64,000 bases of DNA from NCBI RefSeq assembly GCF_910592395.1, contig NC_088318.1, forward strand, positions 13,516,349 to 13,580,348. Reading direction: 5' to 3'. Each line of letters starts with the position of its first letter. The stretch's first letter is position 1. The position numbers and the translations under genes were made by a program. Source of the stretch: Lineus longissimus (lineage: Eukaryota > Nemertea > Pilidiophora > Heteronemertea > Lineidae). Below the pieces are notes generated by a model. The model saw nothing but the letters and a program-made list of their open reading frames with translations. It ran no database searches and had not been told where the DNA came from. Below are positions 1 to 64,000 of the stretch, piece after piece.

Positions 1-103
1 CAAAAATAGCGTAGTAGTCTATGCGTAGTAGATTGACAAACAAGATCGATGATTGAAAAAATGAATGCTTTCTACCAGGTCCTGTATCTTTCGTACATTT
101 CAG

Positions 104-3100
104 CTGTGAGATGCGAATACGGCAAACCCATCAACGCCGACTGTAACAGTCACGACATCAAACACTTCATTGGTTTGAACCCCTCGCAATGCCAGGCTAA
201 GTGTGACAAGCGATGCGACTGTGTGTCAATACAAGCCCGCTACAATCACTGCTGGATCAAAAACCATGTCTGCACTGATACCGAGCTCGTTCGCAAGGGT
301 CAGAAGGGCTTTGCGGAATGGAACAGTAAGGCTCACAGCTTTATTTAATTTATCACTTTCCTCAAGCAGAATGTTTACATCAGACAGTGCACTGACGAAG
401 TTACTGGAGTATGGGCAAAAAGTTACCCTAGTTAAATTTCCTATGCTTGAAACGAGGGATATTTCATAAACTATGCCATTTAAAGATAGCTCTTAGAGTG
501 TTTTTTACTATCAAACATGTTGGAAGGAAGAATCTCAACACTGCCAGAGTACTGGGCCCGGGGTCAAGCGTTAGAAAGGAACGAAAACAAAATCACACAT
601 TACTCGAAATTACGGAGTATTTTTAAATAGCTTTATCCTGTAGGCTATACATTTACACGTATTATTTTGTACAATCCATTCACACTTGTGTTTTTCAGAG
701 GGGAATTGCACGTACTAGGTTTGGTAAGTTAAACTTTGGTAGTTATCGTAATCTATCTTCCTGATAATTGTAAACATTCAAGAAACTACATGTAGCTGAA
801 ACTACGTGATCAAAATGACTAGACTTCCGACACCAAAGGTATTTTTACAGTATCACTCCTTCCGAACAAATTGCTTGTCCTGTAAAGGTTTTATTTTATT
901 TTCAGAGTCTTGCCAGAGGATCACTGAAATTCGTTAATCATTGACAAACATTGTCGCTGTTTCTGTAATTTTCGGTGCACAATGTGCTAATTAAAGAGAC
1001 GAGTACGAAATATTGTTTCCTTTGTATATTTTTTAAATTGTTATCAGGCACGGCCGTTTGTTTTTCCTTGAGCGGATTTGCGGCTTCGTCTGTTTGAAAC
1101 TAGTTAGTAGGGTTTTTTCGGCTGTGTAAACATTGAACTTGTCTCAGGATGATTATTGCCTATTCTAGCTAATCGATGAGCGTGCACCCTGTTCATTGGA
1201 ATAGGTCTACGTTGCTGATCCTGTTGGGTGAAAAGATCCTGCCGATTTTCCAATGACATTTGCTCTGAAATTGAAGGTGTCGAGGAGCTGTGTGAGGCAG
1301 CTGGTCATCATCCAACATTCTGTTCCTTAATGCAAGTATCAATTCGTTTTTTGTACCCCCCCTCCTCAAGGGTAGTTGAGCTATCACCACTAATCTTTGC
1401 CGATGCTTGAGTAGTGTTTATATTTCCTTCAGTGAAAATTTGGCGAAGCTGGAAAGAATAAGGATGCTAATGTGTTGATGTCTTGTCGAACATACAGCCT
1501 TACCCAGTAAAATTAGTCCGGTTACTTTATATGATGGTGACAACTGATATATTGTTGATGGTGATGTCTTGACGAAAGAAAAAGTAGCCTTGGTGAAAAA
1601 AGGGTGATGCTTGAGCCTTAAGATGTCGTTATAGGGTGATAAGGTATCGTACCCTTGAGGAGGGGGGGGGGGGTACAAGACACGAATTGATACTTGCATA
1701 ACAGGCACGTTAAAATGAGGGTAAACTCAACACATTGCTCCTACAGCTGTACAGTTGAACTTTGGTTATTGAGTATCCTTGACTGCCGCTGAAAGGGTGG
1801 ATGTCGTCCTGGGTGCCGACAAATGGTACCCAGGTTCGAGATCGATTGGACAAAAAGCACCCTGGGTGCCATTACACTAGACAAACAGCACCCAGCTTCT
1901 TTTTGCCTGGCTTACGGATCTTAGGGACGAGGACGTTTCTTGCAATCTCGTTTTATCTCGCGCCGTGGTACATATCACATGGGGCTAGGGAGCGTATGTC
2001 AACCTCCTCCAGGAACCAATGAAAATCCGTTATTATAATGAGGTAAACAATGACACGTGCTAGTCTTGGAGTTTGCTATCTTCAGGCAGCGATGACTGTG
2101 ACGGCATACATCAGGTGGGCGTGGTCACGAAATTCTTCACCCGCGAGTGACTGCATGCTGTATGACACATGTGTCTTGTACAACCGTTATCAAACAATAA
2201 ACAATGGAGTTCGGCTTAGGCAAAAAAGGTGAATAATCAATTTATCACATCGTGCTAAATGCTACATTTTAGTCTATTCGATGTTGATAACAAGGTCTAG
2301 GCTTGTTGGCCTAAATCGGCTGCTAGCGCTAATAAGGCCCCTCAAGGGCCTAGATGCCAGCAAGTACAGCACTAGGCCTACCATCATCCCGACACGCATC
2401 ATGTATCATGTCCATCCATATATGTGTCACACTGCACTCGGTGCTCTGTGCTCTGAGTATACAAGACTAGCACGTGTCATTGTTTACCTCATTATAATAA
2501 CGGATTTTCATTGGTTCCTGGAGGAGGTTGACATACGCTCCCTAGCCCCATGTGATATGTACCACGGCGCGAGATAAAACGAGATTGCAAGAAACCATTT
2601 GTCGGCACCCATGGGACGACATCCACCCTTTCAGCTTGACTGCCAGATTGGTTGAAGTCCAGCAGACCAAATGCTTGGTTGGCCTTTTGCCTATCTTGCT
2701 GAGTGAAATAATGGCGAGCTTTTTGTGGGGAATGTGGTCATCGAACCCATCGATGACTGTATATTTTTTAAGATGAGGAAAATATGGTAATGATCGATGT
2801 CCAAATAAAGTCATATTTCGTCAATCACAAGTACATGTACCCCAAGATGACTGACCCATGTACGATATCCGCCGTGACGCGTGCACATCCACCCCCGCTG
2901 CAAATTGGTTGGCAGTTGAAGTCAGAGGATTGGCACTTACATGGGAGTAGCTATGAGCGGGAGGGGGCAGGCGGGGGGGGCGAATGCCTCCACAGAAGTC
3001 ACCAAAAATCGTGTTTTGACCGTGATTTTGGCCGAAAATTTCTAAAAGTGTCATTTTGCCCCCTTCTCCCGAGAGACTTCCCCCCAGACCAAAAAGCTAC

Positions 3101-4283
3101 AAATGCAGCTACGCCCTTGACTTAGCTAATGCTCTGTTCGCGCTACCCTCATTTCCCGGCGTCTAGCCGCTGCGATTGCTAAAGCTTGCAGCACACTGGA
3201 CGCCAACTTCGGCGGCAAGGCGCGTCAGACTGAACGCGACTGAACGCCGCTCGACGCCAGAGTTGGCGGCAGTGGATCGCGCTCATAGCACACCTACTCA
3301 GAATTGGCGTCCAGTAGCGTCTTTTCCGCCACTTCCAAGAATCGTGGGGGCTGCCATTTTGATATCATGTGACGTCGAGACGCAAGCTGATTGGCCAAAG
3401 CCTCGCCGTTGACGCTGGTTGACGCCAACTCTGGCGGCGATCCGTAGCACACCTGGATTCTTCTTGCGTTCACTGGCGTTCAGACGCCGCTACAGGCGTC
3501 AAAAATCAAACATGCTAGATATCTGGCGGCAAGTGGCGTTTGCCTGACGCCGTCCGTAGCACACTACGGATTTTTCAGGCGTTCAGGACTCTTGCGGCAA
3601 AAAACGCGCCTTGCCGCCGGAGTTGGCGTCCAGTGTGCTGCAAGCTTAAGTATCGCTGCTGACCGCGGCCTCAATTGAGGAGTTTTGACCAAGTGGATGT
3701 GAGCCTGATTACTGTAAGTTATTAAATTTTCCAGTTAAAAGAAGGTCTCTTATCTTCGAGAGTGAATTGCAGTAGTCTGATGAGAGTTGGAAGAGTTTGC
3801 AACCTATCTTTATCCCGCTATAGCGTGCGCGTTTGCAGATAGAGGGAAGCGGAAGTGTCGTCAAAACACGCTAACAACGTGTTCAGGTAATTAACCGGAA
3901 GTAGATTTGTCGTGGCGACGGACGCAGTGGCAAACTGCCGCTCTTAGTGGAACCAGATCGTTACCAGTATTATCCATGGGTAAAAGCGGTAAAATCTCCA
4001 TGCCTGCCCGTTCGTATGTCCATGTATACCTTCAAAGTGGTGACAGTGTCTTACAAACTGTACAGAACAGGCCGCCAAATAATGTTTTGATTCTTCCATA
4101 TTGTCAGCATCACCCAAAATCTGCCGAATTCTGCCAGAGTCGGGGCCATGCATGGCTCGCTTCGTGATGTGGGGCTTTAACAGGCTCCATGGTCAGTGTG
4201 AACAGTTTACATACGGAGGCTGCCAAGGCAACGGGAACCGTTTTGCGACCATGAAGGAATGCGAGGACAAATGTCTTATGTGA
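104..4283 (+). CDS. Secreted PAN/apple-Kunitz protein, 3' part of gene (5' exons lie before the window)
   Basis: Two exons are visible. Exon 104-325 follows a TTTCAG acceptor and ends at a GTAAG donor; it encodes one PAN/apple-type module with eight cysteines (CEYGKPINADC, QCQAKC, RCDC, HCWIK, HVC). Exon 4108-4283 follows TTGTCAG and encodes a Kunitz domain ending at TGA. Both introns are phase 1, so the exons join in frame (A plus CA gives Thr). The signal-peptide exon must lie upstream of base 1. PAN modules bind proteins or carbohydrates; Kunitz domains usually inhibit serine proteases. I infer a secreted inhibitor or adhesive protein. Reading through the donor instead gives a stop at 346-348, so a PAN-only short form is possible. 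The intron carries three transposon insertions. Family recognition is firm; the join between the two exons is inferred. Confidence 0.7.
1331..1698. mobile_element. Palindromic DNA transposon (MITE), TAA target duplication
   Basis: Inverted termini start TGCAAGTATCAATTCGT and end with the complement ACGAATTGATACTTGCA. The element is flanked by TAA at 1328-1330 and 1699-1701. The matching place in the second segmental copy (about 8984) has a single TAA and no insert, so this is a filled/empty site pair. A 3-bp TAA duplication fits the PIF/Harbinger group. Internal sequence contains mirrored C-rich and G-rich runs and no coding potential I trust. Confidence 0.85.
1788..2635. mobile_element. 848-bp DNA transposon with long inverted ends and 9-bp target duplication
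   Basis: The element begins GCTGAAAGGGTGGATGTCG and ends with its complement. TTGACTGCC occurs at 1779-1787 and again at 2636-2644, while the empty copy near 9060 has it once. The inverted arms resume further in (about 1933-2070 against 2465-2595) after an extra stretch in the left arm, so total arm length is well over 100 bp. A 9-bp duplication suggests a Mutator-like or other 8-10-bp-TSD superfamily; no transposase is present, so it is non-autonomous. Confidence 0.85.
3183..3646. mobile_element. 464-bp Harbinger-type MITE, TAA target duplication
   Basis: The left end AGCTTGCAGCACACTGGACG and its complement at the right end bracket a GC-rich interior full of GGCGTC/GACGCC and TTGGCG motifs. 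TAA flanks it at 3180-3182 and 3647-3649. The homologous site near 9623 in copy B reads GCTAAGTATC, uninterrupted. TSD length and sequence fit PIF/Harbinger. Confidence 0.88.
4108..4283 (+). CDS. Kunitz/BPTI domain terminal exon
   Basis: The six cysteines have the canonical Kunitz spacing: 8, 15, 7, 12 and 3 residues between successive Cys (ICRILPESGPC, GQC, YGGC, EEC, DKC with intervening NRF). The conserved Phe/Tyr-Gly-Gly-Cys and Gly-Asn-x-Asn-Arg-Phe segments are intact. The residue after the second Cys, the P1 position in this family, is Met rather than Lys/Arg, so a trypsin target is less likely than a chymotrypsin- or elastase-like one; that is family knowledge applied by inference. 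The exon starts in phase 1 after TTGTCAG and ends with TGA at 4281-4283. A poly(A) signal follows within 15 bases. It lies about 420 bases beyond the end of the duplicated segment, which explains why copy B lacks it. Confidence 0.85.
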
Positions 4284-6304
4284 TTGACTCATTAATAAAT
4301 TTGTGATAAAATGACTTCGGATTAGCTTTATTATTTCATTTATTTTCCCAAGCCATGACAGGACGATTGGGGCACACATAATGAGTCACTCACTTGGATC
4401 TCCAAAGAACGAGGGGAAAATGTGACAGTGTGTAGCTCTATGTAAACCCTGTGTAACGCTTTGGTTGCTCCTCATATTTCAGTATTTCCGTATAATAATA
4501 GAGCTCGTAAGTCCATGACTTCGCAGTTGGAAGCAACCCAGAAAAACGTGTCAATATTTCAGTGTTTTCATACAGTAGGCAGCAAGAGATCACAACTTTT
4601 CAGCAGGAGAAACCGAGAAAAACGTGTCAATATCTCAGGGTTTCCACACAGTAGGTAGCTAGAAATAAAACTTGATTTTTCCAGTAGCGGGAAAATGTGT
4701 CAAGCTGTCTTTCGGCGTTTCCAATGAGAGCTAGGAAACGCTCGAATTGCACCGCCCTCAGAGATTAGAATGAATGGTGCATGGATGGCTTGTTTCTGTT
4801 CCTCCACAAAAACTTCACAACTCTCCATTGAATAAGTGATAAAAAGTTTCGGTGAATTACTCAAGCACAATTTCTATGCCAATTGCAGACATTGAACAAC
4901 AAGATTGAAGAACTTGCATCTTTCCCGGAGGACCGGGATGGGGCGGACAGCTGCTTTGAAGAGACAAATGAGTAGTTAACGGTATCAATTTTACTGAGTT
5001 TATCAAGCGTTTATGCCGAGTCACATGAGTGCAGTAATTTCAGTGAAAGGTAGAGTCATTTGCAAATGTAAGACCATGCCAGTGTTTCCCATATTAAAGG
5101 GATTCTATAGGCAGCAGTTAGATAGGCAAGTTAAAGTTAATCATAGTTGCCACTAGATGTCTCTCCTATCTCGAAGTACGTCAAAACTATTCACACTTGG
5201 ACGAGGAATATATTGAGTGGTGAATCAAACATGACCCAGTTCCTTTATTGTGCATATCAGTCACACGAAGATGGCCAATTCAACCCCGCTGCTCCTGCCT
5301 ATAGTCCCCCTTTAATAGACCTATGCCATTTGTAGCATACACGTAGTGCCACTAAATCTTGTTTGTGACAGCTTGGCTCATATCACGATGATTTCGAAAT
5401 ATCAAATTGTTGATTTTAGAAATAAATGTAAAATACAAAGATGATCCATTAGTAAAGATTAGTCCATATAAGTCGGGTGATAAACCGTACAGAGCGGAAA
5501 ATGTCGAAAATCAATGCCTGCGTCAATGTACGCAAATACTTATTTCGCTATGGTAACAAAAATATAAAAAATCGTGTCCGGTTTTGAGGCCAATAAAAAA
5601 CGAACCTCAAAGAAATACAACCATTTGTTTGGCTTCCAGAGTCCCAAACGATGCGAACATAACACTTATGAATCGGAGTATGCCGACAGACTGTAATACT
5701 TTATGTCTGTTACTATGACAAAAAACCCTTCAACATGAAGCACACGATCTTGAAGGGTTTGGAAAGCTATCGATTATCTGGCCACTTCGATAGTTTTAAC
5801 AGTATAAAGCTTCCCTGGCGTTAGTTTGGGGGTAGGCTGTTTTATAGATAGCATTGCAATCAGAACGTTCCCCGTTCACGAAAACCAGCATCAACTGACT
5901 CTACCAGGTAAGTATATTCAGGGTTCAATTCAGGGTTTTTATGTGATCAGTGTCACGATTTACCTCGTAAAAGTTGAGTTGTCCTTCCCAGCCAGCGTAT
6001 TTCATTGCGTTTTCAATATAGAACTGTGGTTGACAAACCTCAAACCACCCCTACTCAGCCGGCGCCAGTCATGGTGTTTCAATTTGGATTCAGTAGAGTG
6101 AATGTAAAATTGCAGAGTGCTAAACTCGTCAGGATAAATAATGTTGAGGAGCGCATGGTATCATTGACAATCCATGGCAGCAATATGGGATTTCAAACAG
6201 TAAGTTATACATTTAATATCCTCCCAAAGACGATTGAAGGAATTGAAAGCTGCTCATTCTACGATACGTTTTATTTTTCAGAAATTCAAAACCTAGACCA
6301 GAGT
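4284..6304. other. Intergenic stretch between the two PAN genes
   Basis: I see no coding gene. From about 4466 to 4720 a diverged tandem repeat of roughly 78 bp recurs, with the shared core AAAACGTGTCAATAT and a CAGTAGG segment. The rest is AT-rich. The part just before 6305 should contain the promoter and any 5' UTR of the next gene, but no motif stands out. Confidence 0.5.
4294..4299 (+). terminator. Poly(A) signal of the PAN-Kunitz gene
   Basis: AATAAA lies 11 bases after the TGA of the Kunitz exon, followed by a T/A-rich stretch. This would give an unusually short 3' UTR. Confidence 0.5.
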
Positions 6305-7998
6305 ATGCAGAGCTTTTATCTTGTTGTTTCGGGCCTTTTGGTCCTCCTGAAGGTCAGCCTCGCAACAGGTATGAATGTTTTGGCCTGTTTTACCTCAAAG
6401 ATCAGAAATTCTAGAATGCTTACAACAGGTTAAAAAGCTCAATATTTCTAAGTTTAAACGAAAGGCAATTTAGGGTTAGGGTAGGACAGTTTTCGCCAAA
6501 TGTGTCGACTCGAGAATAGTTTGGTTGGAATGCCTTCCACTTTACTCTAGGCTTAGTGATTAACTGCTCCGTCAACAGTGAAGAATCCGGGCCAAGGTGT
6601 TTAAAAAAAGTTTATTGATTATAATGTTCTATTCAACTTTACTTAACTGTAGGAGATAATTCCAAGTTGAAGTTAACGCCAAGTTAATGATTTCAGAATG
6701 TGCCTACAGCGATCTAATAAATGCTGATTGTTATGGCCACGACATTGTTCACTTGAAACTGAATCTCGAGCAATGTAAGGATGCCTGTGATAAGAACTGC
6801 AAATGCAAGTCCATCCATGCCCGCCTTGGTAACTGCTGGCTGAAGAATTACGTGTGCAATGACACAGAGCTGACGAATAAAGGAATAAATCACTATGCCC
6901 AGTTCACAAGTAAGTCATATGTTTTTTGTCACCCTTTGGCACGCAGTTTTCGGTCACGACAACCTGTTTGGAACAATTTAACAGATTTGTACTAACTTGG
7001 ACAGAAAACTCAATTAGCTAAACCCGAGTGTAGGTACATGCATCATCAAGAATAAATAGTCTTTACGAATTCTTGGTATCATGCAGCACTCCTTGCTATC
7101 AAATGCCTCATTTTTGACAGAAATGGCCACAACTTCAAAAGCTTCAAACCAAAGACTATGCATCGTAAAACGCTATCTAAAACACTATTTAGTCGATGTT
7201 TGAAAGTTTCCGGATGGTAAAGTCATTCTAAGCTCCCTCCCTCAGAGTGATAGAAGTTAGTAACCAAAGACGCGGGTTATCGGATTAATTTGATTGCATG
7301 GGGGGCGGGGTTCTGTGAAAGGTCAAACTATAGTCATTATTTGGACTAAACTTTACGAAAGGGCACTTCACAAATGATCTAAAATATCTTTTCCAGAGAA
7401 AAATCCATTGGATGTCTGTAAACGTAAGTAGACATGAGCATCAACCTCGAAAGTACTGCACATCAGGTGTTGGAATTTTTACTTTCATATACATGTACGC
7501 ACATGTACGCATCGTCATTGTGCGTATGAGTATTATAAAAAAAGAGGAGACTTTGGTAAGGACGTCTCACCGCCTGTAACCGGTAGAAAGATATTGCGCC
7601 TCTAAGATATCATAGGCTGAAGCCAGCTTCGGACTCGAACGAATAATATTGTCAAAAATAGCGTTAGTCTATGCGTAGTAGATTGACAAACAAGATCGAT
7701 GATTGAAAAAATTAATGCTTTCTGCCAGGTCCTGTATCTTTCGTACATTTCAGCTGTGAAATGCGAATACGGCAAACCCATCAACGCCGACTGTTACGGT
7801 CACGACATCAAACACTTCATTGGTATGGACCCCACGCAATGCCAGGCTAAGTGTGACAAGCGATGCGACTGTGTGTCAATCCACGCCCGCTACAATCACT
7901 GCTGGATCAAAAACCATGTTTGCAATGATACCGAGCTCATTCGCAAGGGTCAGAAGGACTACGCGGAATGGAACAGTAAGGCTCACAGCTTTATTTAA
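6305..7998 (+). CDS. Secreted protein with two PAN/apple domains
   Basis: Exon 6305-6368 encodes a signal peptide (starts MQSFYLVVSG, hydrophobic core, ends LATG) and stops in phase 1 at a GTATG donor. Exon 6697-6909 encodes a first PAN module (ECAYSDLINADCYGHD...). A 27-nt microexon, 7397-7423, adds KKNPLDVCK. Exon 7754-7975 encodes a second PAN module almost identical to that at 104-325. All junctions are phase 1 and join in frame. The last exon can either splice at GTAAG (7976) or read through to TAA at 7996-7998; no later coding exon is recognisable before 10.5 kb, so read-through is the simpler ending. Probable role: extracellular binding protein; ligand unknown. Confidence 0.65.
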
Positions 7999-9662
7999 TT
8001 TATCACTTTCCTCAAGCAGAATGTTTACGTCAGACAGTGCACTGACGAAGTTACTGGAGTATGGGCAAAAAGTTACCCTAGTTAAATTTCCTATGCTTGA
8101 GACGAGGGATATTTCATAAACTAAACAATTTAAAGATAGCTCTTAGAGTGTTTTTTACTATCAAACATGTTGGAAGGAAGAATCTCAACACTACCAGAGT
8201 ACTGGGCCCGGGGTCAAGCGTTAGAAAGGAACGAAAACAAAATCACACATTACTCGAAATTACGGAGTATTTTTAAATAGCTTTATCCTGTAGGCTATAC
8301 ATTTACACGTATTATTTTGTACACTCCATTCACACTTGTGTTTTTCAGAGGGGAAATGCACGTACTAGGTTTGGTAAGTTAAACTTTGGTAGTTATCGTA
8401 ATCTATCTTCCTGATAATTGTAAACATTCAAGAAACTACATGTAGCTGAAACTACGTGATCAAAATGACTAGACTTCCGACACCAAAGGTATTTTTACAG
8501 TATCACTCCTTCCGAACAAATTGCTTGTCCTGTAAAGGTTTTATTTCATTTTCAGAGTCTTCTGCCAGAGGATCACCGAAATTCGTCAACCATTGTCAAA
8601 CATTGTCGCTGTTTCTGTAATTTTCGGTGCACAATGTGCAAATTAAAGAGACGAGTACGAAATATTGTTTCCTTTGTATATTTTTTAAATTGTTATCAGG
8701 CACGGCCTTTTGTTTTTCCTTGAGCGGATTTGCGGCTTCGTCTGTTTGAAACTAGTTAGTAGGGTTTTTTCGGCTGTGTAAACATTGAACTTGTCTCAGG
8801 ATGATTATTGCCTATTCTAGCTAATCGATGAGCTTGCACCCTGTTCATTGGAATAGGTCTACGTTGCTGATCCTGTTGGGTGAAAAGATCCTGCCGATTT
8901 TCCAATGACATTTGCTCTGAAATTGAAGGTGTCGAGGAGCTGTGTGAGGCAGCTGGTCATCATCCAACATACTGTTCCTTAATAGGCACGTTAACAAGAG
9001 GGTAAACTCAACACATTGCTCCTACAGCTGTACATTTGAACTTTGGTTATTGAGTATCCTTGACTGCCAGATTGGTTGAAGTCCAGCAGACCAAATGCTT
9101 GGTTGGCCTTTTGCCTATCTTGCTGAGTGAAATAATGGCGAGCTTTTTGTGGGGACTGTGGTCATCGAACCCATCGATGACTGTATATTTTTTAAGATGA
9201 GGAAAATATGGTAATGATCGATGTCCAAATAAAGTCATATTTCGTCAATCACAAGTACATGTACCCCAAGATGACTACGCACATACAAGTACGTGTACAT
9301 GTACGATATCCGCCGTGACGCGTGCACATCCACCCCCGCTGCAAATTGGTTGGCAGTTGAAGTCAGAGGATTGGTACTTACATGGGCGTAGCTATGAGCG
9401 GGAGGGGGCAGGCGGGGGCGAATGCCTCTACAGAAGTCAACAAAAACCGTGTTTTGACCGTGATTTTGGCGAAAATTTCTAAAAGTGTCATTTTGCCCCC
9501 TTCTCCCGAGAGACTTTTGCCCCCCCCCAGACCAAAAAGCTACAAATGCAGCTACGCCCCTGACTTAGCTAATGCTCTGTTCAAGCTACCCTCATTTCCC
9601 GGCGTCTAGCCGCTGCGATTGCTAAGTATCGCTGCTGACCGCGGCCTCAATTGAGGAGTTTT
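7651..9662. repeat. Segmental duplication copy B (uninterrupted form)
   Basis: It matches 1-3685 from CAAAAATAGCG to TTGAGGAGTTTTG, without the three transposons. Its PAN exon differs by a handful of amino acids (for example NADCYGHD against NADCNSHD). This is the reference empty-site copy. Confidence 0.9.
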
Positions 9663-10535
9663 GGAGTCGTAACAAATACCTAGGAGAGAATTCCCGGAAT
9701 GGGGATATTTATATTTTTAGTTTTCTTTTCGTGCATGACCACAGACGTGTGACCCACGCACAACGAAGTTTGCTAACCACTTGTAAATGTACAGTATCAA
9801 CTTTTCAATTCAATCACCGATATTTATTTACTTTTAAAACGGCCTTGGCATGTAGATAACTTAGTTCACTGCTAATGTGATAAAACACAGCAATTACCTA
9901 TATATGTCCACATCAGGAACGCTTTAAAATGTTCTGTCGTAATCGTGAAGTGGGCATGATCGAGGAGGGGGCGAAATGCCATAATAGCCATGAAAATTAT
10001 CGGTAGGATTGAAAATATGGATAAGATCAAGTGAAATAGTTCAATCTATTCTACAAAACATCAATATCACCAATATCATGTCAAAATGGGTGATGAATTA
10101 CGATAGAACCATTATACATGTTATACAACCATATCGAGAATATGATGTGGTGCCAAAACCAATACTTTTATCAATGACACTTCGCAGGATCTCAAATGTG
10201 CGGAAACAGGCGCGGGGCGTATCATAACAATACATCTCTATAAGGCCTCGTCAAACCGACTTGGCACCTGTTTATCTATTTAAAATTGTCCCTATTAGAT
10301 ATGTGATTAATTTATAAAAAAATCCAATCGCATCCAAGTACACTTTGATGGACTTCGTCTAGCCTGATTGTTTTCAAAAGGTTCCGGTTTGTGAACTCAC
10401 ACTGTTTTGTGCGATCGGAGTCATGTTCGTCGGAATTTCGCGCACAGTTTACTATAGCAACGTACATTTCGTTTTGGTAATATTGACGCGGAGAGGAAGT
10501 TGATTTTGGTGGGCTGAGACTGTCGATATATACGG
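9663..10535. other. Intergenic, no gene seen
   Basis: AT-rich sequence without a supported exon or an obvious repeat. It separates the PAN cluster from the helical-protein gene and may hold that gene's upstream control region. Confidence 0.5.
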
Positions 10536-10544
10536 TATATATAA
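10536..10544 (+). promoter_or_regulatory. TATA-like element upstream of the helical secreted protein gene
   Basis: TATATATAA lies about 205 bases before the preferred ATG (10749). With start about 30 bases downstream it would give a 5' UTR near 180 bases. Motif match only; no start-site evidence. Confidence 0.35.
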
Positions 10545-10595
10545 TGCCAGGAAACTAGCATGTAGACGTAATAATGGAAATTGGAATTTTTCGCG

Positions 10596-10605
10596 GGGAA
10601 TCTCC
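10596..10605 (+). promoter_or_regulatory. NF-kappaB-like site
   Basis: GGGAATCTCC fits the kappaB consensus GGGRNWYYCC at every position. It sits about 60 bases after the TATA-like element, near the inferred transcription start. One 10-mer match can arise by chance; its place beside a cytokine-like gene is the reason to record it. Confidence 0.3.
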
Positions 10606-10748
10606 GTTGAAAAAATATATTCTCGGATGCATAAAAGGCAAGATGTGGTCAGAAATATTCACTCCAAGATCATCCTTTGGAGATCATTACATTGAAGCTG
10701 TCAGCACTATCAAATTATTTCGGAATTGTTTTTCAAAGTTTTGCAAAT

Positions 10749-13482
10749 ATGTTTTTATCAAGACACGGTAAGCAGTTACAGTTGCGTCTGAATGCATCTT
10801 GGCATACAGGAGTAATAATACAGCTCACCATAATCATGGTAGTGTTCCACACTCTTGAAAGAAAGGTTTTTGAGCGCTTGAAGAAGACTTACTTCGTAAT
10901 TAGTCTTCCGAAGCTCTTAAGAGATGCGCGACCTGCCTAATAATATATTCAGTCACGAGAATATATGAGTAATGTGACAAGACGCATATTTGTTCATCAT
11001 TATTCCATCTTCATGTACATTATCATTTGATTTCAGTTATTTCAACCTCTCTCCTGTCTGCTGTTATTCTCCTTGCCGCCATGACATTTGTGACGTCACT
11101 GCCGATCTTGACCTTGGCAGGAGATGAGTTGAACCTCGTTACAACCACGACAAGCTATTTATCCACCCTGAAGCGACAGGCCCATGTCGCCTTTAAAGAA
11201 TTTGTAAGTAGCTTCACTTTTTTCCATTGGCTTCGGCAAACTCTTATCTCAGCAGGAAACATTTTATCGATTAGGCTACAATATGTACATGTATACATGT
11301 ATCTAATTTTTTTCTTATACTCTGTCCATGGCTCAGTGTTTAATGTCTGTCAGTCCTCTTTTGGCGCAAATGACGAGCGAGGAATTGTAATATATACAAG
11401 CACGTCATAGGCTGGCTTTGTTAGCTGATTGGCCATTTCTAAGCATTAGTCATTTCAGGACGAAGCTCATAATATCGATTGCGCTCGTACAGGAGAGATT
11501 AAGGCCACGCGCGACCTCGCGCGAAACAACTGTAAAACATTAGAGTAAACAACGCTACTGTAAAGTAAAACCAATAAATTTTCGATCAGCCTAATTTCTC
11601 CGGTACAATTTTCTCGTTTCTTATTTTTCCGGGCAACGAATTTTATTTATTTTTTTCCAATGAATAATATGTCACGTTGCGGTTTTTGGATTTTTGTATA
11701 CAAAAAAATATATAAGGCGAGCTTATGTATTTTTGCTAATACGGAAATGATTCGCCAAATTCCGTACAATGACTACGCAGTCAGTTGACGGTTGTAGACG
11801 ACCTCCTTATTTTCCGGGAGGGTCGCTTCTTGCTCCTATACCCAGTCTGTGTACCAAGGACAATAGATCAAGCAATATTTTCTGTCGACCTCTCAAAAAA
11901 TTTTACATTGTAAGCTTTTCTACTCATAAATCACACCATGTTTCTTTTTCTCAGAAAAAAACACACCTCCACCTCCTTCCCGCTGATGAATTCAACACGT
12001 TCAAGGATTACGCCAAATCGATCATTTCCGATCGAATAAATGTATGTAGCATACGTGTATCCCTTCCAAAGTTCCACAGATTAAACAAGACCATCACTGT
12101 GAAGGTAAAAGCATTTATTTTTGGTCATTGTGTCCATGCATCTTAAATCAGCTAGATATCATGCTGACCGCAGCCATAAATGATTGAGGTTGGGCTCAAT
12201 ACTTAAGGTGAAGAACATACCACTGACCTTGTCGGAGAAGTCGTGACCAATGTATGTATTAGAGCTTACGGGTCAAATAAACATTCCCGAGTAAGGCCGA
12301 AGCCGATCGCGAGCTCTCGGGAATGTTCGTGATGTGCATTTGAATCTTCTACAGAGTATGCCCATTACCCCCAGTGCACATACGCGCTTTCGATCACTCG
12401 ATGTGCACCCTGTGGCGACTGCAGAGAATGCCTCGCTTTCGAATTGTGCAATCTGGGGGTAATGGGTATATTCTGTAGAAGTTTCAAATGCACATCACGA
12501 ACATTCCCGAGTGCTCGGCTTCGGCCTTACTCGCGAATATATATTTGACCCATCATCACTGACCTGCTGACCCGCACTTATATTCATGTTCCCTGGCCTA
12601 AGATGAAAACCATACTGGGCCGCGTCGCCGTCATCATCATACTACACTTCCTGCCGTTGTTAGCCCATGTGTACAGGGTGGCCCAGAATTAGTTTCCCTC
12701 ACACAACGGATACACAATAGAATTCTATTGTGCAAGGGAAAATAATTCTGGGCCACCCATCAGTTATGGAAAATAGAAGTTTCAAGATGACTGTCATACC
12801 GACCATGTTGAATAGTAATGGGTTTTGAATACTTTATCGTCTCTAATTCTTCAGGAAGTGTACCGAACGCTAAAGAGGTTTGCCTTTGAGTACAAGGAAG
12901 CTGTGGATTATATTCATCGTCACGCCAGCAGGTGCGATGCACACACCCGCACACACCCTCAGAAGCTGTTAAAAGAGCTGAGAAAAATACACCATACGAC
13001 AAGGATACTGTACGATAATACTAAAACAGTGGTAAGAAAAGTCCATTTAATATACAAGATTCTGATGTTGAGGATTTAAAAAAGAATGTTGAGTACTGTT
13101 TCACCGCTTTTTGGTGTCCTCGAAACTGCTCAGATTTACGAATGAGAACTTGTTCCCGCCTTCGGTTATTACCGGGCCGTTTAAAACTGTCCATTTTGAT
13201 CAGCGTTTTCCTACAGGTTTCTTAGAGCGTTAATTTATTCATAAAAATTGTTCTTTAACGTTCATTTCTTATATTTTTCAGATGGTGGAGCTTGGTTTTG
13301 GGGATAGTGGAGAAGCACAGCACGACTTCACTGGCGCGCCCTCATCAAGCGGATGCCATTGCTTTATGGATTACTACCTGGCTGTGATGTACAGACTCAA
13401 AAAACAGACTTATCGTTTAAATACACTATGTCCTATATGTGTAAACAGCAGTCCATTCCACGACTGTTCGAAGAAATGCTAA
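10749..13482 (+). CDS. Secreted alpha-helical protein, candidate IL-6/G-CSF-class helical cytokine
   Basis: Five coding exons: 10749-10767 (19 nt), 11037-11203, 11955-12041, 12855-13031, 13282-13482. All have GT-AG borders; phases are 1-0-0-0; the sum is 651 nt, 216 residues plus stop. Residues 1-29 form a signal peptide (MFLSRHVISTSLLSAV... to FVTSLP). The rest is mostly predicted helix: about 34-62, 72-91, 92-115, 122-148 and a last helix, about 180-200 (MDYYLAVMYRLKKQ). There are six cysteines in the final exon (GCHC, LCPIC, DCSKKC), one in exon 4, and an NSS glycosylation sequon. Vertebrate IL-6/G-CSF genes have the same layout: tiny first coding exon, phases 1-0-0-0, last helix in exon 5. 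Primary sequence similarity is not evident by eye, so the class is inferred. An in-frame ATG at 10677 is an alternative start but would bury the signal peptide. Confidence 0.6.
12270..12551. mobile_element. Long inverted-repeat MITE in intron 3 of the helical-protein gene
   Basis: GGGTCAAATA...ACATTCCCGAGTAAGGCCGAAG at the left is mirrored by CTTCGGCCTTACTCG...TATTTGACCC at the right. Arms of over 100 bp include GTGATGTGCATTTGAA and TACCCCCAG segments. There is no coding content. Confidence 0.75.
12676..12758. mobile_element. Short hairpin MITE in the same intron
   Basis: GGGTGGCCCAGAATTA and its complement bracket about 50 bases, including a central TAGAATTCTA palindrome. It is probably a miniature Tc1/mariner-like element; the superfamily is a guess from the terminal sequence. 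Confidence 0.65.
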
Positions 13483-16082
13483 AACTATGAACTTGGCTGT
13501 GGTACGCCGCCAGAATCTGATGTCTGCATCTATATATTAACTGCTGGGACAGGATTCCCAGTCATTTTTGTAGAACAATAGTGCGGGACACTTTTTTCAG
13601 GGGACACTTGTCCGACTTTGTTTACATTTAAACAAGATATCGTTTGGAAAAGTACATGCCAATTCCACGAGGGCTGAATAAGTTGGCTTTCGATGACCCT
13701 TGTTCGATTTGAACACGTTGATAAAGACATGGATAGGCATGGTTTTCCACTGTTTCCCAATGCACAGGGGAGAAGTGTGCAGCCCTGTAATCGGTCCTAA
13801 AATCTTTCGACTATTTCGAGAGTTCATTCCAGTCTCGAATTCTTGTAACACTTGTAGGATGATAGTTCCAGATGTATCTAGTATGGGGCTCAAATATCAA
13901 ACTTTGAAATTTGTATATTTCTGGGGGTATGTGAACCCACGTATTTGCGATATTGGAAAGAATTAAAAATCTTCAGCCTGAGGTACAGAAAGCATTCCAA
14001 ACACCGCCCTGCACGGTTTCGTGATGTTACTTCTTTCCGTTTGGTCGGCGAAAGTAGCCTATATCTGACCGAAATCCAATTGTTTCAGCTAACGAGCGGC
14101 ACTATAACTATTTGATAGTTTACCAAACTATGATCCTGTTGGTTGCAGTTATACCTATTACCTAGCTGGCTTAAGTAATATTGTTGTAGTCGATATTCGA
14201 TTTCAAGTCTTTACATGTATATACATGTATTCATATATTCAAGATTGTGTACAGGTTGTTCCAAGATTATAAGTGGCTGCTATGACCCGTAAACAATGTT
14301 TTAAAACATTGCCCGATCTGCTCATCATGTACGGATAAAATGAGGCTGTCGGTCATGCCCGCCATATTGAACCCCCTCAACCAATCATCCTGCCAACTTC
14401 GGCCACAGCGGCCACTGCAGTCGCTCTTAGGCGTTTGATAGGCAGCAACGACTGAAGATCAAGGAAAGCTGGACTTTTCACTTGCACCTTGCTGCCACGT
14501 GAATGCGTGTTTTGCAGTATGTAGGCGTCACGTGTTGCTTCCTATCGAAATCCAACTATCGACCTCAGGGCCCCGCAGCAGTTGCATGCTTTCCTATTTT
14601 CGTCTGGAAAGTAGTATACATGTACTTGTATACGGACAAAGGGTATATGCATACACTGATTCAAAATGGCATGCTGGTAAGCAGATTGGGCATCATGGTC
14701 TAATCAAAAACTCTTCATCTAGAATCCATCATAATCTGCAGGGACTCTAATTTATTTGCTAAACGTTGTATAGTCTAGTCAGCGAACTTTCATTCCAGAA
14801 TGCGTTATATAGTACACATTAACAACATTATGTTGCCATAAACCTGTTGAATGGGTTCAATAAATCTGGAGTAAAACATTATAAGTATGCGTTTCCTTTC
14901 CCTTTTCCTTTATTCATCTATCTGCCGACTCCGTCCATGGATGTCAATCAACCATGGTCGAAAGAAAGCTCAGGAGCGCCCTCACGATTTAATGATGGCA
15001 GTCGTGCCAACATAGGTACCAGTTAGATATATTTCACGTTTACCTTTGTACACATGTATGTAGAGAATTGCTGCAATGAGCGAGAAATATCTATTGTTTC
15101 GAGGCGATTTACTATGTATTCGGTGCTGAAGACCGAACACGGAAATTGCACAACAAAACAACATTGCCATGCATCGCATGTGACGTCTGGTGGAATTTAA
15201 CCATTTCACAAGAAGTAAAGTCACAGGCGACGTGGTGCTGTTATGTCTAGAGCCACTGCCCGCCATTTCGTCGTGCAAGTCATCTATACTTTATGTTTGC
15301 CAGATGAATGCCAGATGAAATTAGAGCCAGAGACATACCTCCTTTCGATACTTTTGTGATCATCGGTATCAAACCGCCTCGTCCTTCTCCATACAGTTTC
15401 CCTTCCGCTTACTCGTCTGACAAATTTGCCAAAATCATTATGGCAAGGCATCGCGTGTTTGAATTTGTACGGAACGTGACAGACACGGCAGACCCGTACT
15501 TCGTACTGCGTCGCTCGGACAATATGCAAAACATACGACGGTGTTTACGAGGAACGACCTGAAGAGACTGGCGAAGATCGACGGAGGCAAAATGAATTGT
15601 GAGTACATGTCCCAGGCGGACCAAGAGGGGATAACGCAAGAGAATCCGGGATAACGAAAATGCACCCTGATACAAACATGAATTAGAACAATCTGTTTTT
15701 ACCAGTCTAATAAACGATTTTAATTAGGAAACGATGCTCTTTAACACTGAAGAATACGTGCTTTCATCACACGTTTTAGGTTTCATAGGATACTTATTGA
15801 GCCGACTTTATATCGTAATTGACGACAGGAATAGTTATAGATAACTGTACTGCCTAGTTAAAATGATATATATTGACGTGAAATTGATATCAAATCGGCA
15901 TACTGGTAATACAATTTTGTCAAATCAGACCCAGAAATACCTCTGTACAATGTCATGTAGTTTGTCATGTAATTATGCATCAAATCGTGTAACCATATTT
16001 CAAAAGAAAATCCATCCTATTTTACCAAGTTACCCGGTAACACAGTTTTTTTTCAAAATCAAAAATGTCTTGGGAATGGTTA
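13483..16082. other. 3' UTR of the helical-protein gene and intergenic DNA
   Basis: No convincing exon. Open frames on both strands here (for example around 13530-13893 and 15284-15675) overlap each other, lack family resemblance and have no supporting splice structure. An AATAAA at about 14858 could serve the upstream gene, although that would imply a long 3' UTR. Confidence 0.4.
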
Positions 16083-16088
16083 TTTATT
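16083..16088 (-). terminator. Poly(A) signal of the CLCA gene
   Basis: TTTATT on the plus strand (AATAAA on the minus) lies about 65 bases past the CLCA stop codon. Confidence 0.55.
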
Positions 16089-16152
16089 GAAAACTCTGCT
16101 CTTTTAGAATGTAACTGGTAGTTCCTGCGAAAGTAACATTATTACATAATCA

Positions 16153-17087
16153 TCAGAAATCATGGTCATAGCCTTTGTTGTAGTATTTGTAGCCAAACAC
16201 AGGTTCTCGGTCGTCCTTAGACTTAGACTTTTTCTTCTTTGAATTGGCCTTGATCAGGCACAAGCCTATTACAGTGGCCACGAAAAATACCACCACGATG
16301 ACGCATACAACTGATATCATGATAACATTTACTGGTTTACCACTCGAACTGCTGCCCGAAGTTCCGCTCATGTTTGTTGTAGTATCATCTTTTTCAGCTG
16401 TAGTTGTACCAGGTGGTGGAATATAACTTGGTGTTGTTGTGATGTCCTCTGCAGATGAAACACTGGCACTAGTGCTTTCGCCTTGGTTGGTTGGGACTAT
16501 GCTTGTTTGAGGGGCCGTAGTGACACTGACTCCGCCGGTAACACTTGCAATGGTTGTTAATACACTTGTGACACTTGTGACAGTTGTGACATCCAGAGGT
16601 GACGTGACGGCGGTCGTATCTTCCAAAGCAGTAGATTTGTCCGTAGTAGCGGTGTCCACTTCTTTAACAGTTGTGACAACATTGTCAGTTGTAACACTAC
16701 TGTCCGTAGCTACACCCGTTGTAACACTATTGCTAGTTGTAACGGCAATTCTTGATGTGATACTACCCGTAACGTCCGTTGTAATATCAGTGAGCGTGTC
16801 CTCAACAAATGCAACAACTTCTCCACCAGCGAAGCTCTCTGGGATCTCAGTGCTCACACTGATGATGTTTGAGATTTTCCCTGTATTCCCCGCCTCATCA
16901 ATGGCCCTGATCGCCAGGTAATATGTCTGGTTCGTGGCGTTCACCTGCTCGAATAGGCTCATATTAATGCGGCGGGTCTCGGTCACTCCAGCAAGTTTTG
17001 GTGGGTCGGTGAGAACAATCGCCAGACAGTTATCGAACTTCTTTTCAACGGCTTCAAGTGTGCCGACCCTTAAATCGTATGTCGTAT
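16153..17087 (-). CDS. CLCA terminal exon: Thr/Ser-rich stalk, membrane span, cytoplasmic tail
   Basis: The last exon encodes the end of the FN3-like module (YYLAIRAIDEAGNTGKIS), then about 170 residues dominated by Thr, Ser and Val (repeated TTDVTG, VTTSNS, VTSVTSV types) likely to be O-glycosylated, then a hydrophobic span and a 32-residue tail with a KKKK run and tyrosines (YKYYNKGY). The family varies here: some members are secreted or lipid-anchored; this one is predicted to be a type I membrane protein. Confidence 0.85.
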
Positions 17088-20000
17088 CTGGAAGGCAACA
17101 TGATGGGCTTTAATAATCACATTATTGAGAAAAGTACCAATGTGCCAAGACTTTCTTGACGGTGACACAATCAACGCGGTGCAAGTAATTTTAATTGAGG
17201 CGATCGAAGCTAGTCACGAGGGGGACACACCATACCGTATCTATAAACCTCTTGGTGACTTGATAAAACGAACACGTTGTTACAGTGACCAATATATTTG
17301 AAAAAATAATACTGACCGTTCCCTTTGCTGACGTCATCTCCTCCTGCAGTCCAGGTCAAGGTCACAATGGATTCGTTTAGCAAAACCATGAAAACCTTGA
17401 GGTCCGTGATCCTTGGAGGAGGCAGGACGTCCTTGACCTCTCCTACCTCAGCTGGCGGATGAACAAGCATCTCTCCTGCGGTGGCAATGCGGCGCATCAG
17501 GCCAACATTTTCGTAGGTTACGTTTTCTGTTGGGACATTTTCTATAGAGAGAAAGAAAAATCCGGACACGATAAGAAGGAACTATTTGCTCATTTACAGC
17601 CGATAATATTGTCATAGCTACGACAACAGGTTTTCAAGGTTATCTCAAATTTCAGACATCTTGCTATGGAGGATTCGCCAGGCATTGTGCATTGTGAAGA
17701 CAGACTGGTTTACCATAGATAACATGATTCAGTGAAAGAAACTGATTATGCAATATTGATTATATAACTAAGATAAAGAGTTATGCAGTTATAATTGCTC
17801 TGTAACATCAGTCACACAAAATCTGAAAAACCAAAATATTTGGAAAAGGTTCAATCAGAAAGGAAAAAATAAGCGAATATCAAATGTCGGACACGTTTTT
17901 CATGACACCTAGTACATGTATATGCATGCACCTGTAATATTCCTTGGTATGGTCAGTGCACCAGATCCTCCACCAGATGTAGCTATCTTGCCCGCATTAT
18001 CCGGATTATCCACGTTAATCTTGACATTATATCTCCCTTCAGAGTTGATCAGGTGTCGGGTGAAGGTCCCGGAGTAAATACCATCGTCTCTCGTCACATC
18101 TGAACCTGTCGCAAAAGTGGAGAAAAAACGATCAAACATCATAACGGGTCCGATAACAAAACTTACTCTGGGTTTTTTTGAGCTAACAGTGCGCGCTATG
18201 AACTACATTGTACATGTACTCTGGGGTGATCCACAGAGGCTGCGGGAAGTCCATGGGACTCAAATGGAACAGCAAACAGAAGTTGCAAAAGACAGACGAG
18301 AGTACAGAGCAATTAGAAAGGTTCAAGTTTTGATCCGGGGACGCAAACGTCATCAAGTCAAGTTCATTGTATTGTATTATTGTTTCTAGGCTCACCAGCA
18401 ACATCATTTATTACAATCTGATTTGGTTATGAAAGTTCGTTGACTTTAAGTGGCTGGAAACCTGACGTTACCTATTCCCTTATCCTGTAGTGGTACAAGT
18501 ATCCTGGTGTTGTCTCCCTCTATGATGGCGTTCACATTCACACCAATAACAGGTGCGTAGCCACGGGTCACCTGAAATATTTTACCAAGTGTGATCCATC
18601 TTATCCCATTGACAGCAGGTTCGTCGCTTGAAACATCAACTTGACTTTAAGATTCAAAGAACATTGTCGTCAGTTGTGGCTGGCATTTTATTCAATTAAA
18701 TCGATGATCGATCTACAAATTGGTTGATTGATTCTGGATCTCAATGCGCATGTGAGTTGAGCTGATTTTTTTCGTTTAACTTGGTGATCAATCTGTTAAT
18801 TAATTGACTGATTCTGCATCTTCATGCGCCTGTGAGTCAAGCTGATTTTCACTTTCCAGCGGTTACAGTAGTCATCAATGTTGACATTTTGACCCTTAAG
18901 TTTTGGAGCCACTCAGCCGACCCGGACTTTGTTACACCATTTGGAGAGGAGGTTATGGACGAAGTACCTCTGATGGTTCAGAATGCAATGTGGGGTGCGC
19001 TCTGTTGCATTGAGAAATGCGCTCATACCTGTGCATAGACGGTTAGTTGAGCCGTCGCCAGTGTGCCGAGGGTTCTCGCGCCATTAGCGAAGGAGGAAGT
19101 GACTGTGATAGGGTCGGCTGTGCCACCTTTGGCCTTCGAGAGAACGTGCGCCATCACTACCGTTTCCATCGTGGCCGAGATTGTGTACTTCCATTCACCG
19201 ATCTGTAATCATAAATAAAATGCAAAATATCATTTTGAAAATAAATCATTATTATGTTGATTACTACGGTGGCTGGGAAAGGACATCGAGAAAAAACGGG
19301 GGGGACGACTTAGTAACTCGGGGGGACGACTTATTATGTCGGGGGGAACGACTTATTATCTCGGGGGACGACTTATTAAGTCGGGGGGGACGACTTATTA
19401 TGTCGGGGAATAAGTCGTCCCCCCGAGATAATAAGTCGTCCCCCCCGAGATAATAAGTCGTCCCCCCGAGATAATAAGTCGTCCCCCCGACATTATAAGT
19501 CGTCCCCCCCCCCCCGAGATAATAAGTCGTCCCGCCAAGAATTTGTTTTTTCTCGATGCCCTTTCCCAGCCACCGTAGGATTACAGTACATTATTGTAAT
19601 TTTTTTCTTTTCTATTAAGTCGCCCGTGCAGTCCCGTTTTTGAAGACCGACTCCTATTGCTAAAGATCTAAAAAATTGACCCTGAATTTGAAATCTTCCG
19701 TTTGTCGTAGTATATGTAGATACGTACTAAATATATTTTCAAACAATGCCATTGTACGTGCAAACAGAATTCTATATAAATGGCAAGTTTTAGCAAATTT
19801 GCATGCATAATAAATGCACTACGACAAAGTTTATTGCTATTTATCTGAGCCACAAGAAAATACAATGAACATGAACTACGTTGGCCTTTAAGAGAACTCG
19901 TACCTCAGCTGTAGAGTTGACATCTATTTCAATCTGCTTCAGCACTCTATCGTTCGTGTAGCCAGGATAATTCCTGTCTATGAAGCCTCCGCTCGGTTTG

Positions 20001-23000
20001 GTGATGTTCACCTCAACCTCGGCGTCAGTTAAGTAGGAGAATATCATCTTCGTGCTGTCACCAATAGTGGCATCGATGAAGAAACTTCCTTGGGACTCGG
20101 TCGAGGGTTTGACATTTATTGCTGAACTTTCAATCTGAAAATACATTTAAGAAAGGGACTTTACTATTTCTTGCTCTGCCGTGCAGTCATAATGATGGGA
20201 ATGCCTGTGGCCAGATTCAGCTTGGTATCGTCCTGTGACAGATAATAGACCTACACGAAACACTGGGTTTGGTAGCTGTAGTATCTAAAACTTGGAGCCC
20301 ACAGGGCTAAATGTCGGTGAGGTCATTCGCAGAGGTCTTTGAAATCCTAATAAAGACTTAAAAGAATTATGACTGACGATAGACAAAAGAATAGGAAATA
20401 TGAATAGGAAATAGGAAATAGGAAATTTTTAAGCATAGCACTCACGGTTACGGACGCCGTTTTCGGATTCGCCTCATCGTCAGTGCCGATAGTGTTAAGA
20501 GCATCAAACAGCCCAATGGATTGCAACTCCGATGATATAAAGAACGATTTTCCACCGGATTCGTCGGCCATTTCCATGAGGTATAGATCAGCCTCACTGC
20601 TGTAGGCGATCGTGTCCACCACGATATCCAGCGGTAGAACGTCATTGCTCATGACCTGTTCGGCAGAAGGTTGCGTAGTCTGCTGTCCGTCACTGATGAC
20701 GACTATTTTCGCTCCCTTCGCTCTTTGGTCGTCTGCGCCAGCGTTCGTAAGTACCTTAAGGAGAGAATGCAGGCATAAAAGGTCGTATAAAATTGCTTCT
20801 GCAGCCAAATGACTGAACCTTGAAATTGAATTAAATACAGAATATAGTCCTGGGCTACACTCTATCTTCAAATGCCGTCATATCTACTGCAGAGGTAGGA
20901 CAAGTGGTCTCGCGAGGCATATATAATAGTAAATGATTACACCACCAGCAAAAACTATATGAACAAGTAAAGTAGTGAATCATAAATGTCAGTTTCGCGA
21001 CTAACAAAGCGGGGTCATAAACCTGGGGGGGATAACGAGAAGAGTAGTAGGATTGCTATCCTCATCTGGGTAAATTCTGATACAAGTTGACTATAAGGAC
21101 ATCCTGGGCAGTAAGATACACAAAACCACACGAGTGGGATTTCTGAGATACGAGACTACACCCGAGTGATGGTCTTTGGCTTGAAATTCCCTGAGACTGC
21201 AGGTTGAGGGGGTTTCCCTCTGGCCGATACGGGCTTTCTGGCCATGATACCGGACTGATATTGCTCTGCTCATATGATAACATCTAAATACCTACCCCTA
21301 CGGCCTGTAGAAGCCCGGGGCCTAACGCAGTTGCTGCACCAGTCTCGTTTTTCTTCGGGAGATATTTCACCATCTCCCGCCGGCTGTCCATCCCCGTTAT
21401 CTTGGTTAAGGGCATCCTGACTGCAACATCACTATCGAATGTGATGATGCTAAGTTGAGTACCATCGGCTAGAAGGTCGAGGATGTAGTACCTTGCTGCC
21501 TGGATCATCATAGTGATGGGTATCTCCTGAAGGAAAGGGAAACCGCGCATTTGAAGCACAATTACTGATATCAATGATACAACAACAGGGGGAGGGGGGG
21601 GGGGGGCAGCCGTAGCGAGCCGACTGTAGTAGGCCTATAATTCTCAAGCCAAATAGTTCACATGAAAAAAACAAGGGGATCAGTTCGTTAACATTACCAA
21701 TGTTATACAAAACTATCAAAATCAGTAGTTTTGTGGTTGTTTCTTGTCATCACTTACATCTGGTTGCAACATGCTATTTGATGTATCCAAGAGCAACACG
21801 ACCATTTGTGAAGTCTTCTGAAGCATGAAGAAGGCTGTGGCAGGGGGCTCGGTTGCATTCAAACCCGGGTTGCTTCCTGTGCAAAAAGAAAATACTCGTA
21901 TACATTATGCATATGAGACCGAATTTAAGTTTCGACTTGATATGAATTCTTTAACTTTGGTCATTGCCCAGTTGATGACACTATAATAAAAAATCTGTAT
22001 TTGAACGATTTCATATATAATCCAGTTCCATTTAACTATATCACGATGGTTTTGCGAATGACGATAACTTCAGAATGGACGACCCAAACCCAACCAAACT
22101 AAATAAAGAGGTGAAAGTAACAGTATTAAATAACACTCTGTATATAGCCTACCGTTTTTAAAATCCTCATGTTGCCTCATGACCTCCCAAGCACTCCGGC
22201 CTTCGCACATTCTGTTTTGCTTGTTGGGAGCTAGGCGATTGTGGATGATCGTTGGGTCGCCCAAGGTTCCGTCGTCGCAGAAATCATGAACCTACAATTA
22301 AAATTCTCTGTCGGTGTCAAGACCAATGGTACAGTATTGTTGCATTTGATCGCGAGCGAAGTATTACGAAGTATCCACAGATGCCGGCTGGTGTACACTT
22401 CGGCTGCGTGTCGTCGTGTGAGCTATTGGCGTCACAAAACTGATGAAGGCTGTATCTTGTTTAGCCCTTTGACAATGCCGCATAGCGTAAGCGTCAGCAT
22501 TCACCCCCATCACCATACTCCTTGCGCAGCAAAAGTAGTGTGATGAGGTGGTATCCTACAACATCGCTGTTTTGGAGAATAACCCGTCACTCTAGTTGCC
22601 CGTCGATTTCTTAAAGTAAGACCTTACCGCGTCGATGAACTGCATGTACATATGCGAGGCTTTCACATTGTTCTTTGAGCTAAGGTCGGGATAAAATTTG
22701 CAATCTTTTTCCACCTGAAGTGTCTGACGGTCGACTTTGCATCTCGCGAAGGTCTTGCTGTTGAGCGGCTGGCCGCGGACGTCCTCGGTGCATCTGCATA
22801 TATATATCACTTTTAGGGTAAAAAAGGGTCAGGTTATTAGAAGATATTAGAAGAATTAGAATAGTGATGAAAACATCGATTTCTTAACATTCATAAATCG
22901 GTCTGTTGCTGTAATTTTGATAATAATAACGCGGACGTACCTGACCGGATTGAGCGTTTTACCAGTCTGATAAAAATGACCGTCACCTTCCTTCTCAATG

Positions 23001-25566
23001 GGATATTCGTCAAACAGACCCCATCGAAGATGAGCCCATTCGTGGACTAGTGACTTGTCTGGAAAACAAGACAAGACGTTTTGCTGGCTGGTTACCGTAA
23101 CTGTCGAAAATGACGTCTTATTTGCGTTAGCGTCCTCATAAACAACGGGAAAAATCTTTCTTCATCACAATAACCACTATAATCCTCATTCATTACTACG
23201 TTAAAGGATCGTAAGACTGATACTGAGATTATCAACTTAGTGTTTTTGCGTTAAATCACCCCCGCCCAATTATACACTTTTAAAAAAAACCCTGATTTTC
23301 GTTTCAAAACCACTCACCAGGTGGCCCCCATCTGTATTGCGTCTCATTGATATTTAAGAGATACTCCGGTGTCAAATGAATGAATTCCCCTGGCTCCCCG
23401 CACCCTCCTGGTTGCCTGGTGTACGGATTATCGCCCCATACTGGATTCGGCTTGTCCACTCTTAAATTGGCCGAAGCGAAGGACTGCCCAGATTTGAGCT
23501 GGCCGAGAGTTAGGTTGTTGGGCTGAGTCCAGGTGATGGGCAACAAGATTGAGACCTCTTTGAAGTAGGCCCGCTGCCGTGTTGCCGTGAACAGCCGCTG
23601 AGAGCCTTTCGTGAAGACATCCTGAAATGGTTTTTCAATAAATAAATAAAATAAAATAAAGGAAGTGACTATTTGGCAAGCCCGGCTCACCAAACAGCGC
23701 CTTTTTTCTGCCCTGGATGGAGAGCCGAACTCATGCATATTCAACCATCCAGGAGCTCATTATCATTCGTGGCAACACGGTCAGCAACACTGGAGTTACA
23801 GTGAAACGCCTTTAGAAATGCACACTAATGCATTTAACATGCTTATCAGTTAAATCACGTTTATGACTTTTTTTGTAAATCCATACAGTCATGTACATGT
23901 ACATGCTTCTTCATGGATTATTGACCAAAACCCGAGTTTAGTAACAGAAATTGAATCGAGAGCGGGAAGTCGGCCATTGTTAAATATGCGCATATAAATT
24001 CAAATATGACGTCACTGCTCTCTGATTGGCCAACATGTTGTAACCTCTCCGGCTCGCCAAAGAGGGTAGTATTTTTGCCCTGTTTGGCAAGCCCGGCTTG
24101 CCGAACAGGGTGGCTTTTTAGTGCTGTTTGGCAAGCGGCTCTCCAAACAGGACAAAAAAAGTTGCCTGTTCGGCGAGCGGCTTGCCAAATAGACCCGGCC
24201 TAAAATAAAACCTGAAGATAGTCGATCGATTGAGACGATGTAAATTTTCGCGGCTAGATGTTCTTCGCGTGACGTCACGACGTGACGTTTGACGGCCACC
24301 TGCCAAAGCATTTCAAGCCAATATGGCAGTGCAAAACAATTGGCAACCTCATCATGTGACGTCAGTGAAGAACCTGCTCGATTCGCGAAGGTACAGTCAT
24401 GTGTATGCAAAAATAGACTCGAAAATAATTCGAAAATATTTTTTGATTGGATAAGAATTTCGTAAATCACCATAATTAAAATCGTAAAAACACTCCCTGA
24501 ACGCATGCCAACACAAAAGTGTAATGTCAGTGATCTAGTTGAACTATGGTATGATGGCATGGCATATTTTCATTTTGATCATGTCCATTTTTGATCTCAT
24601 TAACAAAGTGATGCTATCAGCTGTTAATGTTAAAGGCCAGGGACGTTGGTTCAGAATTTTAAACTTGAACTTGAGTTTGAGATATTCCAATTACGTGTAT
24701 GTGAATACGCATTTCAACCATAGAGAGACCGCTAGTAAAACATTATACATGTACACGTATACATGTATGCAAAGTTTATCTCCAATTACTTAGCTTGCCA
24801 CTTGTTAACAAATAAATGGGTGAACCTGGCCTCAGTCAACATCACTTTCTCTACGCCAATCCCCTCCCATAAGAAGTCTTCGATGAGTTTCAATAAAAAA
24901 ACATATAATGTTTTTTTTAAAAACATATTAGAAATTGATGAGCAAAGTGGTATGTATATAGATACGTTTCGTTCAAAAATGATAATCAGTTGGCTTTTAC
25001 TGGGCTCGGTTTTTTGTGACCAGGTAGATTACTAATACCCCTGTCCGCCACCATGCGTCAAACTTACCAAAGTACCTATCATGGGGCTGGAATCTCAACT
25101 GCACTGATTTCACCATAAGAAGTTCTTAACTTATAGGTACATCATTCAGAATTTGAGTTAGAATGATTTTTTTTAAATGTGCGTAATCTACATGTATGAC
25201 TATGCTGTGACAATGAGTTATACGATGTAGTAGTGTAATCTCCATAGGGAATGCGTTTTGAGCTTTTGAACTCTGAGTGAGTTTTGAAAGACCTCTAAAA
25301 GAATACTTTCTGTTCCGTAGAAAGACCTTAGAGATTTCATTTGTGTTGGTAAAACCGTTGTTTAAGGATTTTCAAAAGCTCAATGTACCTACCCTTATTC
25401 TCGTTATGATATCATCATTCTCCTGCACGTCGTTTCCAATGGCCACCAAGACATTACTGTAGCCATGGTTCTCGAAATTCACTTCGTTAACGACTTGTTG
25501 GCTCGGCCCACAAAAGAATATCAGAGCGAAGGCAAAGACGCCTAGCCGTTGATGTGACATTTTCAA
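16153..25566 (-). CDS. CLCA-like: Calcium-activated chloride channel regulator (CLCA family), complete, 14 exons
   Basis: Exons on the minus strand, 5' to 3': 25566-25393, 23621-23318, 23058-22941, 22793-22628, 22291-22153, 21876-21758, 21526-21296, 20754-20446, 20134-19904, 19202-19029, 18571-18472, 18105-17932, 17541-17317, 17087-16153. Every border is GT-AG; phases are continuous; the total is 3399 nt, 1132 residues plus stop. Order: signal peptide; CLCA N-terminal zinc-metalloprotease domain with HEWAHLRWGLFDE (165-177); VWA domain with MIDAS DTSNS (331-335); beta-rich and FN3-like regions; Thr/Ser-rich stalk; membrane span at about 1074-1100; basic KKKKSK tail. CLCA proteins are self-cleaving secreted or membrane proteins that modulate TMEM16A chloride channels and mucus. 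The gene looks intact and functional. Confidence 0.95.
19264..19578. mobile_element. Palindromic MITE with internal mirrored minisatellite, in a CLCA intron
   Basis: Ends are CTACGGTGGCTGGGAAAGG and its complement. GATTA flanks both sides (19259-19263 and 19579-19583) as a probable 5-bp target duplication. Inside, GGGGGGACGACTTATTAT units run forward on the left and as complements (ATAATAAGTCGTCCCCCC) on the right, so the whole element can fold into one hairpin. Confidence 0.8.
20446..21876 (-). CDS. CLCA von Willebrand factor A domain (exons 6-8)
   Basis: The domain runs from residue 325 to about 490. The first strand MVVLLLDTSNSM holds the MIDAS D-x-S-x-S; the NETGAATALGPGL loop supplies the Thr ligand; KIVVISDGQQT is the later strand with its Asp-Gly. 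An intact MIDAS implies metal-dependent binding of a partner, in the family a channel or matrix protein. Confidence 0.9.
21591..21606. repeat. Poly-G tract in a CLCA intron
   Basis: A G-run broken by one A (GGGGGAGGGGGGGGGG) lies in the intron between exons 6 and 7. Such tracts can form quadruplexes on this strand and are prone to length errors. Confidence 0.6.
22628..23621 (-). CDS. CLCA metalloprotease core (exons 2-4)
   Basis: Exon 2 carries YFKEVSILLPITW, the GDNPYT segment and a Cys-rich CGEPGEFIHLTPEY region. Exon 3 carries HExxHxxxGxxDE: H165, E166 and H169 are the expected zinc and catalytic residues and D176 the third ligand. Exon 4 has the closely spaced cysteines (RCTED, RCKVD, CKFYP) typical of the domain. 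All catalytic residues I can name are present, so self-cleavage is expected. Confidence 0.9.
23668..24200. repeat. Cluster of short TTGGCAAGC hairpins in CLCA intron 1
   Basis: The motif TTTGGCAAGCCCGGCTTGCC and variants (GGCAAGCGGCTCTCC, GGCGAGCGGCTTGCC) occur at about 23669, 24050, 24085, 24126 and 24170, each a near-perfect small palindrome. Probably an array of related hairpin elements; origin unknown. Confidence 0.5.
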
Positions 25567-26309
25567 TAGATGCGAGCTCGCTTTGATTAGTATTTACTCA
25601 GTACAAGGTTAATTAATATGTGCCGCGTTCTGGTTAGAAACCCACTTCAGATGGAGAAGGTTATCGGAATATATCTGTCGACCTAAATTCGTTTTTCCGA
25701 CATGCACTCTTAGATCCTGAACCATACCTGTGTCTCGCGGGATATTATAACCATAACCACTGGCAACCCAGGATTTGCTTGGTGGTGATATCTAGCGTAT
25801 GAAAAATCATGAAATAATGTCGACACGTTGGCATACGCCTAAAACCCCACAACAGGTTCATTCAGCCTCTGCGTACAACAATCGAATATGCAAGTCATGG
25901 GGCATAACAGACTCGTCCGAATCTTTTCTCAAATCAATTTTGGAGGGGTGTACTGCACTTCTTACCCGCCCCTTTTGCCTGCTATCATGCCCGGTTGTTT
26001 AGGCTCTACCATTTGAGGCGGAGGTAGAAATCGGGTATTGTCGGGCTTGGGATCTTATTGGATCTCGAGGTCGAATAATCAGGCCACTCATATCAGACTT
26101 ATATCAGGACAACACTTGAGCTTGTCAACAATGTGCGTAAGCATGCTATTTGATATTATTGCAGATTATGTCAATCAATACCCTGGTCTGCTGATCAGAA
26201 GTCACCTCAGTCAATAGGTTATAGTCTTCCGAACACCTCACAAGCAGGCAGCCTAGCAATGAATGTCGAACTTCTGTAGTCTACACGGATCCGGAAACGA
26301 CTCAGAAAG

Positions 26310-26573
26310 ATGGGACCACGCCTATCAAAAGAAGCCCAGTTCTCCCTAATGGGAACTGTTAACTTCGTGCTGGTACCAGTCTACCTTGCGGTGGCCCTGC
26401 ATCGGTCATGGATGGGTGGTTTTAACGTACCAGCACCCTTGTTCTTCAACAGCTTTGCAGCTGAGGGTTCGTCACTTTACTCTCTCCTTTTCCTCTTGTC
26501 CATAGACTCTCTACATCCAACACCTACCTGGGATACTGCCTCATTTCGTCTTAAAAATCTTGAGATATTGTGA
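26310..26573 (+). CDS. Possible first-exon region of GHDC copy 1
   Basis: ATG at 26310 opens MGPRLSKEAQFSLMGTVNF followed by hydrophobic residues (VLVPVYLAVAL). The same frame with one early change (MGLRLS) is kept in copy 2 at 32938. To join the main exon it must end in phase 1; the only nearby candidate, ATGG|GTGGTT, is a weak donor. It may be the N-terminal anchor exon or chance conservation within a young duplication. Confidence 0.3.
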   Translation: MGPRLSKEAQFSLMGTVNFVLVPVYLAVALHRSWMGGFNVPAPLFFNSFAAEGSSLYSLLFLLSIDSLHPTPTWDTASFRLKNLEIL

Positions 26574-27228
26574 ATCCGATTGAAAGTCAGAATGACTATG
26601 AATCGTCTTCAACACAGCATGTAACGTTACATGATACAAAATGTATTATGTGTTGACGGTGATCCATGAGTAAGCCTACCCGGGTCACATGTGCTTAAAA
26701 ACATACGATCGACCTTGATTCCAGGTGGATGTGTTTTCCCTAGTTTAGCCCACGGCTTCTCTTGATTCCAGGTGGATGTGTTTTCTTTAGTTTAGCCCTC
26801 GGCTTCTCTTGATTCCAGGTGGATGTGTTTTCCCTAGTTTAGCCCACGGCTTCTCTTGATTCTAGGTGGATGTGTTTTCTTTAGTTTAGCCCTCGGCTTC
26901 TCTTTTTCAAAGTACATTGTGTTTTCTTAGTTTAGCCCTCGGCTTCTCTTGATTCCAGGTGCATGTGTTTTCTTTGGTGTAGCCCTCGGCTTCATGTGTC
27001 GAGGGATTGCCAAGAAGAAGCCGAGTAACTACCTCTCATATCGTGCCATACTGATTCAATACCTCCGGTGGAAAATGACCGAACGAGTGGTCGCTAGGAC
27101 GCACAGGGGATTCGTCGCAGCATCTAAAGATCCCGGGAAAACCCAGGCGGATTGGTTGCTGAAGTTTCTGGCTGATAGAAAAGACACCGTTATTGGCAGA
27201 GACTGGGGTTTTGACTCAATAAAGTCCG
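26488..27228 (+). repeat. Internal duplication carrying a truncated GHDC exon
   Basis: The sequence starting TTTTCCTCTTGTC (26488) restarts at 27229, offset by 741 bases. The first copy contains bases 26959-27228, the first 270 nt of the main GHDC exon (about 90 codons), then breaks off into the repeat without a donor site. The second copy continues into the complete exon at 27606. The partial exon is a pseudo-exon. Confidence 0.85.
26714..26993 (+). repeat. 47-bp minisatellite made of splice-acceptor units
   Basis: Units start at 26714, 26761, 26808, 26855, 26902 and 26948, each about 47 bp with the form CTTGATTCCAGGTGGATGTG...GCTTCT. The final unit is the real intron end plus first bases of the exon. 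A shorter array of four units (27455, 27502, 27549, 27595) precedes the intact exon, and only about two units precede the exon in gene copy 2. Confidence 0.85.
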
Positions 27229-27605
27229 TTTTCCTCTTGTCTATAGACTCTCTACATCCAACACCTACCTGGGATACTGCCTCATTTCGTCTTAAAAATC
27301 TTGAGATATTGTGAATCCGATTGAAAGTCAGAATGGCTATGAATCGTCTTAAACACATCATGTAACGTTACATGATACAAAATGTATTATGTGTTGACGG
27401 TGATCCATGAGTAAGCCTACCCGGGTCACATGTGCTTAAAAACATACGATCGACCTTGATTCCAGGTGGATGTGTTTTCCCTAGTTTAGCCCACGGCTTC
27501 TCTTGATTCCAGGTGGATGTGTTTTCTTTAGTTTAGCCCTCGGCTTCTCTTTTTCCAAGTACATTGTGTTTTCTTAGTTTAGCCCTCGGCTTCTCTTGAT
27601 TCCAG

Positions 27606-30600
27606 GTGCATGTGTTTTCTTTGGTGTAGCCCTCGGCTTCATGTGTCGAGGGATTGCCAAGAAGAAGCCGAGTAACTACCTATCATATCGTGCCATACTG
27701 ATGCGATACCTCCGGTGGAAAATGACCGAACGAGTGGTCGCTAGGACGCACAGGGGATTCGTCGCAGCATCTAAAGATCCCGGGAAAACCCAGGCGGATT
27801 GGTTGCTGAAGTTTCTGGCTGATAGAAAAGACACCGTTATTGGCAGAGACTGGGGTTTTGACTCAATAAAGTCCGTTGAAGACTACCGGAGCAAGATACC
27901 TGTCACACGGTACGATTCCTACAAGGATTACATGGAACGTGTCGCAAAGGGTGAGGCGAATGTCGTGAATAAAGGAAAGCCTTCTTACATCGTTCTTACG
28001 TCCGGAACCACAGGCAATAACAAGAAATTCTGGTTTGACAAAGCCGTACTTTGGAATATCGCTGAAGCGGCTTACATCATACCACTTCCGTTTAAAATAG
28101 TGAAATTCCCAAGCGTAGTACATTTGCGAGAGCCATTTGTGTGCACAATTCTCCCGAATATGATGAAAAGTGAATCTGGATGCCGAATGGGGCCACTTTC
28201 GTGTTGTGTGATCGAGAATACCGTATCGACCACACCGATTGACGCAATACTTGGAATAAAGGACGAGAAAGTCATTATGTACATCCATGCTGTTTTTGGC
28301 CTGCTGCACGACGATACGGAATCTATCGTCTTCAATTTCGTTTCCTCTGCGCGAAGTTTTTTCGTCACATTGGAAACCAGCTGGAAGGATATTGTGGAGG
28401 ACATCAGGACAGGTCACCTGAATCCGTCTCTTAAACTCTCCGCTGAGCTCCGGCACACATTAGATGGGAAAATGTGGTCAAATCCAAAACGCGCTGCTGA
28501 ATTGGCTCAAGAATTCGAAAGAGGGTTTGAGGACATCATTCCGAGGATTTGGAAGGAAGCTTCCGGGGTAACGTTGCTTAGTTCCGGGAGTTTACAGGCG
28601 CCGTCTCTAACGCTGCAGCGGAGGTACTTCCCGAGTGTCCCGGTCCTCTCACCGATGCACCTTTCATCCGAGGGTTGCTACGGGGTCTGCCTTGATAATG
28701 GGTCGATTCTTTCCACATATTATACTCTGCTCCCCTTGGGGTGCTTCTACGAGTTCATACCTCTTGCGGAAATTGAAAACGATCAACCACAGACCAAGTT
28801 AATCGAGGAGGTAGGTAACGTTGTAGATAAATACTTTAGGCTTCAGGGTTATAAAAAGCTCACTCTGGTCTATCACCAAGGTGACTCTATCAAAGTTGTC
28901 TTGAACCAACACGTATGGGTGTTGCTGGCTACTCTAAGGTGTTTCCTACGAATCCTTTAGAAATGAGGCTGCGTTCATGGTCCTTACATCAAAATTGCAG
29001 TAATGAGTTGAACCCTTCGACGTTCATGATTGTATGATAATTTTCGTTGTTGGTCATTCTGCATAACTACAACCATTTATCATATACACCTGATATTGAT
29101 TTCATTGACCTATATTTTTATCGGTGTTCTATCGTCCTTCTAGCTTGAGCTGAATGAGCAGTATGAGCTGTGTGTGACCACCGACCGAGGCCTGTGTCGC
29201 TATCGTGCCGGGGACATCATCAAAGTAGTGTCCTACTTCAACAAGATACCCCAATACGAGTTAATCGGCAGGTAAATACATTGGACCATATCTTGGGACT
29301 AACAATACATAACTTAATAGAGAGGTGTCCTGATTTAAGAGGTAATATGTAATGGAAATGGCTAATTTGGGACCAAAATAGATGTCCTTACTAGAGAGGG
29401 TGTCCTTGTACAATTGTGTCAGCAAGGGAGGTCCAATTTACAGCACAATCCACTGCTCACCACGTTGCTGTCCACCTGAAAAATAAGCAGGGAAATGAGG
29501 CGTGTTTGAAAACACACACTAGAGATGTTGTACTGTGTTAGCAACGGCAAGAATGCTCCGAAAAGATAATGCATTACATGTAAGGGCCTATCGTCGTCGT
29601 CGCGTCCTTCGCCACCGTCTTATTTATACATATATACAGTATTTAGCCTAATTCCCAAGTTTGTCTATTGCAGACATGGCGTCATCCTTGATATCTGTAG
29701 CGAGAAGACTAGCGAAGTGGCCTTGACCTCGGCCTTGCAGCAAACCATGTCCAAGCTGCGTGACTTTACCATAGTCGAATTTACTAGTGCTGAGAGTAGC
29801 ATGTTGGAGACAGAAGTGGGTAAGTGGTGTCGAATAGATTTAGATTACCTTCAACCAATTTCCTGATGAATTTTTTGGCGAGTTGGATGAGGTGAAGTTC
29901 TAAAACGGTTCACTGGGGGATTCTGCCCCTACTACCCCGCCAACGCACACGCAAGCTTTTTGGATAGGATTGTCATGCGCTCTAGCTCAAACATAACTTC
30001 AAATTGGACAACTATCGAGAAGAAGAAGATATCCCTAGATGTCAACAGGTTATTCCTACATGTACCATTCAGAGGAGTTTCAGTAGAAGAGTCGCACTGG
30101 CTTCAGATCATCCAATAATGAGTATATAGTATCCTTCGCGATGGAACACTTTTATTGCAAAGTAGACAAAACGCCTTGAAACAAATTGATCACTCACCAG
30201 GATTGCTCTTTACGATTTCAGAAACGGCTGGCAGTGATAGGCATTACATCCTGTTTGTGGAGCTCGAGTCCAAATTATCAGACGAGGTGGAAAGTCTCAC
30301 AGAGGAACAAAAGGACATGGTAAGGGTTGCCCCAGGGTTGGTTTTATCGTGCTTAAACTATGTTATCGAAAACTGATTTGTCATTGCCATACATGCATGA
30401 CCGAAGTATAAAATGATCCCCTAGAAAATCTGTCCGGCCCTATCGTTTTCTGACAGATAATGATATATGGTTTTATAGAGGCCGTGGCTGCAAAAGCTTG
30501 GAGTTTAAATCGTAAAATAGAATCCTTCGTTCCCGGGACATTACATCCCTACGACATTTCAAACCTCTACACCTGGATAGGTTTTGCCCCGATAGTTCCT

Positions 30601-31063
30601 TCGGTTTAGCCCCGACAGTCTCTTATGACTGTTCTATTCAAGTTTTCATATTTTGTTCTTGCTTGAGCCAGAGGCCCCAGTATCAGTTGACAAGCTGTGC
30701 ACAGAACCTAGTTGTATTTTCACGACTCCGTTTATTCTGCATAACTTTGAACCGTGTGTTTACTTTTAATTGTCTACTTTGACTTTGACATACTAGAGAT
30801 TAAAACATACTAAACTGACCATCAATTTTCTTCAGTTCGACGAAGACTTACAAGACTTCAACGAGTATTACAAAGGTCTCAGGTGTCAAGGTCGAATACA
30901 GAAGATGAAGGTCGTCCAAATGAAACCCGGTTCATTCGCCTTGCTGAAGATCCTGACCCTTGCGATGAACACCAAGGCAAGCAGCGCCCAGTTCAAGAAC
31001 CCTCGTGTACTGAGGACCGAGAAACAATTAGAATTAATGACGAATCCAGAAAATGTTCTATAA
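27606..31063 (+). CDS. GHDC-like: GHDC/GH3-like adenylate-forming enzyme, copy 1
   Basis: Exons: 27606-28810, 29144-29271, 29674-29819, 30222-30319, 30836-31063 (TAA). Borders are GT-AG with continuous phases. From the first ATG inside the main exon (27641) the product is 589 residues. The three ANL/GH3 nucleotide motifs are intact: TSGTTGNNKK (120-129), the SSEG motif (342-345) and YRAGD (410-414). Plant GH3 enzymes adenylate acids such as auxin or jasmonate and transfer them to amino acids; the animal GHDC substrate is not known. The frame is open for 35 nt before this ATG (CVFFGVALGF, hydrophobic), so an upstream exon ending in phase 1 probably supplies the true start and a signal anchor; candidate ORF at 26310. 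Confidence 0.85.
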
Positions 31064-31189
31064 GAGTAAAATTTGCGACAGATGCAGTTTCCCCATTCCC
31101 CGGCCCCGTTCCCGGATCGCATTACAGAGGCCAGAGGTCCAGTGAGGGTTACTTGTATATATATTGAATAATCAACAGACACTACAGTC

Positions 31190-31313
31190 AATGGGTGATA
31201 TGAATAAAGACTAGCAAATGCTTTTACTTCAATTTTGTACAGAAAGGCCTAGTGTAAATGTACATGTAGTTTTAGATAAAAGCATTTGCTAGTCTTTATT
31301 CATATCACCCATT
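31190..31313. mobile_element. Hairpin element downstream of GHDC copy 1
   Basis: ATGGGTGATATGAATAAAGA and its complement TCTTTATTCATATCACCCAT bracket about 50 bases. Copy 2 (near 37124) lacks the insert. The left arm contains AATAAA at 31203-31208, 140 bases after the stop codon. Confidence 0.75.
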
Positions 31314-31424
31314 CATTGGTACATGGATTCATTTATCATTAACAAGAATATCAAATCAACATCATTCATTAACAGAACAGTCTAGCACGTTGATAGCATT
31401 AATGAGATCAGTGGCATATTCTGT

Positions 31425-31520
31425 AGAATGGAAAATTTTCGCGGCATGAAATTTTCGCGGCATGACATTTTCGCGAATGCCGAACGATGGATATATTCGC
31501 GGCAGAATATTTTCGTGAAT
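31425..31520. repeat. TTTTCGCGGCATGA tandem repeats
   Basis: AATTTTCGCGGCATGA-type units are repeated two to three times in copy 1. The extra units are missing from copy 2 at about 37236, so this is a small indel between the duplicates. Confidence 0.6.
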
Positions 31521-32937
31521 CAAGGTTATTTTTTCTAATGAAATTTTAATTGTCTTCTTTTACATAGAGCTCTCAGAGAATAGGCGCTGCAGTTTGGATG
31601 GCTATATTCGAATACTCCAATCCACTGTCAACAGGTCTCATTGTGTCGGGTAGTTAGGCCAATATAGCACACAAAGATGGGTATATATCACTAATAATTA
31701 TGCAATAGTCATTCAAGAGGTGTGGAATTTGTGTTTGTTAGGGGTAATCATATACGTGCTAACTGACAAGACTCCTCTTGAAATTGATATTTAGATGAGG
31801 TGTTTGTAAACCCCATACCAAACTGATACTCAGCTGACCCATACTTGTAAAGGGAATATAAAATGAACTATACATGTGGCATAGGTGTTCCCAAACGTTT
31901 TGAGGGTAGTGTATATTTTAGGAGATATATGTGTTAATTTTAAGTCTTCATTTACTTTTGACCGAGGTGTACGAATGTAAAAAACAACAACACAGAGCAA
32001 ACGGCTACGTGCGTAAACCTGTTTCGCGTCAAGTTGCGAAAACACCCCTTGAACGACCATGCATCGCCTCAATAGATATACCTCGATGTGACTTATTATG
32101 CAGACGTTTCAAATGCTGTTTTTTAAAGGAAAACAAATTCAAATTCTGAAATAACTCTCTTCTAAGCCTTGTTATAGTCGTCTGATAAACATTCCCGATT
32201 GTGGTCATCTTGTTTATTGATTTCTTTGACATTTTTTACATCACACATACCAAGCATAGCAGGTCGATATAATCCGTAGACCTAAATTCGTTTTTCCGAC
32301 ATGCATTCTTAGATCCTGAACCATACCTGTGTCTCGCGGGATATTATAACCATTACCACTGGCAACCCAGGATTTGCTTGGTGGTGATATCTAGCGTATG
32401 AAAAATCATGAAATAATGTCGACACGTTGGCATACGCCTGAAACCCCACGAAAGGTTAATTCAGCCTCTGCGTACAACAGTCGAATATGCAAGTCATGGG
32501 GAATAACAGACTCGTCCGAATCTTTTCTCAAATCAATTTTGGAGGGGTGTACTGCACTTCTTACCTACCCCTTTTGCCTACTATCATGCCTGGTTGTTTA
32601 GGCTCTACCATTTGAGGCGGAGGTAGAAATCGGGTATTGTCGGGCTTGGGATCTTATTGGATGTCGCGGTCGAATTATCAGGCCACTCATATCAGACTTA
32701 TATCAGGACAACACTTGAGCTTGTCAACAATGGGCGTAAGCATGCTATTTGATATTATTGCATTGAATTGAAATTGAATTGAATTGAAAATTGCAGATTA
32801 TGTCAATCAATACCCTGGTCTGCCGATCAGAAGTCACCTCAATAGGTGATAGTCTTCCGAACACCTCACAAGCAGGCAGCCTAGCAATGGGTGTCGAACT
32901 TCTGTAGTCTACACGGATCCGGAAACGACCCAGAAAG

Positions 32938-33201
32938 ATGGGACTACGCCTATCAAAAGAAGCTCAGTTCTCCCTAATGGGAACTGTTAACTTCGTGCTG
33001 GTACCAGTCTACCTTGCAGTGGCCCTGCATCGGTCATGGATGGGTGGTTTTAACGTACCGGCACCCTTGTTCTTCAACAGCTTTGCAGCTGAGGGTTCGT
33101 CACTTTACTTTCTCCTTTTCCACTTGTCTATAGACTCTCTACATCCAACACCTACCTGGGATACTGCCTCATTTCATCTTAAAAATCGATTCCAGAGATA
33201 A
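32938..33201 (+). CDS. Possible first-exon region of GHDC copy 2
   Basis: This is the homologue of the frame at 26310 and differs by a few residues. The same uncertainty applies: hydrophobic N-terminal character fits a signal anchor, but no strong phase-1 donor is visible. The frame runs into the LINE fragment that follows. Confidence 0.28.
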   Translation: MGLRLSKEAQFSLMGTVNFVLVPVYLAVALHRSWMGGFNVPAPLFFNSFAAEGSSLYFLLFHLSIDSLHPTPTWDTASFHLKNRFQR

Positions 33202-33455
33202 GGGGCAGCCACGGAGAAACTGCGATCCCCGTACTTTGATTTTGAGCGAGGTACAAGGAGACACTTTGAACAGGATGACCTGGTAAGGCGCCCACCTTCG
33301 TTACGCTGCAAAAGTGAAGACAGATATGATGGCGCAAGTCCATTGAGGGCCTTGAAACACATCACCAGCACCTTGAAGACAGCTCGGCTCTTTACTGGGA
33401 GCCAATGACGCTGCTTCAAGATGGGAGTGATGTGATCACGCTTCCTCGTACCACG
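33187..33455 (-). mobile_element. 3' fragment of a non-LTR retrotransposon (LINE) reverse transcriptase ORF
   Basis: The minus-strand frame encodes HITPILKQRHWLPVKSR, then FKALNGLAPSYL, then a final SVAAPYLWN segment. This is the characteristic C-terminal tail of many animal LINE ORF2 proteins. It is truncated at its 5' side and replaces sequence present upstream of the main exon in GHDC copy 1. Confidence 0.8.
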
Positions 33456-33530
33456 GTTTAGCTCTCGGCTTCTCTTTTCCAAGTACATTGTGTTTTCCTT
33501 AGTTTAGCCCTCGGCTTCTCTTGATTCCAG

Positions 33531-36500
33531 GTGCATGTGTTTTCTTTGGTGTAGCCCTCGGCTTCATGTGTCGAGGGATTGCCAAGAAGAAGCCGAGTAA
33601 CTACCTATCATATCGTGCCATACTGATGCGATATCTCCGGTGGAAAATGACCGAACGAGTGGTCGCTAGGACGCACAGGGGCTTCGTCGCAGCATCTAAA
33701 GATCCCGCAAAAACCCAGGCGGATTGGTTGCTGAAGTTTCTGGCTGATAGAAAAGACACCGTTATTGGCAGAGACTGGGGTTTTGACTCAATAAAGTCCG
33801 TTGAAGTCTACCAGAGCAAGATACCTGTAACACGGTACGATTCCTACAAGGACTACATGGAGCGTGTCGCAAAGGGTGAGGCGAATGTCGTGAATAAAGG
33901 AAAGCCTTCTTACATCGTTCTTACGTCCGGAACCACAGGCAATAACAAGAAATTCTGGCTTGACAAAGCGGTACTTTGGAATATCATTGAATCGATTTAC
34001 ATCATACCACTTCCGTTTAAAATAGTGAAGTTCCCAAGCGTGGTACATTTGCGAGAGCCATTTGTGTGCACAATTCTCCCGAATATGATGAAAAGTGAAT
34101 CTGGATGCCGAATGGGGCCACTTTCGTGTTGTGTGATCGAGAATACCGTATCGACCACACCGATTGACGCAATACTTGGAATAAAGGACGAGAAAGTCAT
34201 TATGTACATCCATGCTGTTTTTGGCCTGCTGCACGACGATACGGAATCTATCGTCTTCAATTTCGTTTCCTCGGCGCGAAGTTTCTTCGTCACATTGAAA
34301 ACCAGCTGGAAGGATATTGTGGAGGACATCAGGACAGGTCACCTGAATCCGTCTCTTGAAATCTCCGCTGAGCTCCGGCACACATTGGAAGGGAAAATAT
34401 GGTCAAATCCAAAACGTGCTGCTGAATTGGCTCAAGAATTCGAAAGAGGGTTTGAGGACATCATTCCGAGGATTTGGAAGGAAGCTTCCACGGTAACGTT
34501 GCTTAGTTCCGGGAGTTTACAGGCGCCGTCTCTCACGCTGCAGCGGAGGTACTTCCCGAGTGTCCCGGTCCTCTCAGCGATGCACCTTGCATCTGAGGGT
34601 TGCTACGGGGTCTGCCTTGATAATGGGTCGATTCTTTCCACATATTATACTCTGCTCCCTTTGGGGTGCTTCTACGAGTTCATACCTCTTGCAGATATTG
34701 AAAACGATCAACCACAGACCAAGTTAATCGAAGAGGTAGGTAAGGTTGTAAATAAATACTTTAGACTTCAGGGTTATAAAAAGCTCACTCTGGTCAATCA
34801 CCAAGGTGACTCTATCAAAGTTGTCTTGAACCAACACGTATGGGTGTTGCTGGCTACTCTAAGGTGTTTCCTACGAATCCTTTAGAAATGAGGCTGCGTT
34901 CATGGTCCTTACATCAAAATTGCAGTAATGAGTTGAACCCTTCGACGTTCATGATTGTATGATAATTTTCGTTGTTGGTCATTCTGCATAACTACAAACA
35001 TTTATCATATATACCTGATATTGATTTCATTGACCTATATTTTTATCGGTGTTCTATTGTCCTTCTAGCTTGAGCTGAATGAGCAGTATGAGCTGTGTGT
35101 GACCACCGACCGAGGCCTGTGTCGCTATCGTGCCGGGGACATCATCAAAGTAGTGTCCTACTTCAACAAGATACCCCAATACGAGTTCATCGGCAGGTAA
35201 ATACATTGGAACATCTCTTTGGACCAACAATACATAACTTAATAGAGAGGTGTCCTGATTTAAGAGGTAATATGTAATGGAAATGGCTAATTTGGGACCA
35301 AAATAGATGTCCTTACTAGAGAGGGTGTCCTTGTACAATTGTGTCAGCAAGGGAGGTCCAATTTACAGCACAATCCACTGCTCACCACGTTGCTGTCCAC
35401 CTGAAAAATAAGCAGGGAAATGAGGCGTGTTTGAAAACACACACTAGAGATGTTGTACTGTGTTAGCAACGGCAAGAATGCTCCGAAAAGATAATGCATT
35501 ACATGTAAGGGCCTATCGTCGTCGTCGCGTCCTTCGCCACCGTCTTATTTATACATATATACAGTATTTAGCCTAATTCCCAAGTTTGTCTATTGCAGAC
35601 ATGGCGTCATCCTTGATATCTGTAGCGAGAAGACTAGCGAAGTGGCCTTGACCTCGGCCTTGCAGCAAACCATGTCCAAGCTGCGTGACTTTACCATAGT
35701 CGAATTTACTAGTGCTGAGAGTAGCATGTTGGAGACAGAAGTGGGTAAGTGGTGTTGAATAGATTTAGATTACCTTCAACCAATTTCCTGATGAATTTTT
35801 TGGCGAGTTGGATGAGGTGAAGTTTCAAAATTGTTCTAAAACGGTTCACTTGGGGATTCTGCCCCTACTACCCCGCCAACGCACACGCAAGCTTTTTGGA
35901 TAGGATTGTCATGCGCTCTAGCTCAAACATAACTTCAAATTGGACAACTATCGAGAAGAAGAAGATATCCCTAGATGTCAACAGGTTATTCCTACATGTA
36001 CCATTCAGAGGAGTTTCAGTAGAAGAGTCGCACTGGCTTCAGATCATCCAATAATGAGTATATAGTATCCTTCGCGATAGAACACTTTTATTGCAAAGTA
36101 GACAAAACGCCTTGAAACAAATTGATCACTCACCAGGATTGCTCTTTACGATTTCAGAAACGGCTGGCAGTGATAGGCATTACATCCTGTTTGTGGAGCT
36201 CGAGTCCAAATTATCAGACGAGGTGGAAAGTCTCACAGAGGAACAAAAGGACATGGTAAGGGTTGCCCCAGGGTTGGTTTTATCGTGCTTAAACTATGTT
36301 ATCGAAAACTGATTTGTCATTGCCATACATGCATGACCGAAGTATAAAATGATCCCCTAGAAAATCTGTCCGGCCCTATCGTTTTCTGACAGATAATGAT
36401 ATATGGTTTTATAGAGGCTGTGGCTGCAAAAGCTTGGAGTTTAAATCGTAAAATAGAATCCTTCGTTCCCGGGACATTACATCCCTACCACATTTCAAAC

Positions 36501-36999
36501 CTCTACACCTGGATAGGTTTTGCCCCGATAGTTCCTTCGGTTTAGCCCCGACAGTCTCTCATGACTGTTCTATTCAAGTTTTCATATTTTGTTCTTGCTT
36601 GAGCCAGAGGCCCCAGTATCAGTTGACAAGCTGTGCACAGAACCTAGTTGTATTTTCACGACTCCGTTTATTCTGCACAACTTTGAACCGTGTGTTTACT
36701 TTTAATTGTCTACTTTGACTTTGACATACTAGAGATTAAAACATACTAAACTGACCATCAATTTTCTTCAGTTCGACGAAGACTTACAAGACTTCAACGA
36801 GTATTACAAAGGTCTCAGGTGTCAAGGTCGAATACAGAAGATGAAGGTCGTCCAAATGAAACCCGGTTCATTCGCCTCGCTGAAGATCCTGACCCTTGCG
36901 ATGAACCCCAAGGCAAGCAGCGCCCAGTTCAAGAACCCTCGTGTACTGAGGACCGAGAAACAATTAGAATTAATGACGAATCCAGAAAATGTTCTATAA
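33531..36999 (+). CDS. GHDC-like: GHDC/GH3-like adenylate-forming enzyme, copy 2
   Basis: Exons: 33531-34735, 35069-35196, 35599-35744, 36158-36255, 36772-36999 (TAA), the same lengths and phases as copy 1. First ATG inside the main exon is at 33566, giving 589 residues. TSGTTG, the Ser-Glu-Gly motif (here LASEG rather than LSSEG) and YRAGD are kept. Replacements against copy 1 cluster in the main exon, for example IIESIY for IAEAAY and LEISAEL for LKLSAEL. It appears functional. It may differ in substrate preference or simply be a redundant duplicate. Confidence 0.85.
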
Positions 37000-39314
37000 G
37001 AGTAAAATTGGCGACAGATGCAGTTTCCCCATTCCCGGCCCAATTCCCGGAATCGCATTACAGAGGCCAGAGGTCCAGTGAGGATAACTAGTATATATAA
37101 TGAATAATCAACAGACACTACTGTGATTCATTGGTACATGGATTCATTTATCATCAACAAGGATATCAAATCAACATCATGCATTAACAGAACAGTCTAG
37201 CGCGTTGATAGCATTAATGAGATCAGTGGTATATTCTGTAGGATGCCGAACGATGGATATATTCGCAGCAGAATATTTTCGTGAATCAAGGTTATTTTTT
37301 CTAATGAAATTTTAATTGTCTTCTTTTACATAGAGCTCTCAGAGAATAGGCGCTGCAGTTTGGATGGCTATATTAGAATACTCCAATCCACTGTCAACAG
37401 GTCTCATTGTGTCGGGTAGTTAGGCCAATATAGCACACAAAGATGGGTATATATCACTAATAATTAGGCAATAGTCATTCAAGAGGTGTGGAATTTGTGT
37501 TTGTTAGGGGTAATCATATACGTGAAAATTGGCAAGACTCCTCTTGAAATTGATATTTAGATGAGGTGTTTGTAAACCCCATACCAAAATGATACTCAGC
37601 TGACCCATACTTGTAAAGGGAATATAAAATGAACTGTACATGAACTTATTGAGGGTAGTGTATATTTTAGGAGATATTATGTGTAAAATTTCAAGTCTTC
37701 ATTTTCTTTTGAACGAGGTGTACGAATGCAAAAAAACAACAACACAGAGCAAACGGCTACGTGCGTAAACCTGTTTCGCGTCAAGTTGCGAAAACACCTT
37801 TTGCACGACCATGCATCGCCTCAATAGATATACCTCGATGTGACTTATTATGCAGACGTTTCAAATGCTGTTTTTTAAAGGAAAACAAATTCAAATTCTG
37901 AAATAACTCTCTTCTAAGCCTTGTTATAGTCGTCTGATAAACATTCCCGATTGTGGTCATCTTGTTTATTGATTTCTTTGACATTTTTGACATCACACAT
38001 ACGAAGTATGGAAGGTAGATATATGCTTCCCGTTATTATCTCCTGTCACAAAGGCCGTCAAGGGAAATAATACAGTTTTTTTTCTTCGACTTGACATATA
38101 TATTCTGCTTAATTTAAAGCCATTCACCGTCTGTGTGTGATAAATAGAAAGATATTATCGCGAACGTGACCTACTAGCGAAATTCGCGAAAAAAACCTAC
38201 ACGCGACATTTTTCTGTGCTAGAGTATTATTACTGTAAATTCTTGAAGCAGACAACGAAACAATGTTGTTGTCTAAATCGGTTACGACAACTGCATGTAG
38301 CTCAGAATGAGTGCAAGTTTTTAACATGATATCTTTTGACATGGAGTAGTTATTACATTATGAATTTAGTGACTTTTTGGGGCCACCCTGAAATATATAA
38401 AATGCATAGGATATTCGATATTTATCAAGTAAATAAGTACATTTTTTGTTTTCGAAGTCTGTGAAAATCTCATGTCGGACAGTGACAGAGTGGGAGTGAA
38501 ACCAGTGCCGCCGAACCATGAGAGTCGAGTGAAGGACGAATAAAATCGACAATTGAAACTCATTACTTTCCTGCGTCATTTAGCAAATACAATCAGTGGT
38601 GCGCGAAAAAGTCATCGTTTGATTATATGTGTTTATAATATCGTTAATTTCCCCCGAGAGCAGAATCCATCAGAGAATTAAAAGCTTTGGTGCATCCATA
38701 GCGGTGTAACCTCGTCAATGGATACCCACTTGGCGAGTTGTTACCCAATCGACCGCTTTCGCTCTTTGACTACGCAAGTCCTGTCCACCGCAACTGCAAC
38801 TCGTGTCATTTCTGGAAATAGGCTGGCGCAAAAAGTGCAAATCTGCGCATGTCCTTGTTGATTTCGACGATGATTTTCTTATTCGCTGTCGCTGTTATGT
38901 GGTGAAAAACCAAGTCAACATCGGTGAGATATAGCCCATTTTTAAAAATGCAGACTTACGTAAGATGATGTACATTTTGGATATTCGCTCACGTGCCGTG
39001 CCGGTGTAGTGGCTTTGAGTGTTATATGTGTGTGTTTCCCCTACAATAAATCAGTCATCGAATGGTGTTTGCTTATCGAGAGGTCGTCTCATCTGTTAAT
39101 AGGGGAATAACAGGAACACTGAAAAATGTAAAACACTGACATACATGATACACCGGAGTAAATATTGGAATTCTATTCGAATCCGACGCAAAACTTGATT
39201 GGGCTAAAACTCGTCTTTCGAAGATCATCGCCAGGCTTCCAGTTTCGAACCACAATTTAATCAAAGGTATTAACAGGAGTTTATACACATCTAACGTTAG
39301 TGTTGGATTCAATT
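37000..39314. other. 3' flank of GHDC copy 2 and spacer before the channel gene
   Basis: Up to about 38000 this is the duplicated 3' flank. From 38000 to 39314 I see no gene or clear repeat; the promoter of the DEG/ENaC gene should be here. Confidence 0.5.
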
Positions 39315-45767
<6,453 letters not shown>

Positions 45768-45925
45768 ATTTGCCAGGGTGTCCTGAGATTCAGGGTATGT
45801 ACCCGTATACAAAATGATGTAAAATTTGAAATATCAAGAGAGTGAATTGAAACCCCCTGATTATACGAGGATGGAATTAGGGACGAAGTGAGCTGGGGGC
45901 CTACATGTAGAAAGGGATGACCTCG

Positions 45926-45931
45926 TTTATT
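45926..45931 (-). terminator. Poly(A) signal candidate of the minus-strand 489-residue gene
   Basis: TTTATT on plus (AATAAA on minus) lies about 200 bases downstream of that gene's stop, inside the inferred 3' UTR of the channel gene. Confidence 0.4.
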
Positions 45932-46095
45932 CCAATTGAAAGAACTGAAGCACGCACGCCACCTTCCTTCGTTAAACCAACAGAGAAAACAAGTTAAGAC
46001 TTTTTGACATCACTGCAAAATACACTTTCAGTTGTGAAAGGCCGTTCAAGACAGAATCAGAGACTTTCTATAAATGTATTGAAAGACTCAGATAG

Positions 46096-46101
46096 AATAA
46101 A
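46096..46101 (+). terminator. Poly(A) signal of the DEG/ENaC gene
   Basis: AATAAA lies 328 bases after the channel stop and 26 bases before the stop of the convergent minus-strand gene. Confidence 0.5.
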
Positions 46102-46126
46102 GCATTTACGAGTATGTCTAATTTTC

Positions 46127-47596
46127 TTAGTTTTTGAACTTCCGGAACCTGACTTCAGAAACTTCGCTACTATATGACTCGAACTCCTTAAACAAGTCAT
46201 CAGTATTGAGTTGTTCTTCAATACAAACCACTTCCTTCACATCAGGAGCGGTCTTACTATCCTCGTCCAACCGAACAAAATCCTCCGACTTGTACCCATT
46301 ATCGAAGTGAACATGCTTGATTTCTGAATATTTCACCCGAAAAGTATCCTTGACAACATCTGGCTTGTGAACCGATTCGAATTCCTTGCCGTTAAATGCA
46401 CGGACCTTCACCAACAACGGATCATATAACCACGCGGAGACCTGACCATCCTCCGACTTAATTACCCCAGGGGGCTTTAAATCCGATGACGTTTCACCCA
46501 ACGGTTGACACATTTCCCAACCTTTCGCAGATTTCTCCGTTGTCTTGCATGATTCGCTTGCTGCGGCCTCGTGTAACGCATCTAACAGTTCTCTTTTATA
46601 TCTCCGTTTGGACTTCCTATTTTGCCTGGCTTTCCTCTCCGATTCAATCATTTTTGCAGAGCGGCAAGGTTCAATTTGAACTTTTTCAGTATTGGTCCCC
46701 TTCGATTTCAGAATATTCCCGACTGAATCCACCACTATATTTTCGAGTGATACACCAACACCAGAACCTTCATCGCCACCGTGCAACTCGTCCAATACCT
46801 TCCGAACAGAATGTCGTTTCGATGTTTGCTTCCGTATTTTCACCTTCGTCAGTTCAGGATGAGTTCGCGTCAGAAAATCCGGCGACATATTCGTTCCGGT
46901 CGTTACTATTTTCTTCATTTGTATTGTTGGTACTTTGCTTTTATTCTTTGCTGGTTGCTTGACTAGTTCTCTCGGTATCTGTTCGTTTACGCCAGACTTC
47001 AGTTCAATGGGCGTTTCAAACGAGGCAGAGTCTACCTTGCGATTGATAGCAATACTCTGATCTTCCTGTTCAGAGTCTCCGCACTCTTCCTTCGCACCTA
47101 CAACAGCGTTTCCACCATTCTCATCGTAATAAAAGGATGGATCTGGATAGATATCCGCAGACCTCAGCCAAGTTGAGAATGTAGGGAGATAATAAAGCCT
47201 GTCGTGCATAGCAGCTACCTCTTTCTCGGAATAGGCTGCCTTGGCGTATCGGCTTTGAACCTTGGTAGCATCAGCCCCGCCGGACTTCGTACCGTCACCC
47301 CTCACACGGCTCGCGGCGGTACGAGTGCCTGCCAACCGGTCAACAACACAAGCGATACGTTTCGAAGTGAACTGCCGAAATGCAGCGATACGGTCATAGT
47401 GTTTCTGTCGGTCGTAAATTTCATCCAAATGTCCTTTCCTATCCCTAACCCGTTTCCAAGAAACCCACTTGTTTATACTCTCACATGTATGGGCCCTGTT
47501 CAAGATTTCACTGATGGTTTCCGCCGAGGAATATGTGGGCATTTCGTAGCAAAACTGACTGTTCGCTTTCTTGGTGTTCAACCGGAGCGAGCCCAT
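46127..47596 (-). CDS. Unrecognised single-exon protein, 489 residues
   Basis: An uninterrupted frame runs from ATG (47596) to the stop at 46127. I do not recognise a family. There is no signal peptide or membrane span. The N-terminal 150 residues look structured (ILNRAHTCESINKWVSW, HYDRIAAFRQFTSKRIACVV, YYLPTFSTWLRSADIYPDPSF). The middle is charged and low-complexity, with basic runs (KARQNRKSKRRYKREL). The C-terminus is acidic and ends VRFRKFKN. It is probably a nuclear, cytoskeletal or scaffold protein. Length, balanced composition and absence of stops over 1.47 kb of otherwise AT-rich DNA argue for a real gene. It converges on the channel gene with 359 bases between stop codons. Confidence 0.75.
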   Translation of the reverse strand: MGSLRLNTKKANSQFCYEMPTYSSAETISEILNRAHTCESINKWVSWKRVRDRKGHLDEIYDRQKHYDRIAAFRQFTSKRIACVVDRLAGTRTAASRVRGDGTKSGGADATKVQSRYAKAAYSEKEVAAMHDRLYYLPTFSTWLRSADIYPDPSFYYDENGGNAVVGAKEECGDSEQEDQSIAINRKVDSASFETPIELKSGVNEQIPRELVKQPAKNKSKVPTIQMKKIVTTGTNMSPDFLTRTHPELTKVKIRKQTSKRHSVRKVLDELHGGDEGSGVGVSLENIVVDSVGNILKSKGTNTEKVQIEPCRSAKMIESERKARQNRKSKRRYKRELLDALHEAAASESCKTTEKSAKGWEMCQPLGETSSDLKPPGVIKSEDGQVSAWLYDPLLVKVRAFNGKEFESVHKPDVVKDTFRVKYSEIKHVHFDNGYKSEDFVRLDEDSKTAPDVKEVVCIEEQLNTDDLFKEFESYSSEVSEVRFRKFKN

Positions 47597-50500
47597 CTCG
47601 GCTGGTTATAGCAGATCGCCGTTGACTTGATATAGATCCAACTGAAGCGTCTCATACGGTTGCTTCAGTCATCGAATAGACCGATTGACAACATCTGACA
47701 TGTATGTAATTTCTTGCATACATACAACCTGTTGATTACTCTGAATTCCTGTGTTTATGAGCATATCTACAATACCGTAACGTAAAAGATAATACTCCAA
47801 TATCTCTAAGATACAAGTAGTCCTCGCGTATACCGTCTATTCAAGAACACGTTCCTTGGACGGGTTAACGACAGCAAATATGGGATTTTGTTGGCTTCAA
47901 AGAGCATCACATCGCGAAAATGCCAAAATAAGTCGATCCATTATTTGAAGCTTTCTCTTCACATGCTGGATCGATAACTTATGACGATATGTACGTTAGG
48001 AAAATGTTTGGTTTAAGAAGTCGAACGCTTCTTATAAGACTCATGGGGTTCTAAAATCCCTTCTTAAGGGATCAGCGGCTTTAGATAAGTCAAAAGCAGT
48101 GTGAACCGGACTATAACTGAATGGAACTGCCTGATCCAGTGAGAAACCAAAATAACGACCTTCTTATATGTACGATTAAACTTCCAAAAGCCTCCGCACC
48201 ACAGGCCTCCTTACTGTGTCGACCTGTCCAACCCGGTTCGGGGAGGCCCGTTTATTCGACCTATTTTACCTGTAACACGCCTCAATCGATATCATGAACC
48301 TTCGCAAGGGGATAACAACTTTATGGGGACCTGTTTTAGCACACCAACGCGGAACTACGCCTTGTGTCCGATCGACATGTCAACAGTGTTCCTCCGTTAA
48401 GAGTGAAAATGTCCAGGTGATGATGGTTCTTTTCCTCGATCATCAGCTGCCAGATCGAGGTTTTCAGCCGTATCCACGGCCAAAATCTGCCTTCGTTTCA
48501 TCAAGGATAGGGACAGTCCTCTGCAGAATGTGCCTTAGCGTTTGTACACGACAACAAAGCAATATTGTGCGAAAAAGTTTTATTTAAACAAAAACATAAA
48601 CTTGGGGGAAGCGGGATAATTTTCTGGTGCCGACTTCTGGTATAGAGGGCAGATATTCAATCGAAAATGTAACGTCGAAAAAATCGAAAAAAACGTTGGT
48701 AGAAAGTTTGTGTACATTTTCTGATGCACCCAAGAACTGCCCTCTATACAGGAACTCAGCAGCCCGACCTACAGTTCAACAGCTAGTTAATACGTCCCTC
48801 TATTCCCCCTTAAGATGGTGGATACAACGATCAACAATGAAACTAAATGCAGTTTGTTGTGTATAGTAACCAAGAAAAACATATATCACAGACCGCGGTG
48901 AAACAGTTCTTTATACAAAGCTATCATCAATATATATACTGCCGGTTGAGGAGGCCTCTGTTTTATATATGCAGTGGCAGGTAAATAGCCCCCCTCCCCC
49001 CACACTCCCAACCAGCTTTATCCACAGTATTGGGCCATCAATACGTACGCACAATTTCCCTACTTTCTTTACCCCCCCCCCCGCCTTACCTGTACGCGGG
49101 CCAGCATAAGCAAAATGGACCTCAAATTGACACTGACTGTCCTCCCCTGAAAACGTCCCCTAAATATGGATTATCCCAAACCATCATTCATAAACAGCCC
49201 ATCAGGACGAGAGGAACAATCCTTCTCATTTCTATTTTGTACTAGTTATTACTAATTTAAATTATGCATACATGCTCTCTGTGTCTTCTCCCTGAGGGCT
49301 GAATTGAGGCATTATAGGCTGACCATTGTACAATTTGTCATGTTAATAAAGACATTATCAGCCCCCGATACAAAGCTGTGATAGCACGGTTTGACCTAAC
49401 TCTCTTTTCGGCCACTGCCCAGTATACAGGGCGACACAAAATCATTGCAACCCATAACATGCGGAAATAAGTTGCTCATTATACTTCCATAGCATGCATG
49501 TATCAAATTCTGCAAGTTGAGACCGGTTTTAAAGCTGAAACAGACCATCTGAATCGCAGCACTAAAATTCCCAAAGCCGTTGTTATGTTTTCCGAAGGCA
49601 TCATCTAAGTAATGAAAGTGGTAGCATTATTCATGCTTCAATGCCCATGTTTTGTATTGCAGACAATGTGTGTCACCCTGTATGAAATTGTTACATTGGA
49701 TTTTACTCAGGTGCGACATGAAACGATCAATCCCAGACAAGCCACACGTCCTGAATACATGCTAAACCACTTAAATCCACCCGCACAGTGATTGTGCATG
49801 GTGCTCAAATATTGCCATACTGATTTTTTTAGAAAAATTGTTGCCAATAAAAGTCATCAACTAGAAGCTTTCGGAATATGTTCGAAAGAAAGTTGGATGC
49901 AAAAATATTATGCCGTTATTGCATGCGTGTTTATACATGTATACCAGTCATGCTGTTATCTGGTTATCACCAATCGCATGAAAAATTCGTCGCATATCAC
50001 ATAATAACACTTAGTTTTCAACGGCTGGTTTTTTTATATATAGTATTGCTTTTTTCACGAATTTTACTTCGGCAGTTCGAGAGTAATGCACTCACATTCA
50101 TGACATATATTTGTGCAACTCTACTTTATAATCCTCACAAAACATTGCTATGTACGAGATAGCACAACAGTCGGGTACCTCATTGCTCAAGTGTCGCTTT
50201 TGTTTTCATCGTACACAGCGATCGCATTCTGAATTAAAATTTGTCATATCCTCGTCAAAAAAACCCAGATCATTATGATTGTCCAATTGTCAATTATTTT
50301 CATTTCAAAATGCACTGAGTGACTCGTTCAGAATTTCAAATGCATCTTAGACTAAATACCAACTTTTGGAAACCTGTCATATCCTCATAAGGAAATTCTT
50401 CTTCAACTATCAAATTCATTTTAACCGGTCTGGAAAATTCATATTCAACAACACTGGGCGTAGTTCATTATCAAACCCATGATTTCATTATCTTTCTGTT

Positions 50501-50774
50501 TGTGTGGTTGTTTGTGGTCAGCTATATGAATGGGTAGAACTATTTTCTACCTCCGCCGTGGAGCAGCCACGCCAATAATCGCGATGAGAGCGAGGGCGCA
50601 TCAGCAAAACTGGATGACTTTCATCATATACATGTAGATGATTGAATACACCTGGTGCAGGGAACCAACTTTATGTGATACAACAATAATATGAACTGAG
50701 AAATAACTAAATGCAACGTTCGTATATAAAAAAGGAAATTTCCACGTAAAGAACACAATAAACAACGATTTTCA
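47597..50774. other. Intergenic stretch, no gene seen
   Basis: No supported exon. It holds one short inverted-repeat element (48635-48754), C-rich tracts near 48990 and 49070, and AT-rich sequence. Short open frames near 48294, 48627 and 49792 show no family resemblance. Confidence 0.5.
48635..48754. mobile_element. Short inverted-repeat element
   Basis: TTCTGGTATAGAGGGCAG at the left and CTGCCCTCTATACAGGAA at the right are complementary except near the ends, with 84 bases between. This is the form of a small MITE; no target duplication was identified. Confidence 0.5.
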
Positions 50775-53700
50775 TCAAACTGACACAATCGACATCTTGG
50801 TAACGTCTGATTTCTCTTCCTTCATGGGAGTCACCTTGTTTCTATCAAAGGACTTCTTCACGAGGCTGATGGGCGCCCAGGATCTGCCTGTGTTTTCACT
50901 CATATCACTTCCAGAACTTCTGACTTTCTTCTTCTTGTTGACAGTGGCAAGGCCGAGACAGCAGGCCACTATCTCCGTGACTCGTAGTACGTACATGAGA
51001 CCCAACCAAGGATCTGCTGGGGCGAAAGCAAACGGCGACAGCACGCCAAAGACACCAAATGCCGCATAAACATGCGCAGTCGCCATGATGAACGCATCAG
51101 CAGCAAACAGGCCGAGAGTAACCACAATTTGTTTCCTGCCGCTTCCTTGAGCTCCTGCGGAGGCGCCAAGGTTAGACGCTATTTTATGTGCAGCGTACGA
51201 GTAGCCAGCCACCATACACAGTCCAAATAAAAAGAATAAAGTCTGGCACATGAGGAGCAATATCTTCGCCGTAACATAAAGCTCCACTATCACGTCCACT
51301 GTAGTCACTAGGACGAAATGCCCGACGATAGCGCCAAAAATCGTCTGCCATTTTGTGAATAAAGGCGGCCCCATGGACATCTTCGTAGAGTCCAATAGCA
51401 CTGCTAATAAAAGAGTGAATATTCCTGTTAATGCTGGCCAGCCAGTTGACCAGAACAAGCGATAGGCTAAGAGCGGCAGTCGTCCTTTTGAATTATATGG
51501 ATCCGCAAGTAATAAGATCCCTCGTGAAAATCCAAGCCACCCCACAAGACAATTGAGAGATAATCCGAGATATCCCTTCGTGGCAGCATCTTCGACCTGT
51601 GTCCGTCGGTATATGTACATTCCAATATTATAGATGCATATCAATGCGATGATTAGAAAAATAATTCCAATCAAGTAGAAGTGAATCTGCCACATGATTT
51701 GCCATTGTTGTGTAGTGCTATCCCATTCGGGTACAGGTTCAGCTTCTGATAGACCACGGCCACCCTCCGCCTCGGGGAATAGGGTGCTGTTACCAAACCC
51801 CTCCGGCTCCGAAGAAACATTCCAATTCTCTGGTTCCACATTTGGCGTTGAATATTCGGCCTCGGGATACATCTTCGATTCTGGTTCTGGTATTACAGAT
51901 GTACCATTCTTAGATACCGCAGGCTCAGGACTGCTATTTATTTCGGGCTCAGCACTTGCCTCGACTTCAGGTTTAGCACTGGGTTCTGAACTGCTTTCTG
52001 CTGCGGGCTCAGGACTGCTTTCAGGTTCCGGTTCAGCACTAGTAACTGTGTTAGGTTCAGCGCTGGATTCAACCTCAGGTTCAGCACTGGCTTCTGCTGT
52101 TGGTTCAGCACTGGTTTCTGCTTTTGGTTCGGCACTTACTTCCGCTTTTGGTTCAGGGCTAGTTTCTGATTTTGGTTCAGTACTGGTTTCTACTTCCGGT
52201 ACAGCACTAGCTTTGGCTCCTGGTTCTGCACTTGCTTCTGCTGTTGGTTCAGCACTGGTTTCTGCTGTTGGTTCAGCACTTGCTTCTGCTACTGGTTCAG
52301 AGCTAGTTTCTGCGTTTGGTTCAGCACTGGTTTCTACTTTCGATACAGCACTTGCTTCTGCTTCTGGTTCAGCACTGGTTTCTGCTGTTGGTTCAGCACT
52401 AGTTTCTGCTGTTGGTTCAACACTGGTTTCTGCTTTCGGTTCTGTACTGGTTTCTACTTCCGGTACAGCACTAGCTTCGGCTCCTGGTTCTGCACTGGTT
52501 TCTGCTTTCGGTTCGGCACTTACTTCCGCTTTTGGTTCAGGGCTAGTTTCTGATTTTGGTTCAGTACTGGTTTCTACTTCCGGTACAGCACTAGCTTCGG
52601 CTCCAGGTTCTGCACTGGTTTCTGCTGTTGGTTCAGCACTAGTTTCTGCTGTTGGTTCAGCACTGGTTTCTGCTGTTGGTTCAGCACTGGTTTCTGCTTT
52701 TGGTTCGGCACTGGTTTCTGCTGTTGGTTCGGCACTGGTTTCTGCTGTTGGTTCAGCACTGGTTTCTGCTTTTGGTTCGGCACTTACTTCCGATACTGGT
52801 TCAGAGCTAGTTTCTGCGTTTGGTTCAGCACTGGTTTCTACTTCCGATACAGCACTTGCTTCTGCTGTTGGTTCAGCACTGGTTTCTGCTGTTGGTTCAA
52901 CACTGGTTTCTGCTTTCGGTTCGGCACTTACTTCCGCTTTTGGTTCAGGGCTAGTTGCTGCTTTTGGTTCAGCACTGGTTTCTGCTGTTGGTTCAGCACT
53001 GGTTTCTGCTGTTGGTTCAGCACTGGTTTCTGCTTTCGGTTCGGCACTTACCGCCGCTTTTGGTTCAGGACTAGTTTCTGCTTTTGGTTCAGTACTGGTT
53101 TCTACTTCCGGTACAGCGCTAGCTTCTACTTCTGGTTCTGCACTGGTTTCTGCTTTTGGTTCAGCACTGGTTTCTGCTTTTGGTTCAGCACTGGTTTCTG
53201 CTTTTGGTTCAGCACTGGTTTCTGCTGTTGGTTCAGCACTGGTTTCTGCTTTTGGTTCGGCACTTACTTCTGCTACTGGTTCAGGGCTAGTTTCTGCTTT
53301 TGGTTCAGCACTGGTTTCTGCTGTTGGTTCAGCACTGGTTTCTGGTGTTGGTTCAGCACTGGTTTCTGCTGTTGGTTCTGCACTGGTTTCTGGTGTTGGT
53401 TCAGCACTGGTTTCTGCTGTTGGTTCAGCACTGGTTCCTGCTGTTGGTTCTGCACTGGTTTCTGCTGTTGGTTCAGCACTGGTCTCTGCTGTTGGTTCAG
53501 CACTGGTCTCTGCTTCAGGTTTAGCACTAGTTTCTGCTTTTGGTTCTGCAGTAGTTTCTGCGTAAGTTTCAGATTTCGTACTACTTTCGGCAACAGCCAT
53601 TAGTTCAAATTCAGTAACACCACCTGCAGCCTCAGCCACCACACTCGTTCCTGTCAAAGGTGCAGCAGTAGCTGTAATTCTTGGTCCTTGCGTATCGGCA

Positions 53701-55487
53701 ACCACAGTTGTTGGTTGCAATACAGCAGTTAATGGTACTCCTACAGGCAATCCTGTTGGTGCTTGTGTCAGCTGTGTAGAAGATCTCACTGCGTGTGTGG
53801 TCCGTTCTGCCAAAGGCCCGTCTGTTGCTTCAACTGGAATCTCAGCAGCTGATTGAAATTCTAAAGATCTTGTTAACCTCGCTGTTAGCACACTCGTAGA
53901 TTGATCCGTAATCTCACTTATTGATTCATCTACAGTTTGCGTGGTATGTTTTGTTCCAGACCCTCTCGCTGGTTCAACTACAGACAGAGTTGTTAATCCC
54001 TTTGACAGAGTTGTTGGCTCTGTCGCTGGCCGTGTTGGTTCTTCTTTAGGCTGGACGTTTAGTTCAGTTGTTTTCGGAGTAGTTGACCCTGCTGCTGGCT
54101 GCCGTGTTAGATATGTTCCAGGCTGCTTTTCGAATTCTGTTGGAGGACGAGTTATTAATTCTATAGGAGGATGAGTTGTTTGTTCTTTTGGAGGATGAGA
54201 TGTTTGTTCTATTGGAGGAGGATGTGTTGGATTTGTTTCCGGTTGTGTTGTTGGTGGTTCTGTTGCAGGCTGAGCAGTTAGTTCAGTTATTGCCCAAGTC
54301 GTTAATTTTGTTGCTGATTGAGTATTTAGATTTGTTACCGGTTGAGTTGTTAGTTCTGCAGCAGGCTTAGTTGCCGGTTCTGCAGCTGGCTGAGTGATTC
54401 GTTCTGTGGCACGCTGAGTTTTTGGATCTGGTACCGACTGAGTAATTAGTTCCGTTGCAGGCTGAGTTGTTGGATCTGCAGCAGGTCTAGTCGTTGGCTC
54501 TGCTGCAGGCACAGTTGTTGGTTCTGCGGCAGGCTGAGTAGTTGGTTCCTTCGCGAGCGGAGTTGTTAGTTCTGTTGCGGGTTGAGCTCTTGGTTCTGCT
54601 GCAGGGGCAGTTGGCTGAGTTATTGGTTCTGTGTCCGGCAAAGTCGTTAGTTCTGGTGCAGGCCGAGTTGTTGGTTTTGCTGCAGGCCGAGTGTTTGATT
54701 CTTCTGCAATCACAGCTGTTGATATAACTAGAGCTCGAGTCGCTACAGACTCGCTTGTCGATTCAGTGTCAGACTCAGTAGTTGATTCAATTGCAATTTC
54801 CTTTGATGCAGATCTGGATATTGATATAACTTCAGGCTCAGTCGTTGGTTCTACTACCAGCTCACCTATTAAAGTTACTATAGTCTCAAATGTGGAGACA
54901 GGGAGAGTTGTTAGTTTTGTTTGTTGTGGTTCACTTCTAAGATCTTCTACCCACTGGGTCGTAGAATCGTCAGCAAAGGGAACTGTTGACTGAATACCTG
55001 GAACTGTAGTCGTTTCTACCACGTTCTCACCTAGTTGTCGAGCTGTATGCTCCGTCGTTAATGGATCGGAAATTTCAGTAAGTGCACTCAGTGGTTCAGT
55101 CGTTTTAAATGCTGATTCTCGTTGAGTTTGGCTTGATCCCGCAGTAGTTTTCGACGCAAGCTTCGTTGGCAATTTCGCTACATGTTCAGTTGTGGTCCAA
55201 AGTGATGGCTGGGTAGTCGATTTCTCTTGAGCCTCATTTGTCGATTTAGTGTTAGTAACTAACTGAGCAGTAGTTCCGGATTTAGATGTTAGCTCACCAG
55301 TTTCTTCGGTGGCTTGTGTATCAGGAGTGGTAGGGTCGTTCTCGGCAACAGTTTTTGTTGCCAGCAAAAGCTCGATTGGATCTGGACCTGATGTTGATAC
55401 TGCATTGGCCTCTGTAGTCTGGTTAACCTCGGGTTCAGTGATGAATGCGTCTGCGTTCAGGACCGACGTATCTTGGTCGATGACCAT
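50775..55487 (-). CDS. Large mucin-like multi-pass membrane protein, PRRT3/PRRT4-like C-terminus
   Basis: One long exon encodes 1570 residues. The ATG at 55485-55487 is preceded in frame by TAG and, 30 bases up, by a TCTCTCTTGCAG acceptor, so a 5' UTR exon lies upstream. Residues 1-640 are Thr/Pro-rich with degenerate repeats (TTQPAAEP type). Residues about 642-1182 are an 8-residue repeat (TSAEPTAE/KAE). From about 1264 there are roughly seven hydrophobic spans; LLLADPY followed by a GRLPLLAYRLFW segment and HFVLVTTVD resemble PRRT3/PRRT4. The C-tail has Lys/Ser clusters (KKKKVRSSGSD). There is no N-terminal signal peptide. The likely topology is a long O-glycosylated extracellular N-terminus on a multi-pass membrane domain. 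Function in the family is poorly known. Confidence 0.75.
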   Translation of the reverse strand: MVIDQDTSVLNADAFITEPEVNQTTEANAVSTSGPDPIELLLATKTVAENDPTTPDTQATEETGELTSKSGTTAQLVTNTKSTNEAQEKSTTQPSLWTTTEHVAKLPTKLASKTTAGSSQTQRESAFKTTEPLSALTEISDPLTTEHTARQLGENVVETTTVPGIQSTVPFADDSTTQWVEDLRSEPQQTKLTTLPVSTFETIVTLIGELVVEPTTEPEVISISRSASKEIAIESTTESDTESTSESVATRALVISTAVIAEESNTRPAAKPTTRPAPELTTLPDTEPITQPTAPAAEPRAQPATELTTPLAKEPTTQPAAEPTTVPAAEPTTRPAADPTTQPATELITQSVPDPKTQRATERITQPAAEPATKPAAELTTQPVTNLNTQSATKLTTWAITELTAQPATEPPTTQPETNPTHPPPIEQTSHPPKEQTTHPPIELITRPPTEFEKQPGTYLTRQPAAGSTTPKTTELNVQPKEEPTRPATEPTTLSKGLTTLSVVEPARGSGTKHTTQTVDESISEITDQSTSVLTARLTRSLEFQSAAEIPVEATDGPLAERTTHAVRSSTQLTQAPTGLPVGVPLTAVLQPTTVVADTQGPRITATAAPLTGTSVVAEAAGGVTEFELMAVAESSTKSETYAETTAEPKAETSAKPEAETSAEPTAETSAEPTAETSAEPTAGTSAEPTAETSAEPTPETSAEPTAETSAEPTPETSAEPTAETSAEPKAETSPEPVAEVSAEPKAETSAEPTAETSAEPKAETSAEPKAETSAEPKAETSAEPEVEASAVPEVETSTEPKAETSPEPKAAVSAEPKAETSAEPTAETSAEPTAETSAEPKAATSPEPKAEVSAEPKAETSVEPTAETSAEPTAEASAVSEVETSAEPNAETSSEPVSEVSAEPKAETSAEPTAETSAEPTAETSAEPKAETSAEPTAETSAEPTAETSAEPTAETSAEPGAEASAVPEVETSTEPKSETSPEPKAEVSAEPKAETSAEPGAEASAVPEVETSTEPKAETSVEPTAETSAEPTAETSAEPEAEASAVSKVETSAEPNAETSSEPVAEASAEPTAETSAEPTAEASAEPGAKASAVPEVETSTEPKSETSPEPKAEVSAEPKAETSAEPTAEASAEPEVESSAEPNTVTSAEPEPESSPEPAAESSSEPSAKPEVEASAEPEINSSPEPAVSKNGTSVIPEPESKMYPEAEYSTPNVEPENWNVSSEPEGFGNSTLFPEAEGGRGLSEAEPVPEWDSTTQQWQIMWQIHFYLIGIIFLIIALICIYNIGMYIYRRTQVEDAATKGYLGLSLNCLVGWLGFSRGILLLADPYNSKGRLPLLAYRLFWSTGWPALTGIFTLLLAVLLDSTKMSMGPPLFTKWQTIFGAIVGHFVLVTTVDVIVELYVTAKILLLMCQTLFFLFGLCMVAGYSYAAHKIASNLGASAGAQGSGRKQIVVTLGLFAADAFIMATAHVYAAFGVFGVLSPFAFAPADPWLGLMYVLRVTEIVACCLGLATVNKKKKVRSSGSDMSENTGRSWAPISLVKKSFDRNKVTPMKEEKSDVTKMSIVSV
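51940..53560 (-). repeat. Coding 24-bp minisatellite (8-residue repeat)
   Basis: About 65 units of 24 bp encode variants of TSAEPTAE, with TAE, KAE, GAE, EVE and VSE forms. Larger blocks of several units are themselves repeated (the SAVPEVETSTEPK block recurs), showing higher-order duplication. The frame is preserved throughout. Confidence 0.92.
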
Positions 55488-56795
55488 CTTGACCTAGGAC
55501 GAGTTGCAATGTCTGCAAGAGAGAGAAAAAGCAAGTGACAGAATGGGATGAATCAAAACGAAAAACAACAAAGGTCAACTAAAGGTCTTGGCGCTGATCC
55601 ACGATGACGCCAACCTTGACTTTAGAATGTCTTCTTTCATGAGATGGAGGTACTTTCAGTACGAGTTCTGCAGACGATAGACATTAAAAGAGGGTCCAAA
55701 AGGAATAAAATATCAATGTATGGTATCAATATCAGTTTGGGTGATTGATACCGCATCATGATGAACTTAATTACATTTCGTGAATTCACAGGCAACTGAT
55801 GTGTCCCACTTCGCATTGACCCAGTAAGTTGGAATCCATATTTTCAATGAACTGAATCGTGACAGATAATTGATAAGCCCACGTTTATTTCTTTGCAAAA
55901 ACACCCCAAAACGATACTTTGGCGAGCTGAAACTACGTATACAGCCCCCAGCGGCAGAGGAAAAAGGTTTCGACTTTGCCCAGATGGTGTAATTAGTGTT
56001 CGGCGCATTAATTGCTCAACGAAGTCTTTTAACGAGGACTTCGGTCATCCACTCTTACGTGATCACCGTGATCATCGAACAAGCTACTAGTAATGACCAT
56101 TGGAATCGATCCAATAATAATTTACACAGACAATAAGTAAGTACTATAGATGTGATAGATAAATAATTGGACTGGAGAGTGGTGAAACAAACCCGCTGTG
56201 TGCCGATGTGACAGTCTTTGAGTGTTTCAATTGTTGAGTGCTTCTCCTCATTACTTTGTTTGGAAACGCTGACGGACTGACGTGCGTATAGAAGTTTGTG
56301 CTTTAGGTCACAGTTGTTTTACAAAAAAACATTAAACCACTTCAGCATGGTAATAAAAAAATATTATGTGATGTCCTTTTCCCAGCCACCAGCTCTTCGT
56401 GTAGGCCGCGAAAACAAAACGAACATTTTGCCATCAACCGATGTGATTAACAAAGCTGAATGTGAGTTGATTGGTCAGAATGTCGGAGATGATTACGAAG
56501 CTGGAAAATCAACGTCGGATATTTATAATTCATATAGATGATGCCACCCACGAAGCAGCTTCTGATTATGATCAGAGTTCAACTGAAGGGGTTCTTCCAT
56601 GTCAACATTTTGTATACTTCTCAATGTAATAAGTGAGCGCTAAGATTCATGAATTGCACGATATAAAAAAGCTCATAGTTCACGCCCTTCTGATGAAGAG
56701 GAAATGGAAGTTCTTCTTATTGTTACAAGTACAATGTATACACTTGCGCCTTTTACTGTAAAACTGTGTTCTGTCTCTGAACTTTACATAACGAG
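55488..56795. other. Upstream region of the PRRT-like gene
   Basis: The first 25 bases are 5' UTR, then the intron acceptor of a non-coding first exon whose position is unknown. No coding exon is evident. A frame at 56296-56541 is open for 81 codons but has no recognisable motif. Confidence 0.45.
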
Positions 56796-56799
56796 TCGC

Positions 56800-56872
56800 A
56801 CTGGTCGAGCATCGAACCCACGACCTTCCAATAACAAGTCGGTTGCTATTCGACTGCGCCACCGCCGGCGCG
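56800..56872 (-). mobile_element. tRNA-derived SINE head
   Basis: On the minus strand the sequence reads GGCGGTGGCGCAGTCGAATA, then GGGTTCGATGCTC. The first contains an RNA polymerase III A box (TGGCGCAGTCG), the second a B box (GGTTCGATGC), about 35 bases apart. There is no intact tRNA fold with a clean anticodon arm, so I call it a SINE promoter region rather than a tRNA gene. Confidence 0.6.
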
Positions 56873-59800
56873 CTTTCCAGTGACGGCAAAAAATCATGAT
56901 GAGGATGAGGATGAGGATGAGAGATTATGGGGAACGTCAGAAAGCTACTGGATCTTCCTGAAGTAGTTAGTTGTTCCTGCAGGCCAATTAGACAACACAG
57001 ATTTTTTTATACAACATCGATAATCACAACGGTCTATCTAGATCGAGTAGGAGAGAATACAACATCGATAGACTATATTACTGTGTACTTCTAAAGCGCC
57101 ATAAAAGTATCTAATTTACGTCTCCACCCATTTTCAGAATGTAGAAAGACACAGTACTCGACGCAGGTAGACCTGGCTTTTGAGTTTTTTGTCTTTCACG
57201 TGAAATTAGTTTTTCTGACACACAAGGTTTTGACAGTGCACGCTCGTTGTGGCATATTACCCGTCCCATCTTTCGACATCGTGATCAGGAACTCGAACGA
57301 TGGGATATTTGTTCGCGTTTGCGTTTCGGAGGCACTTTGCGAAAACTCCCTCTTACACAAAAATGGCTCAAACGCGCAAAGATATGGGGAATTGTCACAC
57401 CTAAACAAGTTGAAGTTGGAGTTCATGCTATATCTGACCAAAAAAGAACAACCCGATCTTAGCAGACAACACTAAAGACTACTGAAGGTCTCACTTTCTC
57501 CACATAAGCGTGTCAGTGTTACGCGGAGTGCTAAATCCGCCATGGCCTTTGTCACGACGGCCACCAACAAATGCCGGTGTAGAAGTTCGAAATGTCCTCG
57601 GGTGGAATGTCCGGACAACAAAGTATTATATTGCTTCTACTGAATCATACCATCATCTGTCAGAATATAATGGGGCCGGACACTTTTTCCAGGGGACAGA
57701 TTTTCTACTTCTATACCGGCCTTGTGCGTGATACGGTGATGTGGAGACAAGCCTTGGCCCGCAATGGAAACAAGGAACACTCTTGACACAACTTACTGCA
57801 GCCATTTTTAGACCTTGATCAAACCGTCGGTGTGAGAAGTTCCTGTAAATGCGATATAAAAGCAGCGTTATTCAGAATCAGTCCGTCTTCATCTGTAAAT
57901 AATCAGTCTTTGGTCACAGGCGGCCCGGCGTCCCTTGGGCGGCAGCGAATACCTCAACCATGGTTACTCCGTCCTGACGTTCTCCGTAACCAACCCTTTA
58001 TGGACACGATGGGGTCGTATGGAATCCACTCGGCTGGCGACTGATTTATATAACGTTAACTGTCATGTTAGTTGTTGACCAGTGAACTTTTGTTTGCGAA
58101 ACGCCCAAATCATTTTTCCTCGGCTTGACATTTCTTGCAAAGAACCACGAGTGCGCAGTGCCGGTGCAAAACGTATCATCTTTCCTGAGGTGCGTGCATG
58201 TAATTCCTGGTGCGAAAGATTAACCCAAATTGCGGTGCTTTTTATGACGCGAAAAACTCAATAACCGCTCCAAAAGCAACAACTCAGGAGAGGAGATGAT
58301 CATCCGAAGTAAACTGAGGGAAGAATAACGAACTGTTGCAGTCTTAGAAGTGATGTGACGTCATGGTCATGGTTGAAAAACTTACATGTCTAATGATTTC
58401 ATGATCATGACCCAAAACCTGGGGTACGTATTGGTCAATCGTCGAAGAAATTAATCCTGTGTAAGAATTTATCATGAAGCCAATGAATAGCCGCCAATTC
58501 GAATTAGTAATTGCAACCAGGCTAGTAAATATCGATTTGCACAAGCAAAGATAATCGATCAGATAAAGGATTATTCATGGCACAAAACATGTAATTGAGA
58601 CCGCTGGAAGACAATTGGCGTCCATCGGTCGTGATCGTGATGATGGAGCTGTCCGTAGACTCATATATCCAGGTTCGTTTGGCCATTGTTTAAGGGAAAT
58701 TACTACTCATTGTGTCAGAAATTGTGGCGAAACAACTGATTAGCGCCCAATTCGAAGTATAATTGCAACCTGTGGTACTAGGAATCTGAACACTGACCGA
58801 AGGCGTTAGCCCCCATCAGTGGCTGTGGCTAGACTGATGTTAAAAATAGTGATTGTTGGTTAAGTCACTAAATGCCTCCCGCCGAATAGACTAAGTCTAG
58901 GCCCTCGGCCACCAGTCTACCTGGTGCTACTGTAAGAACGGCCCCTATGGAAATAAATCGACAATCTATCAACCAAGTGCCGCATAGACCTACCCTTATA
59001 ATCCTTTCCTATCGGAGAGATGGTGTTTTGTCATTACGGAAGAAAGAAAAGCCCCGTTCTAATTTCCTCACGAAGGACATGTATGTACGTATAGTCTCGC
59101 CGATCGAAAGCGGCAAAAGAATAAATTTCACTATACACAACTCGAGAAGAGCAATAGGCCCCAGATGCAGACAAATGGGGCGATCTTATATTACACAACT
59201 GGATGAAAAAGTGTCGGTACTAAAAGTTTATGTCTAATTGGTCTCACTTTGCAGAAAATGCAGATTCGCATGGCGACAATGACCACATCAACCGACTCCT
59301 TCAAGCAATTCCTGAGTAGTGTTTACCCTATTAGTGCCTATTTTACTAGCAGCTTTGTAATAATACGCGTTTAGGGGCAATTAAAACAGATTTGTTAATG
59401 ATTTTTGCATTTTTAATTGGCAACTGCGTCATTACCACAATTGTTAAATTCTCAAATATATCAGTGAGTGAGTGTAATGAGAATTTGCGTCGGTTAAAAT
59501 GTTGACGAGCGGGAAAATGTTGAAATGTTAATCACATTGTCGAGTCGATAGCACTATCATATTGACCAACGACGCCCGCGTTTTTATCATATATAATTAT
59601 ATCCGCTTCCCACATACATTGTTTGAAATAATATTTATGCTGGCGTCTTGAAAAGAGAGTAGGCGCACGGCAGATTTTTGTCGCCATCTTTGAAAATGTC
59701 AAAATGAAGGCAATCAGTATAAATTCAATTTGAAGTGCATTGTACTTTCTGTTTCTTTGCGTTGCCATGCCAACGTAACCTAAACTTGAAGCGCCCCGCT

Positions 59801-61257
59801 GACTAGGAATCGGCTAACTTTTCAAATAGCGGTACAGAAGTACCCTTTTCGATAAAAGAGCCAATATCCGTTTAGTGTATTTGTAAAGCTTTCAATCTTC
59901 GGGGTAATCAATACGAGAGAATGGCTGTCGGTGGGGAAACATGAAAACGCGGAATAAATATCGTGGACAGCCTCCAGAAGGCATTCATATCAAAAGTGAC
60001 AATAGTCCTAATAATTTGTCACAATCTTGTAACGCATGGTTTTCGAAAATACCCACGGCTATTTCGAATAATTCGACCATTTTGAAAGACCTTTCACACG
60101 CAACGTACGTTTAACGCGACATCAAAGTAACAATAGACAAGTTTATTCAAGCAATTTACAAGAAGTTGTCCATGTCTTTCAATGCTCATGATATTTTGGA
60201 TGCTTTTGGTGATGATTCGATTTAAAACATTACTTTTATGTCATGGTAAACTTACGCTGGATGTGAAAATGGCATTTCAAAATGGCCGTTATTTATTTTC
60301 GCAAACCATCTATTAGAAGTGCTTTGTACAATGATTTTTCCAAAGATAAAAGGGGTACGTGCAAGAAATAGATAACCGCAATGACTTTGATCGTTTTGAG
60401 AAAATCGTCAACGAACCATCCTGCAAAACGTCGCATGGATAGAACTTTAGCAAAATCGTCTAACACTTTTTGTGTTGTCTTCAAAACCAGGCGAGACCCA
60501 CAAACCAGCTTTTCATCATTGTCGTCGTCGTAGTCGTCATCGTCATCGTCATCATCATCATCATCATCATCACCATCATCATCCCTTGGCGTCATATCAC
60601 TTGATTGATTTTGCCTTTAAAATTAAGAGTATGAAAATAAAGTTATACTGACCTCAGGGGATGGGCTTATTCCGCAGTACGCTACATCTGAAGGTGTCCG
60701 AGTTGGATGCGTTTTTAGTCAGCGACCAGCACGGGTAGATCTATATATCGCTAAAATCAGAAAAATCCATGAGTTGTCCGGTATCTATTTACATGCATAT
60801 GCGTAAAACTCCATGCACGTCACATCGAAAACATGATCTGGTCGTTGAACCTCTTTTATGGATTTGGTGAACTTATCGTGCACGTAATCGTTCTTGTTAT
60901 GTGCATGTATGTTCCACTCGTTCATCACCACCCGGACATGATGGAGACCGGACACCAATCAACTTGGTTGACGTTTTGTTATGGATGTCAATATTACATT
61001 ACTTGATTCGATTGCCGGTGACAGACTGTCAGAAGCGATTGCATTCTGCGCGCGGTCATTGCGGTAGGCAGACTGTGAGACGAAATAGCGAAAAATACGG
61101 TCCGCAATAGTTTTCATGGCAGACACTACCTTATTCGTGCGGAATCGGTCGTAAAGTCAATAAAACAGGCGCACACTTTAAAAACAAGCCATGCTGTTTG
61201 AAACAATTGATGTTACCAACGCTGGCCAACCTGACCAATTAGGATGCAGCATTAAGC
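56873..61257. other. Intergenic stretch, no gene seen
   Basis: No exon can be supported on either strand. It contains a GATGAG microsatellite near 56900, the triplet repeat near 60550 and scattered ACATGTA motifs. Confidence 0.45.
60515..60592. repeat. (TCG/TCA)n microsatellite
   Basis: Imperfect TCG, TCA and CATCAT triplets. A minus-strand frame over it would give a poly-Asp start, judged an artefact. Confidence 0.85.
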
Positions 61258-61932
61258 TCTGTGTACACTGGCAACATTTCAGGAAACAACAGGACACAAC
61301 ACAAGTGGACACAACCAGACACTAAAAATTAGGCCTTGTATACACTAGGTAACAAGATTGCATACATGTTTGGATACATGTTGCCAGATGTGTCCAGAAA
61401 ATGAACGGGAAAGCATATTTCCTGAAGAAAAATGGCTCCTACAAAGAGGAAAAAAATTGTTGTGGCAGCTGCAGCGGTAATTCTATAGTGATTTTGGAGA
61501 GAAGGAGGGCACAGAGGATGAAAGAAAGACTGTGGACAAGGCCATTGATAACATTGAGAGAAAGACATGGGCCTATCATTGTCTGCTGGAAGAGCTGAGG
61601 ATGGGGGACAAACCCTCCTACAAAAATTTCCTCAGAATGGACGAGACATCATTTGATGAACTGCTAGCGAAGGTTGAACCGCTCATAAAGAAGAAAGATA
61701 CCCATCTACAGGTAGATCAGCTGACTTGAAGCTGATTTCTGATTGGTCAGAACTTGGATACATTTGGAAACATGTGTCCAAATAATTGCATTTCAATTTA
61801 TTGGCAACTTGCGTCAAGAAAATTTTTACCCTGTGTACACTATTGAAATTTTTGGAAACATCGTGAATCCACTTGTATCCACTTGTGTTGTGTCCACTTG
61901 TATCCTAAAATGTGTCCAGTGTACACAGGCCT
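61258..61932 (+). mobile_element. PIF/Harbinger-type element with transposase-like N-terminal remnant
   Basis: The left end GCTCTGTGTACACTGG plus GGACACAACACAAGTGGACA is mirrored at the right end (CCACTTGTGTTGTGTCC...CCAGTGTACACAGGCC). TTAA flanks both sides (61253-61256 or so, and 61933-61936), compatible with a TTA/TAA-type target site. Inner copies of the GTGTACACT terminus at 61331 and 61830 suggest nesting. Frame 61532-61729 encodes the HARBI1-like start: WAYHCLLEELRMGDKPSY, FLRMDETSFDELL and KKDTHL. The catalytic DDE part is absent. Confidence 0.7.
61532..61729 (+). pseudogene. HARBI1-like transposase fragment
   Basis: About 60 residues match the conserved region before the DDE nuclease of Harbinger transposases (E-L-R-x-D...Y-x-N-F-x-R-M...F-D-E-L-L...P-x-I-x-K-K-D-T). 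The frame ends at TGA just after the motif, so the protein is inactive. It is the internal cargo of the surrounding element. Confidence 0.65.
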
Positions 61933-61936
61933 TTAA

Positions 61937-63429
61937 ACATCTCGAGTGACGTCGCGCCGTGATGTGTTCTCATTATCACAACATCGTTTTGTACGATAAT
62001 GTAGAATTTAGGATTTTTGCTCCAAATGTATATACATGTACTCTAACTGGTCATGCAATGTTGGTCAGTTCAGCGACCTACGATCAATAAAAGCCAAGCG
62101 CTTTACCGGTTTACCCCCTGACGAGACCCTGAATTTTTGTTGTCCCATATAGCTGCAATTATCATCGCCTGGTCGCGGCCATTTCGTGAACAGTCCCTAC
62201 GCATCTAGGTCTCTTTGGATAATCCAACTGACAGCCACTATTACATGTACCCTCAGATATTACCGTTGCCCCCATGGCTTAAGCATGCTTCGCCCGATGA
62301 TGATGAAATATGGTGCACTGTTAAACCAAATTGAATCCAAATTGCCCTGTTGAACTGTGTATGCTTGGTCCATCCACACTCGAATCAGTACACTGACCGA
62401 CCATACATAAGTTGTTTCGGGTCAGGAACGTGTGCACAATTTAAGGGACTATCCTATACCCGGCCGGTATCCAACAGAACTGTTAAACTTTGTGTGGTAG
62501 GTAAATGCTCTTTTTCAACAATTGAGGATGTGTTTTGAACATGCATGCCGGTATCATACTATAGTTCCAAGGAAATATCCCGTGGTGTCGTTGAAAACGT
62601 CAGCACTGTTAAAGGGGTTGGCAATAGGTACCACCATTTGGCTAGAACCTGAAATTCCAAATCGACTAGACCTCCTTCAAAATGAAGTGGATGCCAAGTT
62701 AAATCATGGGAGGCTGTTCTCTAGAGAATAAAGAACCGACTCCCACCCTTGAAATTACCGTTCATTTTGTTTTGAAAGAGATTTCAAGTTCTAGCCAAAA
62801 TGTTGGTACCTATGGTCAACCCTTAAGGAGTGCGCAGGTTGAAAGCTTCGTGATTGGAAAAAGTTGTATTTCGATACAGTGCCGATTTAAACAATTCACA
62901 ACCTTCGGAAGTAAACGTGATAACACACTTATTAATCTAAAGTGATACCTTTATGTTTATTTCTTAAGGATATGCATTAGATCCAACATTGTATTCTTTA
63001 CCATGACCGTATAAACGTACATGTACAGTATACGTACATGTACGTATGCTTTCTGTACATGGAATTGGAATAAGGGCTTCCACCATAACAAAAAGTACAT
63101 TTTAATGATGATATGTATTATAAATGAATAACAGACGACCGTTTAGTGGGCGGTCAATTAAGTCTGTGTTTTGTAAGTTCGCATTGTTAGTTCGGGATGA
63201 GATGTTCGTTTGACGCCTTTCAAAACGCGAAGTCTTGATATAATGCCATAAAGACGGCAGCCGGGGGTGTTGCGAACGACCACCCTTTGGGAATTTTATC
63301 TGATTTTATTTTTGAGCCCCCACCCCATATAAAGCCTGTGGACACCTCTACATGCATCATGTACTGCCTTGCCAGTTACATGCAAATTAATCTTCGTTGT
63401 CCGTCCCAAATATTTATCTGGTGAGCTAA
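61937..63429. other. Intergenic stretch, no gene seen
   Basis: No supported coding exon. A TACATGTAC-rich palindromic patch lies at about 63015-63060. Confidence 0.45.
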
Positions 63430-63852
63430 GATTACATAAGCCGCACTTACACCACCTGAAAATGGACCACCAATCTTGGTTCGGGAACCAATGCCGCACC
63501 ATCGAAAATCCACCAAGCGCTTACACCAGCGCTGCAGCTAGTTATAAAATCCGGCTACAGATGGCGCGCAAACAATAAGCAGAACGCGGAAAGCCTTGGC
63601 AGAAAGCGCCATTTCGAAAGCGCCGCCTGGAGCCGAACCATCTAACTAGCTAATTGCCGATCCATTTGCGCTTACACCACGACAAAGCCGAACTTTTAAC
63701 AAGCCGGGCGAATTTGGACCATCAAGCTTGGTGGGACAAATTCGCTCGGCAATTTGTATCGGCAATGGATTGCCGAACCAATTTGTCGCGGCAATGTGGT
63801 GGTGTAAGTGCAATTGGTCCACCAATATTTCGTGGTGTAAGCGCAGCTATAG
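63430..63852. mobile_element. Palindromic element with CTTACACCAC repeats
   Basis: GCACTTACACCACCTGAAAA plus TGGACCACCAA near the left is mirrored by TTGGTCCACCA and GTGGTGTAAGCGCAGCT at the right. CTTACACCA also recurs inside (63522 and 63670), so shorter copies may be nested. It has the form of a non-autonomous DNA transposon; borders are approximate. Confidence 0.55.
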
Positions 63853-64000
63853 TCCTTGTCACAAGCTCGAGTCAAGTGCATTCCTCTTTCTGTCAATACC
63901 CCCAATATGTGCTTATCGTCGTCGGACAAGGAATTCTTTATTGGTCCGGAAAGGAGGAAACGTGTTGACGCAAGTGTGGTCACATGATATCATGCTGTTG

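Follow-up and report, generated by a model that had tools for sequence, protein, structure and literature searches.

The gene located at positions 10749 to 13482 on the plus strand of the window, by which we mean the entire 64,000-nucleotide stretch of Lineus longissimus DNA analyzed here (C11:13516349-13580348), is a genuine gene, and it is one of at least 4 paralogues in this species. The best single reading, to which we assign a probability of roughly 0.5, is that it encodes a long-chain class I cytokine-like signal of a spiralian family. This reading is based on the intron phases, the tiny first exon, the 4 predicted helices, the lengths of the links between them, the intron positions, the cytokines among the Foldseek matches, and the signal-like sequence. 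According to the proposed mechanism, the protein would be secreted, mainly helical, and about 210 residues long, and the mature protein would fold into a bundle of 4 helices in which the A-B and C-D crossovers are long. The ligand would join 2 chains of a gp130/Domeless-type receptor, and this pairing would start JAK-STAT signaling; we infer the up-up-down-down topology, the receptor, the pathway, and the biological role. The gene layout looks like that of vertebrate cytokines and growth hormones, and the protein may be very distantly related to these as an invertebrate member, but kinship cannot be demonstrated by comparing sequences and the predicted shape is uncertain.

Exon structure of the gene

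The coding model rebuilt from the sequence has 5 exons and encodes 237 amino acids. All 4 introns are bounded by GT-AG and their phases are 1-0-0-0, in agreement with the original prediction of 5 in-frame exons with good splice sites and this series of phases. Coding exon 1 (10749..10767, +; 19 nt) encodes MFLSRH plus one base, which is the n-region of the signal sequence, and ends at the phase-1 donor GTAAGC; that a 19-nt exon would hold just the start of the signal peptide had been correctly foreseen. Exon 2 (11037..11203, +; 167 nt) contains the remaining signal sequence, for which cleavage behind Ser27 was judged by eye, as well as the greater part of predicted helix A (model residues 37-69). 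Exon 3 (11955..12104, +; 150 nt) contains the end of helix A and the long AB connection, in which a short helix is predicted (78-87), exon 4 (12855..13031, +; 177 nt) most of the predicted helices B (111-138) and C (147-174) together with the short BC link and Cys139, and exon 5 (13282..13482, +; 201 nt including the stop codon) the end of helix C, the CD connection, predicted helix D (195-225), and a Cys-rich tail.

The NCBI record LOC135495378 (216 aa, uncharacterized) lacks exon 1 and is 100% identical to the window protein from Met22, a residue encoded by exon 2, to the end, which supports exons 2 to 5. The coding total is 714 nt, with the stop codon at 13480-13482, and the mature chain, with its cleavage site set by eye, is about 210 residues long, in place of the 651 nt and 188 residues given originally. 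The total of 651 nt is obtained if exon 3 ends at 12041, at a decoy donor GTATGT (12042..12047, +) that is seen directly in the sequence and is unused in the NCBI model. The donor at 12105 was preferred because the NCBI model uses it and because exon 3 is longer, at 162-165 nt, in the paralogues.

A family of at least four paralogues

The genome searched comprised 391,118,348 bases in 30 contigs; the published genome has a size of 391 Mb (PMC8593623). A search with the window protein returned its own locus (4 exon matches) and 2 weak matches on chromosome C9 (E 0.057 and 1.0). Within the 90 kb read around the weak matches, 3 paralogues were located in tandem on the plus strand: paralogue B, from position 1721348 (exons of 19/182/165/207/159 nt), paralogue A, from 1728984 (19/170/162/207/159 nt), and paralogue C, from 1734487 (22/149/162/189/159 nt). 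The models of A and C were identical to those of the NCBI records LOC135493725 and LOC135493998, respectively. The phases are 1-0-0-0 in all 4 genes of the family and the first exon is 19 nt long in 3 of them; the 22-nt first exon of paralogue C, one of 3 candidates in the scan, was fixed by means of its NCBI record. Three of the 4 genes are recorded at NCBI as "uncharacterized", and the 3 records returned did not include paralogue B.

The amino acid sequence identities were 0.52 to 0.60 among the C9 paralogues and 0.32 to 0.35 between these and the window gene. The dN/dS values (NG86) among the C9 paralogues were 0.31 for A-B, 0.23 for A-C, and 0.29 for B-C (dS 1.0-1.7), and 0.39 to 0.49 for the 3 pairs that include the window gene, for which dS is near saturation (1.4-1.9). 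The coding sequences are thus under constraint. The blastn matches among the C9 paralogues sit on the exons, with little spill into the introns. Cys139 in exon 4 of the window protein is invariant across the 4 aligned proteins, and the family shares the motif YL.V.Y.LK.QT in predicted helix D, encoded by exon 5. The Cys-rich C-terminal end noted in the original prediction is real but restricted to the window protein; in paralogues A, B, and C, the protein stops after the segment for which helix D is predicted in A.

First exon and signal sequence

The first exons were compared over 38 nt, consisting of 13 nt upstream, the 19-nt exon, and 6 nt of the donor. Among 202 sites in the 90-kb region that had an ATG and a GT at the same spacing (+19; both strands), the exon 1 stretch of the window gene matched exon 1 of paralogue A best, with 28 of 38 positions identical as compared to 21 for the next site. 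Conversely, of the 153 sites of this kind in the window, position 10749 was the best match for exon 1 of paralogue A, with 28 of 38 positions identical as compared to 20 for the next site. This reciprocal match is more than chance. In translation, the residues of exon 1 extend the hydrophobic stretch to a full signal-like sequence, MFLSRHVISTSLLSAVILLAAMTFVTS, with the cleavage site assigned by eye; in the NCBI record, which starts without this exon, the hydrophobic stretch is shortened. The window protein thus carries a putative signal sequence, as judged by eye.

It is extremely improbable that the model is an artefact of mispredicted exons or that the gene is a pseudogene. Paralogue B was not returned as a record and the NCBI record of the window gene begins downstream of exon 1, as might be seen for such an artefact, but the independent NCBI models are identical for A, for C, and for the window protein from Met22, the dN/dS values indicate coding constraint, and the first exons match reciprocally. 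The gene, its family, and the exon architecture are solid.

Predicted helices and intron positions

Genes for long-chain class I cytokines have introns near the end of helix A, the start of helix B, and the end of helix C. In IL-6, G-CSF, and GH, the introns at these 3 sites are of phase 0, and a phase-1 intron is located after a few codons. The phases 1-0-0-0 belong to the gene plan of IL-6, G-CSF, GH/prolactin, and EPO, a plan that marks the entire long-chain class I group rather than IL-6/G-CSF in particular. The coding exons of human IL-6 measure 19/191/114/147/168 nt. Five coding exons, phases 1-0-0-0, and a tiny first exon, as in this plan, were found in all 4 Lineus paralogues.

AlphaFold2 predicted, at low confidence, 4 long helices in both the window protein (mean pLDDT 48.5) and paralogue A (55.9). 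The links between the helices in the window model are 41 (AB), 8 (BC), and 20 (CD) residues long and fit a long-chain cytokine, whereas the links of 45, 16, and 17 residues in the model of paralogue A do not give a clear long-short-long pattern. Introns 2, 3, and 4 are located after residues 62, 112, and 171 in the window protein and after residues 63, 117, and 186 in paralogue A. With helices taken from these low-confidence models, intron 2 falls 7 (window protein) and 3 (paralogue A) residues before the end of helix A, intron 3 falls 1 and 5 residues into helix B, and intron 4 falls 3 residues before the end of helix C in both proteins. The original prediction had placed the last amphipathic helix in exon 5; a helix is indeed predicted there, but its hydrophobic moment in the window protein was not above that of shuffled sequences (p 0.13).

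The phase string by itself would arise by chance in about 3% of cases under the assumed phase frequencies, so that the weight lies in the joint fit. A serious alternative, which we consider possible but at clearly less than even odds, is that the family consists of lineage-specific secreted helical proteins with a function in mucus, reproduction, or defence, and that these are no cytokines, the 4 helices being convergent and the phases 1-0-0-0 due to chance. Phase-1 introns near signal peptides are common, which is in line with this alternative. It is opposed by the phases, the tiny first exon, the number and order of the helices, and the 3 intron positions relative to the helices, all of which jointly fit class I, and by the conservation of the exon plan in all 4 paralogues.

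Fold searches

In a Foldseek search against PDB with the window model, the first match was IL-11 (probability 0.90, E 0.066, rmsd 19 Å). Class I cytokines accounted for 8 of the 50 matches listed for the window protein (301 at E≤10) and likewise for 8 of the 50 listed for paralogue A (346 matches); they included IL-11, prolactin, G-CSF, and GH. For paralogue A, prolactin was matched with a probability of 0.93 and G-CSF with a probability of 0.82 (TM 0.59 by target, 198 columns, rmsd 6.8). The cytokine matches of the window protein superpose badly (rmsd 18-20 Å), and no fold match at E≤0.001 was obtained for the window protein or paralogue A. The structure prediction and fold search proposed originally thus yielded 4 long helices and cytokines among the matches, but at low confidence and with none of the matches significant.

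The matches listed by VIA-align for the window protein and paralogue A comprised many unrelated bundles and no natural cytokine, and the match of low-confidence models to such bundles speaks for the lineage-specific alternative. Ferritin-like bundles compete with the cytokines in the structure matches. That the protein is a ferritin-like protein or a four-helix protein of another class is nevertheless highly unlikely. The 50 VIA-align matches listed for paralogue A start at model residues 1 to 11, and 49 of them end by residue 203 and one at residue 218; they therefore begin the bundle with the signal helix (11-26), and helix D (207-237) is left out entirely or for the most part. Furthermore, a putative signal sequence is present, and no ferritin-like entry was seen among the 50 Foldseek matches listed for the window protein (of 301).

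Sequence, profile, and receptor searches

A Pfam search with a limit of E 10 found no cytokine domain (IL6/GCSF/MGF), either in the window protein or in any of the 4 family members, and the weak matches of the family, the best being R2K_2 (E 0.041), are unrelated. A sequence search gave no cytokine match among PDB sequences. We also aligned the family by hhalign to 6 human cytokine sequences (IL-6, G-CSF, LIF, CNTF, GH, and EPO); all 6 scored below the maximum of 15 shuffles, including the best target, G-CSF (17.2 versus a shuffle maximum of 18.3). Among 5.8 billion proteins, no relative outside Lineus longissimus was found in searches that need shared five-residue words, and no Drosophila Upd was among the protein-search matches. 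The failure to find outside relatives or any sequence link to cytokines (Pfam, PDB sequences, hhalign) again speaks for a lineage-specific protein.

These results also bear on the narrower claim that the gene belongs to the IL-6/G-CSF family proper, as originally predicted, which we consider very unlikely. The 19-nt first coding exon as in human IL-6, the first Foldseek match of the window protein to IL-11, and the TM value of 0.59 for paralogue A and G-CSF are consistent with such a membership. However, the Pfam and hhalign searches were negative, no structural match was significant, and prolactin and GH stand beside G-CSF among the Foldseek matches listed. The assignment to IL-6/G-CSF in particular is unsupported, since the gene plan is common to GH/prolactin and EPO. 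What stands of the original prediction is a protein of a divergent family with a signal-like sequence, helix-dominated by prediction, whose map of exons, phases, and helices fits the long-chain class I cytokines.

A receptor search of the genome with PF09240 gave no match above the cut-off, and 2 weak matches were rejected; fly Domeless also lacks the PF09240 domain, according to a 2026 survey (PMC13203501).

Relation to known signaling systems

The Lineus proteins resemble IL-6, IL-11, and G-CSF in having a putative signal sequence, about 200 residues, 4 long predicted helices, and 5 exons, but differ in that they have no detectable sequence or profile similarity to these cytokines and no fold match at E≤0.001. 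Five exons and 4 introns are described for the G-CSF genes of carp, human, and mouse in a section of PMC6389648, and for human IL-6 in one of PMC9800921. They are also described for PRL, with an additional noncoding exon 1a, in an excerpt of PMC10158951, which further argues against IL-6/G-CSF membership in the narrow sense. The five-exon gene and the prolactin and GH matches in Foldseek make the family similar to GH/prolactin, although hhalign shows no sequence kinship to GH and the phylum is another. In amphioxus, GHl is a type-I helical cytokine of 208 aa with low identity to GH, and several divergent genes are related to it; none were reported in sea squirts and acorn worms in the portion of the article at hand (PMC9010856).

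As an invertebrate secreted JAK-STAT ligand, the Lineus family as proposed here would resemble Drosophila Unpaired (Upd1-3), the ligands of Domeless. The 2026 survey of 18 metazoan phyla or subphyla places IL-6 in vertebrates only, IL6R-like genes as far as molluscs, and JAK/STAT as far as sponges (PMC13203501). It was based on BLAST at E≤1e-5 and identity ≥30%, thresholds by which a family such as the one in Lineus would be missed, and its group list contains no nemertean (PMC13203501). In the literature searched, with preprints and most subscription journals outside the scope, we found no report of a class I cytokine ligand in nemerteans or other spiralians. In Lineus ruber, exposure to Vibrio diazotrophicus has served as a challenge (PMC9835746).

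We give slightly less than an even chance to the broader proposal that the family represents a protostome (spiralian) branch of the long-chain class I cytokines. The five-exon 1-0-0-0 map of exons and helices would then go back to the bilaterian ancestor, vertebrates would not have invented the ligand arm of Domeless/gp130-JAK-STAT signaling, and spiralian ligands would have escaped notice since nothing but the gene plan and the fold persists. If confirmed, a spiralian ligand family would allow the missing-ligand question to be tested directly, and gene architecture could guide searches in cases in which sequence fails.

Other features in the window

A weak lead is a TATA-like box, CATAAAAGGC (10630..10639, +), which starts 119 nt ahead of the start codon of the window gene. 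A kB-like sequence, GGGAATCTCC (10596-10605, +), starts 34 nt before this box and was not seen in the 300 nt that precede the start codons of the 3 C9 paralogues, on the one strand scanned. Intron 3 contains a foldback element (12261-12560) with 73-nt arms that are 90% complementary and an outer pair of 46 nt that is 85% complementary.

Three similar Cys-rich frames on the plus strand (37-348, 6660-6995, and 7687-7998) are PAN/apple-like by eye; the frame at 6660-6992 had no Pfam match at E 0.001. On the minus strand, an exon of a CLCA (calcium-activated chloride channel regulator) gene was identified at 23304-23756 (PF08434, E 2.3e-23), and the same gene may extend to 16153 through further minus-strand frames, which include a Thr/Ser-rich stretch and have a hydrophobic end. 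Two near-identical open frames of 460 aa with a GH3 domain are located in tandem at 27578-28960 and 33503-34885 (+), with a partial copy at 26931-27314; a Pfam scan of the first frame identified the domain as PF03321 (E 2.7e-52). The GH3 family is best known from plants. The frame at 39261-39755 (+) is probably the N-terminal exon of a gene for an amiloride-sensitive (DEG/ENaC) sodium channel (PF00858, E 1.4e-18, profile positions 1-107 of 455). Finally, a 1572-residue open frame on the minus strand (50775-55493) contains long repeats of the AEPTAETS type and, after them, a C-terminal part that is hydrophobic and multi-pass-like.
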